Of a stretch of 64,000 nucleotides of DNA, positions 1 through 64,000 are shown in pieces (the first letter of the stretch is position 1; each line of letters starts with the position of its first letter). The position numbers were made by a program, and so were the translations under genes. The DNA comes from Nitrospira sp. GTDB lineage: Bacteria; Nitrospirota; Nitrospiria; Nitrospirales; Nitrospiraceae. Where the stretch lies: the NCBI GenBank assembly GCA_024998595.1, contig JACOEK010000005.1, forward strand, positions 62,001 through 126,000. The letters are read 5' to 3'. The notes under the pieces were generated by a model. It had not been told where the DNA came from and did no database searches. It saw only the letters and a program-made list of their open reading frames with translations.

Positions 1-862
1 GCGCCTCTAGCTGTGGTTCCGGCATTGAGATCCGGCCGAAGTGGGCTTGGATCCGTTTCATCTCCCGTTCGACTCCGGAGAAAATTTCCCTCGGTGAGGC
101 TGAAGGCCCGACCAATCCCATGCTGCGAGAGAGTGAATAGGAGAAGAAGCCATGGTAGCGGCCACCCACGGGCCCATCGAGGGCCTCCTGATTGGCAGCG
201 GCGCCGGTCATGAGCACATACCGGGCGGCCGTGACCGGCACGACCTGACGGGTCTGAACCGGAGACGGGCGGTACAGTTCCGTCCTTGTATCCTTCGGGA
301 CAGAGCGCGTCCGGATGTCCAGCGAACGAGTCGCCGTGCCGGAGTGGCAGGAATCGAGGACGATCAAGATGCTGCGCGCCTTCAGTCTCGCAACGATGGC
401 TTCGAGCTCATCATCGGTGATGTCGGGAACGGTCGGGGTTCGCCCGTCGTGCGGGACCAGGGTTTCGTCGAGATGGTCGTCAGTTTCATCGCCGCTGAGG
501 TCTTCGACCTGAGAGCCGTGACCCGAGTAATGGATATACACGACGTCCGATGGGCCGGTCTCCTGCACCAATCGGTCAAGGGCGGCAAGAATGCCGGCTC
601 GGGTGGCAGCCTGGTCCGTGAGCAGCGCGATGTGTTGTGGGTGAAATCCCCACCGTGTGGTGAGGACCTGTCGCATGGTTTCGATATCGTTGAGTGAGCC
701 GTTCAGTGTCGGAAGCACCTGATAGCGATTGATGCCGATCAACAGGGCCCGTTTGGTTCCTGATGTCGGTGGATCGGCGGCCTGACTCGACAACGGCTGA
801 GCGACGAACAGGGCGAGGAGTGCGAGGCTCAGGATGGATTGTGTGGGGAAACGATGCGTCAT
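1..862 (-). CDS. Secreted metacaspase-like cysteine protease (peptidase C14), C-terminus outside window
   Basis: The reading frame is open to the window edge, so 287 residues are visible. An N-terminal signal peptide (hydrophobic stretch about residues 8-22, SQAADPP after it) points to export. The caspase fold follows: RALLIGINRY near residue 38, the catalytic His115 in HYSGHGSQ, an acidic loop GDETDDHLDE at about 124-133, and the catalytic Cys172 in DSCHSG. The GHGSQ plus acidic GDExD pattern is typical of metacaspases and orthocaspases rather than animal caspases; that family is known to cleave after Arg or Lys and often needs calcium. It lies 49 bases downstream of an anti-sigma factor gene and probably shares its transcript. 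The start ATG at 862 gives the signal peptide directly. Specificity and substrates are inferred only. Confidence 0.88.
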   Translation of the reverse strand, partial: MTHRFPTQSILSLALLALFVAQPLSSQAADPPTSGTKRALLIGINRYQVLPTLNGSLNDIETMRQVLTTRWGFHPQHIALLTDQAATRAGILAALDRLVQETGPSDVVYIHYSGHGSQVEDLSGDETDDHLDETLVPHDGRTPTVPDITDDELEAIVARLKARSILIVLDSCHSGTATRSLDIRTRSVPKDTRTELYRPSPVQTRQVVPVTAARYVLMTGAAANQEALDGPVGGRYHGFFSYSLSRSMGLVGPSASPREIFSGVEREMKRIQAHFGRISMPEPQLEA

Positions 863-911
863 AAACGGCCCTCGTGTCGCAATGGGTGAGTCGCGCGCTC
901 TCCAAAAAGGT

Positions 912-1589
912 TCACGGTGCGAGGCGCTCCGCCCGTCGAATCACATCGGATTGCTGTTGCAGCCTGTGAAGCTGCTGGTCGAGAGAACGTGCCTCGGTCG
1001 AGGAAATCTCAATCGTGTAGCGCCCGTCGGTGCTGGGGCCATCAACGAGTCGGCCGTTCAACGCCAGGATGGTGGCGCGGATACGCGCTTCCGGGATCGA
1101 TTCCTGAAAGACGAGGACGACGCGTGTGGAGAGAGGTTGGATTCCACGGGAGGCGATGTTACTCGGCGGCAAGGCGGTCTGTTCGCCGGCAGTCCAAAGC
1201 AGGAGAGTCAGTTGGCCGACCAGGAGCGTGACCGCCAACGCAGGGATCCAACGCGGGGCGAAGAGCCGCCGAAACCACTGCTCCACGGATTCGGCGACGC
1301 CTTCCCCGGTTCTGGTGTGCGGCGCCGGTTGTGCGAATGTTCCTTCGGCCTGAATACGGCCCATCACCTGCTGCTGCACGCGAAGTTCGGGCGTGCTTTC
1401 TTCCAGAAATGCGGTTTTCATCGGGAGGTGCAGTCGGGCGAGGTGGGCCAGTTCGGTGCGGCAATCCGCACAGGTTGCGAGATGCTCGTCTACCGCTTGC
1501 CGCTCGGATTCCTTCAAAGTCCCCGTCAGGTACCAGGGGAGTAGTGTGGCCGTCGGGTGCGCCGGGGCCAGGTCGGGGCGCGTCGTCAT
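912..1589 (-). CDS. Zinc-finger anti-sigma factor, single-pass membrane protein
   Basis: A 225-residue protein with the zinc-binding anti-sigma motif H36-x3-C40-x2-C43 (HLATCADC) in its cytoplasmic N-terminal domain and one membrane segment at about residues 113-133. The remaining part (about 135-225) would lie in the periplasm and contains the pattern NGRLVDGPSTDGRYTI, a small alpha/beta fold often seen in such regulators. Its ATG overlaps the sigma factor stop codon (ATGA), so the two are translationally coupled. By family knowledge it holds the ECF sigma factor inactive until an envelope signal releases it. The gene order sigma, anti-sigma, metacaspase suggests the protease is part of the regulated output or of the signalling path. 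Confidence 0.88.
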   Translation of the reverse strand: MTTRPDLAPAHPTATLLPWYLTGTLKESERQAVDEHLATCADCRTELAHLARLHLPMKTAFLEESTPELRVQQQVMGRIQAEGTFAQPAPHTRTGEGVAESVEQWFRRLFAPRWIPALAVTLLVGQLTLLLWTAGEQTALPPSNIASRGIQPLSTRVVLVFQESIPEARIRATILALNGRLVDGPSTDGRYTIEISSTEARSLDQQLHRLQQQSDVIRRAERLAP

Positions 1590-2170
1590 ACGACAGACTC
1601 CCTGGACAGCATCCGGTCCATCTGCCGTTTCAGCTGTTGTTTGGCATAGAACACGCGGGTCTTGACCGTATTTTCCGGAATGGTGAGCAGCAGTGCAATC
1701 TCCTCGTACGGCAGCTCTTCATAAAAGACCAGCCGCAAGATTTCCTGGTGTTCGGCTGACAGTTTCGAGAGCGCCTGGCGTGTCACGATCCCGAGTTGTT
1801 CGCGTTGGATCCCTTCGATGGGAGTTTCCTGCTGACTCGGAAGGTCCGGGACGTCCTCGAGGGGAGCGGTGGATTGACCGATCTTGCCGTTCCGTCTGAC
1901 CGCGTCGAGGGCCTTATGGCGCGCGATGCCGAAAATCCACGTTGAGACACGGGATTGATGGGTGAAGGTGCAGGCCCCGCGCCACAGCGCGAACATCACT
2001 TCTCCGACGATCTCTTCGGCCAGAGACGCATCCCGGACGAAGGTGCGGATGTAGTGATAGACGCGCTTTTCGTAGAGCCGGTACAGGGTGTCGAACGCTT
2101 GCGTGTCTCCGGTCGCCACTCGCGCCACCAGCGTGCCTTCCAGTGCGTTATGCCCGTGAGTCGCGTCCAT
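1586..2170 (-). CDS. ECF-type RNA polymerase sigma factor
   Basis: A 194-residue protein with sigma-70 region 2 (about residues 23-90, including YHYIRTFVRDASLAEEIVGEVM and WIFGIARHKALD) and region 4 (about 130-185, LSAEHQEILRLVFYEELPYEEIALLL and a helix-turn-helix with ENTVKTRVFYAK). Regions 1 and 3 are absent, as in ECF sigma factors. I place the start at ATG 2170; an in-frame GTG at 2230 would add 20 residues without sigma-factor similarity. It overlaps the anti-sigma gene by four bases. The divergent neighbour at 2341 and the exported block starting at 5324 are reasonable candidates for its regulon, but no shared ECF promoter was established. Confidence 0.92.
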   Translation of the reverse strand: MDATHGHNALEGTLVARVATGDTQAFDTLYRLYEKRVYHYIRTFVRDASLAEEIVGEVMFALWRGACTFTHQSRVSTWIFGIARHKALDAVRRNGKIGQSTAPLEDVPDLPSQQETPIEGIQREQLGIVTRQALSKLSAEHQEILRLVFYEELPYEEIALLLTIPENTVKTRVFYAKQQLKRQMDRMLSRESVV

Positions 2171-2262
2171 GAGGGTGTATGTTCGAAAAAGATGCGCAAC
2201 CTGTCCCGCTTGGCGCCTCTGCTGTAGCACAGAATCCGGGATTCCCTCAATAGCATTGCCGG

Positions 2263-2292
2263 TTGACCCTCTGCTAAATGAGAGACTACAAT
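2263..2292 (+). promoter_or_regulatory. Candidate sigma-70 type promoter for the DUF4384 lipoprotein gene
   Basis: TTGACC at 2263-2268 and TACAAT at 2287-2292 are separated by 18 bases, close to the housekeeping consensus. It lies 48 bases before the ATG at 2341 and divergently from the sigma factor operon. Confidence 0.55.
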
Positions 2293-2340
2293 CGTGAACC
2301 TTTCCGGAGATGGCGCGACAGACGGGTACGAGGTGATCTC

Positions 2341-3987
2341 ATGCATACACGCCTACAGTCGCTCCGGACCGCGTCGAGCACCCACAAAGGCCTGGTCCTC
2401 TTCCTTCCGTTTCTGCTGCTGGCGTCTTGCGCGGCCGCACCCTTTCTGATTCCAGCCGGCATTGAATTTGCGCGGAATCTGCTGGTGACCGGCAACAAGA
2501 ATTACGGCGGAAAATATTCCGAAGACATGAACCGGCTCATGGTCCGTCTGAGCACCCCCTATGTGGCGATGGGATTGCCCATGGGGACCTCACCTGCGGC
2601 GTTGGTCCCGCCGACCATGTTGATGCAGCAACAACAGGCAATGATGAACGCTCAGGCATCCGGTCAGCCAGGGATGGGCATGGGTATGGGGATGGGCTAT
2701 CCCGATCCGTACAATCCCGCAGGTGGCATGGCGGGCGGCTATGGGATGCAAGGGCAGGGGTATGGCGGGATGGGTGGATACGGCGGCATGAGTGGGTACG
2801 GTGGAATGGGCGGGTATGGTACCTCGCAGTACGGCACGTCGCAGTATGGTTATCAAGGTCAAGCCGGGGGGTATTATGACCCCAACAATCCCTATGCGTC
2901 CGTGCCGGGCATGAACGTGCAGGCTCCGGCCTATGGCATGTCCCAACCCTACGGTGGCCAGTACGGCCAATATGGTGGGCAGCCCTATGGAGGGCAGATG
3001 GGCGGGTACCCGCCTCAACCCGGCTTCCCGGCCCAGCAGGGATTGCCGCCGCAACCGGGGTATCCTTCCGCGGCCCCAGGCATGGCGGTGCCATCTCCGG
3101 CTCCCGGCTATCCCCCGCAAGGTATGCAAGCCTACGGTCAGCAACCGATGCAGCAAGGGATGTATCAGCAGCCGATGGATCCCTATCAGCAGCAGGCCAT
3201 GCAACAGTATCAGCAGCAACCGATGCAGCAGGGAGCGATGGGCGGCTACCAACAACAGGCGATGCAGAGTTACGGTCAGCAGCCGGTCCAGGGATATCAG
3301 CAACCGGTGCAGGCCTATGCCCAGCCCGGCATGTCCCAGCCTTATGGGCAGTCTCCCAATGTCGGGGTGTCGTATCAGGCTGGCGTCTACCCGCGGGGTA
3401 TTCCTGGACCGGCTGAACCGGTCGCGTTAGACGTAGCGCTCATCCGTCAGGTCACGGGACCGAACGGCAAGCAGGTGGCCCTCGTGCAGGACGGCGAGAC
3501 GCTGAAGGGCGGGCAGGATGGCGATCGCTTCAAGCTGGTGGTGCGGACGAACTGCGAGTGTTTCGTCTACGTCATCTCTATCGACGGGTCCGGATGGGCC
3601 CAGTCACTCTTCCCCGTGGCCAACGGCACGGTGAATAACCCGCTCAAGCCGGAAATCGAACAGGCCTTTCCTGACGGGCCCTATTGGTTCACGCTCGATC
3701 AATTCAAGGGGGTCGAGACGTTCTTTCTCGTTGCCTCGCCTGCACGACGCACGGATGTAGAAGAGAGTCTGGGACAGCTGGCCGGTCAGCAGCGTCCGGC
3801 TGGCCAGGTCGCCGCGCAGGTTGAGGAACCGGCCATCATTCCGAACGGATTCGGCAAGACCCAGGTAGGGCAGGCCGCCCAGGTGCAGGACGACTCGCAG
3901 CAGGCGGTTCAGGTGACGCCACTCTCATATGTGGCGGCGAAGGTGGGTGATGATGTGCGGGTGACCCGCTGGTTCCGCCACCAGTAG
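2341..3987 (+). CDS. Lipoprotein with long Gly/Gln/Met/Tyr-rich prion-like region and C-terminal DUF4384 domain
   Basis: A 548-residue product. The start at ATG 2341, preceded by GAGGTGATCTC, gives a clean lipoprotein signal ending LLLASC; an upstream in-frame ATG at 2278 would add 21 charged residues. After a short conserved segment (GIEFARNLLVTGNKNYGGKY) residues of about 95-365 are low-complexity: GGMGGY-type repeats first, then proline-rich, then QQPMQQ-type repeats. The last 180 residues carry a DUF4384-like domain (about 375-470, KLVVRTNCECFVYVISIDGSG and SLFPV), a module commonly found with caspase and kinase proteins in bacteria. It contains PRGIPGP (Arg352) just before that domain, weakly similar to the Arg-Gly signature of the neighbouring secreted proteins. 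Function unknown; an envelope-anchored partner of the caspase system is possible. Confidence 0.85.
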   Translation: MHTRLQSLRTASSTHKGLVLFLPFLLLASCAAAPFLIPAGIEFARNLLVTGNKNYGGKYSEDMNRLMVRLSTPYVAMGLPMGTSPAALVPPTMLMQQQQAMMNAQASGQPGMGMGMGMGYPDPYNPAGGMAGGYGMQGQGYGGMGGYGGMSGYGGMGGYGTSQYGTSQYGYQGQAGGYYDPNNPYASVPGMNVQAPAYGMSQPYGGQYGQYGGQPYGGQMGGYPPQPGFPAQQGLPPQPGYPSAAPGMAVPSPAPGYPPQGMQAYGQQPMQQGMYQQPMDPYQQQAMQQYQQQPMQQGAMGGYQQQAMQSYGQQPVQGYQQPVQAYAQPGMSQPYGQSPNVGVSYQAGVYPRGIPGPAEPVALDVALIRQVTGPNGKQVALVQDGETLKGGQDGDRFKLVVRTNCECFVYVISIDGSGWAQSLFPVANGTVNNPLKPEIEQAFPDGPYWFTLDQFKGVETFFLVASPARRTDVEESLGQLAGQQRPAGQVAAQVEEPAIIPNGFGKTQVGQAAQVQDDSQQAVQVTPLSYVAAKVGDDVRVTRWFRHQ

Positions 3988-4214
3988 CAGGATGCTGAAC
4001 CTGGCCGCAGCTGCGTTCTCGGTTCTGTGAGCGACTCGACGTACCTGACGATGTACGCCTCGCCGCTTCCATCCTTGCGGCCTTGCTGGACAACCATGTT
4101 GAGCATCCTGCGAATTGCCAATGCCGATGTGGCGTATAGTTTTCGAAAGTCTGTCGTGAGTAAGCACATGACGATTGTTGAACAACACAGGATGGGAAGC
4201 TGTCCTCGGAACGA

Positions 4215-5192
4215 ATGATCACCTTCCTGCCGTTCAGGTATCAGACCTCGTTGCGGTTGCTCGCATTGCTCATGGCGCTGCAGGGAGTACCCCAGGCAGA
4301 AGCCCAAGTGTTTCCCCCCCGTTCCAACACCCAGTCCGTGCCGGTGCAGCCAGGTCCTCCCCCGATGGGGCAGGCGATGCCGGGCGCCAATCAGATGCAG
4401 CCAGTGCCGGGGCAGCGGCCACAGGGGATGCCTGCTCCTGGCATGCAGCCTATGGTGCAGCCGCCGCAGGTGGCGACGCCCTTGCTCAAGACGATTCCCC
4501 TGGCACTCTTGCTCGGCGGAGACCTGTCCAAATCGTTCGTCCAGCTGACAAATCTCCGCGGGCAGGTCGATTCGAATTTTACCATCGGCCGTAGTCTTGC
4601 CGGCCGGTTCACGGTCCCGCCGTACGTGCACGAAGCATCGAACGGTTCACGGGTGTTTGTGCATGCCAACGGGTTGTCCAACCCGCCGGTGGTGAAATCG
4701 GAAGGAAAAGAGTTGCATCTGGAGTTCCATCTTCCAGCCCTGCAGTTCAAGACCTACTACCGGGATTACTCTCCGGAGGGCGATCAGGCGGTCGGGGATA
4801 CAGTCGGCGAGAATGCGATTATCGATATCTTTATTCTGCCCACCACCAACCAACAGGGCTTTCCCACCTACCAGGCGGTGCGGGCAGGGTTTCGCGGGAC
4901 GCTCAAGCCGCAGGACAAATGTACCTACTGGTTCGACGTCATTTTTCCGATCAATATTTGCGACGTGTCGAAAAAATATCTGGATACGCTCGGCAACGCG
5001 ATCGAAACCGGTGTGCGTGAGGCCTTGAGCCATCCGCAGACCCGCAACCAGTTCGATCAGATCGTCTGGCAGTACCTCCGAAGCGATCTCCTCATCCAGG
5101 CCGGCATCAATCCGATGAGCCCGGCCCAGATCCGCGTCATTGAAGCCTCATTTCACGGCACAGACTACGTAGTGAAGTACCTGCCTCGATAA
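4215..5192 (+). CDS. Secreted protein of unknown function with proline/methionine-rich N-terminal segment
   Basis: A 325-residue protein with a signal peptide (MITFLPFRYQ then a hydrophobic core, cleavage probably after QAEA at residue 30). Residues of about 31-95 are rich in Pro, Met and Gln, similar in style to the preceding gene. The rest appears folded, with one Cys pair (DKCTYW and NICDVS, about residues 234-254) and no membrane segment. I recognise no family. It follows the DUF4384 lipoprotein by 227 bases on the same strand and runs convergently towards the large minus-strand block, so it may belong to the same envelope system. No enzymatic motif is visible. Confidence 0.75.
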   Translation: MITFLPFRYQTSLRLLALLMALQGVPQAEAQVFPPRSNTQSVPVQPGPPPMGQAMPGANQMQPVPGQRPQGMPAPGMQPMVQPPQVATPLLKTIPLALLLGGDLSKSFVQLTNLRGQVDSNFTIGRSLAGRFTVPPYVHEASNGSRVFVHANGLSNPPVVKSEGKELHLEFHLPALQFKTYYRDYSPEGDQAVGDTVGENAIIDIFILPTTNQQGFPTYQAVRAGFRGTLKPQDKCTYWFDVIFPINICDVSKKYLDTLGNAIETGVREALSHPQTRNQFDQIVWQYLRSDLLIQAGINPMSPAQIRVIEASFHGTDYVVKYLPR

Positions 5193-5323
5193 TCTTCCAT
5201 CGATGCAGGCAGCGGCGCGCAGTTTCGATGTAAACCGCCTGAAAGGGTGCGGGCAGGAACGCAGAGTTCTCCACCCGCTCTGTCCCGTCAACGGCATTTC
5301 CCCAACGGCTTCACGGGCATGCG

Positions 5324-5779
5324 TTACTTTGCGGCCGGCTTTGGGAGCAACCCCTTGACGATTTCCGACGTGAGGGTTGGCGGAACCGGCGCGTCTTCGT
5401 CCGCTTCGGGAGTCGAGGCTTCCACACCCCGTTTCTGAACGCCGGCGATTCCTGCTGCGCCGAGAGTGGCGCCCTGCATCCCGGGCATGACCCGGCTGCC
5501 CGCTGGTTTCCGGCAGTTCATGACCTGATTGGTCTGGTTGTCGACTGTGCAACAGAGCATCGTCTCTCCGCCGCAAAACAGAACATGGGTGTAGGGTTTG
5601 TTGCCCATGAGGTCTTGTTGCATCTGATCGTTACAGGACGCGCCGAAATTCGTGTTGAGGTCCTTGGTGTTGCAGCTCTGCCAGGTGCTCTTCGGTTTGG
5701 CCGACGCAGGAGAAGGAAGGGTCATAGCCAGAGTGAATAGACTGATCGCGCTGATGAGGAATACTCGGTCCGATCTCAT
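5324..5779 (-). CDS. Small secreted Cys-rich protein with C-terminal KRGVE motif
   Basis: A 151-residue protein, start supported by AAGGAGG nine bases upstream of ATG 5779. A signal peptide ends at ASA (residue 27). The mature part has six cysteines between about residues 36 and 89 (QSCN, ASCN, LFCGG, LCCTV, NCRK), suggesting three disulfides. Near the C-terminus it carries QKRGVEASTPEADED with Arg117 (codon 5429-5431), 35 residues from the end, followed by an acidic, proline-rich tail. It is the last gene of the minus-strand exported block. Family not recognised; it resembles the proteins at 8651 and 9699 in size, cysteine content and tail type. Confidence 0.8.
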   Translation of the reverse strand: MRSDRVFLISAISLFTLAMTLPSPASAKPKSTWQSCNTKDLNTNFGASCNDQMQQDLMGNKPYTHVLFCGGETMLCCTVDNQTNQVMNCRKPAGSRVMPGMQGATLGAAGIAGVQKRGVEASTPEADEDAPVPPTLTSEIVKGLLPKPAAK

Positions 5780-5868
5780 AGAAACCTCCTTGATGATGAG
5801 TGATAGGCCGCCGACCCTATGTGGTGAACGTCATGTCTTCAATGCACCATAGCGGCTCTTGTCTTCGA

Positions 5869-7101
5869 CTACTGAATGATGGGCGGTGACGCGAGGCCGA
5901 AGACGACGAGTTGGAACTTCTCATTTGCCGTGGCCGCCCCGTCTCGCCTCGTCGTGAGCAAGGTCACGCCGGAGCCATCTTTGAAAATACCGGCAAAAAA
6001 TCCGCTCGTGGTTTGAATGGAATACGTGCAGTTGCCCTGGTCGATCAGGCGGAACTTTTCCCATGCCTGCACCTGGGTTGCATCGATGTGAAAAATAGGG
6101 GAAGACCCTCCGACGCAAGGGCCGCCGAAGAGGCCGCCGCAATCGGGGGTCCAGTATTTCCGGTCGTACTTTTCGACTTGTCCGCCGCCGCCGAGGGCCG
6201 TGACATAACGTCCGCTGGCGGTCTGAAACGCGAAGGTCCCATCGCCCTGACGGATCACTTTGAGTTTCATCTCGGCTTCGCTGGGATGGCCGTTGAGGCT
6301 AAACCAGGTCTTGCCTTGATAGGTGGAGGCAGCGAGCAATTCGCTGTCGGCGGCCATGATGCCGTACTCGTAGCCGGACCCCGGATCGCCGCACTTGACG
6401 ATGCGGAACTGTTCCCAGGCTTGGACCTGTCTGGCGTCGCTGTGAACGGCGTCCTGGTACCGCCCTCCGGCACCCACCGCGGTGAGAAAATTTCCTTTAC
6501 TGGTGCCGATGCCGTAGTAGGGGGGAGGATAGCCGCCCATATACACGAGGCGGAACCGCTCCCAATCTTTGGGCTGGGTCGCGTCGGTATGCAATACATT
6601 CGCCGTCATGCCACCGCCGTTGACGGCCGTGAGATAGTTGCCGCTGGCGGTTTGAACAAGTTTATCGTAAGGAGAAGGCGGGGTGGCGATGCCGATTTTA
6701 AACTTTTCCCAGGCTCCGGCCGACGTGGCGCCGGTGATGACCGTCGGATCACCCGTACGTCCCCCGCCGTTGACGGCTGTGAGGTAATAGCCTTTTTGTG
6801 TCCTGAAGGCGAACTCTCCGGGATACGCGCTGGTGAAGGCCGTCGATAGGGTGCCCAGCACGGCCGTGCCTGCCGTGGTGCCAGGAAGGAGGCGCGAAAC
6901 CCCTCGTTCCTGGACCTCGCCCGCCGTTTCCGATTGAGCCACCTCTTTCGCGGCCTGAGACTCGTCGGGAATCACGGGCACTTCCCGTGCTGCGGTGTCG
7001 AGCGCCGCCTGCTCCTTGCTGTGATCTGTCGCTGCACAGCCGGCCAGCCCCAGACACAAGGCCGCCATGCCTATCAATGTGACGACTGCTGTATGTCGCA
7101 T
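5869..7101 (-). CDS. Lipoprotein with six fascin-like beta-trefoil repeats and N-terminal EVQERGV motif
   Basis: A 410-residue protein beginning at ATG 7101 (GGGAGGTTGAG upstream). The signal ends in a clear lipobox, LGLAGC (Cys22). An acidic/alanine linker leads to GEVQERGVSR with Arg66 (codon 6904-6906). The rest is six repeats of about 45-60 residues with the pattern F-x-(I/F)-x-T-x-x-G-x-Y-L-T-A-x-x-G-G-G ... W-E-x-F-x-(I/L), diagnostic of fascin-like beta-trefoil folds; six repeats make two trefoils. Such modules bind ligands such as sugars or filaments. Repeat 5 has an insertion containing two cysteines. It is a paralogue of the protein at 10319. Lipidation would depend on an Lnt such as the one encoded at 20946. 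Confidence 0.85.
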   Translation of the reverse strand: MRHTAVVTLIGMAALCLGLAGCAATDHSKEQAALDTAAREVPVIPDESQAAKEVAQSETAGEVQERGVSRLLPGTTAGTAVLGTLSTAFTSAYPGEFAFRTQKGYYLTAVNGGGRTGDPTVITGATSAGAWEKFKIGIATPPSPYDKLVQTASGNYLTAVNGGGMTANVLHTDATQPKDWERFRLVYMGGYPPPYYGIGTSKGNFLTAVGAGGRYQDAVHSDARQVQAWEQFRIVKCGDPGSGYEYGIMAADSELLAASTYQGKTWFSLNGHPSEAEMKLKVIRQGDGTFAFQTASGRYVTALGGGGQVEKYDRKYWTPDCGGLFGGPCVGGSSPIFHIDATQVQAWEKFRLIDQGNCTYSIQTTSGFFAGIFKDGSGVTLLTTRRDGAATANEKFQLVVFGLASPPIIQ

Positions 7102-7459
7102 CTCAACCTCCCGGTTCGAAAACAATGGTGCACCCCGCCGAAGGTGTCCCGGCAGGTCCAAACGTTCCTGAGTGAGTCGGGCGGATTGGCGGTTGGGTTC
7201 AGGAAGAGCTCAGGAGCCCATCGAGGAAATCGCCAAATATACAGACATGTCATGTGGCGGCGTACATGCGTGACCGCGCCATCTGCCGATTGCGTCGTGG
7301 GTTGAGACAGGCTTGGGGGCGTCTTGGCCATCGAGACTCGGGTGCTACAGAAGCGTGTTCGTGATGGGGGCATTGTCTTTGGTGGCACCGTCAACGTATC
7401 TCAGTCTGTCAGTCTCCACGCCTTCCGGCTCCATGCGTACGACGGCCCATTCCTCCCGT
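7102..7459. other. Intergenic gap, no gene seen
   Basis: About 358 bases between two exported-protein genes. Neither strand carries a reading frame with a plausible start, ribosome site and composition. It includes a short palindromic patch (CATGACATGTC near 7245) but no convincing promoter pair. A promoter for the fascin-like lipoprotein may lie here. Confidence 0.4.
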
Positions 7460-8479
7460 TCATCGATGCTCGCGTACTGTGGGGCTATCAAGATAGGGAT
7501 ACCATCGGAGCGTCTTGGTCATGGGATATTCATAATAAGCCTGACAATTGTCGTTCATGGCTTTCAAATTGCCCTTGATGAGGGTGGTCGTGCCGGTGAG
7601 GAGATGTTGTGACGAGGGACCCCCGGCCACCGTAAATCCGCATCCGGCCGGGAGACAGTTCCACAACATCTCCGTCGCCACGTTGTCCTCGTCGTAAAAC
7701 GTTTCGGTCGGACGCGAGACCTTGTGCGACCAGCTCACTTCCTGACGGGCCCAGGCAAAGGGGCTGATGGTGGTGCGCGCTCCGGCGCGAGTGCTGAATC
7801 GAAACTTGTGATATTGCTGATCCGGCGCGTACCAAGCGAATAGGATTTCGCTTTTGCCGACGGCGTCGCATTTGCTGATCAAGTCGAAGGAGAACGGTCC
7901 GATACTGACGTCGTAGAGCGGATCGAGCGGGGCTTGCCAGTTTACGGCAAACGTTTCGAACCCTCCGGCGGCTTTGGCCTCCCGCAGAGAGACCGTAATC
8001 GTCATGTTCCGCGGCTTTCCGTCCCCTTCCTTGTCATTATGGAGAAATCGGTTACCGGAGGCACGCACGTACGACTGGGTGATGCGTTCATTGCCGGCCG
8101 GGGAATAGTAGCCGATGCTGATTTCCACCGGTTGTGTCACCGGCAGGTTGGGGGCGACGGTGACCAGCGTGCTCACGCTTTTGAAGGCCAGCCGCAACGC
8201 GTTCGCCACTACGGTCAAGTTGGCGGTGGGAGCCTGGTATTGGGCTTGAACAAACGTATTCGCGGTTGCTCCCCGGACCTTGTCCAAGATGCCTCGCTCC
8301 TGGATCTCGCCGGTCTCCGCCTGTGATGCAGGGTCAGTAAGCGGCAGTTGTTCTCCCTGGACTGACGGGGGAGCGATTGGCGGTTCGTCGTCCGCCCATG
8401 CGCTCTTGACGCATGTTGTGGTCAGCACGAGTGCCAGAATTGCGCATGAGATTCGCGAGATCACTCCGGTCGCCATCAT
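7460..8479 (-). CDS. Secreted protein of unknown function with N-terminal EIQERGI motif
   Basis: A 339-residue protein; ATG 8479 is preceded by GGAAGGAACATCG. The signal peptide ends near SAWA (residue 29). A 30-residue Pro/Gln/Glu-rich linker leads to GEIQERGILDK with Arg62 (codon 8294-8296), matching the EVQERGV sites in its neighbours. The mature region (about 75-339) looks like a beta-rich globular domain, including ISIGYYSPAGNERITQSYVRASGN and an LFAWYAPDQQYHKFRFSTRAGA stretch, plus three cysteines in the second half that may form a disulfide (NCLPAGCGF). I do not recognise a family. Placement and motif tie it to the same exported set. Confidence 0.78.
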   Translation of the reverse strand: MMATGVISRISCAILALVLTTTCVKSAWADDEPPIAPPSVQGEQLPLTDPASQAETGEIQERGILDKVRGATANTFVQAQYQAPTANLTVVANALRLAFKSVSTLVTVAPNLPVTQPVEISIGYYSPAGNERITQSYVRASGNRFLHNDKEGDGKPRNMTITVSLREAKAAGGFETFAVNWQAPLDPLYDVSIGPFSFDLISKCDAVGKSEILFAWYAPDQQYHKFRFSTRAGARTTISPFAWARQEVSWSHKVSRPTETFYDEDNVATEMLWNCLPAGCGFTVAGGPSSQHLLTGTTTLIKGNLKAMNDNCQAYYEYPMTKTLRWYPYLDSPTVREHR

Positions 8480-8650
8480 CGATGTTCCTTCCACAGTGTT
8501 ACCTTCTTGTATTATCCGCTTCTAAAAAGGCGAAGTCTGGGTCTCGCCCTCGATGTCTCGCCGTAGAATCGTGGCATTTGGGCGGGTCCAGCATCCTCAT
8601 GAGCATCTCCTGCTGAGGTGAGTAACCTCATCGCTCGCTGCCTCTGCCTC

Positions 8651-9082
8651 TTACTTGCTCTGTTCTTCCGGCACGGTTGGAGTCGATGGTTCCTGCTCAC
8701 CGTCGACACCTCGTCTCATGATCGGCGCATTCATGCCGGCCCTGGGGAAGCGTGGATTGTTCGGCGTGGGCGACACGACGGGCGCATTTTGCAGCATGCC
8801 GCCGGGGACCCTCGTCACGCCGCCCCTCGGACCCTTGAAGGCTTCGATCTGCTCGCAATCTTTCCCTCCCTGCGCATTCTGCACGCAGCACATGTAATCG
8901 CCGCTGGGAATACATTCGACCCAATGTCCCGGTTTGTCGGGACAGGTTGCCACTCCGATGGTGACGGGGCCTTGGCAGTTGTCGGGATTTTTGATCGGTA
9001 CGGCCAGCGCCGGGGCGGCGGCGACAATCACCCCGGACAGGAGTATCCCAAGCCTGGTTGTGTAAGAGAGGGGTCTAATCAT
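8651..9082 (-). CDS. Small secreted Cys-rich protein with C-terminal MRRGVDG motif
   Basis: A 143-residue protein with an excellent ribosome site (AGGAGG, then CCACC before ATG 9082) and a signal peptide ending at ALA (residue 27). Cysteines cluster at about residues 35-75 (DNCQG, ATCPD, VECIPSGDYMCCVQ, DCEQ), giving six. The C-terminus reads PIMRRGVDGEQEP with Arg124 (codon 8711-8713), 20 residues from the end, followed by a polar acidic tail. The tail is nearly identical to that of the protein at 9699 (PIMRRGVEGDQP), although the upstream domains differ. Family not recognised. Confidence 0.8.
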   Translation of the reverse strand: MIRPLSYTTRLGILLSGVIVAAAPALAVPIKNPDNCQGPVTIGVATCPDKPGHWVECIPSGDYMCCVQNAQGGKDCEQIEAFKGPRGGVTRVPGGMLQNAPVVSPTPNNPRFPRAGMNAPIMRRGVDGEQEPSTPTVPEEQSK

Positions 9083-9133
9083 GGTGGCCTCCTTCTATCT
9101 GTGTGAGTCGGGCACTCGCCCCGGTGACAATCT

Positions 9134-9676
9134 TTATCGGCGCTGCATCGGCGTACACTCGCAACTTTGGCTGCCGGCCGGACAAGCGCCGGGACAAAAC
9201 GGGGACAACAATTGGCATTCCGCTTGTGTATGGCAGGAGCAACGGGTGACCGGAAACGGAACCTGGTAGCCGCACAGATTTGGCGGGAGAGCCGGCATCG
9301 GACCGCGGCTCAACGGGACGAATTCACAATGGGTGCTTCCGACCGGACAGGAATTCGGAAAGAGCGCGGTCAGGCTCTGGCAGTCAGCCTGATTGAAGCA
9401 CTTGCATTGGGTCATCATGTGCGTTTCGGTATGGCAGAGCTGCGGCGGCGGACCAGCGGGAACGGGGACAAGTGGTTTCCGCTGGAATTCTTTTTTGAAT
9501 TCTCCCAAGGCGCCTGGTGTCACGCCGCGCTCCTGGACTTCCTCACCGGCTGGATGGCCGGAAGGAGGCGCCTCGCCTGTTTGTTCCGTGGCCGCATAGG
9601 CTGGATGGCCGGTTGTGAGCACGAAGGTGAGCATCACCCAGCCCCATGCAACTACATGTGTCGTCTTGGTGTCCAT
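9134..9676 (-). CDS. Secreted Cys-rich protein with duplicated Cys module and N-terminal EVQERGV motif
   Basis: A 180-residue protein starting at ATG 9676. The signal peptide ends near AYA (residue 28), then a 20-residue linker leads to GEEVQERGVTPG with Arg50 (codon 9527-9529). The C-terminal 110 residues hold two similar Cys-rich modules, each of the form C-x-C-(F/H)-x-Q-(A)-(D/E)-C-Q-x-L ... C-P-x-G-(S) ... C-E: CKCFNQADCQSL ... HCEF and CSCHTQAECQLL ... CECT. That gives about a dozen cysteines, probably all disulfide-bonded. This is an internal duplication. Its closest site neighbour is EVQERGVTPK in the protein at 10319. Function unknown. Confidence 0.8.
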   Translation of the reverse strand: MDTKTTHVVAWGWVMLTFVLTTGHPAYAATEQTGEAPPSGHPAGEEVQERGVTPGALGEFKKEFQRKPLVPVPAGPPPQLCHTETHMMTQCKCFNQADCQSLTALFPNSCPVGSTHCEFVPLSRGPMPALPPNLCGYQVPFPVTRCSCHTQAECQLLSPFCPGACPAGSQSCECTPMQRR

Positions 9677-9698
9677 GGTTACAGTCTTTCGCTCCCGG

Positions 9699-10193
9699 TT
9701 ACTTCCCTTCTTTCTCCGAGGACGTCGGTTGGTCGCCCTCCACTCCGCGCCGCATGATCGGCCCGCCCGGAGCCGGTACAGGCATTCGTCCTTGCGGGGG
9801 CGGTACCGGCTGAAGCTGCCCTTGGACACCGCCGGGAGGAAGTCTCATCTGGCTCTGCTGCTCTGTGCCCATACAATCTCTGGTCGTCCCCTGATGGGTC
9901 CCGGTGGGTGTGCTGGCCGTGCATGAATGGCCGAGGCATGCTTCCAGGCTTGATTCGGTAAATTGCACGGCACCGGACGGTCCGAAGTGCTCTTTTCCGA
10001 GTTCGTCCACCCAGCGACAGGCGCATTTGCACGACCAATACGTGTTTTTCTTAGGTCTAGCCCAACTGACGTCAGGTTGCGCCAGCAGACCGAGAACCGT
10101 GCACAAGCCCGTACCAACCATGACAAGCCAAAACCCTCGAGTTCGTGCGTTTGTCGAACCTACGATTCCCATGCAGGTGGTGGAAACTCTCAT
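9699..10193 (-). CDS. Small secreted Cys-rich protein with C-terminal MRRGVEG motif
   Basis: A 164-residue protein; GGAGGAGG precedes ATG 10193. The signal region is long (hydrophobic core about residues 21-39, GFWLVMVGTGLCTVLGLLA), with likely cleavage near SWA. Cysteines occur at SCKCACRW, EACLGHSC and RDCMG. A Gln/Pro/Gly-rich stretch leads to PIMRRGVEGDQP with Arg149 (codon 9747-9749), 16 residues from the end. It ends 22 bases before the next gene's ATG, so it is in one transcript with the protein at 9134. The family is not recognised. Confidence 0.78.
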   Translation of the reverse strand: MRVSTTCMGIVGSTNARTRGFWLVMVGTGLCTVLGLLAQPDVSWARPKKNTYWSCKCACRWVDELGKEHFGPSGAVQFTESSLEACLGHSCTASTPTGTHQGTTRDCMGTEQQSQMRLPPGGVQGQLQPVPPPQGRMPVPAPGGPIMRRGVEGDQPTSSEKEGK

Positions 10194-10318
10194 GACGGCC
10201 TCCTCCTGTGATTAAGTACGATCTTCCCGAGACCCTGCGCATCATCGTCCGTTGGTGGTCAGCGTGGTCAATGGTCCGATGAAAGGTTTCAACACTCTGA
10301 CGCTCCCTGCGCCCACCA

Positions 10319-11485
10319 TCACAGCCCCACCATGACCAATTCGAATTTGGCGTTATAGCCAATCGACGGCGCGGCATTCGGGTCGCTGATCCTGGTCGAA
10401 ATCGAGGAGGACCCTGGACCAACAGCCAGGTAAAAGCCGCTGACCGTCTGGACGGTATAGGAGCAGTTAGGCTGTTCGACAATTTTGAACTTCTCCCAGG
10501 CCTGAACCTGTCGTGCGTCCGTATGCAGGTTGTCGCCGCTGGCGATGCCCCCTCCGCCTACTGCCGTGAGATAGTTCACCCCATTGGATGTTTGCAGCGC
10601 ATAAGACCCGTCGCCTTGCCTGATGAGCCTGAATCTGGATCCGGCTTGCAAGCCGCTGTACGCGGTCATGGCCTGGCTGGCCATGCCTCCTCCGTTGAAT
10701 GCGGTGAGGTAGCTCACAAAATCACCTTTCCCGGGAATATTTCCTGTCCCGGTGGGGCGAATGGCGTATTGGTAGCCGGACCCCAAATCACCGCATTTCA
10801 AGAAGTAAAAGTACTCCCACGTATTGGCCTGGACCGCGTCGGTATGGAACGCATCGGTCGATTTTCCGCCTCCACCGAGTGCGGTCAAAAAGTGCCCGTC
10901 GTAGGTCTTGATCGTGAAGGTGCCGGCAGCGCTGGGCCCGTCGATTCTGAACAGCGCAATATCACGTTGCGGTGTCTGGAGTTCGGTCTGAACACCCTGT
11001 GTCGTGTTGGGCGATCCACCCAGTCCACCCACCGCACTCACGAAGTATCCGCCGCTGGTTTGAATCGTAGTGTAATCCGGTTGGACCGTTGCGAGCCTAA
11101 ATCGCTGGTTGGGTCCGATCACGCTATCCAGTGTGATGACGGCGTCGATGCTGTGGTGCCCTCCATCACGGGCGGTCAGAGGCGTGTTCTTCAGGTACGA
11201 TCGTATGGCGAAATCGCCCGGTAACAAGCCGAACGCCGGCGGGTTCGATGCCGTGCTTGGTGTGGACGGAATCGGCGTCAACACCTGTGGTGAGGTCAGG
11301 CCTGGTCGGAGGGGTTTCGGAGTGACTCCCCGTTCTTGCACTTCGTCGGTCTGTGGTTGCCCCGTCGTGTCATCACTCTGGGCGATGGCGGCGGGCCTGG
11401 AATTCGATGAAGGCGATTCCGCAGCACAGCCGGCCCATCCCGCGAGCAACCAACCGGCGACAACAATGGCTAGATACCGGTTCAT
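10319..11485 (-). CDS. Probable lipoprotein with six fascin-like beta-trefoil repeats and N-terminal EVQERGV motif
   Basis: A 388-residue protein from ATG 11485 (GGAGGTGCAGC upstream). The signal ends LLAGWAGC, a fair lipobox (Cys20), though Trp at -3 is unusual. The linker contains DEVQERGVTPK with Arg52 (codon 11330-11332). Six repeats follow with the fascin-like pattern (for example HFLTALGGGGKSTDAFHTD and NYLTAVGGGGIASGDNLHTD with AWEKFKIV), two trefoils in total. It is clearly related to the protein at 5869, sharing the order of lipobox, linker, motif and repeats. Trefoil repeats 3 and 5 are the best conserved. Likely an outer envelope binding protein; ligand unknown. Confidence 0.83.
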   Translation of the reverse strand: MNRYLAIVVAGWLLAGWAGCAAESPSSNSRPAAIAQSDDTTGQPQTDEVQERGVTPKPLRPGLTSPQVLTPIPSTPSTASNPPAFGLLPGDFAIRSYLKNTPLTARDGGHHSIDAVITLDSVIGPNQRFRLATVQPDYTTIQTSGGYFVSAVGGLGGSPNTTQGVQTELQTPQRDIALFRIDGPSAAGTFTIKTYDGHFLTALGGGGKSTDAFHTDAVQANTWEYFYFLKCGDLGSGYQYAIRPTGTGNIPGKGDFVSYLTAFNGGGMASQAMTAYSGLQAGSRFRLIRQGDGSYALQTSNGVNYLTAVGGGGIASGDNLHTDARQVQAWEKFKIVEQPNCSYTVQTVSGFYLAVGPGSSSISTRISDPNAAPSIGYNAKFELVMVGL

Positions 11486-11589
11486 GCTGCACCTCCAACG
11501 TCCGATCGTGAGGCACTCGGAGATCTCACACTTCCGCGACTGCATCGTCCCGTCTCGTCTTCGCATCTACATTCGGGACAGTTGTGGTC

Positions 11590-11603
11590 CGGGCTTCGGC
11601 CCG
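11590..11603. terminator. Small GC hairpin with TTCG loop between two exported-protein genes
   Basis: CGGGC TTCG GCCCG forms a five-base-pair stem with a stable tetraloop. It lies in the 188-base gap downstream of the DsbA-like gene (minus strand). No T-tract follows on the minus strand, so termination is uncertain; it could equally stabilise a transcript end. Confidence 0.3.
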
Positions 11604-11673
11604 TCTATCAGTCTTTATTGGGCTGCGGGAGGCCTGGTTGCGCATTGTCCCCCAGTCTCGACCAACGACAGGT

Positions 11674-12429
11674 CTAGGGCTTGTGGCCTGCCCGCGCGAT
11701 CAATTCCTTCAGCCCGTTCAAGTCCAGCGCGCCCGGGACCAACTCCGTTCCGACGATGAATCCGGGCGTGCCGCTGATGCCGAGGGTGCGAGCCAGGGCG
11801 CGATTGGCGTCGATGACTGTTTGCCACTCGGGGTTGCGCATATCGGCTTCCAGTTTCTTCGTGTCGAGGCCCACGTCTCCGGCCATGCTCAACAGCGATT
11901 CTTTCGTGATCTCGCCTTTGAACGCCAACATGGCTTCGTGGAACACTTGGTGCTTGCCTTGCGCTTTGGAGGCCAACGCGGCTTTCGCCGCCAGTTCCGA
12001 CGCTTCGCCGAGGATGGGGAAATCCTTATAGATGACGCGCACGCGCGAGTCTTCGTGTTGCAACTGCGTCACGGCGCCCGCGGCGCGTTTGCAGAAGCCG
12101 CAGCGATAATCGAAAAATTCGACGAGTGTGATAGCTCCGGAAGGATTGCCGCTCACGGGGGATGCGGGATCATTGAGCAATTCGTGCTGATGGGCGGCCA
12201 GCGCCACTTTCTGCTTCGCTTTTTCCTCCACCTCACGTTTCGCTTCCAGCGCCTGCAGCGATTGCTCGATCACTTCCGGGTGGGCGCGGATGTATTGTTC
12301 AATTACCTGCTCCATTGATTGCCGTGCGGCAGGATCGAGTTCCGCTGCTAGGGTTGGTCCCGGCACAGTAACGTGCGCGGTCAACAGGGTCAGTACGGCG
12401 GCGACAATGAGGTGACGGCAGCGATTCAT
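11674..12429 (-). CDS. DsbA/ScsC-like periplasmic thiol-disulfide oxidoreductase
   Basis: A 251-residue protein; GAAGGAGAG precedes ATG 12429. Signal peptide to about LAA (residue 29). A helical N-terminal extension (about 30-90, QVIEQYIRAHPEVIEQSLQA) resembles the oligomerisation arm of ScsC/DsbG-like proteins. The thioredoxin fold follows with the active site CGFC (Cys110, Cys113) in VEFFDYRC and the cis-proline loop GISGTPGFIVG at about 214-224. By family it forms, shuffles or reduces disulfides in exported proteins. Its place immediately upstream of five genes of which three are Cys-rich suggests it acts on them. It carries no Arg-Gly signature. Confidence 0.9.
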   Translation of the reverse strand: MNRCRHLIVAAVLTLLTAHVTVPGPTLAAELDPAARQSMEQVIEQYIRAHPEVIEQSLQALEAKREVEEKAKQKVALAAHQHELLNDPASPVSGNPSGAITLVEFFDYRCGFCKRAAGAVTQLQHEDSRVRVIYKDFPILGEASELAAKAALASKAQGKHQVFHEAMLAFKGEITKESLLSMAGDVGLDTKKLEADMRNPEWQTVIDANRALARTLGISGTPGFIVGTELVPGALDLNGLKELIARAGHKP

Positions 12430-12687
12430 CGGCTCTCCTTCAAGTCTGGTCATGATCGATCTCTTGCGTTGGGTTGTAGGGTGGACGATCTGAGACACCG
12501 GCCGATCCACTTTCGTAACAAGCTCTGCATGGCCGGTATGTCGTGAGCGAGGGACGGAAGGTTCAACCGATGTGCGGGTGTTGCCGGAAGGGCGTTGCAA
12601 GCTGGACAGTCGGCAGATTGTGCAATCATGCTGCGCCTTGCCATCCCGCGCCGGATAAGGGTTTGCGACCGGTCTGCAGGACGCAGG

Positions 12688-12717
12688 AGCATACGCAGCC
12701 CTACAGCTCTGGGTCAA
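12688..12717 (-). promoter_or_regulatory. Candidate promoter upstream of the DsbA-like gene
   Basis: On the minus strand TTGACC (12717-12712) and TATGCT (12693-12688) are 18 bases apart. It sits in the 318-base gap 12430-12747, about 260 bases before the ATG; the rest of that gap shows no gene or other structure. The long leader lowers confidence. Confidence 0.35.
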
Positions 12718-12747
12718 CTGCGGTATCGAACAATACTGGTATTAGTC

Positions 12748-13215
12748 TCAGAACCGGCGCAGCGCTTTTTCTGCCAACGCCTTCACCTTTTCTTCATCGC
12801 CCGCGGTTTCCTGAATCGACACGTTGATGGTCGTGTGGCCCTTCTTGACGTAGAGATTCACGTAGTTGAGCCCATGCATCCCTCGGTCCGTGAAGGCCTC
12901 GTCTCCGAGCCCTTTCACCGTGACGGGATTCTTGGAGATGGCCCTGCCTCGCCCAATGGCCTCGGATGGAAACACCCACACCTCCATCGCGTCCTTGCCA
13001 TTGGCAAACTCGTAGTTGCACCAGGCGGCATCGCCTTCCTTGTCGCCCGTCGGTTTGCCCTTCAACGCACCGACGGTCTGCTCGACTTCGGCAATCGTCA
13101 GGAGGGCACAAGGATCGATATTGGGAGGCGCTGCCGATATTGGTGTTGGCGCGACCGAAACGAAAACAGCGAATGGCAGGCATGTGAATAAGACGCGCCG
13201 AGAAATTCGTATCAT
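12748..13215 (-). CDS. Small secreted protein, DPC-motif paralogue (DUF3558-like)
   Basis: A 155-residue protein taken from ATG 13215, which gives a standard signal peptide (MIRISRRVLF, cleavage after ISA near residue 28). An in-frame GTG at 13263 overlaps the stop codon of the upstream gene and is an alternative start. The mature part begins DPCALLTIAEVEQTVGALKGKPT and has GLGDEAF and a C-terminal DEEKVKALAEKAL helix. It matches its upstream neighbour at 13260 throughout, so the pair is a tandem duplication. Two cysteines probably pair. The fold resembles DUF3558-type surface domains, tentatively; function unknown. Confidence 0.75.
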   Translation of the reverse strand: MIRISRRVLFTCLPFAVFVSVAPTPISAAPPNIDPCALLTIAEVEQTVGALKGKPTGDKEGDAAWCNYEFANGKDAMEVWVFPSEAIGRGRAISKNPVTVKGLGDEAFTDRGMHGLNYVNLYVKKGHTTINVSIQETAGDEEKVKALAEKALRRF

Positions 13216-13259
13216 TGCCGACTCTTTCACGTTGCACCTTGGAAAACCAACTCGGCGAA

Positions 13260-13721
13260 TCACAACCGGCCTAGCGCTTTTTTCCCCAGGGTCTTCAGTT
13301 TCTCTTCGTCGCCAGGACTTTTTCTCGTCATGAGTACAATCAGAGTCGCTCCTTTCCTGATGTACAGATCCACGGCCTCCGGGTCGACCTTGCCCCGATC
13401 CATGAAAGCTTCATCACCCAGTCCACTGACCATGACCGGCTGTTTCGCATCCTTGTGCAACGCCTTCGACCAGGACGCCTCAGAAGCCCAGATTTCGAAC
13501 TCATTTTTCTCGTCGGCAAAGTCGTAGCCGCATCTCACCCCATGGCCCAGTGTTTCGCTGGTCGGTGTGCCTTTGAGCTTGCCTATCACCTGTTCGACCT
13601 CTGCCGTGGTCACCAGCGAACAGGGATCTGGCGGGCCGGCCTGGCTTGGCTGAGCGATGAGCGCGCTGCAGAGGCACAGTGATGCGTACAACAACAGGAG
13701 AGGACGTGAGCGTCGCCGCAT
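13260..13721 (-). CDS. Small secreted protein, DPC-motif paralogue (DUF3558-like)
   Basis: A 153-residue protein with a signal peptide ending near SQA (residue 27). It starts its mature part with DPCSLVTTAEVEQVIGKLKGTPT and ends DEEKLKTLGKKALGRL, closely matching the protein at 12748. Shared landmarks are the two cysteines, GLGDEAFMDRG and the charged C-terminal helix. The gene lies 61 bases downstream of the DPW-family gene at 13783 and is followed almost without gap by its paralogue. Neither paralogue has the Arg-Gly signature. Role unknown. Confidence 0.75.
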   Translation of the reverse strand: MRRRSRPLLLLYASLCLCSALIAQPSQAGPPDPCSLVTTAEVEQVIGKLKGTPTSETLGHGVRCGYDFADEKNEFEIWASEASWSKALHKDAKQPVMVSGLGDEAFMDRGKVDPEAVDLYIRKGATLIVLMTRKSPGDEEKLKTLGKKALGRL

Positions 13722-13782
13722 TGTGTTTCCCTTCTCGATGAAAGCAATCGTGTGTGCAGATCACGCGTTGTGAGTCAATCCA

Positions 13783-14766
13783 TCATCGAACGACTCCCGG
13801 ACTGAATGCCTTCGGGCCTGGTTGGATGGCCTTGTTCATGGCGATCACGGTGAATTCCACCGGTGCAGACCAGCGCGTCGGTTTCGGGGACAACACTTGT
13901 GCACTGATCCGGTAGGCACCGCGGCCGGCGATCATCGCCGGGCCTTTGCCGTTTCCAGGAGCGCCCCACCCTGTATACCCGGTCGGTGAGGTCGCCTCTG
14001 CCACGTTGACCGGCAGGTTGTTGAAGACCGCCCAATTGCCCTGACCATCCCGTCGCTCAAGCCTCACCATGAAGCCCGTGACCTGCATTCCCGGCGGGGG
14101 AAGAAGTTTAATGGGAATGGTCGTGTTCTCCAGGAACGAGGCGTTGACGGCAGGAAGAACGATCGCAGGCGTGACCACGGCAGGTCCTTGCTTGGCCGCG
14201 CCCAGGAGTTGTTGATTCTGTTTTTGCAGAGCGGCGGCCGCGTCCATTTCGGCCTTGAGTGCGGCATCCCGCTGAGCGATGAGGGGCGGGCGATTGTAAC
14301 TAAAGCCTGTGGAATTGGGTAAGGAAGATCCGGCGAATCCGTCTCTCAACCAGTCGAGCCAGAAACGGGCTCGAGTATTTTGTACTTGTCCACTCACATT
14401 GAACGATCCATTTGAACAGGCTACCTTTCCCGCGCCAAGAGGCGGGCCAAGCCAGGGATCGCTCGGACAGGTCAGGGTTGTCGTGGCGGTGGCGGAGAAG
14501 CCCTGGACCAGGGACACATGCACCTCTTCTCTTGCCATTCCCGTGCGGGGATCATACGAACCACGAGAGTCCCAATTCACGAATCCGGCCGGCACTGCGC
14601 TACACGAGGTCGTGACATGATAGCTGGAGAGGGCGGCCTTGAAGTTTGCCTCGACACGGGGTGGACCACATTGTATGGCGGGCTGTTCTGCATATGCGGA
14701 ATCGACGATGACTAAGATAATGGCCGTTGCCATCAACAGCACACTGCTACGCCAATGAGGGCGCAT
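13783..14766 (-). CDS. Secreted DPW-family protein with C-terminal Fn3-like domain and PKAF tail
   Basis: A 327-residue protein; AAAGGAGGATCT precedes ATG 14766. Signal peptide to AYA (residue 26). N-terminal domain (about 30-125) has C33, the F-x-A-x-x-S-x-Y pattern, C55 and the family mark TCPSDPWLG (Asp103-Pro-Trp105) with a later Cys. A helical linker of about 60 residues (ALKAEMDAAAALQKQNQQ) leads to a beta-sandwich domain (about 225-315) with FMVRLERRDGQGNW, GYTGWG and AYRISAQVLSPKPTRWS. It ends IQPGPKAFSPG. The proteins at 18703 and 19924 share all of these. Likely an extracellular structural or binding protein; no Arg-Gly signature. Confidence 0.8.
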   Translation of the reverse strand: MRPHWRSSVLLMATAIILVIVDSAYAEQPAIQCGPPRVEANFKAALSSYHVTTSCSAVPAGFVNWDSRGSYDPRTGMAREEVHVSLVQGFSATATTTLTCPSDPWLGPPLGAGKVACSNGSFNVSGQVQNTRARFWLDWLRDGFAGSSLPNSTGFSYNRPPLIAQRDAALKAEMDAAAALQKQNQQLLGAAKQGPAVVTPAIVLPAVNASFLENTTIPIKLLPPPGMQVTGFMVRLERRDGQGNWAVFNNLPVNVAEATSPTGYTGWGAPGNGKGPAMIAGRGAYRISAQVLSPKPTRWSAPVEFTVIAMNKAIQPGPKAFSPGVVR

Positions 14767-14814
14767 AGATCCTCCTTTTATGACCGAATACTTTTCAGAC
14801 TGTTCCATGTTTGA

Positions 14815-16122
14815 TCATGGCGTCTTCTGCGGTTCAGATCGAGTATCGGCCTCAGTGCCTTGTTTCACGTCTTTCTCTTCGACTCCGCGTGGCCGGACTA
14901 GGGGGCCGCCGGCAGCACCTCCCTGCGAGGAAGTCGCCGGAGGTCGAATGACCGACGGCCCGACGCCTACGGGTGCCGAAGGAGTCTGCATGATCGATGC
15001 GCCGGGCAGCGGTGTTTGCTGCAGCGCAGGAGTATGAGATTTTTGCGACTGGGTTCCTTGCGCCACCCCGAGCTGGAACTGGACGGGATTGCTCCAGGGG
15101 CCCGGAGGGGTCTTCATGGCCGATCGTGCCCGCACCTGCCAGCGACCGGGATAGGCTCCCGTGACGATCGGAGCCACCAGATATCCCTGGATCAGTTTCG
15201 GGGTGTCCACGGCAATGATGGTGACATAGGGATAAGAATCTTTTTGAGGTGCGGGTGCGTCCAGGTAGCGCAGTTCCAACTCGGCCACATTGGTCACGCC
15301 GACTTTAGGAGGAAGGGCGGCGATCAGCAATTGTCCCTGCACGACCCTCTCCTGCGCGACCGGCTTCGTGATCACGAACAGATCGTCAGGAACCCTCAAA
15401 TTCCTGGCCTGGGGATTCAAGGGCATGGATGATGGAGGCGCCTGTACGAGTGGAGTGGCAAGCTTTCCCGCCGGGGCACCGACACGAGCCGGCGTCGGGG
15501 CGCAGATCAGCCCGAGGGAGTCGATGAAGAGCCCCGCACGCACACGAAACCCCGATGCGATCTCGCCCGGCCGGCACCCATGCGGATACGGTCCCTTGGT
15601 CACTCGTTCTTCAGCGGTCGCAGTGGGATTCCCAAAATCGAACAGAGCGATGGCCTGAGCAGGGCTCAATGAGATGCAGTGAATTTCGACGTATTGCACG
15701 GGCGGATTCGGCGATCTGACGGTCTCGACGTACCAAGACTGGATGGCGAGGCTCTTGTTGCCGGATTCCCAACAGGTTCGCTGCCGGTCTTGGCCCCCTC
15801 CGCTGGCGCCGAAGGACGGACCGATCGTCGGCGATCCAAAAGCTTGTGAGCCTCTCAACCAAGGCGCGCAGATCGGCGCGATGCGATCGACCCATTCTCC
15901 TGTTCGACCGGCCAAGCCTACAAGATAGGAGCCTTGCGGACACTCAGCCCGGAACAGATTCCCGCCGGGGCCACCGACCAACTCCAGATCGGTGGCAGAG
16001 GACAAGAAGGGCCAGAAGCAAAGGCCCACGAGGAGAACAACAGCAAGCAGCGAGCGGTGGCACGGTGCAGCAGGCTTCCAGCCAGGCGGTACCCATCGAG
16101 CTGAAGCATCGATTGAGATCAT
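14815..16122 (-). CDS. Secreted two-domain protein with Fn3-like domain and C-terminal PRGVEE motif
   Basis: A 435-residue protein. Start ATG 16122 overlaps the stop codon of the preceding gene (ATGA), so I reject the longer frame. Hydrophobic export signal at about residues 24-45. Two related segments, CPQGSYLVGLAGRTGEWVDRI...IC and HGCRPGEIASGFRVRAGLFIDSLGLIC, resemble the jacalin-like 'G-x-x-G-x-x-x-D-x-I-x-x-I-C' repeats found in other secreted proteins. A beta-sandwich domain (about 255-360) with ELRYLDAPAPQ and GRWQVRARS matches that of the protein at 16119. It ends with VRPRGVEEKDV, Arg412 (codon 14887-14889), exactly 24 residues from the C-terminus, as in its coupled neighbour. Function unknown. 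Confidence 0.78.
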   Translation of the reverse strand: MISIDASARWVPPGWKPAAPCHRSLLAVVLLVGLCFWPFLSSATDLELVGGPGGNLFRAECPQGSYLVGLAGRTGEWVDRIAPICAPWLRGSQAFGSPTIGPSFGASGGGQDRQRTCWESGNKSLAIQSWYVETVRSPNPPVQYVEIHCISLSPAQAIALFDFGNPTATAEERVTKGPYPHGCRPGEIASGFRVRAGLFIDSLGLICAPTPARVGAPAGKLATPLVQAPPSSMPLNPQARNLRVPDDLFVITKPVAQERVVQGQLLIAALPPKVGVTNVAELELRYLDAPAPQKDSYPYVTIIAVDTPKLIQGYLVAPIVTGAYPGRWQVRARSAMKTPPGPWSNPVQFQLGVAQGTQSQKSHTPALQQTPLPGASIMQTPSAPVGVGPSVIRPPATSSQGGAAGGPLVRPRGVEEKDVKQGTEADTRSEPQKTP

Positions 16123-17312
16123 CGATGGTCTCCCGGCTCCGTCGGCGTAGGTGAGGAATGATGGCCCTCGCGGGTGTCTTCTTCGAGACCACGCGGACGA
16201 ATGACCGTCGTGCCGGCTCCGAATCGTTCCGATGGACCCTTGAGAAACGGCGAAGCCGGCGATGGCGCCTGGATCGATTGGTTTTGTTGCCCCGGTACGA
16301 GATTGAACGACGCGGGGGCGCTCCAGGGCCCGGCCACCGCCCCCTGAGCGATCATTCGTACGCGCACTTCCCAATGGCCGTAGTTGAGCCGCGTCACCTT
16401 CGGATCGATATAGTGACCTTGCAGCAATGTAGCCGTGTCCATGGCGGGAATCGTATTGACGAAACGAGGCTGCCCTGCCGGGGTGTCGAGCCACGCGAAT
16501 TCCAGCTCCGACACCGGCTCTTTCCCCACCATCGGCGGCTGAATCTTGACCAGCAGTTGGCCGACCACCACGGTGGCTCCCGACGCAGGGCTGAGGATTC
16601 GAGGTATCTGTCGCGAAAGAATGGCATCAGAGGTTTTTGGAGCACCGGGGGTGAAAGGGCCTACGCCGGCGCCCTGGGGCTTCGACAGGGTTGTTTGAGA
16701 CGGGTCGAACTTTTGCTGTGCCGCCATGGCGATCTGATACTGCTTGTCGAGCGCCGCGCGCTGCATGGGATTGAGTTTGAACGACAGCGGCAGGCCGGGA
16801 GCGTCCTGCAGCAATTGTTGGTACGCCATGGAGAGGTATCCCTGAAACGAGGGCGGTGCCGCCTGTCTCGTCACGAGGCGACAGGGACCGTTGGGCAGGC
16901 CACGCCATGGGTCGGAGCCGCATTGCATGGTGGAGTGCACGGTTCCTGTGGCCGTTTTACCAAACTCCGTCAACCCGAGCGTCATCGTTTCAAACGTTGC
17001 CTTTGTATTCGGTTGGTGGCTTCCCTGGGCTGTCCAGTTGACGCTGCCATATTGCAGCTGTTCGATTACTCCCTTGGAGTGGGTTTCAAAGAGTAAACAC
17101 ATTCCTGTGGCCACATAGTCGGAACTCGATGCTTTGTATGTGCCGCTGATCGTGCTCACCGAGCAGGCCATGGACAGTTGACCCACGACGGCCGGTTCGT
17201 TCGCCGCAGCGATTCCGACGGGGATCGTTGCGGCACATTGAAGAGATGCGCAGCACAGCATGCGTTTCCAGCCCGGTAGCCGTTGCGTCCCTCGCGCCTT
17301 CGTGAACGCCAT
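16119..17312 (-). CDS. Secreted DPW-family protein with Fn3-like domain and C-terminal PRGLEE motif
   Basis: A 397-residue protein with a signal peptide (cleavage near AAA, residue 37). N-terminal domain has C50, a Y-x-A-x-x-S-x-Y-x-x-T-G-x-C pattern (Cys72) and QCGSDPWRG (Asp134-Pro-Trp136). A linker with QYQIAMAAQQKFDP leads to a beta-sandwich domain (about 245-350) with SELEFAWLDTPAGQP, LLQGHYIDPKV and GHWEVRVRM, matching the protein at 14815. The tail reads VIRPRGLEEDTRE with Arg374 (codon 16191-16193), 24 residues from the end. The stop overlaps the next start. This gene links the DPW family to the Arg-Gly-tailed family. Confidence 0.8.
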   Translation of the reverse strand: MAFTKARGTQRLPGWKRMLCCASLQCAATIPVGIAAANEPAVVGQLSMACSVSTISGTYKASSSDYVATGMCLLFETHSKGVIEQLQYGSVNWTAQGSHQPNTKATFETMTLGLTEFGKTATGTVHSTMQCGSDPWRGLPNGPCRLVTRQAAPPSFQGYLSMAYQQLLQDAPGLPLSFKLNPMQRAALDKQYQIAMAAQQKFDPSQTTLSKPQGAGVGPFTPGAPKTSDAILSRQIPRILSPASGATVVVGQLLVKIQPPMVGKEPVSELEFAWLDTPAGQPRFVNTIPAMDTATLLQGHYIDPKVTRLNYGHWEVRVRMIAQGAVAGPWSAPASFNLVPGQQNQSIQAPSPASPFLKGPSERFGAGTTVIRPRGLEEDTREGHHSSPTPTEPGDHR

Positions 17313-17327
17313 CTCGTTTCTTTCCTC

Positions 17328-18662
17328 TTACGGGGCACTGGCAAGGGGCACCGTGCAAGGCACCGGAATCCAGCGGGGACCAATGTCTGCCGGGTTCGGC
17401 CGGCAAGCGGGCAAGACGCCACGTGATTGTGTTGACGCTGATCGAATGGCTTCCTGCAGTGTCTTGTCGGGAACTGTCGTTGCCAGGTCGGTGCCGCGAG
17501 ATGTTTCTGAGCGTGAAGCCCGCGCGTCGAAACGCCTGCCGTCGGGTGTCAGGAGAATGAGGTGTATCTGCCCAGACTCGCCCGGAACGCCCATGGCGAG
17601 CGGGTGCTGGAGCGATTCGTTGTGTCCCGAGCGACGGGCATGCAGGAGCACCGTCGGTTGGCCCTCCTTGGCCAGCCCGATCTGGACGTCGAGCACCGGT
17701 TGCACGTCGTAGGTGCCAGGCGAGAGGACGGCGGATGCACCCGTTGCAGTGGTGACGTAAAGCGGACGGTCGATCGTCAATACAATCGGCTGGGTGATCT
17801 CCGGTGCTCCTTCTTCCAGTGCGGCTGCGTCCGAGGTTTCCCCTCTCTCGGCTTGCGTCTCATTGGGCTGTTGGCCCGATGTCTGCTCCTCTTGTCCCTC
17901 CACACCTCTTGCGAATATTCCGGACCGAGCCAGATTGCTCGCTGCTGTGTTCGACTTGGGGAGAGTCGTCTGCGGCTGCACAGTCATGGCTTGAAGGCGC
18001 TGGGACTGGGTGATCACTTGGGATTGTTGCGCTTGCGCCGTCATATTCTGCACACGCGACTGTTGCAATGCCGGCTGATTTGCCGCCTGGTATTGGTTGA
18101 TCAGTTGTTGCTTGAGGGCAGGGGAGATCCTTTTTCCCGTCAGAGGAAATGGTCTGGTACCGATGTTGGGGAACGCGGTCTTCAGATCGTCCGGCATATA
18201 TTCGCCAAAACGACTGCAGGTGCCGTCCTGCAGCCACGGATCCGTCGTGCAGCTTCCTGTCCAATACATGAAGATCTTGCCTCCCGGCGCCCGGTCTGGC
18301 AGGAAAGGCTCGTACCCAGTGATGGTGAGGGATTCGGATGCATTCGGACGATCCCGTCTCGTTTCCGACGGCGTCCAGCTCCCTTCCCAAGTGAACGTCA
18401 TTACGCCGGGTCTCGCGGTGCTGGTACATCTCATCGAGAAAGGGTATTTCGCTGCGCCTTTCGGGGCGGCCAGGAATGTCGGAGCGGTGGTCATGACCGC
18501 GTTCGAGCAGTTGATCGGGACTTCCGCATTCCCTTCATGCACGGAAAGCAATTGCCCGAGTGCGTCCACATGCGTGGGAGCTGCGGGTATGCTCTGCAGT
18601 ACCGCGATCCCGAGCACTCCTGCGATCCATCCTCGGCCAACGTGTCTTGCTGCATGTCCCAT
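17328..18662 (-). CDS. Secreted DPW-family protein with central ARGVEG motif
   Basis: A 444-residue protein with an export signal (hydrophobic about residues 12-28). The N-terminal domain holds INCSNAV, SMRC and SCTTDPWLQDGTC (Asp141-Pro-Trp143). Residues of about 180-240 are Gln-rich and probably helical or disordered (QQSRVQNMTAQAQQSQ). The Arg-Gly signature sits here in mid-protein, GIFARGVEGQEEQ with Arg252 (codon 17907-17909), followed by 40 acidic residues. A second beta-rich domain (about 300-390, LTIDRPLYVTTATGA and LHLILLTPDGRRF-like strand) ends with two cysteines. Cleavage at Arg252 would split the protein into its two domains. Family otherwise unknown. Confidence 0.78.
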   Translation of the reverse strand: MGHAARHVGRGWIAGVLGIAVLQSIPAAPTHVDALGQLLSVHEGNAEVPINCSNAVMTTAPTFLAAPKGAAKYPFSMRCTSTARPGVMTFTWEGSWTPSETRRDRPNASESLTITGYEPFLPDRAPGGKIFMYWTGSCTTDPWLQDGTCSRFGEYMPDDLKTAFPNIGTRPFPLTGKRISPALKQQLINQYQAANQPALQQSRVQNMTAQAQQSQVITQSQRLQAMTVQPQTTLPKSNTAASNLARSGIFARGVEGQEEQTSGQQPNETQAERGETSDAAALEEGAPEITQPIVLTIDRPLYVTTATGASAVLSPGTYDVQPVLDVQIGLAKEGQPTVLLHARRSGHNESLQHPLAMGVPGESGQIHLILLTPDGRRFDARASRSETSRGTDLATTVPDKTLQEAIRSASTQSRGVLPACRPNPADIGPRWIPVPCTVPLASAP

Positions 18663-18702
18663 CGAGACCTCCTTGGCATCGCGCCTTGGGCCGCTCTCAG
18701 GA

Positions 18703-19806
18703 TTATTTTGCGAACGATTTCACGGCCGGTTGGAAAATCTTACTGGTCGGCGGCGCCATGACGCCGAACTCAACCCAGTCGCTCCATCCGGACTGTTGCG
18801 GCGTTGTTACCTGGGCACTCAACCGCCATGCGCCAGGTATTGATAAGAAGGCCGGCGGGGCCCCCCCGCCGAAGCCCGTATACCCGGTCGCCGACTCCGC
18901 TTGAGCGGCTCCGACGGGCAGCGTGGCATGCGGTACCCATTGTCCGTTGGAGTCTTTCCGTTCTAGCCTCACCATGTATCCGCTCACACTCTTCGCCGTC
19001 TTGACGGGGGTTCCGTCGAGGCGAACTTCCGTATCGGCCCATGGTTGAGGGGGCGCTAACCTGATCGAGATGGGAGATTGGTTAAAGAACCGCTGCCCCG
19101 CGGTGGGCGCCATGATGATCGGAGAGAGGCTCATACGATAGGGCGTCAGCGTCTGCGTTGCTGAGCGCAGGCGTTTCTCGGCCTGTGCCTTGGCCAATGC
19201 CGCTGCCTCGGCTTTCAAATCCGTGTCCCGTTTCGCCGCTAAGGCAGTTCGTTCTGCCGGCATCAAGACCCAGGCCGACATGGGTTTGTAGGCTCTCCAG
19301 GCATTGAAGAGATCGCTGAGAGTGGGGAGAGGTTTCCCATCCTGGTACTTTCTGGGGTATGCCTCGGAGGGACTATTGTCCATTCGGTTCAGGATCTGGC
19401 ACTTCACCCGGAGACTTTCCGGGCTGAACGGAGGACCGTCCATCGTGAGCCAGGGATCGGACGGACATGAATAGGTGGTCCGCCAGGTCCCGTAGGGATG
19501 ACTCGGCTGTGAGATCGGAGCGGGAGTCACTTCAATGAGTTCCTCCGCGACATTGTTCGAATAGGCCCCGTGAACTGTGTAGGGAAACGTTCGCGGTGCT
19601 CCCAGTGAGCCGGATGTCGTGCAGGTTCCGGTTGACAGGTATTGCGCCTTGGTCGAAGAGAAGCTCCCGACGAGGTTCTGAGTAGCGGTGCTGCAGGGCG
19701 CGGAGCCGACGCCAGTGAATCCGAGACTGAAGGCATGGCCCGGCACGAGGACGGTCATGGCCAGTCCGAGACCGAAGGCGAGGCAACGAGCGCGATGAAT
19801 GGTCAT
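18703..19806 (-). CDS. Secreted DPW-family protein with Fn3-like domain and PKSF-like tail
   Basis: A 367-residue protein with a signal peptide (cleavage near HAFS, residue 27). N-terminal domain has C38, SFSSTKAQYLSTGTC (Cys62) and SCPSDPWLT (Asp117-Pro-Trp119). A coiled linker (LKAEAAALAKAQAEKRL, about 190-215) precedes the beta-sandwich domain with YMVRLERKDSNGQW, GYTGFGGG and WRLSAQVTTPQQSGWS. It ends FQPAVKSFAK. It is closest to the proteins at 13783 and 19924. A ribosome site, AGGATGAGGAGCC, lies before ATG 19806. Gap of 40 bases to the next gene. Confidence 0.8.
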   Translation of the reverse strand: MTIHRARCLAFGLGLAMTVLVPGHAFSLGFTGVGSAPCSTATQNLVGSFSSTKAQYLSTGTCTTSGSLGAPRTFPYTVHGAYSNNVAEELIEVTPAPISQPSHPYGTWRTTYSCPSDPWLTMDGPPFSPESLRVKCQILNRMDNSPSEAYPRKYQDGKPLPTLSDLFNAWRAYKPMSAWVLMPAERTALAAKRDTDLKAEAAALAKAQAEKRLRSATQTLTPYRMSLSPIIMAPTAGQRFFNQSPISIRLAPPQPWADTEVRLDGTPVKTAKSVSGYMVRLERKDSNGQWVPHATLPVGAAQAESATGYTGFGGGAPPAFLSIPGAWRLSAQVTTPQQSGWSDWVEFGVMAPPTSKIFQPAVKSFAK

Positions 19807-19923
19807 GGTGGCTCCTCATCCTGGAAAAGTCCGTATGGGTCTTTCCTCATCGAACTTGTTGACCTCTCCCTCCCCACGCGAAATAAGCATTCTGTGCATG
19901 TCGTCCCCGCCTCATCCCCCTCG

Positions 19924-20949
19924 TTATGGTCCGAAGGATTTTGGAATTCGCTGAATGGTGTTATTCGGAGCCATCACCACGAACTCAACGCCCTGACTCC
20001 AGCCAGTTTGTTGGGGGGCCGAGACTTGGGCCGTCATCCGATACGTTCCGGGAGAGGCCATCAGAGAAAGGCTTCTCCCATCCGGCCCGCCGGCGCCCCA
20101 TCCAAGGTACCCAGAAGGGGACGATGCCTGGGCGAGGCCTATCGGAAGGGTGGTGACAGGAGTCCAACTCCCACCCGGGTTTTTCCGTTCGATTTTTACT
20201 GTGTAGAGGGTGACCGTCAGCCGTCCAGGAGGCGGGGCAAGTTTGATCGGCACGGTTGTCATGCTGAGGTAGCGCGACCCCGCCGTCGGGGAGACCAGCA
20301 AAGGGGCGAGATTCTCGAGCAGGGTCGACCCTGGCTGCACCCGTTGCTGGAGCTTCTGAGCCTCCTTTCGGGCCGCTTCTTGTGCGAGACGCGCCGTTTC
20401 GGCAATGGCCTGTTGCTCCGCGAGGAGGTCTTTCGGTCGTTGGGCCACAAGGGCCGCGCGATCGTAAGGGAATCCGGTTGTGTTTGGTTTCAAGGACGTT
20501 TCAAAACCACCGCGCAGAAATGCGGTCAAATAGGCGAGGGTTTCGGCTTCTCCCCCAGCGGAAAAGGCCGGTTGTGTGCAGGCTGCTTTTCCCGTGACCA
20601 GCCAGGGATCTTCTACGCAGGCCAATCTGGTTTGAATCTTTCCCCGATAGGGCGGGTTGCCGTTCAGCATGATGGTTTCTTCCACCTTTGCCAGTCCCGG
20701 TGCATAGGCCCCTTCTGACGTCCAGGGAATCGGGATGACTTCCACACGATTCTCATACTCCAACCGTTGGTCGCATCGTCCTGACATGCGATAGGTGGAC
20801 TTAGCCGCTGTGAACTTCGCTTGAATCGATTCAAGATGACAGCCGACCGTCGTCAATGGATAGATCCTGACGACGACGCCTGCTGCACCGGCTTGTCCAA
20901 CGAGAGCCGACAGTATGAACAATAATGCGACGCAGCTTTTCCCCGTCAT
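19924..20949 (-). CDS. Secreted DPW-family protein with Fn3-like domain and PKSF tail, coupled to lnt
   Basis: A 341-residue protein. Start ATG 20949 overlaps the stop codon of the N-acyltransferase gene (ATGA) and is preceded by GGAAGGAACC; the much longer open frame upstream is the shadow of that gene. Signal peptide to GAAG (residue 23). C37, FTAAKSTYRMSGRC (Cys59) and ACVEDPWLV (Asp114-Pro-Trp116) define the family. A charged coiled linker (about 175-205) leads to the beta-sandwich domain with YTVKIERKNPGGSW, GYLGWGAGG and YRMTAQVSAPQQTGWS. The end is NNTIQRIPKSFGP. Likely extracellular; role unknown. Confidence 0.82.
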   Translation of the reverse strand: MTGKSCVALLFILSALVGQAGAAGVVVRIYPLTTVGCHLESIQAKFTAAKSTYRMSGRCDQRLEYENRVEVIPIPWTSEGAYAPGLAKVEETIMLNGNPPYRGKIQTRLACVEDPWLVTGKAACTQPAFSAGGEAETLAYLTAFLRGGFETSLKPNTTGFPYDRAALVAQRPKDLLAEQQAIAETARLAQEAARKEAQKLQQRVQPGSTLLENLAPLLVSPTAGSRYLSMTTVPIKLAPPPGRLTVTLYTVKIERKNPGGSWTPVTTLPIGLAQASSPSGYLGWGAGGPDGRSLSLMASPGTYRMTAQVSAPQQTGWSQGVEFVVMAPNNTIQRIPKSFGP

Positions 20950-22637
20950 GAGGTTCCTTCCTTCGTTCCGATGCAGTGGCGAGGCAGTATGTCGCCTCCT
21001 GTCACTTCCGGAGTGGTCCGTCTCACGGCGCTTCGACTGCGGGCGGTCATGGAAGAGACCGGAACTGTCCTCGGGCGCGTCCTCAGCCAATCGAACAATG
21101 TCCACCGCTGGTGCCCGACGTGAGATAAACGCGTCAAGAGAAAGTGCCCCAGGATTGCAACGAGGGGTGTGAGAAGAACGAACCAATCCCCGGTTCTGGA
21201 ATAGACTGTGCCTCCTCCGCCGAGGGCGACGACACCGGCGGTGGTCGATTCCAGGAAGCTCCCCGATGTGGTGACGACCACCCGGCCATAGCCATCGATC
21301 ACTTGCGATGGCCCGGTGTTTGAGGCGATCACGACCGGCGTTCGAGTCTCCACCGCGCGCATGACCGACATGAGATTGTGCTGTCTCGGGGCGGCGGTCT
21401 GGCCGAACCACACATCGTTCGTCAATTGCACCAACAGTTGTGCGCCTGAGTTGACGGACTCACGGGCAAGTTCCGAGAAAAGATTCTCCCAGCAGATCAA
21501 GGTGCCGACAGAAATCCGAGGTGCGAGAGTGAAGATCTGCCCGTTGTCACCGGCTGTCAGTTCCGTGATTCGCGGGGCGAGCCACTCCGGCCAGGGAATG
21601 ACGTCGGCATGCGGCAGATATTCGGCAAACGGCACCAGCATGCGTTTACGATAGGGGGGCGAGGTAGAGCCGCTTGGCTGGAAGAGATGCGCGGTGTTGA
21701 ACGCTCGCCGGCCGATAGTGAGCAGACTGTCCCCCGTCGCGAACTTCTCCACTTGGGCCGCTCCGAGGATCAACGGCACCCCGGTCTCACGGCTCAAGCG
21801 CTGCAGTCGTGAGATCAAGGACGGGTCGGAGAGATCCCCGGGAATGGCGCTTTCCGGCCAGACGATCAAGTCCGGCTGCGAAGAAGCCGCCTCTCGGGTC
21901 AATCGTTCGAGTCGAGTCAGGTTGGCGTCGCGGCCTGCTTCGGTCGTGCGGTCGCCGATTTGAATGTTCGGTTGGATAGCCGTAACGGTAATAGACCTGC
22001 CCGATGTGGATGAGAAGAGTTCGGTGACACCCCAGGCGTGGACTGTGATGAGGATGAGGAGCGTGGTTACGGCCAACCTGCGTTCCTGCCTGAGGCAGAG
22101 GGTAGCAAGGGCGGCATTGCCCAACGCTACCAAGAACGAGACGCCATGCTCGCCGATCACTCCGGCTGCCTGCAGCAGCGGGAGGTTGTGGTGTTGCGTC
22201 TGGGCGAGGGTGCCCCAAGGTAGGGCCAGAAACCCCGCGTGCGCGCGGAGGTAGTCGATCAGCAGCCAAAAAACGGGCGCGCAGACGATCAGGGGAATGT
22301 GCTGCCGCAGCGCCCACGCCGTGGCCGATGCCCAAATTGCCGGATAGGCGCCGACGTAAAGGGCGAGCACGACCGCATGGCGCAGATCGAAACTCGGCAC
22401 TTCGAAGAGCCAGCCGTAGATGCCGAAGCTGGCGAAAACTCCGGTCAGCAACCCTAGTGAGGCCGCCTGACCAGGCCTGAGCCCTTGCATGGCCAGGAGA
22501 AGCGGGACCAGAGCGACCCAGCCCAGCGACCCGATATCCGGTGAGGGGAGAGAGGCGACCAGCAGCGCCGCAGACAACAGTGCCAATCCGACACCTGTGC
22601 TCAGCTCGGCCACGCGCTGCCGCCGATGTGCCGTCAT
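20946..22637 (-). CDS. lnt: Apolipoprotein N-acyltransferase
   Basis: A 563-residue integral membrane enzyme that adds the third acyl chain to lipoproteins. N-terminal membrane segments fill residues of about 12-205. The carbon-nitrogen hydrolase domain follows with the catalytic triad Glu262 (WPESAIPG), Lys331 (YRKRMLVPFAEYLP) and Cys382 (LICWENLF), spaced as in E. coli (267, 335, 387). A last membrane helix is at about 500-520, then an Arg-rich tail of about 40 residues. ATG 22637 is chosen over GTG 22658. The gene is translationally coupled to a DPW-family gene, so it belongs to the exported block, in which at least two proteins have lipoboxes. Whether another lnt exists elsewhere cannot be seen. 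Confidence 0.93.
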   Translation of the reverse strand: MTAHRRQRVAELSTGVGLALLSAALLVASLPSPDIGSLGWVALVPLLLAMQGLRPGQAASLGLLTGVFASFGIYGWLFEVPSFDLRHAVVLALYVGAYPAIWASATAWALRQHIPLIVCAPVFWLLIDYLRAHAGFLALPWGTLAQTQHHNLPLLQAAGVIGEHGVSFLVALGNAALATLCLRQERRLAVTTLLILITVHAWGVTELFSSTSGRSITVTAIQPNIQIGDRTTEAGRDANLTRLERLTREAASSQPDLIVWPESAIPGDLSDPSLISRLQRLSRETGVPLILGAAQVEKFATGDSLLTIGRRAFNTAHLFQPSGSTSPPYRKRMLVPFAEYLPHADVIPWPEWLAPRITELTAGDNGQIFTLAPRISVGTLICWENLFSELARESVNSGAQLLVQLTNDVWFGQTAAPRQHNLMSVMRAVETRTPVVIASNTGPSQVIDGYGRVVVTTSGSFLESTTAGVVALGGGGTVYSRTGDWFVLLTPLVAILGHFLLTRLSHVGHQRWTLFDWLRTRPRTVPVSSMTARSRSAVRRTTPEVTGGDILPRHCIGTKEGTS

Positions 22638-22723
22638 TCCGACCCCTTTTCCGATCACAAGGTTCTCCGCGTCAGTTCACTGTTGCCTGCTGGTTTCTGT
22701 AGGTGTTCCTGCCGACAGCACCA

Positions 22724-24103
22724 TCACTCTCCCCGCGGGATAACGACTTGAGGTGGAGGAATGCGCTGCAACCCTGGAAGGGTGTTTGAGCGCAAGTCGC
22801 CCAGGGCATTGACGGGGTCCTCGCCGGACGGACCCTTCAACGTCAGTTTGACGAGAGAGGGTTGCTGGTCCGCACGCGTTAAGTCGGGAGCTGTGATGCA
22901 GTTCACCGCGGCGAAGGAGCCTATTACTGGAGCAGGCGGCGGCGATCTGAATTCGTAGACCAATCGTCGCCAGGAGAGGGTTCGTTTCAACGCACGCGCT
23001 CCGCAATAGGGACAACTCGCTTCCGAATACTTGTCGTACACAACCGCCGGCGCTGTACCTTTTTGAAACGCACGGGCGGGCAACGGCGGGAGACCGGGAA
23101 ACGATCCATCGATGTCCAACAGTTGCCAGAAGAGCATGAGATCGGGGCCATCGAAGACGTCGACACTGGCGGAGACATCTTCCACCACCGTGTTACTCAC
23201 GCGCGCATCCCCAACTGGATTTGACGGCAACAGCATGGCGTTGTTCGAGCAGTAGGTCTTATCCTTTTTGTTGAATTTGAATTCATTTCTGAACTGGTAG
23301 CCACGCGTCTTCGCCGCCGCAACGAATCGGTCCAAGGCCTGTCCCTTCAGTTCATAGGTGACAAGTTGAGCGGGCTCGAGCACCACACTGATCGCGCGCG
23401 CGTGCGACACGCATCCGTTCAGAGCGAGGCTCGTCTGTAAATAGAGATGATGGGTGCCATAGTGCGGTTCAGTCAGGGTAAAATTCGTGGTCAACACCGG
23501 CGTGGTGACCGGGTGCCAGGCGACGTTCTTTTTGGCAAAGGCCGTATCAGGATTGAACTGCGATTCAGGATAGCGCTCTGCCGCGGTGAATTCCGTCAGG
23601 CGAAAGAACGCCGGCTTTTCAGAAAACCCGGCCACAACGCCCACTGTGCGATTGGTCGTTTTTAATCCACCTGCCACTTCGAGATTGGTAATTCTGTCGC
23701 AGCCGGTATTTCCACCGGTGGCTGTGCCGGCAAGACCGCCGCAAAAGCTGGGCAAGGGTGTTGCTTGACCGGGCACGAGAACAATGCGCTGCTCAACGGC
23801 GGCCATGTTGATCGTCGCTTGGTTGTTCAGGAACCCGTTACGCGAGGTCCGTACCGTGGCAGGTCCTCCTGCGGTTGAGCCTACCGGGAGCGAGAAGTTG
23901 TACCGCCCGTTTTGATCGGTCATTTTCTGAATGCCGAACTCCGGGGTGCTGATGCACAGGTTGACGTTGGAAATGGGCGTTCCGTTCTGGTCGGTGACAA
24001 AAATCTGGACCGCCTCAGCCTTCGTCGGCATGAGCAGGAAAAGACCGCCGGCCATCGCGCACAAGGCGCGCATCATCCACGCTGTGGCAGGGAGATATGG
24101 CAT
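22724..24103 (-). CDS. Secreted protein with carboxypeptidase-regulatory-like domain
   Basis: A 459-residue protein. ATG 24103 with AAGGAGAATAAGG upstream is preferred over two in-frame upstream starts. Signal peptide to AEA (about residue 30). The first domain (about 31-105: VQIFVTDQNGTPISNVNLCI ... DQNGRYNFSLPVGS ... VRTSRNGF) is a carboxypeptidase-regulatory-like beta-sandwich often found in surface proteins. The remaining 350 residues are not recognised; they contain a CPYCGAR pair and several single cysteines. It ends IPPPQVVIPRGE, an Arg-Gly at the very end that I do not count as the shared signature. Between the FecR gene and lnt in the same direction. Confidence 0.72.
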   Translation of the reverse strand: MPYLPATAWMMRALCAMAGGLFLLMPTKAEAVQIFVTDQNGTPISNVNLCISTPEFGIQKMTDQNGRYNFSLPVGSTAGGPATVRTSRNGFLNNQATINMAAVEQRIVLVPGQATPLPSFCGGLAGTATGGNTGCDRITNLEVAGGLKTTNRTVGVVAGFSEKPAFFRLTEFTAAERYPESQFNPDTAFAKKNVAWHPVTTPVLTTNFTLTEPHYGTHHLYLQTSLALNGCVSHARAISVVLEPAQLVTYELKGQALDRFVAAAKTRGYQFRNEFKFNKKDKTYCSNNAMLLPSNPVGDARVSNTVVEDVSASVDVFDGPDLMLFWQLLDIDGSFPGLPPLPARAFQKGTAPAVVYDKYSEASCPYCGARALKRTLSWRRLVYEFRSPPPAPVIGSFAAVNCITAPDLTRADQQPSLVKLTLKGPSGEDPVNALGDLRSNTLPGLQRIPPPQVVIPRGE

Positions 24104-24255
24104 CCTTATTCTCCTTCCCATGTGTTCCTCTCTACGTGCAGTTCCACTCCGTGCGTCGCTCGAAAAGGAAAAAGGTTCATGCACGAGCGCGTGAGACATC
24201 TGTGACGTATCGAGTGTTCTCACTGCCGCGGCCCATCAGGCCGAACGTTCAAAAT

Positions 24256-24897
24256 CTACTGCACCGGCGCCGAGGGCGGAATGAGCGTGCTGGTCCAGGC
24301 TTTCGCGGCCTTCGCGTCGCTGTCGGCCGGCTTCGTGCATTTCTTCCCCCGCACGCCGTAACTGATCGTGTTGGTCCGGATCGGACAGGTTCCAAAGGCA
24401 GTGCCGAATTGTACGACGCCTTCGATCACGGTGAGAATGCTCTGGCCGTCCGGCTGGACTTTCAAATTGAACTCCGTCTCCTTCACCGCCGCCGTGGCGA
24501 CCGGGGTTTCCACCTCGAACGCCTTCGGCCCGTCGCCGGCGGTTTTTGCCCACACTTCGCCCTGGCTGAGCCGGAGAATCCAGGTGGTCGGCTTGTCTTT
24601 TTGCCAGCGCGAGAGAATCTTGAAGGAGGTCTCTTCGTTGAGCGCGACGTTGACGCCTTGTTTGAGTTGAATGTAGGCCTGACTCGACGCATCCGTCTTG
24701 AGCACGTCGCCTTCATAGAGCGGCATGGTCTTTCGGCCCTGGAGCTGTTCCTCCACGCCGTCGGCCCGGATGATGGTCAACGTCCCGATGGCATTGATGG
24801 CCCATCCCACCGGAGCGTTTGCGGCAAATGCCGACAGGCTTGTCGCAATGATGATTGCTGTGATTGTCACTGTCCTCGTCATGAACGATTGCGTCAT
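24256..24897 (-). CDS. FecR-domain periplasmic protein
   Basis: A 213-residue protein; GGAGGAAGAT precedes ATG 24897. Signal peptide to AFA (residue 25). FecR-type domain at about residues 30-160: WAINAIGTLTIIRADGVEEQL, PLYEGDVLKTDASSQAYIQLKQGVNVALNEETSFKI, and LSQGEVWAKT with VETPVATAAVKETEFNL. This module binds or senses outside the cytoplasm and occurs in many secreted proteins as well as in iron signalling. Here there is no membrane anchor and no sigma factor next to it. Two cysteines in the C-terminal part (FGTCPIR, KKCTK) may pair. Confidence 0.85.
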   Translation of the reverse strand: MTQSFMTRTVTITAIIIATSLSAFAANAPVGWAINAIGTLTIIRADGVEEQLQGRKTMPLYEGDVLKTDASSQAYIQLKQGVNVALNEETSFKILSRWQKDKPTTWILRLSQGEVWAKTAGDGPKAFEVETPVATAAVKETEFNLKVQPDGQSILTVIEGVVQFGTAFGTCPIRTNTISYGVRGKKCTKPADSDAKAAKAWTSTLIPPSAPVQ

Positions 24898-24959
24898 ATC
24901 TTCCTCCGCACTCAGAATTCGTTGTTGTCGCCTTTGGGCATAGGCCATCAGCTCTTCAT

Positions 24960-25955
24960 CTATCTCGACACCACCACCCGAATCGGTTTGCGGCCGACCG
25001 GCACCGTGCCGAGATTTTGGCCCGTGCCCGTATCGATGACGCGGACTTCGTTGCCCTTGTCATGACCGACGAAGATGCGGGTGCCCTCCGGGTTCGCCCA
25101 GATTCCGTTCGGCCCTTCACCCACGGTGATTTCTTCCAAGACCTTCAGGTTCTTGGGGTCTGCCGGCACCACCGCCACCTTGTTAGTCCCGCCGACCGTC
25201 ACAAACACGTTTGGCCCCTGCATGCCCTTGAAGCCGAATGCGATCTGCTGCGGCTTCGCGCCGACTTCCAGCGTACCGGCGATTTCTTGCGTGGCCGGAT
25301 CGATCACGTAGATGTCCGTTCCGCCGGTGTTCGTGCCCCAGACATACCCTTTGGGCCCGACGACGAGAAAGTGCGGGTTGGCTCCGACCTGCAGCGATTT
25401 GACGATCTGGTGGGTGGCGGTATCGATGATATCGACCGTCTTGTCGCCTTGTGTGCTGACGTAGGCGAATTTGCCGTCGTGCGAAAAGGTCAGACCGGTC
25501 GGTCCCTTGCCGGTGGGGATGGTGCCTACAATACGGAAGGTCTCCGTATCCACGATCGAGATGTTATTGTCTCCGATGTTCGCGACCCACGCCTGCTTAT
25601 TGTCGTTCGTGAGCGCAACCACGTGGCAGCGTTGGCCCGTATAAATCGACGCGATGGTTTCCATCGTGCCCGCGTCCATCACCGAGAGGCGGCCGCTGGC
25701 GAGATTGGTGGCGTAGACGCGACGACCGTCGCGCGAGACGGCGAGGTCATGCGTGGATTGGTTTTTTGAATCGATGCTTCCCAGCGACGCATAGGTCGTG
25801 GCGTCGATGACCGACACGTCGTTCGAGCTTTCATTCGCGGTGTAGATGCGCGATGGAATGTCGATCGGAGCTTTGACCGTTTCGACCTCGGCGCAACCTT
25901 TCAGGGCAATGAGCCCGAGCGTGGCAATGCCGATGTGTGACCATGATGACGACAT
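24960..25955 (-). CDS. YVTN-repeat (YncE-like) beta-propeller lipoprotein or periplasmic protein
   Basis: A 331-residue protein with AAGGAGG before ATG 25955. Signal ends IALKGC (Cys21), a borderline lipobox because of Lys at -2. The rest is a seven-bladed propeller of about 42-residue repeats with the mark (V/I)-(S/D)-V-I-D-(T/A)-x-T-x-x-x-x-x-x-I-x-(T/V)-G: for example DVSVIDATTYASLGSI, NISIVDTETFRIVGTIPTGKGPTGL, TVDIIDTATHQIVKSLQVG. Such proteins are usually binding or scaffold proteins. It is 64 bases downstream of the WD40-caspase gene and probably cotranscribed. Confidence 0.85.
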   Translation of the reverse strand: MSSSWSHIGIATLGLIALKGCAEVETVKAPIDIPSRIYTANESSNDVSVIDATTYASLGSIDSKNQSTHDLAVSRDGRRVYATNLASGRLSVMDAGTMETIASIYTGQRCHVVALTNDNKQAWVANIGDNNISIVDTETFRIVGTIPTGKGPTGLTFSHDGKFAYVSTQGDKTVDIIDTATHQIVKSLQVGANPHFLVVGPKGYVWGTNTGGTDIYVIDPATQEIAGTLEVGAKPQQIAFGFKGMQGPNVFVTVGGTNKVAVVPADPKNLKVLEEITVGEGPNGIWANPEGTRIFVGHDKGNEVRVIDTGTGQNLGTVPVGRKPIRVVVSR

Positions 25956-26019
25956 AACAAGCCTCCTTACTGATCTATGACGCAATGAATGGCGTACCGT
26001 ATGAAAGTGATGACGTCTG

Positions 26020-29000
26020 TTACCGCACCTGCCCCAGGACCAGTTGTCCCTCGACCTCGCCTTTTTTAACAGGATGCTGATTTTGGCCGGTGACTTCCGG
26101 CACTTTCCTGGAGACGTACGCGTAGGCTTCATCGACCGTAATCACCCCGTCGCGGTCGCTGTCGGCGTTGCCGCGCAAGCCCTCGAGCAAATAATAGGTG
26201 AAGACGCCGTGGCCTAAGTCCTCGCGTTCCTCGCTGACTTCACTGGCCTTGCTGGCGCTCAGGACGATGCGCCCCTTGCCCTTCGAGAGGCGGGTCAGAA
26301 ACGATTCGGAGACGACGGCGCGGCGCGAGGCGGTGGCGAAGGTGCGGCCGGCTGCCGCACCGCTGTAGCAGGAGTCGCTGATGAAAATCACGCGTTCGGG
26401 CGCAAGCCGGTTGAAGATCGTCTCGACTTCCCGCATCGGCAGGCCGGTCGAGTAGAGATCTTTCGGGTCCGCGTCGTAGGGGACGATGTATTTTTCGAGG
26501 CCGTCGTCGTCCGAGGCAGAGGCGTCCGCTTCCGGGGCGCCGTGGCCTGCGTAGTAGATGATGACCGTGTCTTTCTCCGCCGCTTTGCGCTTCAGTTCCG
26601 TCCCGAGCGTGCGTTTCAAGTTCATTAGTGTCGCTTGTTCGTTCAGCAACAATGTGACGTTCTCCGCCGGGACGCCGACATTGCTCATCAAATAGTCATG
26701 GAACGCCTGCGCGTCCATATCCGCATAACGAAGCGGATGGACCGTCTTATATTTCGAAATGCCGATGACCACGGCCCAGACCTTGGCGCGGTCCACCTGC
26801 CGCATCACGGTGATGATTTTCTGCGCCGACAGATTGTCGCGGTCGATGGCAGACACGACAATTTCGTTTTTGCCTTCCTTCAACGTGAGCCGTTCCGAAA
26901 ACTCGAGGTTCGGCTGCGCGGGCGGAGCGTCCGGTTTGACCGCGATCCCACGCGCCTCACGCTGGGTCAATAGTTGACCATTCACGCGAATTTCCACTCG
27001 CGCGATGCCCCGCTCGCTGGCGGCGGCCCCTGCCAGAAGGATCCTGTCCACGGTGACGTCTGCTCCATCGGAGGGCGAAGCGAGGGCGATGACCGGAGGG
27101 GCGTTCTGGAACAGTTTTACGACCGGCGTACCGGCGATCGATGGGATCGGCATGTCGCCCTTGGTCGGTTCGACCGGCTCACGCGCGTCGCGTTTGGCGA
27201 TCCAGCCGGTTTCCCTGGGTGAGATCCGCACGCGCCACCACTCGCCCAGTTCTCCCGTCACGGCCAACCCTTGGTCCTTCGCGGCCGACGCGATGACGGA
27301 CGTTTCTTCGCCGGCGCCGCTGTGAATCTTTGCCGAGACGTCATTCACCGAAACGAGTTTATTGGTCGCAATGATTTGCGGCGGGGGCCGATGATCGATG
27401 GCCAGTTTCAGCGTTTCATCCAGGGTGACATTCATTCCGCGCTCGCGAATGAGGAGTCGCAGGGGCAGTTCATCGGCTTTCGTGTCGCGCGCGACAAACA
27501 GATTCACACGGGCGCTTTTGGTTTCGTCAGGCTTCAAAGGGCCGAAGTCGAGCGTGCTCTGGCTCAAGCGGAAGTCGCGGGACGAGGGGAGCGTGAGATC
27601 GATCGTGGTGTGTTGAGCCAAGACGACGCCGACGTTCTTGATCGTGACCAGTACGTCGATCGCTTCGCCGGTTTGAATGCGGCCGTCGCTGTTCCCGACC
27701 GATTGCCCCGATCCGTCATCCAACAATTGATGGGTAAAGGCAAACCGTGGCCGTGGTAGTCCCGTGAGCGCCAGTGCGGCCTGCAACGGGGCGGGGGTAA
27801 ACCCGTTGTACTCCTCAAACTCAAGCCAGAGTGGAATGGTACCGTCTGGCCGGTCCGCCGGAAGCGGCAGCGTGACGGAATCGGTCATGGCCTGGCCGGG
27901 ATCGACCTTGCCCATATAAAAGAGCAGTCCGTTCAATGCCGGATCTTCGCTCCTGCTCTTGGCTTGAAAACGGTAGAGGGGGCCTTTGCCCTTGTTGGTA
28001 ACGGTCACGGTCAGCGTGACCGGTTGCCCGGCCTTTAATTCCATGGGGTGAATCGTGAGTTCTGCTTCGGGCAAAGGCGGCGGGGAGGGGGCTGCGCCGG
28101 TTTCGTTGCCGCGTTGCGCGATTTTCTCTGCCAGGTTTGCGGTGACCGCCGCGGGAGTGCTGGGCTGCAGGCGCACCGTCTTATCCCGCCCGCCGCTCGC
28201 GACTGTGCTGCCGTCGGGAGACAGGGCTACGGTACGCGCCGGTCCTTTGTGTCCGGTGAGGCTGTGACGTTCGCGGCCGGAGACGACGTCCCACATCCGA
28301 ATCGTGCCATCGGCCCCGGCTGAGGAAAGAACGCGTCCATCCACTGTGAACGCGATGCCGTAGACCTCGCCCTTATGGCCGGTAAGGGTCAGGCGTTCCT
28401 GACCGCTGTCTACATCCCAGAGGCGGATCGTGCCGTCGGCAGACGCGCTCGCGAGCAGGTGGCTGACCGGTGCAAAGGCCACGGCGTGCACGGCGCCTGT
28501 ATGGCCGGTCAACACTGTTCGTTGCCGGCTGGTAGCCAAATCCCAGAGGTGAATCTGCATGTCGCTGCTGCCCGTCGCAACCATAGTGTTGTCCGGGGAG
28601 AAGGCAATACTAAAGACGATGCCAAACTGGCCCCGCACCGACCGGAGCTCTTTTCCGTTCGCGCTGTCCAGAAACCGGAGGCTCCCGTCATTGCCGCCTG
28701 CAGCCAGCATCTTGCCGTCGGCGGAAAAGGCGACGGCGCGTACAGCGCCGAAATTCGACGTGACGGCATGGAGCTCACGACCGGATGCGAGGTCCCAGAT
28801 GCGCACGGAAGTATCCGCGCTTCCTGAGGCGAGCAGTTTTCCGTTGGGGGAGAAGGCCAGGGCATGGACAGCGCCCATGTGGCCGCGCAGCAGTTTCAGA
28901 TCCCGTCCGCTCTCGGGATCCCAGAGGCGAATGGTTTGATCCGTACCGCCGGTGGCGAGGAGTTTTCCATCTGGAGCATAGACGAGGCTGAGAATCTCAC

Positions 29001-29115
29001 TGCTGTGCCCGGCCAGCAAGCGTGGCGCAGTCACAGAGGAGTCGGCCCATGTCGAGGGTGCCAGGAGCGTGAGGAGGCAGAGGAGCGCGGTGACAGCGAA
29101 CAGTCTCACGCCCAT
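26020..29115 (-). CDS. Secreted WD40-repeat protein with SH3-like and C-terminal caspase (C14) domain
   Basis: A 1031-residue protein with signal peptide to TWA (residue 24). Seven WD40 repeats (about 33-320, ending in IRLWD or VRIWD) form a propeller. A CARDB-like beta region (about 355-560) and an SH3b-like segment (about 585-650, SGAGEETSVIASAAKDQGLAV) follow, then an Ig-like segment. The caspase domain covers about 770-1000 with His858 in YYAGHG and Cys916 in SDSCYSG. After it DSDRDGVITVDE at about 985-996 matches an EF-hand calcium loop. It lacks the metacaspase GSQ-acidic pattern, so its specificity is unknown. It is the promoter-proximal gene of the exported block. Confidence 0.93.
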   Translation of the reverse strand: MGVRLFAVTALLCLLTLLAPSTWADSSVTAPRLLAGHSSEILSLVYAPDGKLLATGGTDQTIRLWDPESGRDLKLLRGHMGAVHALAFSPNGKLLASGSADTSVRIWDLASGRELHAVTSNFGAVRAVAFSADGKMLAAGGNDGSLRFLDSANGKELRSVRGQFGIVFSIAFSPDNTMVATGSSDMQIHLWDLATSRQRTVLTGHTGAVHAVAFAPVSHLLASASADGTIRLWDVDSGQERLTLTGHKGEVYGIAFTVDGRVLSSAGADGTIRMWDVVSGRERHSLTGHKGPARTVALSPDGSTVASGGRDKTVRLQPSTPAAVTANLAEKIAQRGNETGAAPSPPPLPEAELTIHPMELKAGQPVTLTVTVTNKGKGPLYRFQAKSRSEDPALNGLLFYMGKVDPGQAMTDSVTLPLPADRPDGTIPLWLEFEEYNGFTPAPLQAALALTGLPRPRFAFTHQLLDDGSGQSVGNSDGRIQTGEAIDVLVTIKNVGVVLAQHTTIDLTLPSSRDFRLSQSTLDFGPLKPDETKSARVNLFVARDTKADELPLRLLIRERGMNVTLDETLKLAIDHRPPPQIIATNKLVSVNDVSAKIHSGAGEETSVIASAAKDQGLAVTGELGEWWRVRISPRETGWIAKRDAREPVEPTKGDMPIPSIAGTPVVKLFQNAPPVIALASPSDGADVTVDRILLAGAAASERGIARVEIRVNGQLLTQREARGIAVKPDAPPAQPNLEFSERLTLKEGKNEIVVSAIDRDNLSAQKIITVMRQVDRAKVWAVVIGISKYKTVHPLRYADMDAQAFHDYLMSNVGVPAENVTLLLNEQATLMNLKRTLGTELKRKAAEKDTVIIYYAGHGAPEADASASDDDGLEKYIVPYDADPKDLYSTGLPMREVETIFNRLAPERVIFISDSCYSGAAAGRTFATASRRAVVSESFLTRLSKGKGRIVLSASKASEVSEEREDLGHGVFTYYLLEGLRGNADSDRDGVITVDEAYAYVSRKVPEVTGQNQHPVKKGEVEGQLVLGQVR

Positions 29116-29256
29116 GGGTCTATCCTTTTCCGACGGAGGTGCCGGCCTGTCTCACCGTTCGGATCAGATGTCTCACAAAAAACCAGTCTTCTGCTTGTCC
29201 CGTACCTGTCTGTCGCGTTCCCCTGCCTGTGGGTTCAACCGATTCGCGGCGGCACC

Positions 29257-29286
29257 AGTGTATTTTTCGGCATTCCCGCTTGTCAA
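29257..29286 (-). promoter_or_regulatory. Strong candidate promoter of the WD40-caspase gene and the exported block
   Basis: On the minus strand a perfect TTGACA (29286-29281) and TACACT (29262-29257) are 18 bases apart. They lie in the 301-base gap 29116-29416, giving a leader of about 135 bases before ATG 29115. The rest of the gap shows no gene. Confidence 0.55.
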
Positions 29287-29416
29287 TCGAAAGGCGGCTG
29301 GCCGGTGAAATACATGCATTGGCTGGCGTCCGGCCACTGGAGCCGGTTAGAGGGGCATGGGGGGCGTTCAGGAGCTACCAGCGGACGAAACAGGGGCTTT
29401 CGGTATAACGTGGGAG

Positions 29417-29713
29417 TCAGTTGGCTGGATCTGTCGGGAGCTTGGTGATCTTGATCAAGGTGTGTTCGTGATTGAGCTCGAAGGTGACATGGTCGCCGAC
29501 GCTGAGGCCATGCAAGAGGCGAGAGTCACGAACGGGGAGTGCGCGAGATTCTCCCGCGGGAAAAAGAATGGTGAGGGTCAGGGCTTCATGATCGATCGAC
29601 AGGATCGTGCCGCCAAGCAGGGCGGCCTCCGCGGAAGGCGCTGCACCGGCAGGGCCCGTTGGAATGATAGAGGAAAAAACGAGAATGATGAGGCTCAGTA
29701 TTGGCGGGAGCAT
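29417..29713 (-). CDS. Small secreted protein, possible nucleic acid-free beta-barrel (OB/DUF5666-like)
   Basis: A protein of 98 residues from ATG 29713, or 105 from an in-frame GTG at 29734; neither has a strong ribosome site. Hydrophobic signal (LPPILSLIILVFSSIIP) then GAAPSAEAALLGG. The mature part, GTILSIDHEALTLTILFPAGESRALPVRDSRLLHGLSVGDHVTFELN, has the strand pattern of small periplasmic beta-barrel proteins with a 'GDxV' turn. Family assignment is tentative. It is divergent from ackA. Confidence 0.6.
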   Translation of the reverse strand: MLPPILSLIILVFSSIIPTGPAGAAPSAEAALLGGTILSIDHEALTLTILFPAGESRALPVRDSRLLHGLSVGDHVTFELNHEHTLIKITKLPTDPAN

Positions 29714-29811
29714 CCACAACCATAACCTAGACACGAACCGTTGGGAACTAGCATTTCCCCTAAACCGACGCTGCGCAGAAGGCCTACACCAGAGGCTGAA
29801 GGATTTTCCGG

Positions 29812-29840
29812 TTGCGCTGTACGTATGGTCGATCTATGGT
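29812..29840 (+). promoter_or_regulatory. Candidate promoter of the acetate kinase-phosphoketolase operon
   Basis: TTGCGC (29812-29817) and TATGGT (29835-29840), 17 bases apart and 22 bases before ATG 29863. The -10 is fair and the -35 partial. Confidence 0.35.
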
Positions 29841-29862
29841 GAGAGGGCAAGCAAGGAGGGTC

Positions 29863-31083
29863 ATGCCACAAGCCGATCACGAATCCCCAGCCGTGCTGAT
29901 CGTGAACGCGGGATCGTCGAGCGTCAAGTGGGCACTGTTCCGGGTGGCCGCTTCGCCTGTGCGGTCGGCAGGGGGACGGATCGAGCGCATCGGGCTTCCG
30001 GATGGGATGGTGACGTTTGCCAATGGCGCGACCGGGCATGACCAACGGCGTGTCGCGCACATCCAGGACCATGCGGCTGCCGTCCAGGTGCTCATCGAGC
30101 AACTTGAACAGACCGGCCGGGGATTGTCTATACAGGCTATCGGCCATCGAGTCGTTCATGGAGGAAGCCGCTATACGAATCCGGAGGTGCTTTCGGCGGC
30201 GGTAATACAAGAGTTACGTCGGCTCAGCCCCTACGATCCCGAGCATCTTCCGGCGGAACTCACCTTGATCGAAGCCTTGGAGGTACGGTACCCGACCGTC
30301 CCGCAGATCGCCTGTTTCGATACCGGCTTCCATCAACATCTGCCGCCGGTCGCTCGCCTCGTGGCAATTCCCCGCCGGTACGAAAAACAAGGCATCCGGC
30401 GATACGGCTTTCATGGTTTGTCATATGCGTACCTGATGGAGGAACTGGAGCGGGTGGCCGGCCGTGAGGCTGCGCGGGGCAAGGTGATCCTGGCCCATTT
30501 GGGAAACGGGGCCAGCCTTGCCGCAGTACGGGAGGGTGTCAGTATCGATACGACGATGGGGTTCACCCCTGCCTCCGGGCTGCCGATGAGCACGAGGTCC
30601 GGCGACTTGGACCCTGGACTGGTGTCCTATCTCTCCAAAACCGAGGGCATGACGGCGGATCAGTTTCATCACATGGTCAATGCGCAGTCGGGGCTGCTGG
30701 GGTTGTCTGAACTCAGTTCCGACTTGCGGGATTTGCTGGCGCAGGAAAGCCGCGATACGCGTGCGGCAGAGGCGGTGGCGGTCTTTTGTTATCAGGGGAA
30801 AAAATGGATCGGCGCCTACGCGGCGGCTCTCGGTGGACTGGACCAACTCGTCTTCAGCGGCGGCATCGGCGAACATGCATCCGTCGTGCGAGCACGAATG
30901 TGTGATGGCCTGGCGTTTCTCGGCATCCAGTTGGATCCCGCTCGCAATGAGGCTCATGATGCGGTCATCTCCGGGCCGGGTAGCCGGGTAACGGTGCGTG
31001 TGATCCATACGGATGAAGAGCGCCACATCGCGCAATCAGTCTGCCGGCTGCTGAGCGTGGCCGGAAACCGTGGCACCAAATGA
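29863..31083 (+). CDS. ackA: Acetate kinase
   Basis: A 406-residue cytoplasmic enzyme; AAGGAGGGTC precedes ATG 29863. Family marks are present in order: VLIVNAGSSSVKW at the N-terminus, HRVVHGG at about residue 95, FDTGFHQHLP, RRYGFHGLSYAYL, LAHLGNGASLAAV, FTPASGLPMSTRSGDLDPGL and FSGGIGEHASVVR. It converts acetyl phosphate and ADP into acetate and ATP (or the reverse). It sits just before a phosphoketolase gene, whose product yields acetyl phosphate, so together they allow substrate-level ATP formation from pentose or hexose phosphates. The upstream in-frame start at 29812 is rejected because it lacks a ribosome site. Confidence 0.96.
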   Translation: MPQADHESPAVLIVNAGSSSVKWALFRVAASPVRSAGGRIERIGLPDGMVTFANGATGHDQRRVAHIQDHAAAVQVLIEQLEQTGRGLSIQAIGHRVVHGGSRYTNPEVLSAAVIQELRRLSPYDPEHLPAELTLIEALEVRYPTVPQIACFDTGFHQHLPPVARLVAIPRRYEKQGIRRYGFHGLSYAYLMEELERVAGREAARGKVILAHLGNGASLAAVREGVSIDTTMGFTPASGLPMSTRSGDLDPGLVSYLSKTEGMTADQFHHMVNAQSGLLGLSELSSDLRDLLAQESRDTRAAEAVAVFCYQGKKWIGAYAAALGGLDQLVFSGGIGEHASVVRARMCDGLAFLGIQLDPARNEAHDAVISGPGSRVTVRVIHTDEERHIAQSVCRLLSVAGNRGTK

Positions 31084-31147
31084 TACCTTCGCTTCGGCCG
31101 GATAGGCATGAAGCGAGAGGGTATTCCCAACTCGAAAAGAGGATTGC

Positions 31148-33523
31148 ATGACACAGACGACCCACGCGAATCAGCCGTTGAGCCCTGATATGCTCCAACG
31201 GATCCATGCCTACTGGCGCGCGGCGAATTATCTTTCCGTCGGCCAGATCTATTTGTATGACAACCCTCTGCTCAAGCAGCCCTTGAAGCGGGAACATATC
31301 AAGCCGCGCCTGCTCGGCCACTGGGGGACGACACCGGGGCTGAATTTTATCTATGCCCATCTCAACCGCATCATCAAGGCACAGGATCTCCCGGTGCTCT
31401 ACATTGCCGGACCAGGTCACGGCGGTCCGGGCATCGTCGCGAACGTCTACCTCGAAGGGACGTACAGCGAAGTCTATCCGAACATCTCGCAGGACGAGGC
31501 GGGGATGCAGCACCTGTTCAAACAGTTTTCTTTTCCCGGCGGCATTCCGAGCCATGTCGCACCGGAAACGCCCGGCTCCATTCATGAGGGGGGGGAGTTA
31601 GGCTATTCGCTGGCCCATGCCTATGGAGCGGCGTTCGATCATCCCGAGTTACTGGTGGCTTGCGTGATCGGCGATGGAGAAGCGGAAACCGGTCCGCTGG
31701 CGGGCAGTTGGCATGGCAATAAGTTTTTGAACCCGGTGCGGGATGGAGCCGTGCTGCCGATTCTGCATCTGAACGGGTACAAGATCGCCGGTCCGACCGT
31801 GCTGGCACGCATGCCGCCGGATGAACTCGAATCCCTGCTGCTCGGCTATGGCCATCAGCCGTTTTTTGTCGAAGGCGATGATCCGGAGACGATGCACCAG
31901 TTGATGGCCTCCACGCTGGACGACATCGTCGTGACGATCCGCCGCATTCAACAAGACGCGCGAACGAAAGGCTTCACCGGCCGGCCGCGCTGGCCCATGA
32001 TCGTGTTGCGCAGTCCGAAGGGGTGGACCGGCCCGAAAGAAGTGGACGGCAAGTTGACGGAAGGGACGTTTCGTTCCCACCAGGTGCCGATGGGCGACAT
32101 GGACAAGCCCGGGCATGTCGAATTGCTGGAAGCCTGGTTAAAAAGTTACAAACCGGAGGAGCTCTTCGACGAGAGGGGGAGGCTGGTGCCCGAGCTCGCC
32201 TCGCTAGCCCCGACCGGTGAGCGGCGGATGGGCGCCATTGCCTGCGCGAACGGCGGCAGTCTTCTGCGCGATCTGCACATGCCGGACTTTCGCCAATATG
32301 CCGTGCCGGTCGTCAAGCCGGGCGCAGACGAGGCCGAAGCGACGAGAGTACAGGGCCTGTTCCTTCGCGATGTCTTGAAACTGAATACGCGCAACTTCCG
32401 GGTCTTCGGGCCGGACGAGACGGCCTCCAATCGTTGGGGCGCCCTGTTCGAGGTGACCGACCGTTGTTCGACGGAGGAAATTTTTCCGACCGACGAACAT
32501 GTGGCTCATGATGGACGGGTCATGGAGATCCTGAGCGAACACCTATGCCAGGGCTGGCTCGAAGGGTACCTCCTGACCGGACGCCACGGATTCATGAATT
32601 GCTACGAGGCGTTTATTCACATCATCGATTCCATGTTCAATCAACATGCCAAGTGGTTGAAGACTTCGCGCGAAATTCCCTGGCGCCGGCCGATCGCGTC
32701 GCTCAATTATCTGCTCACGTCTCATGTGTGGCGGCAGGACCATAACGGGTTCAGCCACCAGGATCCGGGGTTCATCGACCATGTGGTGAATAAGAAGGCG
32801 GAAGTGATCCGTGTCTATCTGCCGCCCGATGCCAACACGTTGTTGTCGGTGACCGATCACTGCCTGCGGAGCCGCGACTATGTGAATGTGGTCGTGGCGG
32901 GGAAGCAACCGGCGCCGCAATGGCTGGACATGGAGTCCGCCATCCTCCATTGCACGGCGGGCATTGGCATTTGGGAATGGGCCAGCAACGACCGTGGCAG
33001 CGAACCTGATGTCGTGATGGCCTGTTGCGGCGATGTGCCGACCATGGAGACGCTGGCGGCGGTGGAAATTCTGCGCGTGGCCCAGCCCAATTTGAAGGTG
33101 CGGGTCGTGAACGTGGTCGATCTCATGAAGCTGCAGCCGGCGAGTGAACATCCGCACGGCATGTCCGACAAGGAGTTCGATGCGCTGTTCACCACCGATA
33201 AGCCGATCATCTTCGCGTTCCATGGCTATCCATGGTTGATCCACCGGGTCACCTACCGTCGGACGAATCATCACAATATGCACGTGCGAGGCTACAAAGA
33301 AGAAGGCACGACGACGACGCCCTTCGATATGGTCGTGTTAAATGACCTGGACCGTTTCCATCTCGTGGCAGACGTGGTGGACCGTGTGCCGCAACTCGGA
33401 GCTCGGGCGGCGTATCTCAAGCAGGAGATGCGGGACAAACGCATGCAACACAAGCAGTACATCGAGCTCCATGGCATCGACATGCCTGAGATCAGAAATT
33501 GGAAATGGAGCGGAAAGCGGTAA
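31148..33523 (+). CDS. xfp: Phosphoketolase (xylulose-5-phosphate/fructose-6-phosphate)
   Basis: A 791-residue thiamine diphosphate enzyme of full family length. It splits xylulose 5-phosphate (and often fructose 6-phosphate) with phosphate into acetyl phosphate and a shorter sugar phosphate. Visible marks: [18 protein letters not shown] near residue 58, [32 protein letters not shown], the cofactor motif [22 protein letters not shown] at about 179-200, DETASNRW near 423, and [19 protein letters not shown]. It is 64 bases after ackA and 3 bases before the HAD gene, so they are one operon. In an autotroph this pathway may serve glycogen or pentose overflow; that is inference. Confidence 0.96.
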
Positions 33524-33526
33524 GAC

Positions 33527-34213
33527 ATGGCAGATCCCACGGTGGTCGTGCTGTTCGATGTCGACAATACCTTGATGGACAACGACCGGATCACGGCCGA
33601 CCTCACGCGACACCTGGATGAGGAAATCGGCACCAGAGGAGAGCGGCAGTACTGGGCGATCTTCGAAGAATTGCGGGACAAGCTGGGCTACGTGGACTAC
33701 CTCGGCGCGCTGCAACGCTATCGCCAGGAGTATCCCCGCGACCCGCATCTGTTGACCCTCTCCCGGTTCCTGCTGAATTATCCGTTTGCCGACCGATTGT
33801 TTCCGAACGCGCTGGACGTGATTCGCCACATCTCGCAATGGGCGCAGGCCGTGATCCTGTCCGATGGCGACGTGGTCTTCCAGCCGCGCAAGGTCGACCG
33901 CTCAGGCCTCTTTGAAGCGGTGGAGGGCCATGTCCTCATCTATATTCACAAAGAGCGGGAACTCGACGACGTCGAGCAGCGGTATCCTGCCGATCATTAT
34001 GTGTTGATCGATGACAAGCTGCGTATTCTCACGGCGGTGAAGGCCTGTTGGGGATCGCGCGTGACGACGGTCTTTCCGCGCCAAGGGCATTATGCGCACG
34101 ATCCCGAGGTGCTGCGGACATTTCCTGCCGCCGACCTCACCGTCGATCGCATCGGCGAATTGCTCGCCCTTGATCGGGACTCGCTTCTGGCCGCGGCCAA
34201 GGCCGGTAGATGA
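33527..34213 (+). CDS. HAD-superfamily hydrolase
   Basis: A 228-residue protein with HAD motif I (FDVDNTLMDND at residues 10-20), a motif II Ser/Asp segment (VILSDGDVVFQPRK), a Lys in HKERELDD, and the late acidic motif VLIDDKL. It probably hydrolyses a phosphate ester; the substrate cannot be read. The start is three bases after the phosphoketolase stop codon, so it is part of that operon and may dephosphorylate a sugar phosphate or serve as a metabolite repair phosphatase. Confidence 0.82.
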   Translation: MADPTVVVLFDVDNTLMDNDRITADLTRHLDEEIGTRGERQYWAIFEELRDKLGYVDYLGALQRYRQEYPRDPHLLTLSRFLLNYPFADRLFPNALDVIRHISQWAQAVILSDGDVVFQPRKVDRSGLFEAVEGHVLIYIHKERELDDVEQRYPADHYVLIDDKLRILTAVKACWGSRVTTVFPRQGHYAHDPEVLRTFPAADLTVDRIGELLALDRDSLLAAAKAGR

Positions 34214-34269
34214 CTGTGTAGTCGAGACGTTGTCGCCGCTGAATCCACCTCTAACCAGGTAGGTGATCC

Positions 34270-35331
34270 ATGACACCGAAGACACCGGTGAACAGAATCT
34301 GGTCCGCTATGCTCGACCGCCGGCAGCTCTTGAAAGGACTGGGCGTGGCGGGGTCGCTCATGGCGCTCCGAGGGCCGGGCCGCTTGGCCGAAGCGCTGGC
34401 TGCAGACTCCTCCCTGGCGGGCAGTTCTTCCGGCGAGATCCCACGGCGCGCGTTGGGAAAAACCGGCGTGCAGGTATCGGCCCTTTGTTTCGGGGGCGCG
34501 CATTGGGGCCGCATTCAGGATGATGCGGAGGCCATTCGTCTGTTGCATACCGCCATCGATGCGGGGGTGAATTTTCTCGACAATGCCTGGGAGTACAACG
34601 GCGGACGCTCTGAGGAGCTGATGGGGAAGGCGCTGCAGGGAAAACGGCAGCAGGTGGTGCTCATGACCAAGGTCTGTTCGCACGGACGCGATAAGAAGGT
34701 GGCCATGCAGCAACTGGAGGAATCACTGCGCCGCTTGAAGACTGATTATCTCGACCTCTGGCAGATCCACGAAGTGGTCTATGAAGACGATCCCGATCGG
34801 CATTTTGCCCCGAACGGGGGAACGGAGGCTTTGCTGGAGGCGAAGCGACAAGGGAAGGTGCGATTTATCGGATTCACCGGGCACAAACATCCCGATATCC
34901 ATCTCAACATGCTGTCGCGCGACTTTCCGTTTGATACCTGCCAGATGCCGTTGAACGTTTTCGACGGAACCTATCGGAGTTTCGAGCGGGAGGTGCTGCC
35001 GGTGCTGAATCAACGCGGGATCGCCCCGTTGGGTATGAAGAGTCTGACCGGCAATGCCGAACCGATCAAGCAGGGCATCGTCCAGCCGGAAGAAGCGATC
35101 CGGTATGTATTGAGTCTCCCGATCGCCTCGTTGGTGAGCGGGATCGATTCGCCGCAAGTCCTGAAACAGAATCTCGACATCGCTCGACGGTTTACGCCGA
35201 TGACCGTCGCCGAAATGGAAGGCCTGCGCGCTAGGGTGGCCATGTTCGCAATGGACGGCCGGTACGAACTCTTCAAATCCACGAATCGCTACGACGGCCG
35301 CATTGGCCGCGACCAGCACGGCATTTCATAG
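34270..35331 (+). CDS. Tat-exported aldo/keto reductase
   Basis: A 353-residue protein. A twin-arginine signal is visible: DRRQLLKGLG (residues 16-25) and a hydrophobic stretch, suggesting export as a folded, cofactor-bound protein. The aldo/keto reductase barrel starts at about residue 58 (RRALGKTGVQVSALCFGGA) with the catalytic tetrad Asp104, Tyr109, Lys134 and His167 (LDNAWEYNG, LMTKVCS, LWQIHEVV) in place. Usual activity is NADPH-dependent reduction of carbonyls. It lies 56 bases after the HAD gene and ends at an inverted repeat. Substrate unknown. Confidence 0.88.
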   Translation: MTPKTPVNRIWSAMLDRRQLLKGLGVAGSLMALRGPGRLAEALAADSSLAGSSSGEIPRRALGKTGVQVSALCFGGAHWGRIQDDAEAIRLLHTAIDAGVNFLDNAWEYNGGRSEELMGKALQGKRQQVVLMTKVCSHGRDKKVAMQQLEESLRRLKTDYLDLWQIHEVVYEDDPDRHFAPNGGTEALLEAKRQGKVRFIGFTGHKHPDIHLNMLSRDFPFDTCQMPLNVFDGTYRSFEREVLPVLNQRGIAPLGMKSLTGNAEPIKQGIVQPEEAIRYVLSLPIASLVSGIDSPQVLKQNLDIARRFTPMTVAEMEGLRARVAMFAMDGRYELFKSTNRYDGRIGRDQHGIS

Positions 35332-35408
35332 CAGGCTGTTCAGAAAGGCCGCCGGTTAGTCGCCGTGCGTCCTGCGGCCTTGCCGGACGAGCTTTCTGAA
35401 CAGTCTGC
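35331..35408. repeat. 78-base inverted repeat between convergent genes (REP-like or bidirectional terminator)
   Basis: Arms of 17 bases (GCAGGCTGTTCAGAAAG at 35331-35347 and CTTTCTGAACAGTCTGC at 35392-35408) pair with a single mismatch, with an inner GCCGC/GCGGC pairing. It begins at the stop codon of the aldo/keto reductase gene and precedes the end of the convergent gene at 35431. There is no T-tract or transposase gene. A dispersed palindromic repeat is plausible. Confidence 0.7.
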
Positions 35409-35430
35409 AAACATTCGCGTTGCCCACCCC

Positions 35431-36942
35431 TCAACGCCACTCCACTGCTCCGAAGCCAGAATCCCCCAAGATCACATACATCAAGCTGACGGCCGACACC
35501 GTCTGATTGCGAAATTCCACGCTGGGATAATGCGCATCCCGGTGGGAGACGGAGTAGCGAAGCGCGACGCCGTGCCGGTCGAAGACTCGAAGCGTGAGGG
35601 ACGATTCTGCGCGGATGATATTCTCCTGCCCATGCCGTTCGGGCGAGAGAAAGTCACTGACATAATATTCCCGCCCCGTGACGTCGAGCATGGCGCGGTT
35701 GGCATAAATGAGTCGAAGCGCGATCAACGCCTGCGGCGTCGTCCCGTAGTGGTAGTCCCGTTCTTCCGTGCGTTGGATGCTTCCGGCCGCACCATACCCC
35801 GCGCCGCCCAAGAGCGTGCCTTGCAACGCAAGTTCATCCGACAACCAGGACTGCCAGACGGTTCCCATCGAGAGAGCGGTGCTGGAGACCCGGAATACTT
35901 GCGGCGAAATATAGTCATAGCTGCCGAAGAGTCCCCAGATGCCGCGGGTCGTGTCGCCGGATGCGTAGGTTTTGCCCGCCAGGAGTCCGCGGGTGGTGAT
36001 GGTCTCCAGGGTATTGGCCGTAGCCGCAGAGACATGAAAATCGAAATAGTCGAAGGGCCGGGCGTAGCTATAGCCCTGCTTGCCGGGAAGCCCATACGTC
36101 AACGTGAATTCGCCTACGGCGCCATGTTCATTCACATTCGACGACACGTTGTTGCTGCTCGACGTCAGCGTGCCTCCCGCGGCCAGCCGCATGAACGTGG
36201 CAGGGCGATTGCTTGGATAGACGGCGTCGAAACGGTCACCGAATACCAACCGATTGAATCCGGTGGGCGGGGAAATGATGGCGGCGCCAAGCTCGCGCCA
36301 AAAACCCGGGCGGCCATCGTCGGATTCGAGGAGCAGATTCGCCATTCTGAACAAGGGCTCGCCCAGGAAGGTTCCGCCGATCGGCGTCGCGATCATGTCA
36401 TTGATCGAGGGATTTGTTTTTTCGCCGCCGATTTCCCAGAGGAAACTCCCGGCGACGCTATACAAGGACGATTCCCAGAAGTTCAAGCCGGATGAACGGG
36501 CCAGCCCAAAGTAGACGCTGCCGCTATAGGGATGGAGGAACTGGTTCACGGAAAACTGATCGTTATCGAGCACCCATTTCGAATCGGTGAGGTGCTGACG
36601 AATGGTGGTGCCGTTGGTGCGGTACTCTTCCACCGGATCAGTGAAATGTCGATCGAACTGGTTTAGCAGGAAGAGGTATGTGAGGATTTCTGCGGCTGGA
36701 ATCAGATAACTCCGACCCTCTCCCGTCTCCCAATTGAGCGTTGTAGAACGGTCTGAATTTTTCGCCGGAGCATCCGTCTGACCGGTGTGATTCACCGGGC
36801 CTATGAGGTTGCGTTCGTCGGTGTCTTCGGCCGGCCGGGGGGCCTGATCCTGGGCCAGGCCCATACCCGGCAATAGCAAGACCAGCGCCGATACCAGCGT
36901 GAAAATTCGCAGAATCTGACTGTTACGCAGTGACGAGCTCAT
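35431..36942 (-). CDS. Outer-membrane or periplasmic protein, DUF3943-like
   Basis: About 503 residues from ATG 36942 (GTG 36987 would add 15). Signal peptide to GLAQ (about residue 30). A central segment with WVLDNDQFSVNQFLHPYSGSVYFGLARSSG and NFWESSLYSVAGSFLWEIGGEKTNPSINDMIATPIGG resembles the DUF3943 family. The second half has the alternating polar/aromatic strands of a beta-barrel (for example GTVWQSWLSDELALQGTLLGGAGY) and ends with EFRNQTVSAVSLMYVILG. Probably in the outer membrane; function unknown. Family name is given with moderate confidence. Confidence 0.7.
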   Translation of the reverse strand: MSSSLRNSQILRIFTLVSALVLLLPGMGLAQDQAPRPAEDTDERNLIGPVNHTGQTDAPAKNSDRSTTLNWETGEGRSYLIPAAEILTYLFLLNQFDRHFTDPVEEYRTNGTTIRQHLTDSKWVLDNDQFSVNQFLHPYSGSVYFGLARSSGLNFWESSLYSVAGSFLWEIGGEKTNPSINDMIATPIGGTFLGEPLFRMANLLLESDDGRPGFWRELGAAIISPPTGFNRLVFGDRFDAVYPSNRPATFMRLAAGGTLTSSSNNVSSNVNEHGAVGEFTLTYGLPGKQGYSYARPFDYFDFHVSAATANTLETITTRGLLAGKTYASGDTTRGIWGLFGSYDYISPQVFRVSSTALSMGTVWQSWLSDELALQGTLLGGAGYGAAGSIQRTEERDYHYGTTPQALIALRLIYANRAMLDVTGREYYVSDFLSPERHGQENIIRAESSLTLRVFDRHGVALRYSVSHRDAHYPSVEFRNQTVSAVSLMYVILGDSGFGAVEWR

Positions 36943-37053
36943 ACCCTGCCAGAAACCTTTCAACCTGAGTTGATCCCATCGATCCACGCCGGGATACTCG
37001 GGGAAACCCTTGCTCGTGACACAAAGTAGACTGGTAGGCGACGGGAGGGCGTC

Positions 37054-37953
37054 TCAGCGAGGTTTGACCAGCCGTTGGAGGCTGCCGCCGGCAGCGAGGC
37101 GTGCGAACTGCAGCTTCAAGCCATTCACCCTGGCAAGGTAGCTGCCGGTATTGTGATCACCGCATTTCTGGTGAGGAGTGAGGCGGAAGCCGCGAGCGGC
37201 GAAAGCGTGACCGGCTCCCGCCCCGCAGAGATGGATCAGCGCGGCGAGGTCTTGTTTCTGCTGCCTGGTGACGGAGCCGGTTCGTCGGGCTCCGATTGCA
37301 GCGGCGACCTGGCGATCGAGCAAGGCCGCAGTCAGTTCGATGGCATGGCTCGGCAGCACGCGGGTGTAGAGGCTATTGAACCAGCAGGAATGAACATTGT
37401 TCCAAGTGCCGTCCTCCACCACCACATGGTTGTGGATGCAATAGCGCCTGGCGTCGCGAAATGTGCCATCGGTCAATTGAAACATCCCCACTGCGCTGGA
37501 GGCCGGCCGATACCAGTCGAACGGATTCCAGGAGAATCGCCAACGCCAATAGGTCCGGGCTACGGGATTGCCCGCCCCCTCCACCTGAGCCAGCGCTGCG
37601 AGCAGTTCCGGCGTGATGATCGCCGTCGAATGTTTCCGAAACAGCGAACCGTATTCCTGCCAGGTCGCCGCAGGGTTCTTGTCCAGCGCATCCTCCAGGG
37701 GAAACAGCACTTCTGTCGGCTTGTTCATCGCATGATAGGTCCAATTCAGGATCAACCAGAGACAGCCCAGGAGGAAGGCACCAATGAGAAAGCGAGGCAC
37801 CGGATGGGCTTTTCCCAACGCGCGCAAAAACGTTCGAAGTTCGCGCCAGCGACGCCCGGCGAATCGCCAGAGTGCGGAGAGCGTGAACTGGCGGCGGGAA
37901 CGACTTCTGTGCTGGGGATACGTGCCGGCACGATGAGTAGCTCTAGGTGCCAT
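37054..37953 (-). CDS. Membrane-anchored lytic transglycosylase-like protein
   Basis: A 299-residue protein with an Arg-rich cytoplasmic N-terminus, one membrane segment at about residues 54-72, and a periplasmic domain of the SLT/lysozyme type: ITPELLAALAQVEGAGNP with likely catalytic Glu125, then SSAVGMFQLTDGTFRDARRYC. The 'VGMFQ(L)T' pattern and the two cysteines around it are typical of such peptidoglycan cleaving enzymes. Start taken as ATG 37953 rather than GTG 37956. No neighbour in an evident operon. Confidence 0.8.
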   Translation of the reverse strand: MAPRATHRAGTYPQHRSRSRRQFTLSALWRFAGRRWRELRTFLRALGKAHPVPRFLIGAFLLGCLWLILNWTYHAMNKPTEVLFPLEDALDKNPAATWQEYGSLFRKHSTAIITPELLAALAQVEGAGNPVARTYWRWRFSWNPFDWYRPASSAVGMFQLTDGTFRDARRYCIHNHVVVEDGTWNNVHSCWFNSLYTRVLPSHAIELTAALLDRQVAAAIGARRTGSVTRQQKQDLAALIHLCGAGAGHAFAARGFRLTPHQKCGDHNTGSYLARVNGLKLQFARLAAGGSLQRLVKPR

Positions 37954-38068
37954 CACCTCACTATAACCGAAATGGATTCGCGCCCCGCGTAGTTATTATC
38001 GAGCGTATGAGGCTGTCGCTCAACGACGGACTCGTCATCGCCGGCGCTGTTGATGCGTACGGAAGGCG

Positions 38069-39364
38069 TTATCGTCCTCGGTGGCCGCCACTGCTGTGGG
38101 AATGGCCGCCTCCACTATGCCCGCCATGAGCACCGGATGATCGGGGCGCCATGCTGACCGACGGGGTGGGCTGCGGCATGGATGGGGCGCTCTGAATATT
38201 CGGTGGACTCGGGCGCCAGAAGTGATTGGGGTGAATCTGGTAGGGCTGCGAGGGGGGAACGAATTGGCGTGTCACCGGGGGAACCGATCTCGGTGTGGGT
38301 ATGACCACCACGTCGCCCACCTTGGCCTGCTGGCCCTGGCTGTTAAGGAGTGGGGGGGCCTGGTGCTGATGCACATGGGGCAGAGGCGGAACCAGCAGCG
38401 AAGAGCGCGACGGCGTCGAGACCGGCGGTTGTGCCGGCGGAGCGAAGTTGTTGTGCGACGTGATTGTCCGCTGGGCGAGCGAGAGATGGCGATGATGCGG
38501 CGAGAGGCGCTGGGCCTGGAGCAACAGGCCGTTGATGCCCGATGCTCCGAACCACGGATAGGAGTAAAAGCCCAACGTGGGATAGGTCCAACTCGTCCAG
38601 GCTTGTGACAGGAGCGCGTTGGCCTGCAACTGGTCGAGCATGTCCTGGCGCTGATCCGTGTATTGCTGCACGTCGTCTGGAGTAGCGGCGGCGGCAAGGG
38701 CGCGGTTGGTTTCATCGACTTGTGCCTGGAGCCGATCGGTCTCGGCCCGGAGCGCGAGGAGTTCTTCGCGAGCTTGATCGTTCTCCCTGAGCGCCGCAAT
38801 GGCTTGAACCACGTCATGCGCTTCGACTTCTGCCGTGAGGTCTACGCGAATCACGACCTGATCCTGCTCCAGCCTCGTGGTCACCGTCTGATCGATCACC
38901 TTCACAATTCCGGCGGTGAAGCTCCGGATATCATCCCGGGTGACGTTCAAATCTCGCACCTCGGTGATGCGTTCGACGTAGCTTGCCACCTGCTCAAGGG
39001 CGTCCTGCTTTGCGGCCTCGGTTGCCAGGCGGACGGCATCGGCCCTGCTGTCATGATCACCCATCCGATACTCGCCACTGGCGTTCACGGTGCGCGCGTC
39101 CGCCGAGCGCATCGGAGGATCGGCTGCGACGGGCGGTGAGGAGGGCGCCGCACTGGACTCAGCCTCGAAGCTCCGCTGCGTCAGTTGTAGACGGTACTTC
39201 TCCGGCACTGACTCTAGTTCGTTGGTAAAGGTCTGAACGCCCTCGTCGTTCGTGTAACTATAAATGGTAGTCGAAGCGAGGGATGGAACCGTGGGCAATG
39301 TGAAGCTGGAGAGCCAGAGTGCGAAAAATGCGGAGGTGGTGAGCCAGGTGCGGGAGAAAAACAT
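38069..39364 (-). CDS. Secreted protein with DUF4124-like start, coiled coil and His/Gly-rich tail
   Basis: A 431-residue protein; GGGAGGCTGTACC precedes ATG 39364. Signal peptide to SLAS (residue 30), then TTIYSYTNDEGVQTFTNELESVPEKYR, a DUF4124-like segment. Residues of about 95-190 (ADAVRLATEAAKQDALEQVASYVERITEVRDL) have the pattern of LPP20-like domains. A coiled coil at about 195-250 follows, and the last 150 residues are Pro/Ser-rich and then His/Gly-rich (AHGGHSGGGHSHSSGGH), which could bind metal ions. Function unknown. Confidence 0.75.
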   Translation of the reverse strand: MFFSRTWLTTSAFFALWLSSFTLPTVPSLASTTIYSYTNDEGVQTFTNELESVPEKYRLQLTQRSFEAESSAAPSSPPVAADPPMRSADARTVNASGEYRMGDHDSRADAVRLATEAAKQDALEQVASYVERITEVRDLNVTRDDIRSFTAGIVKVIDQTVTTRLEQDQVVIRVDLTAEVEAHDVVQAIAALRENDQAREELLALRAETDRLQAQVDETNRALAAAATPDDVQQYTDQRQDMLDQLQANALLSQAWTSWTYPTLGFYSYPWFGASGINGLLLQAQRLSPHHRHLSLAQRTITSHNNFAPPAQPPVSTPSRSSLLVPPLPHVHQHQAPPLLNSQGQQAKVGDVVVIPTPRSVPPVTRQFVPPSQPYQIHPNHFWRPSPPNIQSAPSMPQPTPSVSMAPRSSGAHGGHSGGGHSHSSGGHRGR

Positions 39365-39567
39365 GGTACAGCCTCCCGTGTGAGTACGAACTCAGGATAA
39401 CACAGGAAGGGGAGCTGTTACCGCTAGGCCAGGCTTAGATATGTTGGGCAACGAACGGACAGGTTTGTCGGGTACGGAAGTCCTTTGACAGGCCGGTGCC
39501 CATAATAGAGCGGGATCTTGGGATTTTCTGGCTCCTCTTCCAGGACGCGCTAGGATGGAACCATCCT

Positions 39568-40251
39568 ATGCTGGTCGCCAAACGAATCATGGCAGTTGTG
39601 TTTGGGTTCGTCCCTCTTGCGCTTGTGGCAGTTGGGGTAGTGATAGCCTTACGGGAAGTTGGGCCCACTGATCCGTTGTTGTATTCCGTGCAGCAGGATG
39701 GGGAACTCACCGAGGCTTTCATGTTTGCAGCGGTGGGTGGTGTCGGATTATCGGGCTGCTACCGTCTATGGCGAACTGATGCAGGTTGGAAGTGGGTCCT
39801 GGTGCCAATCGGGGCTATGATCTTTGGCATAATAGTCATTCCAGCCTTCCTATATGGGCACCATTATGGGCACCATGGATCGCCGTCGGATCGAGCGTCC
39901 TTCAATATGTTCCGGCGGCTGGGCACGTTTGCTGGTTCCTCCAAGCAGCTGGCCCAGGAACAAGGCCAGTTTCTATGTGATCCCTCCGTGGAACTATTCG
40001 GGCCATCGCGTTTCACGCAAAACGGTCAGCCATTACCATATGTGATCCACTGTGTGCTTAATGCGACGGGTCCGGCACTGGCCACTCCGCCGGAACGGCC
40101 GGGGACGTTGGTCTTCGCCGTCAGCCCTGACCGGAAGCAGGCCTGGTTTGCCGCCACGGTCTTAGCACGCCGGACCGACCGCCATGCGACCTGGTTGACG
40201 CAACAAGGCCAGCCACGGGTCATCGCGCTCAGTCTACAGGCGGAAAAATAG
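39568..40251 (+). CDS. Inner-membrane protein of unknown function
   Basis: A 227-residue protein from ATG 39568 (AGGATGG upstream); a GTG at 39496 is an alternative. Three hydrophobic segments lie near residues 6-25, 48-60 and 72-92, followed by a GHHYGHHGSPSD stretch and a soluble C-terminal domain of about 120 residues containing QGQFLCDPSVELFGPSRF and VIHCVLNATGPAL (two cysteines). Family not recognised. No operon partner; the next gene on the strand is 160 bases away with its own candidate promoter. Confidence 0.6.
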   Translation: MLVAKRIMAVVFGFVPLALVAVGVVIALREVGPTDPLLYSVQQDGELTEAFMFAAVGGVGLSGCYRLWRTDAGWKWVLVPIGAMIFGIIVIPAFLYGHHYGHHGSPSDRASFNMFRRLGTFAGSSKQLAQEQGQFLCDPSVELFGPSRFTQNGQPLPYVIHCVLNATGPALATPPERPGTLVFAVSPDRKQAWFAATVLARRTDRHATWLTQQGQPRVIALSLQAEK

Positions 40252-40341
40252 ACGAGACGGTCCGCTTCGTCGTTCAATTTTGTTCGTCGCGAATCCCCGT
40301 CGAGTGCCCAGCCGCGATGTCTATAAACTCTCTCAACGGAA

Positions 40342-40371
40342 TTGAAGGCCTTAAGGGAACTTGTGTATCCT
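40342..40371 (+). promoter_or_regulatory. Candidate promoter of the FHA-PrsW gene
   Basis: TTGAAG (40342-40347) and TATCCT (40366-40371), 18 bases apart, 39 bases before ATG 40411. Confidence 0.4.
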
Positions 40372-40410
40372 ACAGCCCGTTGTCGCCACCCTGCTGTATG
40401 AGGTGCCAGC

Positions 40411-41742
40411 ATGAGCCAGTCCGCATCGGCCATTCCTTCCGATCTTTTTTTAATGTGTATCTCCGGTCCCGATCTCGGCAAACGAATTGCGCTGCGTGAT
40501 GGGGAAGTGCTCATCGGTCGATCCCTGCAGTGTGACGTGCTAAGCGACGATCAGGATGTCGTGGAGCGGCATGCGGTCCTGCTGTGGCAGAACGGGCAAT
40601 TCGTCTGCAGGGCGGTCCAGGGCCTCGTCTATCTGGATGGACACAGAACGATGGAATCCGTCCTCACTCCGCAGCAGCAGGTGCGAATGGGGCGTTCACT
40701 GTGGCAACTCAGTGGGCCATCGACTGGAAGGGGCACGGGAGGGTGGATCGAAGATTTGAGCGATCGCATCAGCGAGGTCGCGGGCGTGGAGCGGCTTCAG
40801 GGTTTCAATGCGCGCGACATGTTTTCCGACGTGCTGCGAAAGCGCACCGACGAAGAAATTGAGGAGCATTTCACCGCGGGAACCTTGACGACGACGCCCC
40901 CGATCGAAAAGGTCATGACCGGCTGGCCGAAGCCCTGGGTCTTCTTCAAGACCTTCATCCTCTCCGCAGTCGTGTACCTGGCGTTCGTGTTCGCCATGAA
41001 GGAATTCAACAACGCCAATCTGGTGCCGGGACTCATCATGACGGGCGCGTTCCTCATTCCGTCGTCCCTGCTCATCTTCTTCTTCGAAATGAACGTGCTC
41101 CGGAATGTCTCGTTGTACCAGGTCGTGAAGATGGTGATGTTCGGCGGTGTCACATCATTGGTCCTATCACTCTTTCTCTTCAAATGGACCGATCTCGACA
41201 GTTGGATGGGCGCGATGAGCGCGGGGATCATTGAAGAGACGGGGAAAGCCTTGGCGCTCTTGCTGATCATCAACAATCAGAAATACCGCACGACGCTCAA
41301 CGGCCTGTTGTTCGGAGCGGCGGTAGGCACGGGCTTCTCCGCGTTCGAGTCCGCAGGGTATGCGCTCATGGCGGGGTTGAGCGGCGGACAGTCCGCCATG
41401 TTGCACAGCATCACGGTGCGGGGGCTCTTGAGCATGTTGGGCCTGCACATCGTGTGGACCTCGATGGTCGGCGCCGCGCTCTGGCGCATCAGGGGAGATC
41501 GATCATTCACCATAGAGATGCTGTACGACAAGCGCTTTCTCCGGATCTTCGGGTTGGCGGTGGCCCTGCATATGTTCTGGAACGCGCCCTTCAATCTGCC
41601 GTTCTATCTCAAGTACATCGCCTTGGGGTTCATCGCCTGGGTCGTGAATCTGGCCCTGGTCCAAGTCGGCCTCAAGGAAGTAAAAGCGCTGCAAGAAGCG
41701 AGGGCGTCCGAGGCGCAGGAATCAAGATTGAGGACAGCGTAA
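40411..41742 (+). CDS. FHA-domain fused to PrsW-type intramembrane protease
   Basis: A 443-residue protein. Residues of about 15-100 are an FHA phosphothreonine-binding domain (GEVLIGRSLQCDVLSDDQDVV with Gly36-Arg37, ERHAVL, VYLDGH and the later strand VRMGRSLWQL). A linker of about 70 residues leads to eight or so membrane segments with the PrsW/glutamic protease marks: GIIEETGKAL (Glu275, Glu276, Lys279), AFESAGYALM (Glu313), GLHIVWTS and the last-motif segment VALHMFWNAPF. PrsW-type proteins cleave membrane anti-sigma factors in other bacteria. The fusion to FHA suggests phosphorylation-dependent control of proteolysis; there is no kinase gene in the window. Confidence 0.88.
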   Translation: MSQSASAIPSDLFLMCISGPDLGKRIALRDGEVLIGRSLQCDVLSDDQDVVERHAVLLWQNGQFVCRAVQGLVYLDGHRTMESVLTPQQQVRMGRSLWQLSGPSTGRGTGGWIEDLSDRISEVAGVERLQGFNARDMFSDVLRKRTDEEIEEHFTAGTLTTTPPIEKVMTGWPKPWVFFKTFILSAVVYLAFVFAMKEFNNANLVPGLIMTGAFLIPSSLLIFFFEMNVLRNVSLYQVVKMVMFGGVTSLVLSLFLFKWTDLDSWMGAMSAGIIEETGKALALLLIINNQKYRTTLNGLLFGAAVGTGFSAFESAGYALMAGLSGGQSAMLHSITVRGLLSMLGLHIVWTSMVGAALWRIRGDRSFTIEMLYDKRFLRIFGLAVALHMFWNAPFNLPFYLKYIALGFIAWVVNLALVQVGLKEVKALQEARASEAQESRLRTA

Positions 41743-41811
41743 GGGACAAGAGTGTGAAGCTGGGTACCTTAGCCCTACTGTCAATGTTTAGAAATTGTTT
41801 GAGAGGCCTTG

Positions 41812-42162
41812 ATGGATTTAGAGAATACGTCCGACGCAGAAATTCTGGCGATTGCCGATCCGATCATGGACAATCTGATGGAGGCATCGACGGCTATCGA
41901 CCATGCCCGTCATGTCCGTGACTTTACGGACCGGCTGAAGGCGATTGTGACGAAAGACTATCTTGAGCGTGTCTGCCGTCAGTACCAGAAGGAAAAGGGC
42001 ACGTTTGGCGACCGGAAGGTAATCGCGCTCTTCCGCCGGCCCGGCTCTATCGCCATTGTGTGGAAACAACAATTTGCCGGCTCGCCCGGTGACTATGTTG
42101 CCGAAATGGTCCTGGTGCAACAGGGCTCCCGCTACCTCGTCGATCACGTGTTTGTGTTGTGA
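41812..42162 (+). CDS. Small protein of unknown function
   Basis: A 116-residue soluble protein starting at ATG 41812 (GAGAGG upstream). The sequence is helical at first (DAEILAIADPIMDNLMEASTAIDHARHVRDFTDRLKAIV), then a beta-rich end with VIALFRRPGSIAIVWKQQF, YVAEMVLVQ and YLVDHVFVL. No signal peptide, no membrane segment, no cysteine cluster (one Cys). It follows the FHA-PrsW gene by 69 bases on the same strand. I recognise no family. Confidence 0.62.
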   Translation: MDLENTSDAEILAIADPIMDNLMEASTAIDHARHVRDFTDRLKAIVTKDYLERVCRQYQKEKGTFGDRKVIALFRRPGSIAIVWKQQFAGSPGDYVAEMVLVQQGSRYLVDHVFVL

Positions 42163-42227
42163 CCTGCCGGATCCCATCGACGCATGAAAGGTCGGGGAGC
42201 CACTCAAGAAGGCAAGCAGTTGAATCG

Positions 42228-42857
42228 TTAGGAAGGCGTCGAAGAGGCGGGCAGGGTCTCGACGAAACGTGTGGCTTCTTCCAGACTCACGCCCTTTGTG
42301 AGCCGAACGAGTTTGATCGCGTCGAGTTTCCGGCCTTGAGCCAGGGCGACTCTCACGCTGTCCAGCAATAGATCGGCCGGCTCGGCGCTCATCTGCATCA
42401 CGCGGCGGATCATGGCAGCCAATGCTTCGTACTCGCGTCTCACCCCACCCGCGTAAGCCCGCGAGAGCGGAATCTCTTTCTCGTCTGTCACCAGAGCCAG
42501 CCGGACCGAGGGTGCAGTCTTCGTGCTTCTGATCGCGTTGTGTATGATGAGCGAGCGGACGCAGGAAAACGGCGCCCGGCCTTCATCTCTTGACCAGAGG
42601 CAACGGCGGCTCCAGCGAACTTCTTTCCGATGGGGATCGAAGGCAAACCGGTTTCTTTCGTAACTGGCGAGCGCGGCGAACAGAAACATGGCCGACCCGA
42701 TCAGCGGCGTCGCATCGTGCGCGTTCACGCCACCATTCAGCCAGGCTCGAAGGACCGGTACGGCGCAAAGCCATGCGGCGCCCACCAGCATTCCAACCAT
42801 CAGCCGTGAGTCAGCGGTCAGGACCAAGGTCCCGTCCGGCTCGGTATGATGTTTCAT
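42228..42857 (-). CDS. Membrane protein with C-terminal ribosomal L7/L12-like helix-turn motif
   Basis: A 209-residue protein with two hydrophobic segments (about residues 20-37 and 48-64) and a soluble C-terminal part. Its end, VALAQGRKLDAIKLVRLTKGVSLEEATRFVE, matches the 'K-(I/L)-x-V-I-K-x-V-R-x-x-T-G-L-x-L-K-E-A-K-x-x-V-E' helix pair of ribosomal protein L7/L12. Fusions like this are seen in uncharacterised membrane proteins and may mediate protein binding. The central part (RKEVRWSRRCLWSRDEGRAPFSCVRSLIIHN) looks like a PH-like beta domain. Start codon has a weak ribosome site. Confidence 0.7.
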   Translation of the reverse strand: MKHHTEPDGTLVLTADSRLMVGMLVGAAWLCAVPVLRAWLNGGVNAHDATPLIGSAMFLFAALASYERNRFAFDPHRKEVRWSRRCLWSRDEGRAPFSCVRSLIIHNAIRSTKTAPSVRLALVTDEKEIPLSRAYAGGVRREYEALAAMIRRVMQMSAEPADLLLDSVRVALAQGRKLDAIKLVRLTKGVSLEEATRFVETLPASSTPS

Positions 42858-42962
42858 ACCTATAAAGGTAGCAGATGGTGGAGGGCATAAGAGCTTCTAG
42901 ATGGCGTATAGCCAATGGCGGGAGAGGATATGCGCTAGAATGCCCAAGGTGTGAGGCCTTAC

Positions 42963-43427
42963 ATGCCGAAGAAGCTCAGTGCGGGAATCCTGCTCTATCG
43001 TAAAAGTGTTGGACGCCTGGAGGTTTTTCTCGTGCATCCGGGCGGGCCGTTCTGGGCAAAGAAAGATGCCGGAGCCTGGTCGATTCCGAAAGGTGAGTAT
43101 CTCGAAGGCGAGGATCCTGAATCTGTTGCTAGGCGCGAGTTTGCAGAGGAAACTGGCTGTGAGCTGACAGGCTCGATGCAACCATTCACGCCGCTCAAGC
43201 AACCGAGCGGAAAAGTCATCTCGGCCTGGGTCGTGGAAGGCGACCTCGATGTCGCGACGCTGAAGAGCAATACCTTTGCTCTCGAATGGCCGCCCCGGTC
43301 TGGAACCATTCAGCACTTTCCCGAAGTCGACCGCGGCGCCTGGTTCGATCTGCCCACCGCTCGCGACAAGCTTCTCGCCGGGCAACGGCCATTTCTCGAT
43401 CAGTTGTCTCGCTTCTTGACTGAATAA
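42963..43427 (+). CDS. NUDIX hydrolase
   Basis: A 154-residue protein with a complete NUDIX box, G-x5-E-x7-R-E-x-x-E-E-x-x-G, spelled out as GEYLEGEDPESVARREFAEETG at about residues 42-63. The N-terminus KLSAGILLYRKSVGRLEVFLVHPGGPFWAKKDAGAWSIPKGE is typical of the subfamily acting on diadenosine or nucleotide diphosphate substrates. Substrate cannot be fixed. Start ATG 42963 is chosen over GTG 42951. Confidence 0.92.
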   Translation: MPKKLSAGILLYRKSVGRLEVFLVHPGGPFWAKKDAGAWSIPKGEYLEGEDPESVARREFAEETGCELTGSMQPFTPLKQPSGKVISAWVVEGDLDVATLKSNTFALEWPPRSGTIQHFPEVDRGAWFDLPTARDKLLAGQRPFLDQLSRFLTE

Positions 43428-43526
43428 GTTCTTGCGCCTAATGCCTGCAATGACAGGAATTGCTCGACGGGCTTCGTCATTGGGACAGCGACCAGGCGGT
43501 AAGGCGTATCGCGTTCGTCATGCCGC

Positions 43527-44174
43527 CTAGTCTGCCTTGTTCCCTTCATTACAGGAGAGCGAGGGACTCAGGCGGCCTGCGTCCCATTTCCAAAACATAC
43601 AAAAGTCGGTGCGGTGGCGTTCGTGAAAGATATCCCGGTAGCAGACTGTCCCATGGTAATAGAGCGCCGACTTCGCCGTCTGGATGGCCGTGATCTCCTC
43701 GGCAGTGAGCGGCGTCTCGCGGACCGTCTCCGGTCGCGTCAATTTGCCGACGAACCACTTTCGTTTGTCCGGCTGAGAATCATCCGGCGGACAGGTGACC
43801 CGCTCGAATGTCTTGATCAGTGGATAGTCGGCAACGGTGATGGAGGCCTGGATGTCATCGTTGTATGCTGGTGTCCGCCCGATGTTCTTAATTGTCTCTC
43901 GAACCCGGGGCGGCACGCCTTCCTTCAGAGCCGTTGGCCCGAGCGCGCGGGCCTCAACGTAGGCACGCAGTTCGAGCCTGGCTTCCTGCTGCGAGATGTA
44001 TTCCTGCCATGTCGGATACCCCACGAACGCACCGATCACCGCCGCGATGACCACAGACCCAAAGACGGCGAGCCTGATGCGAAAGCTCCGCTCGTCGGCA
44101 GCGGTAGGATTCGTAGATGGCTGAGGCACCAGAATGTCAGGGGAGGAAGGGCTGGTCGGTTGATCGGCATCCAT
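43527..44174 (-). CDS. Single-pass membrane protein of unknown function
   Basis: A 215-residue protein with AAGGAGG seven bases before ATG 44174. A proline/serine-rich N-terminus, one membrane segment at about residues 36-56 (LAVFGSVVIAAVIGAFVGY), then a charged region and a C-terminal domain with four cysteines (VTCPPD, TVCYRD, DFCMFW, LSCNEG). The pattern GVPPRVRETIKNIGRTPAYNDDIQASI resembles periplasmic small domains in other membrane proteins but I do not recognise a family. Confidence 0.68.
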   Translation of the reverse strand: MDADQPTSPSSPDILVPQPSTNPTAADERSFRIRLAVFGSVVIAAVIGAFVGYPTWQEYISQQEARLELRAYVEARALGPTALKEGVPPRVRETIKNIGRTPAYNDDIQASITVADYPLIKTFERVTCPPDDSQPDKRKWFVGKLTRPETVRETPLTAEEITAIQTAKSALYYHGTVCYRDIFHERHRTDFCMFWKWDAGRLSPSLSCNEGNKAD

Positions 44175-44294
44175 GCGCAACCTCCTTGTTCCAAAACTGC
44201 AGCCTAGCGGTTCTGGGAAGTGGGATCAAGAAGGGAATAAGGCGCTCATATCACACTATCCCCTGGGCTGCTGAGTCGCGTATCGTCGAGAGTT

Positions 44295-45656
44295 ATGAGA
44301 ACAAGTAGATCATTGCGTGGCACCTCGGTGATCGTGGCGGGAGCCGGGCTCGCCGGACTGACCGCCGCGTTTGAGCTGCACACGCGTGGCGCGCGGGTGA
44401 CGGTCGTAGAAGCGCGTGACCGCGTGGGTGGTCGGGTGTGGACGAGGCGGGACGGATTTAACGAGGGACAGCATGCCGAAGCCGGCGGCGATATGATCGA
44501 TCCTGATCAGGAGGCCATCCGCCTGTTGGCAAAGAATCTGGGATTGACCCTTTCGCCGATTTTGCGCGGTGGGTTTACTTTTGTCCGTCAGGCGGCTCGT
44601 AGGCCTGTCATAGAGCAGGCCTCGGCGGCCGGCGGTCTGTGGACGCAATTGGCACAAGCAGCCGAGCCGTGGGTGCGAGCCCATCGATTGAACGAGCGTC
44701 GATGGGATGGTCCGATTGCGCGGCGCTTGGCGGACTGTTCGGTCGCGGAGTGGTTGGATGATATCGGAGCCACCCGCCAGTTACGCGCCAGGCTGAACGG
44801 CATGCGGGGATTTTTCCTGGCCGACCCCGAGAACTTATCGTTGCTCGCCCTCGTCGATCAGCTGGCTACAGAGTCATCTGCAGTGAACCATTTCTATCGC
44901 ATCAAGGGCGGTAACGATCGTCTTGCCACCGCTCTTGCCGAGACCCTGAACGAATCGGTTCAACTCAAGACCATGGTGCGGGCTGTCGCGCAGCGTCACG
45001 GCCAGGTGCGAGTGACCCTGCGTGGAGAGGACGGAGAGGGCCACATGACCGCTGATGCGTTGGTGTTGGCGCTGCCTGCCACCATGGTGCGGCGTATCGC
45101 CTTCACCCCGCCCTTGCCCAGGCCGCAGCGCGAAGCGGTTCGGGATCTGCGATATGGCCCGGCGACGAAGACGCTCCTGCAGTTCAATCGGCGATTCTGG
45201 CGGCGTTCAGGAAAGCCACTGGCCTATGGAACCGATTTGCCGATCGGTGCGATCTGGGACGGCAACGAGGAGCAGCAGGGACGGAGCGGCATTCTGACGT
45301 TGCTTGCGGGCGACTCGGCGAGTCGTGACACGAAGGAACTCCTTGCTCAAGGAGGGGCCGAGGCAGTGGCGGCACAATTAAAGTGGTTGGGGGCGGCGAA
45401 GGGCGTTCTGAGTGCGTCGCGCCACGTGTCATGGGAAGACGATCCATTCGTGCGCGGCGGGTACGCGGTGTTTCACCCTGGATATGATCCGGAGCAACGC
45501 GCGTGCCTGTCCAGGCCGCATGGACGCACTCTGTTCGCCGGCGAACAGACCAGCTTGCGGTGGCAAGGCTACATGAACGGGGCCGTCGAAAGCGGGCTGC
45601 GAGCGGCGTTGGAGGTAGAGGCCCTGTTCGGGCGCTTAAAATCGCAGGCCCAGTGA
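44295..45656 (+). CDS. FAD-dependent amine oxidase
   Basis: A 453-residue flavoprotein of the monoamine oxidase type. The dinucleotide-binding motif is near the N-terminus (VIVAGAGLAGLTAAFELHTRGARVTVVEARDRVGGRV at about 11-48) and the C-terminal FAD motif is RTLFAGEQTSLRWQGYMNGAVESGLRAA at about 410-440. Between them lie FYRIKGGNDRLATALAETL and ALVLALPATMVRRIAF. It oxidises amines or a related substrate. It has a conventional ATG and no operon partner; its 3' end overlaps the convergent outer-membrane gene by 21 bases. Confidence 0.9.
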   Translation: MRTSRSLRGTSVIVAGAGLAGLTAAFELHTRGARVTVVEARDRVGGRVWTRRDGFNEGQHAEAGGDMIDPDQEAIRLLAKNLGLTLSPILRGGFTFVRQAARRPVIEQASAAGGLWTQLAQAAEPWVRAHRLNERRWDGPIARRLADCSVAEWLDDIGATRQLRARLNGMRGFFLADPENLSLLALVDQLATESSAVNHFYRIKGGNDRLATALAETLNESVQLKTMVRAVAQRHGQVRVTLRGEDGEGHMTADALVLALPATMVRRIAFTPPLPRPQREAVRDLRYGPATKTLLQFNRRFWRRSGKPLAYGTDLPIGAIWDGNEEQQGRSGILTLLAGDSASRDTKELLAQGGAEAVAAQLKWLGAAKGVLSASRHVSWEDDPFVRGGYAVFHPGYDPEQRACLSRPHGRTLFAGEQTSLRWQGYMNGAVESGLRAALEVEALFGRLKSQAQ

Positions 45657-46448
45657 AACCAGCGCGAAGTTGTACCAACCGAAGGCATAGCGGTCATTGT
45701 CCACTCCGCCTTCGAACACACGGTATCCCGCGGTCATGAACCAGTGGTCGGTGAGGTCATAGCGGACTTTCAACGCCGCGTCGATCGCCCGCCCTTGGGT
45801 GCTGACCAGCCCGTCGAAGTCGAGCAGGGCCGTCCAGCGTGGCGCGATGTCGTACTCCACGCTGCCGCTGAGGAGCGGCACAAATCCCACATTGCTGTCG
45901 GTCGCCACCATTCCCTGCTGGCGCAGTTCGACCCGCGCATCGCGTATAAACGCCGTGGCGCCGATGCGCCAGCGCCAGCGGTCCGACTCATGGATGAGAT
46001 AGCGATAGGTCAGCCGGTAGGAATCGAACTTGTATTCTGAGTCCACCGGCAGTCCCGGGGCAAACGTGGCACCCGCAAAACGAACAGGGAAGCCGAACGA
46101 GCCGGTACCTGAGAAGCCGAGCGGCGCATAGACGAATCGGAGCGAATGCCGATGGTTCATGTTCCACGTGAGCTCAACGCGCCGCTGAGCTTCAGGCCCG
46201 TTGCCTTGAATGTCGGTCAAGCCGAAGCGGGTGCCGGCGCTGCTGTCGGGAATCTGTATCTGGTTTCGCGATTGCCAGACGGCGCCTGTTTCAAATTCCA
46301 GGGAGAAACGAGGGTCTGGGCGGGCCGCCTCCTCGGCGAATGCGAACATGGGCAGCGCCACGATGACCATGACCGCAATCCTGGCCAGAGTACTGGTCAG
46401 GATTGGGACACGGTTGCGTTGATGGTGTGGACCGGTTCCTCCAATCAC
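45636..46448 (-). CDS. Outer-membrane beta-barrel protein
   Basis: A 270-residue protein. The GTG start at 46448 is supported by AGGAAGGAA upstream and by overlap with the preceding gene's stop (GTGA). Signal peptide to AFA (about residue 38). The mature part has alternating strands rich in Arg and aromatics (YRLTYRYLIHESDRWRWRIGATAFIRD, SVEYDIAPRWTALLDFDG, WYNFALVSLGLRF) and ends in Phe, the usual signal for outer-membrane assembly. Function unknown. It is coupled to the GNAT gene and runs convergently into the amine oxidase gene. Confidence 0.82.
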   Translation of the reverse strand: MIGGTGPHHQRNRVPILTSTLARIAVMVIVALPMFAFAEEAARPDPRFSLEFETGAVWQSRNQIQIPDSSAGTRFGLTDIQGNGPEAQRRVELTWNMNHRHSLRFVYAPLGFSGTGSFGFPVRFAGATFAPGLPVDSEYKFDSYRLTYRYLIHESDRWRWRIGATAFIRDARVELRQQGMVATDSNVGFVPLLSGSVEYDIAPRWTALLDFDGLVSTQGRAIDAALKVRYDLTDHWFMTAGYRVFEGGVDNDRYAFGWYNFALVSLGLRF

Positions 46449-47020
46449 GAAACATTCCTTCCTGTTACCGGCTGCCGCCTTTGAACAACGTCATCCCGTA
46501 CCATTCCGTAGAGCTCCACGTCGATGCGTTGCCCGAACCGCAGATAGTGTTCGCGCAAGCGGCCTTCGTGCGTCATCCCCACCTTTTGTAACACTCGCCC
46601 GGAAGCCGGATTGGTATGGAAATGCGGAGCGTAGATGCGATGCAGCTTCAGGTTGTTGAAGCCGTAGTCCATCATGGCTGTGACGGATTCTGTGCCGTAG
46701 CCCCGGTTCCAGTAGGCAATGCCTAGCCAATAACTCAATCGCCCCTGTTCATGTTCGACGACGATGTCCATGCCGATGGAGCCGATGACTGCTGCGCTTT
46801 CGGGTAACGTAATGGCAAAGGTCACACCCGTTCCTGCTGCATGGTTCTTGAGACGTTCCCCGATCCAGTCTTGCGCCGCCTGCCGATCCAGTGGATGTGG
46901 GAGAAAGGTGCCGGCGGCCACGTCCTTTGATCCCGCCAGACGGTGCACGGCTTCTGCGTCGGTCATCAGAAACGGCCGGAGCAGGAGCCGCTCGGTGCAG
47001 ACTGTGACGATCGGTATCAT
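46445..47020 (-). CDS. GNAT-family N-acetyltransferase (RimJ/RimL-like)
   Basis: A 191-residue enzyme with the RimJ-type layout: TERLLLRPFLMTDAEAVHRLAGSKDVA at the N-terminus, acyl-CoA binding segment RLSYWLGIAYWNRGYGTESVTAMMDYGF at about 93-121, and HTNPASGRVLQKVGMTHEGRLREHYLRFGQRIDVELYGM. It probably acetylates a protein N-terminus or an aminoglycoside-like small molecule; target unknown. Translationally coupled to the outer-membrane gene downstream. Confidence 0.9.
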   Translation of the reverse strand: MIPIVTVCTERLLLRPFLMTDAEAVHRLAGSKDVAAGTFLPHPLDRQAAQDWIGERLKNHAAGTGVTFAITLPESAAVIGSIGMDIVVEHEQGRLSYWLGIAYWNRGYGTESVTAMMDYGFNNLKLHRIYAPHFHTNPASGRVLQKVGMTHEGRLREHYLRFGQRIDVELYGMVRDDVVQRRQPVTGRNVS

Positions 47021-47077
47021 CGGTTGATCCCATCATACCATCTGGTTTGGAACAACTGTCGGCTTTCACCCTGATTC

Positions 47078-47106
47078 TTGACGCTCCGCTCGTTCGCGCG
47101 TAGGGT
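47078..47106 (+). promoter_or_regulatory. Candidate promoter of the small membrane protein gene
   Basis: TTGACG (47078-47083) and TAGGGT (47101-47106), 17 bases apart and 28 bases before ATG 47135. Confidence 0.45.
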
Positions 47107-47134
47107 TTCCTGGTGTTTTACGTAAGGAGATTCC

Positions 47135-47341
47135 ATGGACGTCGCTCAGGTGTTGATTGCGATCGTGGGTTTCGGGGCCTCGGTGACGACCTATTGCCTC
47201 ATGCGGTTTCCGCACATGCGTCGGGAAGCGTTCAGACAGTATGCCGCCTGCTCAGTCCTTGTTTCCGGTCTTGCCGCGCTGGCGGTATTATGTCTTTCGC
47301 TGCTGGTGCTGGTGGCGCAATATGCGTGGCAAGCGCGGTAG
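47135..47341 (+). CDS. Small two-helix membrane protein
   Basis: A 68-residue protein with TAAGGAGATTCC before ATG 47135 and a candidate promoter. Two hydrophobic helices, residues of about 4-22 and 40-63, flank a short basic loop (RFPHMRREAFRQYA). No family recognised. Good translation signals make it a likely real gene. Confidence 0.65.
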   Translation: MDVAQVLIAIVGFGASVTTYCLMRFPHMRREAFRQYAACSVLVSGLAALAVLCLSLLVLVAQYAWQAR

Positions 47342-47750
47342 TATGACGCGGCCTGGGTCCATTCCCCATCACTATTCCCGCCTAACTGTTTGGTTCCGCA
47401 ATGCCGCCATCCGTTCGATTGTGGAACGATGTGTCGGCGATGAAACAATCCGATCATGCTCCGCAGGTGCAACAAGCCTTCTCCCATTTCGGGCCCCCAA
47501 GGGTTGAACTGACGTGTTCACTCTGTTAGGAATAAAACAGCTGTTGTGCAGCTGACAGGACTGACGCCGTTCATTCGACGGCGCAAGATGAGGCCGTTAC
47601 TCCTACGCGCTGACTCCCATCACTCTGCGTCTCATCGATAGTTCGAGCCCACTCACGGGCCATCCGTTGTTTTTGCCGAAATCGTCCGTCTCTCTGCGCG
47701 CTGTGAAGCCGTGGAGGGTTTCTTTTTTTTAGCCAGGATGCCGAGCCGGT
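47342..47750. other. Intergenic region, 409 bases, no gene seen
   Basis: No reading frame with plausible composition and start. It contains a small palindrome (CAGCTGTTGTGCAGCTG near 47540) and a pyrimidine run (TTTCTTTTTTTTAG near 47725) shortly before the next gene. No clear promoter pair or RNA gene. Confidence 0.4.
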
Positions 47751-50700
47751 ATGGATTTGGTACGGACCACGCATTCTCTGAAGACACCCACCAACGCGAG
47801 GACCGCGACGCTCGACGATTGGCTGGAGTTCCCGGAGCTGCCGAAGCAGAAGCCGCCCTCCCGCCCTACGGGTATCGACCGAACGGATTGGCTCTGTGCC
47901 GCCCTCCTGGCCCTGGTGGTGGCGGTCGCTTGTCTGCTCATCGCACGATCGATGCCCTCCTTTCTCTTTCAGTCGATGGATTTCTGGTTCGAAGCGGATA
48001 CGCTGCGCGAGATCTCGAACATGACCCGCGTCCACGACGACCATTACCGGACGTCCGTGCATCCGTTGTTTTCTCTGCTGACGTTTATTCCAGTCTATCT
48101 GGTCAAACACGGGTTATCGGTCAGTCCGCTCCGTGCCGTGCTCTTAGTGGGCAGCGTGATCGGCGGTTTGTGGAGCGGCACGCTCTACCTGCTGTTCCGG
48201 TTGCTCGGTTGCCGTAAGCTCGAGTCGACCGTCTTCACCCTGCTGGGAGTCGTCAGCGCCTCGGCGCTGTTCTGGCTGCCGGTTCCCAACTCCTATTCCT
48301 GGGGTTCTCTGTCCATCATGCTCGCGCTCGTGCTGTTGTTGTATACGGAGCAGCGTCCGCTGGGTGCGAGCGTCTACGTGGCGGCCAGCGCCCTGACGCT
48401 GAGTTTCACCGTGACGAACTGGATGGCCGGGTTACTCGTCAGCCTGGCGCGCTGGCCTTGGAAGCAGGCGGTGCAACTGTCCGTCAATGCGCTCTGCCTG
48501 GTAGTCCTCCTGTGGGGAGTGCAGAAGGTGATTTTTCCCTCGGCACAGTTTTTCATCGGCCAACGGGAGGAGACGTCGTTTGTGAACCATCCGCAGGCGG
48601 GCGGCATCGCGAATGTTGCGTCGTCGATTGTCTTTCATAGTCTCGTCGCCCCATCCGTTCGATTTCTGAAGGATGATGCCTACGCGCAGGCGAACGCCGA
48701 TGCGTTCCGCCTCTCGGAGCGACTGACGTTTCAATTCTCCGCTCCCGGCTCGGCCGGCCCGCTCGGGCTGGTGGCCGTCGGCCTCTGGTCGGCCTTACTC
48801 CTCAACGGATTGTGGCGGATGGTCACGCTGGATCACCATCTGCGGTTCAGGCTGGTGTTGGGAAGCTTGCTGGCATTTGAATTCGTGCTGCACATGCTCT
48901 ACGGGGAAGAAACCTTTGTCTATAGTCTGAATTTCATCCCCCTCCTCCTGGCGGTGGCGGCTCTGGGTGCCCTCGGTTCCGGGCGACGAATCGTCACGGG
49001 CATGGCCGCAGTGCTCGTGTTGTGCGTCGCGCTGAATAATTGGCAACAGTTTCAGGAAGCCATCCGCACGGCGACGCAGTTCACGCCTCAACGCGAGTTG
49101 ATGACCGCCATGATGGAGAAAGATCCGGAGCGGCCCTGGCCCCGGTCGATCGGGCATGTGCCATTGGCGGTTCCCGGTGCGCCCGAAGGAGGAACGGCCT
49201 ACCACGAGCCCGGCGGAGATTTCAGTCCGCAGTTGCCGAGTTTCGGTGTGTCTCTGTGGTTGTGCGATGCAGCCGGTGTTCCCGTGGTCGTCAGTCAGAC
49301 GGTGCCGCTCAACGAGATCACGCAGGAATTGGTGCCGTCCGGCCATCCGACCATTCCCGCCATCGTCACCAGAACGCCCTATTACCAGGCGACGTGGACG
49401 CGGCTGGATGGCTCCCGCTGGGAACTTCGATTCAAGAATGAAACGAACCATGCGCCCGTGATCGTCATTCGAAGTGTGGGCCCCGCCGGTGGCCCGGTGA
49501 CCGCGCTGAATCGAGAGGAAGGCCAGGTGACGGTGAATCATCGGTGGTCCGTAGCCGCCACCCCCACTCCCGACCGCATTGCGATGGGAGATGAAAATGC
49601 GACAGGGTGGATGACCGCACAATCGGCAGCGACATCCTGGAGCGGCGAGTCAGGGTGGGGATACGCGCGGCTGCAATATGCGATGGCCGCGACAAAGCCC
49701 GGCGAGGAGATCCGGGTCGTGTTGTCGGATCTGCGCCCTCCCGTCGAAATCGAGGGATATTACAAGCAGGCCCCCAAGCTGGCCCGCCTCGCATTGCCGG
49801 ATCCGCGCGTTCAGGCCTCGATGTATGCGCAGATCACCCACTTGATGATGGGTCTCGTCGATGATGAAACCCGCCCCGGCGATCCTGCTGTCTTCTACCG
49901 GGCTTGGCATCGCCAGGGCGCCTACATTGTTGCGGCGCTCGCACGCGCGGGTGAGCCACGGGTCAGCCGGGTGCTCTCGCAATTTCTGGCCATGCATGAC
50001 TTCGCAGGAGGATCCGGCCCGGAGGCGGATGCGCCGGGCCTGGCCATCTGGGCGCTCACCGAATCGGCCGGATATATTGCCGATAAGGTGCATGACGAGT
50101 GGCTGTGGCCGCATATTCTCAGAAAGGCCCGGCGTATCGAAGATATGCTGACGACAAAGGCTCCGCTCGTCGAGTCTTTCAGGATCCCGGCCCCTCACGA
50201 TTTCAAACACCTTCGCCAAACCAGGACGGCGCTATTGGCTCAGCCGGCGCGAGAGGGGCTGATTGTCGGCCGGGTCGGCGATGAATGGCCGTCGCAATAC
50301 GTGAATGCCGTCAGTTATCGCGGATTGGTCGCCGCGGCCGAGTTTGCCGAACAGCTCGGTAAGCGCCAACAAGCGACGCGTTGGCGTACCCAAGCGCAGG
50401 GGTTGCTGGAGAGCTGGCAGCGACAGCCCTCCAACCAAATCGTCGAGGGTCGCTCTTCACCCGTGAGCCTGCGGGCACTAGCCGCGCCTTCATCCCGCCG
50501 ACACCAGTTGAAACAACCCCTGACGACCTATCGGCCTTCCGCCGATCAGACGACGAGCGCAGGGCAACTGTCTTACGCCCATCAGGCCTTGCGACAGGGG
50601 AAGCCCGAAGCTGTGTGGACGGTATTGCACCGGCTCTGGGGTGAACAGGCGTCACCGGGATTGTATACGTGGGATACGGTGTTGCCGGTGAAAGACGAGG

Positions 50701-51047
50701 TGGCCGACGGGTGGCAATATGCGCGGGGATGGCACAATGAGCTGGCCGTCACGCCCGACTATGAAACGGCGGCGCTCCTGCTGCTGTTGCAACAGGACAT
50801 GCTGGCCTATGTCGACGATCAGGCCGCGGAGCCCACAGTGGTGGTCGGAGCCGGTATCACTCCGGCCTGGTTGCCGCAACCGATGGCCGTTTCCAACCTC
50901 GCGCTTCCCGCTGGATCAATCACCTGGCAATGGGACGGGCATGCCATGCGCGTGACGTTGCGTGGTCCTTCGCGGGAAGTTCGATTGGGAGCGGCCTTTC
51001 CCCCGGGCACGTCGCTGACCGTCACGCATAAGCCCGCCACCTACTGA
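47751..51047 (+). CDS. Large GT-C-like polytopic membrane protein with periplasmic helical domain
   Basis: A 1098-residue protein. After a 45-residue cytoplasmic start, 10 or more membrane segments fill about 50-430, with FWFEADTLREISNM in the first periplasmic loop, the layout of GT-C glycosyltransferases (Asp/Glu in loop 1). Residues of about 430-640 include a beta-rich region. Residues of about 650-920 are alpha-helical with repeats like AWHRQGAYIVAALARAGEPRVSRVLSQFLAMHD and YRGLVAAAEFAEQLG, resembling an alpha/alpha barrel of glycan-processing enzymes. The last part is again beta-rich (ITWQWDGHAMRVTLRG). I infer a lipid-linked sugar transferase or carbohydrate-modifying protein. Weak ribosome site at ATG 47751. 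Confidence 0.72.
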   Translation: MDLVRTTHSLKTPTNARTATLDDWLEFPELPKQKPPSRPTGIDRTDWLCAALLALVVAVACLLIARSMPSFLFQSMDFWFEADTLREISNMTRVHDDHYRTSVHPLFSLLTFIPVYLVKHGLSVSPLRAVLLVGSVIGGLWSGTLYLLFRLLGCRKLESTVFTLLGVVSASALFWLPVPNSYSWGSLSIMLALVLLLYTEQRPLGASVYVAASALTLSFTVTNWMAGLLVSLARWPWKQAVQLSVNALCLVVLLWGVQKVIFPSAQFFIGQREETSFVNHPQAGGIANVASSIVFHSLVAPSVRFLKDDAYAQANADAFRLSERLTFQFSAPGSAGPLGLVAVGLWSALLLNGLWRMVTLDHHLRFRLVLGSLLAFEFVLHMLYGEETFVYSLNFIPLLLAVAALGALGSGRRIVTGMAAVLVLCVALNNWQQFQEAIRTATQFTPQRELMTAMMEKDPERPWPRSIGHVPLAVPGAPEGGTAYHEPGGDFSPQLPSFGVSLWLCDAAGVPVVVSQTVPLNEITQELVPSGHPTIPAIVTRTPYYQATWTRLDGSRWELRFKNETNHAPVIVIRSVGPAGGPVTALNREEGQVTVNHRWSVAATPTPDRIAMGDENATGWMTAQSAATSWSGESGWGYARLQYAMAATKPGEEIRVVLSDLRPPVEIEGYYKQAPKLARLALPDPRVQASMYAQITHLMMGLVDDETRPGDPAVFYRAWHRQGAYIVAALARAGEPRVSRVLSQFLAMHDFAGGSGPEADAPGLAIWALTESAGYIADKVHDEWLWPHILRKARRIEDMLTTKAPLVESFRIPAPHDFKHLRQTRTALLAQPAREGLIVGRVGDEWPSQYVNAVSYRGLVAAAEFAEQLGKRQQATRWRTQAQGLLESWQRQPSNQIVEGRSSPVSLRALAAPSSRRHQLKQPLTTYRPSADQTTSAGQLSYAHQALRQGKPEAVWTVLHRLWGEQASPGLYTWDTVLPVKDEVADGWQYARGWHNELAVTPDYETAALLLLLQQDMLAYVDDQAAEPTVVVGAGITPAWLPQPMAVSNLALPAGSITWQWDGHAMRVTLRGPSREVRLGAAFPPGTSLTVTHKPATY

Positions 51048-51206
51048 CCTCCCATCTTTCATGCCACTGTCGCCACTGCGCACTTCGTCGAGTGGATGTC
51101 GCCGATTCTCGAGTGCCCACCCTCGCATCAATCCGTCCGAAGGATTACAATCCAATTAATGCCGATCTGTCACTGGCTACCACCATCGAACCGAGGAGTG
51201 TCGCCG

Positions 51207-52229
51207 ATGTTGAAACCGGAACCGGCCGGGGGCCCGACCCCGCAGTTGTTCTTCCAGACGGCCAATGCATATCAGCGGTCGCAGGCGCTGAAGGCTGCGG
51301 TCGAACTCGATCTCTTCACGGCCATTGGATTGGGCCATGATCAGGTGCCGGCGTTGGCCGAGCGTTGCGGTGCAGCCCAGCGAGGCATACGCATCCTGGC
51401 GGACTACCTCACCATCCAAGGGTTCCTGACCAAGGAAGGCGATCGGTACATATTGACGCCGGACAGCGCGGTATTCCTGGACCGGCGGTCGCCCGGCTAT
51501 ATGGGCTCCGTCTTGGGGTTTCTGCATGCGCCCAAGTTCACTGCTGCGTTTGAGCATTTGACCGACGCGGTGCGAAAAGGCGGAACGGTGGCAGGGGAGG
51601 CGGGAACGGTCACGCCCGAGCATCCGCTCTGGGTAGATTTCGCGCGCTCCATGATCCCGATGATGGCCAAGCCGGCAGAGGAGATCGGCATGTTCGTGCG
51701 GCAGTCGCAGCCGAACGTGAAAAAGGTTTTGGATATCGCGGCGGGACACGGGCTTTTCGGAATCGAAATCGGGAGCCGCTGCCCTGAGGCAGAGATCGTG
51801 GCCCTGGACTGGCCCAACGTGTTGACCGTGGCTAAGGAGTTGGCTCAAAAAGCCGGCCTCCAGTCGCGCTATCGAACCATCGCCGGCGATGCGTTCCAGC
51901 AGGAGTTCGGCGAGGGGTATGATCTCGTGCTGCTCACCAACTTTCTCCATCATTTTTCCGTGCAGACCTGCGAATCGTTGTTGCGCAAGATTCATCGATC
52001 GCTTGCGCCCGGCGGCCGGGTCATCACGCTGGAGTTCGTGCCGGATGAGGATCGAGTCACGCCACCGCCGGTGGCGGAGTTCAGCCTGATCATGCTCGCG
52101 ACGACACCGGAAGGCGACGCCTATACGTTCCGCGAGTATGAGCAGATGTTTGCCGCGGCGGGATTTGCCCGGACGGAACTCTATCCTGTAGCCGGCTCGA
52201 TCGAGCAGGTGCTCGTCTCGACGCTGTAA
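51207..52229 (+). CDS. SAM-dependent O-methyltransferase (methyltransf_2 type)
   Basis: A 340-residue protein starting at ATG 51207 (GAGGAG upstream); an earlier GTG-type start at 51096 is rejected. The N-terminal winged-helix dimerisation domain (FFQTANAYQRSQALKAAVELDLFTAIG and IRILADYLTIQGFLTKEGDRYILT) is followed by the methyltransferase fold with VLDIAAGHGLFGIEI at about 174-188, EIVALDWPNVL, and LVLLTNFLHHFS at about 240. Such enzymes methylate hydroxyls of small aromatic or polyketide-like substrates. The substrate is unknown; the next and previous genes give no clue. Confidence 0.9.
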   Translation: MLKPEPAGGPTPQLFFQTANAYQRSQALKAAVELDLFTAIGLGHDQVPALAERCGAAQRGIRILADYLTIQGFLTKEGDRYILTPDSAVFLDRRSPGYMGSVLGFLHAPKFTAAFEHLTDAVRKGGTVAGEAGTVTPEHPLWVDFARSMIPMMAKPAEEIGMFVRQSQPNVKKVLDIAAGHGLFGIEIGSRCPEAEIVALDWPNVLTVAKELAQKAGLQSRYRTIAGDAFQQEFGEGYDLVLLTNFLHHFSVQTCESLLRKIHRSLAPGGRVITLEFVPDEDRVTPPPVAEFSLIMLATTPEGDAYTFREYEQMFAAAGFARTELYPVAGSIEQVLVSTL

Positions 52230-52542
52230 TCACACGCGAGCCTGGCAGTACAGTCCGCTCAAAGCCTCAACACCGGCGCCAGTGGATTGTCCGCTGGTCC
52301 CGGTTTCGGTCCCGCCCAACCGGCGAGGCGTCTGATCGTACGACCTCTGATTCAATCTGCTCACCCACGCACTTTCTCAGATCTTCTCGAGCCACCCTTC
52401 GCATTCATCGTATGACCGTGCAGTCCTAGTGTGAGCGGCCTCATGCGGCTAGGGGTTTGAGAAGGCATATGACGAGCCCTGCCATGGTCTAATGGATCGG
52501 CTGGTATGATGATCGAGCGACCAGTCGAACGGGGACACGTCG
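52230..52542. other. Intergenic region, 313 bases, no gene seen
   Basis: No convincing gene or RNA. An imperfect palindrome (GAGCGGCCTCATGCGGCT near 52435) lies here and an extended -10-like TGGTATGAT near 52503 precedes the repair cluster, without a matching -35. Confidence 0.4.
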
Positions 52543-53535
52543 ATGAGCGATCTCATTCGTTTGCAGCCAGAAGGGCTCGTGGGTCCGGGCAACCGATTTC
52601 ACATCGATGCCTGGGGAAAAGCCGCCGTCAATTTGATTACCCATGCCCACGGCGACCATGCACGGGCGGGGAGCACCGAGTATTGGTGCGCAGAGCCCTG
52701 CGCGCAAATTCTCCGTCATCGGCTCGGTTCAGACGTCCATATCCGGGCTGTGCCCTACCGCGAGCGGGTGCGACTCGATGATTGTTGGATCTCGTTTCAC
52801 CCGGCCGGACACATCCTGGGCTCCGCGCAGATACGGGTCGAACAGGGCTCGCGTGTCTGGGTCGTGACAGGGGATTATAAACGCGACCCCGATCCCACCT
52901 GCGAACCCTTTGAGGCGGTTCCATGCGACACGATGATCACGGAAGCGACGTTCGGTTTGCCCATCTATCGGTGGGCCTCGACCCGCTCCGTCACGGCACA
53001 AATCGTCAATTGGTGGCAGAGGTGTAAAGAGGAGGGAGTGACCGCCCTCTTGTTTTGTTACGCCTTGGGAAAAGCGCAACGCGTCCTTGCCGAACTGACC
53101 CATTTCACTCAGGAAGAAGTCTTGCTGCATGGAGCCGTCGCGTCACTGACGCACATCTATCGCGAACAGGGCGTACCGATGGTGCCGACCCGGCTGGTGA
53201 GTGACGGAGAGGGGCCGACCGAGGGGCGACTGGTCTTGGCGCCTCCTTCTGCCCACCGTAGCCCATGGATGAAGCGGTTCCGTTCCGTCTCCACCGCCTT
53301 TGCGTCCGGCTGGATGGCCGTACGTGGCATCCGGCGGAGGCGCGGCTACCACCGGGGCTTCGTCTTATCGGACCATGCGGATTGGCAGGGTCTGCTGAGC
53401 ACGGTCGAAGAGTCGCGCGCGTCTCGCCTGTTGGTCACACACGGCAGCTCCGACATCCTGGCCCGATATCTCCGCGAGGTGAAGGGAATGAAGGCCGATG
53501 CCCTGACGACGCATTTCGGAGAGGGGGAAGGCTAG
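52543..53535 (+). CDS. Ligase-associated DNA exonuclease (metallo-beta-lactamase fold)
   Basis: A 330-residue metallo-beta-lactamase fold nuclease. The metal site HxHxDH is ITHAHGDHA (His34, His36, Asp38, His39); further ligands are FHPAGHILGSAQ (His near 87), VTGDYKRD (Asp near 110) and VLSDHADW near the end. This family is the exonuclease partner of bacterial ATP-dependent ligases and processes DNA ends before sealing. It is the first of four adjoining genes and its stop codon shares one base with the ligase start. Confidence 0.93.
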   Translation: MSDLIRLQPEGLVGPGNRFHIDAWGKAAVNLITHAHGDHARAGSTEYWCAEPCAQILRHRLGSDVHIRAVPYRERVRLDDCWISFHPAGHILGSAQIRVEQGSRVWVVTGDYKRDPDPTCEPFEAVPCDTMITEATFGLPIYRWASTRSVTAQIVNWWQRCKEEGVTALLFCYALGKAQRVLAELTHFTQEEVLLHGAVASLTHIYREQGVPMVPTRLVSDGEGPTEGRLVLAPPSAHRSPWMKRFRSVSTAFASGWMAVRGIRRRRGYHRGFVLSDHADWQGLLSTVEESRASRLLVTHGSSDILARYLREVKGMKADALTTHFGEGEG

Positions 53536-55262
53536 TGCAGGCGTTTGCCACTCTGTTCGAGCAGCTGGACCAGACCACCGCGACCAACGACAAGGTGCGG
53601 ATCATGACGGAGTTTTTTCGTCGCCAGGATCCCGACACCAGCGCCTGGGTGCTGTTCTTCCTGTCCGGTCACAAGCCGAAACAAATTGTCGGTTCGAGCA
53701 AGCTGCGGCGCTGGGCACAAGAGAAGGTCGGTTATCCCGATTGGTTGATGGCGGAATCGTATGCAGCCGTGGGGGATACGGCGGAGCTGATTTCGCTCAT
53801 ACTCGCCGCGGGTGAGCGCAGCGCTCAGGGATCGGCCGCTCACACCCTGTCTTTGAGCGAATGGATGGAACAGCGCATCCTGCCGCTTGCGGGGATGGAC
53901 GACCAGGCTCGCCGTTCGAACGTTCTCGACTGGTGGGCCGAACTCGATTCCACCGAGACGTTTATCCTGAACAAGTTACTGACCGGCTCGTTGCGAGTCG
54001 GGGTTTCGGAGACTCTCGTGTACCGCGCCCTCGCATCGGTCTTTTCCCTCCCTCCGGCCGTGATCGCCTCCCGGCTGGTGGGGACCTGGCAGCCGAGTGG
54101 CGAATTCTTTGCCCGACTCGCGGCGCCTGCGGAACAGACCTTAACGGGTCGTGGACCTGACGAAATCCTGCTGCCACTGCCATTCTGTTTGGCTGCTCCT
54201 ATGGAAGGCGAGCCGGAGGGGTTGGGTGACATTTCCGACTGGCAATGCGAATGGAAATGGGACGGCATCCGTTGTCAGGTCGTGAAATCTGGCTCGAGAG
54301 TCGAGATTTGGTCACGCGGCGAAGAACGGATCACCGGGTCCTTCCCGGACCTCTTGCCACTGCTCCTTGCCGTTCCCGGTGACTGGGTCATCGATGGAGA
54401 AATCGTGGCGGGGGATTGGCATCGTCCCGGTTCGTTTCAATCCTTGCAGCGACGATTGAACCGCAAGGAACCGTCGCTGGCTCTCATCGCCTCCAGTCCG
54501 GTCTCGTTCTTGGCCTACGACCTGCTTCAAGGCGAGGGACAATCCCGGCGACACCGTCCCCTCTCACAACGGCGAACGATGCTCGAAGAGAAGCTAAATC
54601 CCTTTCTCGGCGAGCGCCTGGGAATCAGTCCCCTGCTGACGCTCTCGACTTGGGAACAGGCCCGGTTGCTGCGGGAGACCTCGCGATCGGAGGGGGCGGA
54701 GGGCCTCATGTTGAAAGCAAAGACCAGCGAATATGTGACGGGCCGCAAGCGGGGCGTGTGGTTCAAGTGGAAGATCGATCCGTTGGCGATCGACGCCGTG
54801 CTGACCGCTGCCCAGCCGGGAACCGGCCGGCGCGCGTCACTCTATACCGATTACACATTTTCTCTCTGGCAGGGAGAGAGCCTCATTTCGGTGGCGAAGG
54901 CCTATTCAGGGCTCACGGATGAGGAAATTCGCGAGCTGGACGGCTGGATCCGCAAGCACACGCGTGAGCGCTTCGGCCCCGTCCGCACCGTCGAGGCGCA
55001 GCGGGTCTTCGAAATCGGATTCGAAGGCATCAGCCGGAGCGATCGGCATAAGTCGGGATTCGCGCTTCGCTTTCCACGGATTCTGCGGGAGCGAACGGAT
55101 AAGCGAGTAGAGGATGCCGATCGGGTCGCGACGCTCGAAACATTGCTCCGATCGTTGGGATCACCGCAAAGCAAAACCATGCGCGCCCAGCCGGTACATA
55201 AGTCTTCGCTTGCTCCGGAGCAACTGCAGTTCGACCTGGGACAGGCAGAAGGGCATTCATGA
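53535..55262 (+). CDS. ATP-dependent DNA ligase (repair ligase)
   Basis: A 575-residue ligase. The GTG start at 53535 (sharing a base with the exonuclease stop codon TAG, after GGAGAGGGGGAAGG) is chosen over a longer frame that runs inside that gene. Order: N-terminal DNA-binding domain (about 1-200), nucleotidyltransferase domain with the adenylated Lys241 in EWKWDGIR, then VIDGEIVAG (Glu), FLAYDLL, EGLMLKAKTSEY and KWKIDP, and the OB fold to about 545. It seals nicks in repair pathways, using ATP instead of NAD. It is coupled to the helicase gene by an ATGA overlap. Confidence 0.95.
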   Translation: MQAFATLFEQLDQTTATNDKVRIMTEFFRRQDPDTSAWVLFFLSGHKPKQIVGSSKLRRWAQEKVGYPDWLMAESYAAVGDTAELISLILAAGERSAQGSAAHTLSLSEWMEQRILPLAGMDDQARRSNVLDWWAELDSTETFILNKLLTGSLRVGVSETLVYRALASVFSLPPAVIASRLVGTWQPSGEFFARLAAPAEQTLTGRGPDEILLPLPFCLAAPMEGEPEGLGDISDWQCEWKWDGIRCQVVKSGSRVEIWSRGEERITGSFPDLLPLLLAVPGDWVIDGEIVAGDWHRPGSFQSLQRRLNRKEPSLALIASSPVSFLAYDLLQGEGQSRRHRPLSQRRTMLEEKLNPFLGERLGISPLLTLSTWEQARLLRETSRSEGAEGLMLKAKTSEYVTGRKRGVWFKWKIDPLAIDAVLTAAQPGTGRRASLYTDYTFSLWQGESLISVAKAYSGLTDEEIRELDGWIRKHTRERFGPVRTVEAQRVFEIGFEGISRSDRHKSGFALRFPRILRERTDKRVEDADRVATLETLLRSLGSPQSKTMRAQPVHKSSLAPEQLQFDLGQAEGHS

Positions 55263-57820
55263 GTACCTCGGCGAAAGTCTTGCGCGGCATCCAGCGGCTC
55301 AATCGAACGGGTCCGCCTCGTCCGCGGCTCGACGCCGATGAGCAAGCGCGCGCTCGTATCAAACCCTGGCCGACATTGTCGCGCGAACAAGCCTGGGAGG
55401 AGTGGACCGGATGGTTTGAGCGACAAGGATGGACACCCTTCCCGTTTCAACTCGAGACCTGGCAGGCCTTCGAAACGGGACGCTCCGGCTTGGTTGCAGT
55501 GCCCACCGGTAGCGGAAAAACCTATGCGGCGGTCGGCGGACCGATTGTGAACCTGATCTCCGATCCGATGAACGCACGCAATCCGGCCCTCACCATTCTG
55601 TATGTCACGCCCCTTAAGGCCCTGGCGCGTGATATTGCCCAAGCCATTCAACGACCGCTGGCCGATCTCAGCTGGCCGATCCTGGTGGATCTCCGCACAG
55701 GCGACACGACTGCGACGGCGCGCCGGCGATTCAAGGAGCGCTTGCCCCATGTTCTGGTGACCACGCCCGAGTCCCTTGCGATCCTGTTGACCGATCGAGG
55801 CTGGGAAGAACGGATGCACGACGTTCAGGCGATCGTCCTCGATGAGTGGCACGAGTTGATGGGCACGAAGCGGGGCAGTCTGCTGGAGTTGACCCTGGCT
55901 CGGCTGCGTGGGGTGGCGACGACAGCCAGGGTTTGGGCGTTATCCGCGACGATAGCGAATCTGGAAGAAGCAGCATCGGTGGCTGTAGGGGCTGGTAAGG
56001 AACCGACCATCATTCGAGCGGACATTCCACGGCACATCACGCTGCACTGTCTCCTGCCGGAGTCGATTCAACGTTGTCCTTGGTTCGGGTACTCTGGGTT
56101 GAGCCTGCTGCCGGAAGTCGTCGCCCGCATCGATCCCAATCACAGCACGCTCCTGTTCACCAATACCAGGTCGCATGCGGAGCGCTGGTATCAAGCCATC
56201 CTCGAAGCCAAGCCGGAATGGTCCAGCCTCATGGCCTTGCACCACGGTTCGCTGGACCAGGACGAACGGCAGCGCGTCGAAGACGGCATCAAGAGCGGCG
56301 GGCTGAGATTGGTAGTCGCGACCTCTTCGTTGGACCTGGGGGTGGATTTTCCACCGGTTCAAAACGTCATCCAGATCGGGTCGGCCAAATCGATTGCCCG
56401 AGCGGTTCAACGAGCAGGTCGTGCGTTTCATCGGCCGGGCGAGGACACGTTGGTGCAGCTTTGCCCGACCAACGTCATGGAGATTCTTGAAGCGTCGGCC
56501 CTGCGTGAAGGGGTGCAGGATGGAGTGTTGGAGGAACGGACCCAGCCGGAAAAGCCGCTGGACGTGCTGGTGCAGTTTCTCCTGAATTCTTCGTTCAATG
56601 ATGGATTCGATCCGGCCGATCTGCTTCACCAAATCCGTTCGACCGTTTCGTTCAGGGCCGTCACCGAGGAAGAATTTTCGTGGGCCTTGAATTTCATCCG
56701 TTTCGGCGGGTCCCTCTCTGCCTATCCCGAATTCCGCAAGGTCGAAGTGGTCGAGGGATGGTATCGGTTCGTCTCGGCAGAGGCGGCCCGCCGGCATAAG
56801 ATGAACATCGGCACCATTCTCTCCGAAAGCGGCGTAACGGTCCAGGTCCGCGGCGGTGCCAGGCTCGGCATGATCGATGAAACCTTCGTCGCGAAGCTCC
56901 GGCCGGGTGATGTGATTCAATTCGGAGGCCGCACCGTGCAGTTCTTGCAGATGCGAGACATGACGGCGTATGTGAAGCCCGCTCGCCAGCGGAGCCCGGT
57001 GGCCGCCGTGTGGAGCGGCACGATCCTTCCGCTCAGCCTGCAGCTCTCTTCCTACCTGCGGCGTGAGGTCGATCGCCTCAGGCAAGCGGTGGAGGGCCTT
57101 GATCAGCCGTCTCCAGAAATCGACGCGCTGCTGCCGATTGCCCGTATCCAAGCCTCGCGGTCGCGCATTCCGTCGATCACACAGACGCTAATCGAAACCT
57201 GCCGGACAGCGGAAGGGCATCATGTGTTCGTGTATACGTGGGAAGGCTGGAGCGTAAATGAAGGCCTGGGGCATCTCGCGGCCTACCGGTTGTCACGGCT
57301 TTGTCCGAATACGATTGCCGTATCGGCGACCAACTACGGCTTCGAGCTGCTCTCGACCGAGCCGCTCGGCAGTGATCGCGAGATCGGCCTTGCCCTGACC
57401 GTGCTTGAAGGACTGGAGCAGGACATTCAGGCGTCGCAGAACTATCCGGAGCTTGCCCGGCGTGCCTTCCGTGAAATTGCCCGGATCGCGGGGCTTGTCT
57501 ATCAAGGCAGCCCCTTTGCACGGAAGACCGCCCGTCACCTGCAAATGAGCGCCTCGCTGTTGTTCGATGTCTTTCGACAGTACGAGCCGTCCCATCCGCT
57601 GCTGGCTCAAGCCTTTCGTGAAGTCAGCGACCGGCAGTTGCAGATCGATCGGTTGCGCGGCCTGATGCGCAGGATGAGTGAACAGGAACTGTTGATCGTG
57701 CCCATCCCGCGGCTGACTCCCTTTGCCTTTCCCCTCTACGTGGAACGGATCAAGTCGCGACTCTCCACCGAAAAGCTCGAGCAGCGCCTGGCGCGGCTGC
57801 AGCGGGAGGTCTTTCGCTAA
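55259..57820 (+). CDS. Ligase-associated DEXH-box helicase (Lhr family)
   Basis: An 853-residue helicase. Motif I AVPTGSGKTYAAVGGP (about 80-95), motif Ib TPESLAIL, motif II VLDEWHELMGTKRG (DEWH box), motif III SATIAN, motif IV LLFTNTRSHAERW, motif V ATSSLDLGVDFP and motif VI QRAGRAFHRPGE are all present in order. C-terminal parts follow the Lhr pattern (winged helix and beta domain). It would unwind DNA for the neighbouring exonuclease and ligase. Overlaps the ligase stop codon by four bases and is followed by PdeM without a gap. Confidence 0.94.
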   Translation: MSTSAKVLRGIQRLNRTGPPRPRLDADEQARARIKPWPTLSREQAWEEWTGWFERQGWTPFPFQLETWQAFETGRSGLVAVPTGSGKTYAAVGGPIVNLISDPMNARNPALTILYVTPLKALARDIAQAIQRPLADLSWPILVDLRTGDTTATARRRFKERLPHVLVTTPESLAILLTDRGWEERMHDVQAIVLDEWHELMGTKRGSLLELTLARLRGVATTARVWALSATIANLEEAASVAVGAGKEPTIIRADIPRHITLHCLLPESIQRCPWFGYSGLSLLPEVVARIDPNHSTLLFTNTRSHAERWYQAILEAKPEWSSLMALHHGSLDQDERQRVEDGIKSGGLRLVVATSSLDLGVDFPPVQNVIQIGSAKSIARAVQRAGRAFHRPGEDTLVQLCPTNVMEILEASALREGVQDGVLEERTQPEKPLDVLVQFLLNSSFNDGFDPADLLHQIRSTVSFRAVTEEEFSWALNFIRFGGSLSAYPEFRKVEVVEGWYRFVSAEAARRHKMNIGTILSESGVTVQVRGGARLGMIDETFVAKLRPGDVIQFGGRTVQFLQMRDMTAYVKPARQRSPVAAVWSGTILPLSLQLSSYLRREVDRLRQAVEGLDQPSPEIDALLPIARIQASRSRIPSITQTLIETCRTAEGHHVFVYTWEGWSVNEGLGHLAAYRLSRLCPNTIAVSATNYGFELLSTEPLGSDREIGLALTVLEGLEQDIQASQNYPELARRAFREIARIAGLVYQGSPFARKTARHLQMSASLLFDVFRQYEPSHPLLAQAFREVSDRQLQIDRLRGLMRRMSEQELLIVPIPRLTPFAFPLYVERIKSRLSTEKLEQRLARLQREVFR

Positions 57821-58468
57821 GTGAGGATTGCGGTCCGCGACGAGTGGTTCGAACTGCTCCCTGAACGCGCGTTGTTCTGGCCGGCCCGCGGTCTGCTTGT
57901 CGTGGCCGATTACCACCTCGGGAAAGCGGAGACCTTTCAGCAGCAGGGATTCTGGTTGCCTTCACAGTCGGGACAGCAGGACTTGAAGCGGCTCTCTGCG
58001 CTAGCACTGAAGCTCGAAGCGAAGCACGTTCTTTTCTTAGGCGACTTGGTCCATTCGTTGAGCGGGGTGACGGAGGCGGTCGTCACCGAGTTCGCCCGAT
58101 GGCTGCAAGAGTTCAATGGGTCGGTGCAGGTCGTGCTGGGGAATCACGATATCGGACTGGCTCGCCGCTGGCCGCAAGAATGGTCAAAGGCAGATTGCTG
58201 CGCGCAGGCGACCATCGGACAGTTCCGTTTTCAACATCAGCCTGTAGAGAGACCGTTCGGGGCGGACCTCTTTTGCTGGGCGGGACATATCCATCCGATG
58301 ATCCACCTCACGCAAGGGCCGGATCGAGTCAGGCTGCCAGGTTTCGTGATCAACGAGTATCAAGGTGTGCTTCCTGCCTTTTCCTCCGTCAGCGGGGGCT
58401 ATGATGTACCGTTGCGTCCAGCTGAGCGACGGTTCGCCATTGGTGGCGATCGTATCTACGAGCTGTGA
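57821..58468 (+). CDS. pdeM: Ligase-associated DNA damage response endonuclease PdeM
   Basis: A 215-residue metallophosphoesterase. The metal-site blocks are ADYHLGK (about 27-33), FLGDLVHS (about 69-76), VLGNHDIG (about 105-112) and CWAGHIHPMIH (about 147-157), as in the PdeM family. Start is GTG 57821 directly after the helicase stop. The complete set exonuclease-ligase-helicase-PdeM is a known co-occurring repair cassette, so this assignment is strongly supported by neighbours. Confidence 0.94.
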   Translation: MRIAVRDEWFELLPERALFWPARGLLVVADYHLGKAETFQQQGFWLPSQSGQQDLKRLSALALKLEAKHVLFLGDLVHSLSGVTEAVVTEFARWLQEFNGSVQVVLGNHDIGLARRWPQEWSKADCCAQATIGQFRFQHQPVERPFGADLFCWAGHIHPMIHLTQGPDRVRLPGFVINEYQGVLPAFSSVSGGYDVPLRPAERRFAIGGDRIYEL

Positions 58469-58528
58469 CAGCTGATGAGCGGGGCGAATCGCTCCAGCTT
58501 TGAAACCTGCTTGACCTTCTCCTCTCCG

Positions 58529-58557
58529 TTGACGCGCAGCCCCTGCTTGCCTACAAT
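58529..58557 (+). promoter_or_regulatory. Candidate promoter of the large lipoprotein gene
   Basis: TTGACG (58529-58534) and TACAAT (58552-58557), 17 bases apart, 70 bases before ATG 58628. Close to the housekeeping consensus. Confidence 0.55.
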
Positions 58558-58627
58558 CCCCTTCCGGTTTTCCCATACCGGTTAACGGGCATCCTCAGCT
58601 CTGGTCTCTGGCGCCGGTGAGATCGAA

Positions 58628-61015
58628 ATGAACCTGCGTGTACTTCTAGTCGGTCTGGCGATCGCGCTCAGTCTGAGCTGCAGCGGGACCGCAAAGAATT
58701 TTCCGTCATTGAATCCGCCCGAGTACGATCCCAGCAAGGTCTCTTCGAAACCTGCCGACTCGTCTCAAGAATCGCACACGGCTGGTCACGTCCAACCGGT
58801 TCGACCTGTACCGGCACAACCTGCCCTCCCACCAAGTGCCGGTGCCAATCCAGTTAAGTCTCTCCCTTCCACTGCCTCGAGCCGCCCCGCCGAGTTGACC
58901 CGACGTATTCTGGCCGGAGGGCCGGATGGGAAGCAGGCGCTGCTTGAAGCGGTGACTGCGGCCGGCTTTGGTGTGCTCGATTCGAGGAAACGTCTGATCA
59001 TCCAAGCTCCGCACAAGCCCGAAATGGGGATGCCGCTTGAAAACTGGGAGGCCACACTCCTGGCACGGTCGGTGGCCGAGCAGGTGACGGTTCCCTATAC
59101 CGAATTCGAAGCCGATGTGTTGCTGGCCGCGGGTGACGAGCAGGACGGCCGCCTGTTGCTGAACATGTTGCTGGCCGACATTCGAACCGGTGCGGCTGAC
59201 GCGTCTCCGACGGTGCGCATGTGGGCCGATTTGATTCTCGAACTGGGCCGGCAGTCCGCGAACCCGTACGACCTTCTGACCGTGACGGACCTCCGAGGTA
59301 TTCACCTCAATGGAGTGCAACAGATCCTGATGCTCAGGCATCTTGCTGCCGAGTTCATTGCGTTGGGGATCCACCACGCCTCCACGCCGTCGATGAGCCG
59401 CGTGCCGCGTCCATTGCCGGGAGACGATCGTCCGCTGCGTCTGGTCACCGATACCGGCCGGTTTGGCCGGCGCGTGTCCAGCCTCCAGCCTGGCGATCCC
59501 TGCGGCTTCGGCACGGATGAGGGCATTGCTACGTCGGAGGCGGCCAGCTTTTGGGGGCTGGGCGTCAAAACGGCCTTCGGGCCGCTGAGGCAAGCGGCGG
59601 AACAGGCGGCGCTGACCGATCTCTATAGGAAGTTGGCCGAAACGGTTGAATCGCAGGCCACCGATGCCTTCGTCCAACGAATGAAGGCGCTGCAGGAGAT
59701 CGGGTATTCGAAAGCGGAGACCGCCGACCTCAATAAACTCATGAAGCGGTTCTCGACAGCCCACACGATTGCGACGGCGCTGTTGTCGCTGGCTGAAATG
59801 GTCGCCGTGATGCAGGCGGTGAAGATCGATATCGAGCTGGCGCCACCGCCGCCGCTCGTCAGGACAAAAACCAGCGCACCGGGGGCGCATGGCGACTTGA
59901 CGGCGAATCTGTCATTCGATCCGGGCGATCTCGATGCCCCGGCCCAACAGAAGGTGGGCTGCAGCGCCTGGGCCCTCGCCGCCGTCGGGATAGATTTCTC
60001 GCTTCCGGAAAAGGGCCCGATCAAAGGTGCCGACGTGCAATGGTCGCTGGTGGAAGGCGGCCTCAAAATGGATGCGAAGGCCGGTTATCAGATTCGAGAG
60101 GCCATTGTGGAACTTGAAAACCCCGGCCCGCGCATCCAGGAAGCCGGCGTGGGATTTGGAGACGTGAAGAGATCGGTTCGAACGGACGAGCAAGGCGTGG
60201 CGAAGACCGGCATCCATGGCGCGCCCCAAAAGCGCCCCCTCGGCATCGACCCTCAAGCGGTCATCAAACGAGCCACCGTCCGTGCCAATGTACAACTCAA
60301 ACCCGCGGACCTTTTCCGGGATCTCGCTGATGCGTTGAAGGGACCTTGGGTGCTGCCGGCACAAGTCCTGTATCGCAGCCACCTCATGGGCAAGAACTTC
60401 ACGTTCAAAGTCAGGGATTGGACGCCACGATTGATGCTGGAGCTGCGATCGACGATTGTCGCGAGCGATAAAAAAAGTCCCGATCCCGCGCAATCTGAAG
60501 CGAAGGCTCGAATTCCCCTCCACAGTCCGGAATCGGCGGCAGACGAGGCGACGCGATTGTATAAGGGCGAGGGCATGCTCTCATACAAGACGGTTCCGCC
60601 GCAGAATTGGAACCCCTGCATGGCCCTGGTCAAGGGTGAAGGCACGGTCGGGATGCGGATATTCCAGGCCATCGTTCGTCAGGAGCAGGAGGAGGGGACG
60701 ACTGGATCGGCGCTTCCCCCACAGATCGAATTGGTCTACGGCATCCTCGGAAATTCCCAGGAGACCAGCACGGGCATGCATGCCATGGTCAATTATAAGT
60801 GTGTGCCCAATCGCCCTGAGCTGTCTCCGTTTTGGACGTCCATGTTCGTCAGCGGGCGCGGCGAAGTCTCCACGGATCCCATGGTCATGTTCCTGTTGAA
60901 GGATTGGACCTACGTGGGCCAGAACGGCGTCCTGGCGACCAAAACGCTCAGGAGCACCTGCGGGGGGCAGTGCGATCAAGAGATGAGTGTGTTCACCTTG
61001 AGGGAGGATTACTGA
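58628..61015 (+). CDS. Large lipoprotein of unknown function
   Basis: A 795-residue protein with a lipobox ALSLSC (Cys18). A Pro/Ser-rich linker to about residue 88 precedes a helical region (about 90-400, ELTRRILAGGPDGKQALLEAV, LRQAAEQAALTDLYRKLAE and STAHTIATALLSLAEMVAVM). The second half is beta-rich with Cys residues (VGCSAWALAAVGIDF, CMALVKGEG, YKCVP, STCGGQCDQ) and includes segments that resemble adhesion or complement-like domains, none of which I can name. The last residues FTLREDY are polar. A single gene transcript seems likely because the gene has its own promoter. Confidence 0.7.
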   Translation: MNLRVLLVGLAIALSLSCSGTAKNFPSLNPPEYDPSKVSSKPADSSQESHTAGHVQPVRPVPAQPALPPSAGANPVKSLPSTASSRPAELTRRILAGGPDGKQALLEAVTAAGFGVLDSRKRLIIQAPHKPEMGMPLENWEATLLARSVAEQVTVPYTEFEADVLLAAGDEQDGRLLLNMLLADIRTGAADASPTVRMWADLILELGRQSANPYDLLTVTDLRGIHLNGVQQILMLRHLAAEFIALGIHHASTPSMSRVPRPLPGDDRPLRLVTDTGRFGRRVSSLQPGDPCGFGTDEGIATSEAASFWGLGVKTAFGPLRQAAEQAALTDLYRKLAETVESQATDAFVQRMKALQEIGYSKAETADLNKLMKRFSTAHTIATALLSLAEMVAVMQAVKIDIELAPPPPLVRTKTSAPGAHGDLTANLSFDPGDLDAPAQQKVGCSAWALAAVGIDFSLPEKGPIKGADVQWSLVEGGLKMDAKAGYQIREAIVELENPGPRIQEAGVGFGDVKRSVRTDEQGVAKTGIHGAPQKRPLGIDPQAVIKRATVRANVQLKPADLFRDLADALKGPWVLPAQVLYRSHLMGKNFTFKVRDWTPRLMLELRSTIVASDKKSPDPAQSEAKARIPLHSPESAADEATRLYKGEGMLSYKTVPPQNWNPCMALVKGEGTVGMRIFQAIVRQEQEEGTTGSALPPQIELVYGILGNSQETSTGMHAMVNYKCVPNRPELSPFWTSMFVSGRGEVSTDPMVMFLLKDWTYVGQNGVLATKTLRSTCGGQCDQEMSVFTLREDY

Positions 61016-61115
61016 GCAGTACAACTGGAACTAGGGTTTTTGAGAGGCACGTTCCTCCTGCCGTTGTTGTTTAATGGGCCACGTCGCCTCGAACGAGCGA
61101 CAAAAGGAGGGGCCC

Positions 61116-61562
61116 ATGCGGTATGCCATTGCCATCATTGTCTTGTGCCTGTCCGTTGCGACGACCGTCGGATTTGCCGACGCTCGAGATCGCAGCGGCG
61201 TGTTCAAGGCCAGTGAGTTGATCGGGATGAAGGTGGTAGGGATCGACGGAAAAAACCTGGGCGACATCAAGGATCTGGTGATCAATCCCGATGACGGGGC
61301 GATCGACTATGCGGTCCTGGACTTCGGGGGCTTCCTGGGCATCAAGGATAAATACTTCGCGATTCCCTGGGACGCGCTTGAGGTCACGTCGGATAAAGGC
61401 AAGATTCTCATCGATGCGACGAAGCGGGATTTGAAGAATGCACCGGGCTTCGACAAAGACAATTGGCCTGACTTCGGCGATCTGGCACAGACCACCCGCA
61501 TCTATGAATTTTACGGGGTCCCTGTGCCTAACGTGAGTGGGGAGCACAAGATCACCAGGTAA
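61116..61562 (+). CDS. Secreted PRC-barrel domain protein
   Basis: A 148-residue protein; AAAAGGAGGGGCCC precedes ATG 61116. Signal peptide to FADA (about residue 22). PRC-barrel fold at about residues 28-105: KASELIGMKVVGIDGKNLGDIKDLVINPDDGAIDYAVLDFGGFLGIKDKYFAIPWDALEV. Such periplasmic PRC-barrel proteins are widespread and linked to stress or envelope maintenance; the exact role is unknown. Confidence 0.9.
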   Translation: MRYAIAIIVLCLSVATTVGFADARDRSGVFKASELIGMKVVGIDGKNLGDIKDLVINPDDGAIDYAVLDFGGFLGIKDKYFAIPWDALEVTSDKGKILIDATKRDLKNAPGFDKDNWPDFGDLAQTTRIYEFYGVPVPNVSGEHKITR

Positions 61563-61569
61563 AGGCGCG

Positions 61570-61595
61570 GGCTGTCACGCTTATCACGGACAGCC
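61570..61595. terminator. Inverted repeat between convergent genes, terminator-like
   Basis: GGCTGTC (61570-61576) and GACAGCC (61589-61595) pair as a seven-base stem around a 12-base loop, just after the PRC-barrel stop codon and before the convergent DUF2207 gene ends. No T-tract follows. Confidence 0.35.
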
Positions 61596-61630
61596 GAAGT
61601 CTGCGTGCTCTCGATCTCCGCAACCGCACC

Positions 61631-63379
61631 CTAGAACCCGCGCCCGCCTCCGCCGCCGAATCCGCCGCCGGACGATCCTCCACTGCTGAAACCTGATCCA
61701 CCCGAACTGCGGGGTGCTGAGGTCATCGTCGAACCGGTGCGCGACGCCATGTCGCCCATGCGGCTCGTGAATCCTCTCGTGTTGAACTGCGCAAGCTCGC
61801 TTCCCTGATACCAGGCAGGAGCGGTCATGACGATCGACTCGAATGCGCGGCCCCAATTCTTTTCCACCCCCAGGGCCATGGCATAGGGAAGAAATTTCTC
61901 GAATAGCTCCGGGGTCTTGATGACTCGATCGAACCGGTCGGCTTCGACGCGCGTCAGAAATTCTTCAAATCCCAGCACGCCCTCCAGCGCCCTCGTGCCT
62001 TGCTGCGTGCGAGCCGGCATGATGCGGCCAAACCCGACCACAATCAGGCCTGAAAGCAAGCCGGCGGCCAGGGCCGTCAGCGGCGCCAGTCCCCAATGGT
62101 CGGCGAGGACGGCAAGCGCGATGGTCAACAGGATTCCGAGTGCGATGCCGCCGACCAGATATCCCTGCTTCACGCGGTCGGGCCGCTGGCTATAATATTT
62201 GCGCCTGTGCAGCGAGTCGAAGATTGCGTCGTGAATTCCGGACAGGGATTTGTAGAAGCGATTTTCGAGAGAACTGAGCAAGACCTCGTCAGCCTCGCTG
62301 TCCTTGAACAGAGCCTCTAGCAGAAGCCGTTCGAAAGCGGTCAAAGCCCCCCATTCCTGTCGTGGCCTTGCCCGGTGGAAGAGATAATCCATGCTCGACC
62401 AGAGCCCGAGCAGGTGTTCGGCTTTGCGTTCGGTGATTCGCAGATATCCTCGCACAGCCAGATCAACCACGGTTGCGGTGATATCGCGCGTATCCGGGCT
62501 TTCATCCACGAGCGTGCCGAGCTCCGCGGGAGTCAGGTGATCCGGAGGTTCGTACATGACGGCGATCGGCCGGAGCCGCGGGTCTTTTCCACGTGTGGAC
62601 CAGAGGCGATACATCACACCGAAAATCAGGAGAGGAATTCCCAGGGGCCAGTTACTCACGACTGTCATGCGCGTTTGATCCAAGGCAGTCGGCGCAGTGA
62701 CGAGGCCCTTATCCCAGCCGACCACGGCAGTGAGTCCCTCGCGGAAGCCGAGGGGACGGGTCATGGTCATTTCAATACCGGAGCCGAGGATCGTCACGGT
62801 GGCCGCCTGCTCGCGCGCGCCGTAGGCTCCGGTGAAGGCCTGGGCGCGGACGCCGGTGGCGCGCGGCGGAAGGATGATGCGCACGGAAGCCTGTTCGATG
62901 GGCACGTCCCATTCGTCTCCGGTGACGTTCCAATACAGTTCGTCGTGGTCCTCGAAAAATTTCAACCCGTTCCGAACGAGGTATTTCAAGACGAACGTGC
63001 GCGTGGCGTCGGTCGCGCCGGGAATCCAGATCCGGAAGTTCCGATAGTGCCGTTCCCGGCTGCTTTCGAATGTGAGTGGCGTTCCCTGCTCATCCGTCAC
63101 CGTCACCCGCTCCAGGAACAGCGTGTAGTTGAAGCCTTGCGGGGTGCGGTATTCGATCGGGATCAGGCGTTCGATGCCGTTCCAAGCACCTTCAAAACGG
63201 GGGCTGACGGTTTCCGTGACGAGCAGGTCGCCCCCGGACAACACTTGAAGTTCCACGTCGAACCGGTTGAGCACGAACGAGCGCGCATGTGCAGGCAGCA
63301 CGCTCATGCAGTGAAGGAGGCACAGAAGGGCCAGGCTGAACAGGGCCGGAGAGAAACGTGGTCTTTGTCTGGATTTCAC
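61631..63379 (-). CDS. DUF2207 membrane protein with Gly-rich tail
   Basis: A 582-residue protein taken from GTG 63379, which gives a 31-residue signal peptide (to AHA); GTG 63403 is an alternative. The extracytoplasmic DUF2207 domain (about 33-260) starts SFVLNRFDVELQVLSGGDLLVTETVSPRF. Membrane segments lie near 265-285 and 425-470. A cytoplasmic part contains TPAELGTLVDESPDTRDITATVVDLAVRGYLRI. The tail SGFSSGGSSGGGFGGGGG is typical of this family. LemA directly upstream is a common partner. Confidence 0.88.
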   Translation of the reverse strand: MKSRQRPRFSPALFSLALLCLLHCMSVLPAHARSFVLNRFDVELQVLSGGDLLVTETVSPRFEGAWNGIERLIPIEYRTPQGFNYTLFLERVTVTDEQGTPLTFESSRERHYRNFRIWIPGATDATRTFVLKYLVRNGLKFFEDHDELYWNVTGDEWDVPIEQASVRIILPPRATGVRAQAFTGAYGAREQAATVTILGSGIEMTMTRPLGFREGLTAVVGWDKGLVTAPTALDQTRMTVVSNWPLGIPLLIFGVMYRLWSTRGKDPRLRPIAVMYEPPDHLTPAELGTLVDESPDTRDITATVVDLAVRGYLRITERKAEHLLGLWSSMDYLFHRARPRQEWGALTAFERLLLEALFKDSEADEVLLSSLENRFYKSLSGIHDAIFDSLHRRKYYSQRPDRVKQGYLVGGIALGILLTIALAVLADHWGLAPLTALAAGLLSGLIVVGFGRIMPARTQQGTRALEGVLGFEEFLTRVEADRFDRVIKTPELFEKFLPYAMALGVEKNWGRAFESIVMTAPAWYQGSELAQFNTRGFTSRMGDMASRTGSTMTSAPRSSGGSGFSSGGSSGGGFGGGGGRGF

Positions 63380-63404
63380 GATCGGATCGCAGGCACGATC
63401 CACG

Positions 63405-63953
63405 CTAGAACTGCACCCGTGGCGGCTCACGTTGGCTGGATTCCGTGAGCTCGAAAAACTGGCGGCCGACAAAGTGGAACCATCCGGCAATGAAGTTGGT
63501 CGGGACTTCCTGGGTCTTGGCATTGTAATCGCGGACCACGGCGTTGTAGTAACGCCTGGCATTCTGAACCGCGTCTTCAATCTGATTCAGACTTCCCTGG
63601 AGTTGGTTAAAGGCTTCGACTGCGCGCAATTGCGGGTAGGCTTCGGCGAGCGCAAACAGGGACTTCAGTGAGTGGCTCAGCTGATTTTCCGCAGCAGCTT
63701 TGGCCTCGGGGCCCTGAGCCGACATGGCGTTGGCGCGGGCATTGATCACGGCTTCCAAGGCTCCCTTCTCATGGGCGGCATAGGCCTTGACCGTTTCGAC
63801 CAGGTTCGGGATCAGGTCGTAGCGGCGCTTGAGCTGGACATCGATATCGGCCCAGGCACTTTCGCAAGCTGCCCGGAGGCGGACCAGCGAGTTGTACATC
63901 CCGATGACGATCAGTACGAGCACGGCCAACACGGCGAGGGCGATCCAACCCAT
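63405..63953 (-). CDS. lemA: LemA family protein
   Basis: A 182-residue protein with AAGGAGATACCG before ATG 63953. One N-terminal membrane helix (about residues 3-20), then the LemA helical domain with YNSLVRLRAACESAWADIDVQLKRRYDLIPNLVETVKAYAAHEKGALEAV and the C-terminal IEDAVQNARRYYNAVVRDYNAKTQEVPTNFIAG. It is followed within 25 bases by the DUF2207 gene, a well-known pairing. Role in the envelope; mechanism unknown. Confidence 0.95.
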   Translation of the reverse strand: MGWIALAVLAVLVLIVIGMYNSLVRLRAACESAWADIDVQLKRRYDLIPNLVETVKAYAAHEKGALEAVINARANAMSAQGPEAKAAAENQLSHSLKSLFALAEAYPQLRAVEAFNQLQGSLNQIEDAVQNARRYYNAVVRDYNAKTQEVPTNFIAGWFHFVGRQFFELTESSQREPPRVQF

Positions 63954-64000
63954 CGGTATCTCCTTGCGGCTTTGGGTGAAGGTACGTATGGACCTCCCGG

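Follow-up and report, generated by a model that had tools for sequence, protein, structure and literature searches.

The nearest experimental precedent for the locus described here is the trimming of fimbrial lipoproteins in Porphyromonas, where Arg-gingipain (RgpA/B, clan CD) processes FimA and Mfa1, and where Mfa1 depends for its polymerisation on this enzyme, which cuts it after Arg49 (PMC5954841). Gingipains are members of clan CD, the caspase-like superfamily (PMC3482391), but of a family other than C14. The C14 family includes the orthocaspases, or prokaryotic metacaspases, for which WD40 and DUF4384 are known partner domains and which are treated for the most part as proteases of cell death or stress (PMC5756287, PMC8283722, PMC3501461); in the literature that we searched, no dedicated set of motif-tagged exported clients was found for them. 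The PEP-CTERM/exosortase (EpsH) system is one in which a tag was paired with its enzyme by phylogenetic profile (PMC1569441), and in polymorphic toxins caspase-like peptidases release domains of exported proteins (PMC3482391).

The locus that we describe in Nitrospira can be compared with each of these systems. Its likeness to gingipain maturation lies in an exported clan-CD cysteine protease, an Arg placed some tens of residues past a lipid-modified Cys and the predicted removal of an anchor peptide; it differs in that the Nitrospira enzymes belong to C14 and not to C25, in the phylum, and in the clients, which are trefoil lectins, Cys-rich proteins and peptidases, not pilins, and which have C-terminal sites too. 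Pfam and NCBIfam gave no match to a FimA/Mfa1-type fimbrillin among these clients, and we do not claim membership of the type V fimbriae/gingipain system. With the orthocaspases the locus shares the catalytic dyad, the acidic S1 residues and the WD40 and DUF4384 partners. As in PEP-CTERM, a short portable tag is found in many exported proteins and is matched to an enzyme by phylogenetic profile, but the Arg-Gly tag lacks a C-terminal transmembrane helix, sits in a soluble linker at either end of the protein and is matched to another enzyme class. In polymorphic toxins, finally, the peptidase lies in the same polypeptide (in cis), whereas the Nitrospira caspases would act in trans on many proteins. 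The enzyme architecture and the matching of tag and enzyme by phylogenetic profile are already known.

The window, that is, the whole stretch of 64,000 nucleotides that was analysed, contains an island of genes for exported proteins in which the earlier note had described ten Arg-Gly-(Val/Ile/Leu) sites, all of which were found at the residues it named. All ten are encoded on the reverse strand. Four have an N-type form: EVQERGV at 6898-6918, in a lipoprotein with trefoil lectin-like (DUF7910) domains (gene 5869-7101); EIQERGI at 8288-8308, in an exported protein without a known domain (gene 7460-8479); EVQERGV at 9521-9541, in a Cys-rich exported protein of two modules (gene 9134-9676); and EVQERGV at 11324-11344, in a lipoprotein with RicinB-like trefoils (gene 10319-11485). 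Five have a C-type form, three of them in small Cys-rich exported proteins (VQKRGVE at 5420-5440, gene 5324-5779, with the Arg-Gly pair invariant in 8 cross-genus orthologues; IMRRGVD at 8702-8722, gene 8651-9082; IMRRGVE at 9738-9758, gene 9699-10193) and two in other exported proteins (VRPRGVE at 14878-14898, gene 14815-16122; IRPRGLE at 16182-16202, gene 16119-17312) whose genes overlap slightly at their ends. The last, IFARGVE at 17898-17918, lies between domains of an exported protein (gene 17328-18662). A minor correction is that several start codons of the raw open reading frames lie too far upstream.

It is important to consider that a tripeptide as frequent as this one could recur by chance. 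The background consisted of a sample of about 101,000 aa from the window genome together with whole-genome pattern searches, and in that sample the bare RG[VIL] is not rare, at 1.13 per 1000 aa, in agreement with the previously estimated one per 900 residues. Its presence in 10 of the 16 island proteins, against a shuffle mean of 3.5 (at least 10 in 9 of 20,000 shuffles), is only moderately unusual. The longer E[VI]QERG[VI], whose four occurrences in neighbouring genes had been held to be non-random, has exactly four matches in the entire 4.23 Mb genome, all of them within the cluster (window 6898-11344), and the reversed pattern has none there; such DNA-pattern searches were made with strict forms, since a relaxed motif would drown in chance matches. 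An extended pattern, [VI][QMRFL]xRG[VIL], is present in 10 island proteins and has two matches in the 101,000 aa of background. This pattern was composed post hoc, with the sites already seen, and for this reason the independent tests of conservation, polarity and co-distribution weigh more. The extended motif, its invariance and the restriction of its clusters to genomes with the system contradict chance recurrence, whose likelihood we regard as practically negligible.

Conservation, which supplies the strong evidence, was assessed in aligned cross-genus orthologues of the ten island families. Poor conservation in such orthologues had been named beforehand as an outcome that would refute the signature; instead, the Arg and the Gly are 100% invariant in all ten families, while the linker flanks are conserved at about 37% (per-family means 29-52%; Wilcoxon p = 0.001 against Arg/Gly), with positions -3 to -1 of the motif at about 75-81% and those further out at 16-57%. 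A functionless linker would not be expected to keep this pair fixed while diverging around it, and the Arg-Gly signature is, as judged from sequence comparison, functional. The same observations bear on the reading that these linkers were copied from one ancestral segment by duplication or domain shuffling and have no function: the genes are clustered and some of the families, such as the trefoil lectins, are paralogous, but the motif stays fixed while the linker diverges across genera and 22 families, and a single duplication cannot explain both N-type and C-type positions. These facts contradict shared ancestry as an explanation, and we consider it very improbable. Homologous islands were identified in other genera of the family and the order. 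When one family of the cluster was used as a marker, it matched 11 of the order's 236 genomes, which represent 7 of 37 genera; in the collection of named genomes, a Cys-rich family used as the query brought up two close relatives only. Two of the genomes discussed, G012 and G002, are of the same genus as the window genome.

Our study identified the motif in 103 proteins, grouped by single linkage into 22 families, from 16 genomes of the Nitrospiraceae and their relatives. The signature stands as it was first described, but that description proved too narrow, as the residue after the Arg may also be Ala and other genera are included. The N-type form is (V/I)QER(G/A)(V/I/L), or more broadly [VI][QTE][ES]R[GA][VIL], and is usually found 10-55 residues past the hydrophobic signal segment; the C-type form is (I/V)xxRG(V/I)(E/D), or more broadly [VIL]xxRG[VIL][ED], and most of its sites lie 13-36 residues ahead of the C-terminus, with tails that are mostly acidic. 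These short tails gave no Pfam or NCBIfam match to the conserved beta-sandwich CTD of Type IX secretion. No NCBIfam sorting model matches the motif proteins at E <= 1, no Pfam family covers the motif, and our literature searches, whose scope left out most subscription journals, gave no description of an Arg-Gly motif of this kind.

In distant genomes we also observed an undescribed, recurring exported domain, LxxPxxFxxxDG...PGxYxVE...LLLPDGxxLEAxGSxSGIxSR(G/A), whose end carries the motif in a relaxed form (L062 7749-8528, L067 2852-4651 and L075 14237-16381). A motif-bearing exported protein (L058 3827-4324) has a weak match to DUF2345 (VgrG-tail-like), and the similar tail of the first of these three could be a beta-helical spike. 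In genome G029, DIQERGL is present in a lectin-type exported protein (L117 4774-6093) encoded about 470 kb from the island, which indicates that the tag is also in use outside it.

The two forms mirror each other in charge, with an acidic flank toward the end of the protein and a neutral or basic flank toward the folded domain. In all 12 N-type and all 11 C-type families the terminal flank is more acidic than the domain flank (p = 0.0002 and 0.0005), with a mean charge per residue over the 16-17 residues of the terminal side of -0.16 (N) and -0.19 (C), against +0.08 and +0.06 on the domain side. Acidity thus depends on which terminus is near, whichever way the motif points, and this polarity would be easier to reconcile with end-peptides that are removed than with a docking motif that has a direction. 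In the docking alternative, the Arg would enter a pocket of a shared receptor, for example the beta-propeller of the WD40-caspase described below or that of a neighbouring YVTN-type propeller, and the exported proteins would be held at the surface uncut. A short, position-independent linker motif with a strictly conserved Arg-Gly-hydrophobic core is compatible with this, as is the presence of two propeller proteins in the island; it has to be weighed against the acidic stretch, which is N-terminal of the N-type and C-terminal of the C-type motif, and against the fact that most motif proteins can be read as a domain plus an end-peptide or as domain-linker-domain. We consider docking unlikely, a weaker alternative that remains open.

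Two exported caspase-like (C14) proteins flank the island, each with a signal peptide and a PF00656 domain in Pfam. The first, an exported caspase-DUF4384 of 767 aa on the reverse strand, enters the window with its first 287 residues (the signal peptide and most of Peptidase_C14; 1-862), and its gene continues to the left (G000:C8:60640-62931); its RG(I/V) linker site, before DUF4384, belongs to the part that lies outside the window. The second is an exported WD40-Ig-caspase (Peptidase_C14) of 1031 aa at 26020-29115 on the reverse strand, in which the RG(I/V) site REARGIA (26941-26961, same strand) lies upstream of the caspase domain, is invariant across orthologues and stands 309-310 residues from the C-terminus in those compared. 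The linker site is present in every orthologue compared of both caspases, and most of these retain the His/Cys dyad as YSGHG/YAGHG and DSC(H/Y)SG. Metacaspases are the nearest solved structures for both proteins (E 1.5e-25 for caspase-DUF4384), and the S1 acidic residues, the Asp of ND/xD and the Asp of DxC, align with those of solved metacaspases. For the WD40-caspase region, a structure modelled from one sequence reached a pLDDT of only 35 and lends no geometric support, so that the assignment of the active site relies on sequence alone. By their S1 residues both enzymes are predicted to be of the Arg/Lys type, and cleavage after Arg or Lys is inferred. The characterised non-animal C14 members all prefer Arg or Lys at P1 (PMC5756287, PMC8283722).

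Another Arg-specific exported protease, encoded elsewhere, could nevertheless be the one that cuts, with the caspases as co-regulated clients or regulators. Both caspases carry the motif and could be substrates, and some islands encode S1 peptidases; in these, however, a positional reading finds Ser where trypsin has the Asp behind its preference for Arg, which makes them weak rival enzymes, and none was seen in the island of the window genome. The two C14 proteins are predicted exported proteases of the Arg/Lys type that co-occur with the motif, although no genome-wide protease scan was made, and we find it doubtful that a different protease is responsible. The S1 peptidases themselves have an N-type site before the domain and a C-type site after it (L029 6516-8000, L056 2058-3581 and L057 15132-16625).

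The co-distribution of motif and caspases was examined in 236 genomes of the order, with a motif cluster defined as at least two matches of [DE][VI]QER[GA][VIL]. Caspase-DUF4384 was identified in 30 genomes, the WD40-caspase in 25 and both in 20 (p = 2e-17). The clustering in related genomes that the earlier note proposed to look for was found, with motif clusters in 13 of 35 caspase-positive against 2 of 201 caspase-negative genomes (Fisher p = 1.6e-10), and in 13 of 25 genomes with the WD40-caspase against 2 of 211 without it (Fisher p = 6e-13). One caspase-negative exception, G002, has a genuine motif cluster in a fragmented assembly of 410 contigs; in the other, G079, the matches fall in no open reading frame of at least 60 aa. 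Motif clusters are thus confined to caspase-holding genomes with this one fragmented-assembly exception. It is important to note that, with related genomes and partial linkage between the genes, the Fisher p-values overstate independence and are descriptive only, although in several genomes caspase-DUF4384 is at a distance of about 80-120 kb or is placed on a different contig. A prospective check of genomes picked only for their caspases was positive in five (G075, G076, G078, G093 and G185), where the neighbours of the WD40-caspase are motif-bearing exported proteins; in G179 there are none beside it, and the cluster, whose exported proteins have five QER sites, is on another contig. Among the candidates that we rejected are two QERAV matches in caspase-free genomes, which lie in a phosphoglycerate-mutase-like protein (REVQERAV), and a DNA match in G038 that lies in none of the listed open reading frames of at least 90 aa.

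Other genes accompany the caspases. Directly upstream of the caspase-DUF4384 gene are an anti-sigma factor (zf-HC2; 912-1589) and a sigma-70 family (ECF-like) sigma factor (1586-2230), both on the reverse strand, followed on the opposite, forward strand by an exported DUF4384 protein (2278-3987) with the interdomain site YPRGIPG (PRGIPG codons from 3391); relatives of this protein have VIPRGVG near their end, and with these sites the motif reaches the sigma/caspase unit. The island also encodes, on the reverse strand, a DsbA/ScsC-like exported thioredoxin (11674-12717) and an apolipoprotein N-acyltransferase (Lnt) homologue (20946-22658). Three further island proteins (13783-14808, 18703-19806 and 19924-21411) have no Arg-Gly site and share a different C-terminal tail, approximately (I/V)Q(K/R)xPK(M/A/S)FG, located at or near the end and also present in relatives from other genomes, which is possibly a second tag. 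We do not claim a known defence system for the island, for which PADLOC gives only generic caspase and repeat models.

The proposal that the motif is a processing, sorting or docking signal common to one exported set is supported by its conservation in orthologues and its clusters in caspase genomes. Without proteomic proof, our results favour processing over sorting and docking, on account of the mirrored acidic polarity, the co-distribution with caspases and the RG sites in the caspases' own linkers. We consider it reasonably probable that the motif is a maturation or shedding site cut by dedicated exported orthocaspases. Through the portable site [VIL]-x-x-Arg|(Gly/Ala)-[VIL], the folded domain of an exported protein would be joined to a short acidic end-peptide; one half of the set would have this peptide at the N-terminus, past the signal peptide or lipobox, and the other half at the C-terminus. 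After Sec export, caspase-DUF4384 and the WD40-Ig-caspase would cut after the Arg, the acidic peptide would be lost and the domain would be matured or activated; the lectin lipoproteins of genes 5869 and 10319 would be freed from their lipid anchor, and the caspases' own linkers would probably be processed too. Our analysis shows the motif with its conservation and polarity, its presence on exported proteins, its co-distribution with the caspases and their metacaspase-type active site; that cleavage occurs, that it is due to these caspases and what purpose the trimming serves are inferred. Several points count against cleavage by these caspases: there are no cleavage data; the N-type QER and the C-type (R/S/P)RG(V/I)(E/D) consensus differ in a way that one protease need not require; the near-invariant small residue past the scissile bond is stricter than metacaspases usually need; motif proteins and caspases are partly linked genetically in related genomes; and a large share of the caspase-positive genomes, 22 of 35, fall short of two strict motif matches.

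Genomes with motif clusters nearly always encode exported caspases of the Arg-cutting type, and for this reason the tag is probably their trimming site: Nitrospira-type bacteria tag dozens of unrelated exported proteins, and the tag probably marks the point of trimming by caspases. The chances are about even that this is the first defined orthocaspase client set, with exported C14 enzymes acting in trans on dozens of unrelated, tagged exported proteins that have acidic N- or C-terminal propeptides, possibly under sigma control. To our knowledge, little has been established about what bacterial caspase homologues cut under physiological conditions, and these enzymes are mostly considered in connection with cell death; here, sequence-defined candidate substrates with a predicted scissile bond adjoin two caspases, which makes the role of these enzymes directly testable. 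If the proposal is true, environmental Gram-negatives would have a tag-and-trim route of protein maturation that can be compared with processing by gingipains.

Follow-up and report, generated by a model that had tools for sequence, protein, structure and literature searches.

Why do five genes for diverged exported proteins, which share a Cys-x(2,3)-Asp-Pro-Trp (DPW) sequence, lie together in a Nitrospira genome? A preliminary description of this locus, drawn from the letters of the window (the whole 64,000-nucleotide stretch that was analysed, positions 62,001 to 126,000 of contig JACOEK010000005.1), proposed that they encode a family of no known name that arose by old tandem expansion. The five open reading frames, placed at 13783, 16119, 17328, 18703 and 19924, are real and lie there on the minus strand, with a sixth gene (P0006) among them:

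13783..14766, minus strand: P0001, with a signal peptide, DPW domain, helical linker and Fn3-like domain
14815..16122, minus strand: P0006, with a jacalin-like-looking N-terminal domain and an Fn3-like domain
16119..17312, minus strand: P0002, with a DPW domain and an Fn3-like domain
17328..18662, minus strand: P0003, with a DPW domain, a long linker and a different C-terminal domain (..LLPDG..)
18703..19806, minus strand: P0004, with a DPW domain and an Fn3-like domain
19924..20949, minus strand: P0005, with a DPW domain, helical linker and Fn3-like domain (AlphaFold2 model)

The sequence C-x(2,3)-D-P-W is present in all five proteins, and all 33 DPW-domain genes that were called in nine genomes keep it. 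The longer cysteine motif that had been offered as a family mark, C..(F/Y)xAxxSxYxx(T/S)GxC, holds exactly in only two proteins (P0002 and P0005); in alignments P0001 deviates at one position, P0004 at two, and P0003 carries a three-residue insertion and more changes. Homology reaches past the DPW tripeptide in both BLASTP and profile alignments. P0001, P0004 and P0005 match one another at E values of 1e-22 to 1e-55 and P0002 joins them at 2e-6 to 1e-3 (BLASTP values among the window proteins, for a database size that we set), and the divergent P0003 is matched at E 4e-10 by a profile of 28 other DPW domains from which the P0003 subfamily was excluded. An hmmscan of Pfam and NCBIfam gave no named match to the DPW region, and its only matches, outside that region, were at chance level and under all cut-offs. 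Neither of the results that the preliminary description had named as refuting the family was obtained, and the five proteins are a genuine family of bacterial exported proteins that had no name before.

The Fn3-like domain that had been reported for four of the five proteins is likewise recovered, by profile match in each and also by predicted structure in P0005, the one member assigned by a structure model. Residues 210-329 of P0005 are predicted to adopt a fold like that of the CbhA Fn3 modules (3pdg/3pdd; VIA Z 9.9, rmsd 2.5 over 90 residues for 3pdg). However, the window domains differ from fibronectin type III modules in having no Pfam Fn3 match even at E 10. The DPW domain is predicted to form a beta fold (AlphaFold2 pLDDT 66), and comparison with solved structures by Foldseek (best E 0.27) and VIA found nothing above Z 4.4, an absence that does not amount to proof. 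The DPW proteins are exported and probably disulfide-stapled beta-modules, in which a helical linker joins a DPW domain of six strands to an Fn3-like module. Modules of the DPW, Fn3 and LLPDG types have clearly been shuffled among proteins. P0006, whose start overlaps the P0002 stop in the sequence ATGA, shares its Fn3-like domain with P0002 (BLASTP E 2e-18) and differs in its N-terminal domain, for which the Jacalin match reaches a Pfam E value of only 0.25. P0001 ends with a conserved ..IQ..PK.F motif.

DPW genes occur in 11 of 235 Nitrospirales genomes, and a phylum-wide search matched nine of 395 sampled genomes, the sole one outside the order being a weak match to the Fn3 part. In a tree of 34 DPW domains, several forks of which are weak and in which long branches meet, the window paralogues do not cluster together but fall beside orthologues of other genomes, and the groups of 16119 and 18703 include proteins of a genome (G230) from another family of the order. 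The paralogues predate the genera in which they occur, in agreement with the long-lived tandem expansion that had been suggested. What the preliminary description did not contain is that the DPW proteins are one cargo class of a larger conserved Nitrospirales island, whose other genes in the window are as follows:

5324..5779, minus strand: small exported protein of family F8, with RGVE at 5420-5431
5869..7101, minus strand: DUF7910/RicinB-like lipoprotein, with GEVQERGV at 6898-6918
7460..8479, minus strand: exported protein of family F10, with GEIQERGI at 8288-8308
8651..9082, minus strand: small exported protein, with C-terminal RGVD at 8702-8713 (PIMRRGVDGEQ)
9134..9685, minus strand: small Cys-rich exported protein, with EEVQERGV at 9521-9541
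9699..10193, minus strand: small exported protein, with C-terminal RGVE at 9738-9749 (PIMRRGVEGDQ)
10319..11485, minus strand: beta-trefoil (RicinB-like) lipoprotein, with DEVQERGV at 11324-11344
11674..12429, minus strand: DsbA/ScsC-like thioredoxin, a putative disulfide catalyst for Cys-containing cargo
12748..13263, minus strand: DUF3558-like small exported protein (match below the curated cut-off)
13260..13721, minus strand: DUF3558-like small exported protein (match below the curated cut-off)
20946..22658, minus strand: Lnt-like (apolipoprotein N-acyltransferase) gene, overlapping by 4 bp the start of P0005 at 20949
22724..24103, minus strand: secreted CarboxypepD_reg-like protein, with the C-terminal end VVIPRGE
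24256..24897, minus strand: FecR-domain protein, core trio
24960..25955, minus strand: YNCE-like beta-propeller lipoprotein, core trio
26020..29115, minus strand: secreted WD40 - Ig-like - Peptidase_C14 (metacaspase-type) protein (P0012), core trio

Besides the core trio, the island has exported proteins of lectin-like, Fn3, Ig-like and small Cys-rich kinds, and DsbA-like and Lnt-like genes of its own. An origin from a mobile element was considered, and no plasmid match was found. What unifies the island, and also goes beyond the preliminary description, is a short RG[VI][ED] tag that unrelated proteins carry. The C-terminal form, hydrophobic-x-x-R-G-[VIL]-[ED], usually lies about 21 residues from the C-terminus (mode 21-23) and is followed by a tail of 10-41 residues, and a sister N-tag, [DE]VQER[GA]V, is found near mature N-termini. 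The C-terminal tag is common to two DPW proteins (P0002 and P0003) and many unrelated island proteins, and is absent from the other three of the five (P0001, P0004 and P0005). Homologues of the CarboxypepD_reg-like protein elsewhere carry the full tag (LILPRGVDEKE). Among the six adjacent genes the tags are located as follows:

14878..14889, minus strand: RGVE of P0006, 24 residues from the C-terminus (VRPRGVEEKD..)
16182..16193, minus strand: RGLE of P0002, 24 residues from the C-terminus (VIRPRGLEEDT..)
17898..17909, minus strand: RGVE of P0003, in the inter-domain linker (ARSGIFARGVEG)

In island-type loci the C-terminal tag is carried by 52 of 406 genes and the N-tag by 43 of 406, proportions that are not genome-wide rates because the loci were picked around islands, and that leave out two loci (L069 and L082) in which the core trio is present and no tag was seen. 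The genes of fetched loci were called with our own codon-usage caller, which truncated some starts, and the genes at 9134 and 9699 were added by hand. With their tails removed, the C-tagged proteins are sorted by BLAST into 16 families. Elsewhere in the genome, one C-tag and one N-tag were found in 339 genes (~393 kb), and no tag was present in the 28 genes of the rest of the window, in the 108 genes of nine f4 trio loci (a count that omits the same two loci) or in the 39 genes of three same-genus loci that lack the caspase. Reversed or scrambled versions of the motif were not enriched near cluster C-termini. Among the papers listed by literature searches, none described this tag.

The 52 tags comprise 41 distinct 12-mers and use all four CGN codons, and selection therefore acts at the level of the peptide. 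A nucleotide-level artefact, such as the ribosome-binding site of the next gene, is ruled out by this codon diversity and by the distance to the stop. The tails are poor in arginine (1.5% versus a background of 5.8%), leucine (1.0%) and isoleucine (1.4%), with about 16% glutamate and 16.5% proline, and 40 of the 52 lack arginine entirely, versus 76 of 319 untagged C-termini. A hydrophobic N-terminal stretch is found in 74 of 87 tagged proteins versus 111 of 339 control genes.

It is quite improbable that the tags are functionless remnants of a C-terminal segment spread through duplication and fusion within the island. In genus g2 the entire tail (..TVD.P.E.EKKP) is common to non-homologous proteins, as expected of fusion, and the module shuffling noted above is in keeping with such a history. 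However, tails are otherwise dissimilar between genomes, yet R-G is invariant and the following two residues are restricted. Moreover, the RSG..RGV block of the P0003 linker is among its best conserved parts in six orthologues, whereas the linker around the motif diverges.

A more serious alternative, though a doubtful one, is that the peptide is not a protease site and serves as a targeting or docking signal, recognised by machinery for export or surface assembly such as the YNCE propeller or a partner in the outer membrane. The tagged proteins look exported, most tags sit at a near-fixed, sorting-signal-like distance from the C-terminus, and the co-occurrence of the tag with the YNCE and FecR genes is as good as that with the caspase. 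Cutting better fits the presence of the motif between folded domains (P0003-type) and, in its sister form, near mature N-termini, and an Arg-poor tail behind an invariant Arg suits a protease site.

The island itself encodes a candidate protease. P0012 matches PF00656 at E 2.3e-19, and its catalytic domain aligns to the solved metacaspases AtMC4 (6w8s) and yeast Mca1 (4f6o) at E 3e-8 to 3e-6, with coincident catalytic His, Cys and DSC aspartate; these residues (YYAGHG, SDSCYSG) are conserved in 25 of 25 orthologues. Metacaspases are described as cleaving after Arg or Lys (PMC4357240, PMC3501461), and this basic P1 specificity is on record for the C14B metacaspases (PMC4357240), to which the island protein is similar in sequence and from which it differs in being secreted and fused to WD40 and Ig-like domains. 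In a comparison with known anti-phage defence systems, PADLOC matched this protein to its 'caspase' and HEAT-ARM_XIII models, and the nine other submitted proteins had no match. An internal RG[VI]xV sequence is present in all 25 orthologues, and may be a self-processing site or merely a beta-turn.

The tag is also associated with this gene across genomes. At E<=1e-3 a tag profile matched 16 of 25 caspase genomes versus one of 210 others (Fisher 1.4e-17), and seven of 16 versus one of 210 when the nine profile-source genomes were left out (p 1.6e-8), values that overstate independence because the genomes are related. One of the nine caspase genomes with no profile match (G205) has clear tags on inspection, and none were seen in G207, G211 and others. 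One genome (G027, 72% complete) has tags and no caspase orthologue at E<=1e-80, only more distant C14 proteins. Caspase relatives of 48-53% identity occur in six genomes outside the order, where no tag match was better than E 0.08.

Such relatives without tags would be expected if the island caspase had a different job and the tag were cut by some other Arg-specific enzyme, whether a C14 paralogue, a trypsin-like protease of the periplasm or an external protease, a proposal that we regard as rather unlikely. Another enzyme could do so because C14 paralogues are common in these genomes, with many per genome. Trypsin-like proteins are encoded in related islands, and the window's genome has eight PF00089 matches, all on non-island contigs. 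However, the island trypsin-like proteins are themselves tagged, and position 189, an Asp in trypsin, is Ser in nine of ten and Ala in the tenth, which disfavours them as Arg-cutters. Furthermore, tags are concentrated in genomes with this caspase orthologue.

From the enrichment of the tags, their occurrence in unrelated families and their association with the caspase across genomes, and from the conserved catalytic residues of that enzyme, we infer cleavage, its site, the enzyme responsible and a role for the products. Tentatively, with a probability of about 0.45, the RG[VIL][ED] and N-tag sequences would be Arg-specific processing tags cut by the island metacaspase. Counting against this reading are the nine caspase genomes with no profile match, the caspase relatives outside the order that have no strong tag match, the tags of G027, the three DPW proteins that carry no tag, the common C14 paralogues and the equally good co-occurrence of the YNCE and FecR genes. 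Cargo would be exported with the tag before an acidic, Pro-rich, Arg-poor tail, between domains or near the mature N-terminus, and the metacaspase would cut after the tag Arg (R↓G) in the periplasm or at the surface. The cut would remove a tail or propeptide, or split domains, and so mature or release the cargo, whose most likely role would be to bind or adhere within the envelope or the extracellular matrix.

Known systems resemble this arrangement in part. PorU is a clan CD cysteine peptidase. In type IX secretion, which employs the PorU sortase and PorZ, cargo is described as losing a conserved signal at its C-terminus (PMC8545088). The island shares with this attachment complex a clan CD peptidase, a beta-propeller partner and a C-terminal signal on cargo, but its peptidase is C14, not C25, and its tag is a short peptide with a tail rather than a folded CTD. 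The folded CTD of type IX cargo is larger than the island tails of 10-41 residues could accommodate. A PF01364 search of the genome for a type IX component was negative, and no control genome matched either. By this analogy, the C14 protein might act as a sortase that cleaves R↓G[VI][ED] and transfers the Arg now at the cargo C-terminus to an acceptor on the surface, and the YNCE propeller would serve it as PorZ serves PorU, but we consider this improbable.

In the PEP-CTERM/EpsH (exosortase) system, a short C-terminal tag on diverse exported proteins has been tied to its enzyme by phylogenetic profile (PMC1569441). The island tags are alike in these respects and in numbering several per genome, but they have no transmembrane helix or basic cluster behind the motif, and they are clustered and also occur mid-chain and near N-termini, whereas PEP-CTERM tags are scattered in the genome. 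A PEP-CTERM-type sorting tag is ruled out by the tail composition (16.3% glutamate, with P, L, I and R as above). Bacterial gasdermin-protease pairs place a caspase-like protease beside a substrate from which a short C-terminal peptide is removed, an arrangement like that of the island, but the island proteins are exported and many unrelated ones share one tag. Pfam identified no gasdermin among the scanned proteins.

To our knowledge, most bacterial metacaspases have no known substrates. These enzymes are described as abundant (PMC3501461), and if the tag is a substrate code, the natural targets of a bacterial metacaspase could be read from sequence and tested with peptides. The proposed processing, if correct, would constitute a new tag-based maturation scheme, and the sortase-like version would represent a kind of C-terminal sorting tag that evolved independently in Gram-negative-type envelopes. 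A substrate code would also provide a route to those proteins, possibly adhesive, that are exported by the main nitrite-oxidisers in wastewater and soils.

All five exported proteins of the preliminary description are present in the window (P0001 to P0005, at 13783, 16119, 17328, 18703 and 19924, minus strand), as evident by an ORF check, and the C-x(2,3)-D-P-W signature of their N-terminal (DPW) domain is carried by 5/5 of them and by 33/33 DPW genes called in nine genomes. Pairwise BLASTP comparisons link P0001, P0004 and P0005 strongly to one another and join P0002 weakly, and P0003 is matched at E 4e-10 by a DPW profile built without its own subfamily. The DPW region is covered by no Pfam or NCBIfam model, in agreement with the earlier view that no named family bears this mark, and the family is new relative to the libraries searched. 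BLASTP also finds the Fn3-like domain in P0006, encoded between P0001 and P0002. The nearest named relative of the window's Nitrospira-type genome is Nitrospira sp. MAG_246 (VOPR01000004.1). Elsewhere, a G083 ORF (L044:2311-4641) comprises two DPW-Fn3 units fused head-to-tail, and the P0005 orthologue of G116 (L016, G116:C5:18561-19574) contains an in-frame TGA, such that the called ORF ends inside the Fn3-like domain.

The AlphaFold2 model of P0005 (mean pLDDT 67) predicts a six-stranded N-terminal beta domain, then long helices and a C-terminal sandwich that, as modelled, is Fn3-like (VIA Z 9.9 against the CbhA Fn3 domain, rmsd 2.5 over 90 residues). For the DPW domain modelled alone from nine sequences (pLDDT 66), neither Foldseek (best E 0.27) nor VIA (best Z 4.4) returned a convincing structural neighbour; this model is only moderate, and therefore we make no claim of a new fold.

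DPW profile matches occur in 11/235 Nitrospirales genomes and in nine members of a phylum sample (n=395), of which just one lies outside the order and matches weakly, in the Fn3 part. All 11 DPW genomes fall within the 29/235 that encode a YNCE propeller (E<=1e-60). The tandem expansion, proposed earlier to be long-lived, is indeed old: when 34 DPW domains are placed in one tree, paralogues from the window group with orthologues of other genera, two of them beside proteins of G230 from another family; several forks of this tree are weak, and long branches meet. The window's YNCE protein is 92% identical to that of G014 (another genus) versus 58-60% to those of G030, G077 and G098 (same genus). 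Such high identity across genera, combined with the patchy occurrence, points to horizontal transfer or to loss on several occasions.

Pfam searches of neighbours and gene maps reveal a core that recurs in related loci and consists of a WD40-Peptidase_C14 protein with signal peptide (metacaspase-type, hereafter caspase), a YNCE propeller and a FecR protein. Behind it, loci of the window's family carry genes for Lnt-like, DPW/Fn3, DUF3558-like, DsbA-like and beta-trefoil proteins and for small exported proteins containing Cys, forming an island; in another family of the order the core adjoins housekeeping genes (loci L075-L084). DsbA-like genes are present in fetched loci of 10/11 DPW genomes, with none in two fragments of G230. 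Acetate kinase and then phosphoketolase (XFP) genes directly adjoin the window's island (29812-33523). Repeated in the cargo is a C-terminal tag, hydrophobic-x-x-R-G-[VIL]-[ED] (for example NAPIMRRGVDGEQ, GGPLVRPRGVEEK, TTVIRPRGLEED and SGIFARGVEGQ), and a sister form such as GEVQERGV (the N-tag) lies near mature N-termini. An N-terminal module common to several tagged proteins contains repeats of the type GGxGGxxFxxxCPxGxxLVGLxGRxGxxVDRIxxIC. Features of the islands and of the window's far end are as follows.

Window 2-2170, minus strand: small Peptidase_C14 protein, zinc-finger anti-sigma factor and ECF sigma factor (Pfam), far end of the window
Window 14815-16122 (P0006), L073:3577-5331 and 8385-10067, L074:10971-12728: repeat-module proteins, jacalin-like look (Pfam Jacalin only E 0.25)
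L034:3956-5809, L043:8350-9939: tagged proteins with Tcp10_C-like repeats, PLPDGT..YPDG (Pfam E 4.7e-15 for L043)
L073:13120-14127, with relatives in L070, L071 and L074: recurrent island lipoprotein family, PAN_4 in L073, conserved end NPCCISAKRKS..E..GN.G

The start of an island locus of G001 (L099:1-1617) resembles the far-end sigma/anti-sigma pair, judged by eye from encoded protein ends, which hints at ECF control.

Among 406 genes of island-type loci, the C-terminal tag occurs in 52, the N-tag in 43 and both in eight; these counts are descriptive and yield no rate because the loci were picked around islands. With the same gene caller and expressions, each tag was found in 1/339 genes of the same genome outside the window, and neither occurred in the 28 genes of the rest of the window, in 108 genes of nine of the ten f4 core-trio loci (L082 left out) or in 39 genes of three loci of the same genus where YNCE and FecR have no caspase beside them. 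The window's island (19 called genes) has four C-terminal tags and three N-tags, and each number rises by one with two further genes that the caller missed. No enrichment was obtained with scrambled motifs. The tag is a peptide-level feature: the 52 instances are encoded by 41 different 12-mers, and all four CGN codons are present. The 52 proteins fall into 16 families after tail removal (single-linkage BLASTP, 1e-4). The tails behind the tag (10-41 residues, mode 21-23) are rich in E and P and poor in hydrophobic residues, with Arg at 1.5% versus 5.8%; 40/52 are Arg-free versus 76/319 untagged C-termini. In P0003-type proteins the motif lies in the linker between two domains, where RSG..RGV is among the most conserved blocks (six sequences). 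The untagged DPW-Fn3 proteins (P0001, P0004, P0005 and homologues) have another conserved C-terminal peptide, roughly [NS]K.[IV]Q..PK.FG[PQ].

The most likely reading, to which we assign a probability of about 45%, is that the island metacaspase would process the tag in an Arg-specific manner. Solved metacaspase structures align with its C14 domain (E 3e-8 to 3e-6), the His, the Cys and the Asp preceding the Cys are kept in 25/25 orthologues, and metacaspases cleave after Arg or Lys according to two reports (PMC4357240, PMC3501461). All 25 also carry RG[VI]xV just before the C14 domain; this is a possible self-cutting site, although its position within an Ig-like region may mean a structural role instead. 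The literature searched yielded no report of tag cleavage. Weighing against metacaspase processing, three of the five DPW proteins lack the tag, and C14 paralogues are common in these genomes. The expansion of metacaspases is striking in G011, of the same family, which has 19 C14 matches at E<=1e-10. Trypsin-like proteins encoded in related islands have Ser or Ala at position 189 (10/10) and in eight cases carry both tags themselves, which makes them unlikely candidates for cutting after Arg.

A profile of 18 tag peptides matched 17/235 genomes at E<=1e-3; at E<=0.5 it matched 126, and thus weak matches are noise. Strong matches occur in 16 of the 25 genomes with a caspase orthologue (E<=1e-80) versus 1/210 without, the lone exception being G027 (72% complete), and in 7/16 versus 1/210 once nine peptide-source genomes are removed, although p-values for this association are optimistic because the genomes are related. 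In the window's genome, all six matches better than E 0.001 are inside the island and among the profile peptides, and a further two, weaker at E 0.016 and 0.13, are outside. However, 9/25 caspase genomes lack a strong match, and YNCE and FecR co-occur with the tag as well as the caspase does, both of which count against processing by the metacaspase. One of the nine, G205, does show clear tags when its loci (L086, L087) are read; no tag was found in near-complete caspase genomes such as G207 and G211, and outside the order no match better than E 0.08 was obtained in six genomes that have a related C14 region.

The tag system follows a logic like that of PEP-CTERM/EpsH (PMC1569441) and of the PorU/PorZ attachment complex of type IX secretion, where cargo bearing a C-terminal signal is handled by a sortase together with a double beta-propeller protein (PMC8545088). 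Sortase-like transfer of cargo by the island metacaspase is the boldest reading and an improbable one. Unlike in PEP-CTERM, neither a transmembrane helix nor a basic cluster lies behind the motif, and a folded CTD like that of type IX cargo would need longer tails; we therefore place the island in neither system. The DPW finding holds and reaches back beyond a single genome; its wider significance lies in the shared tag.
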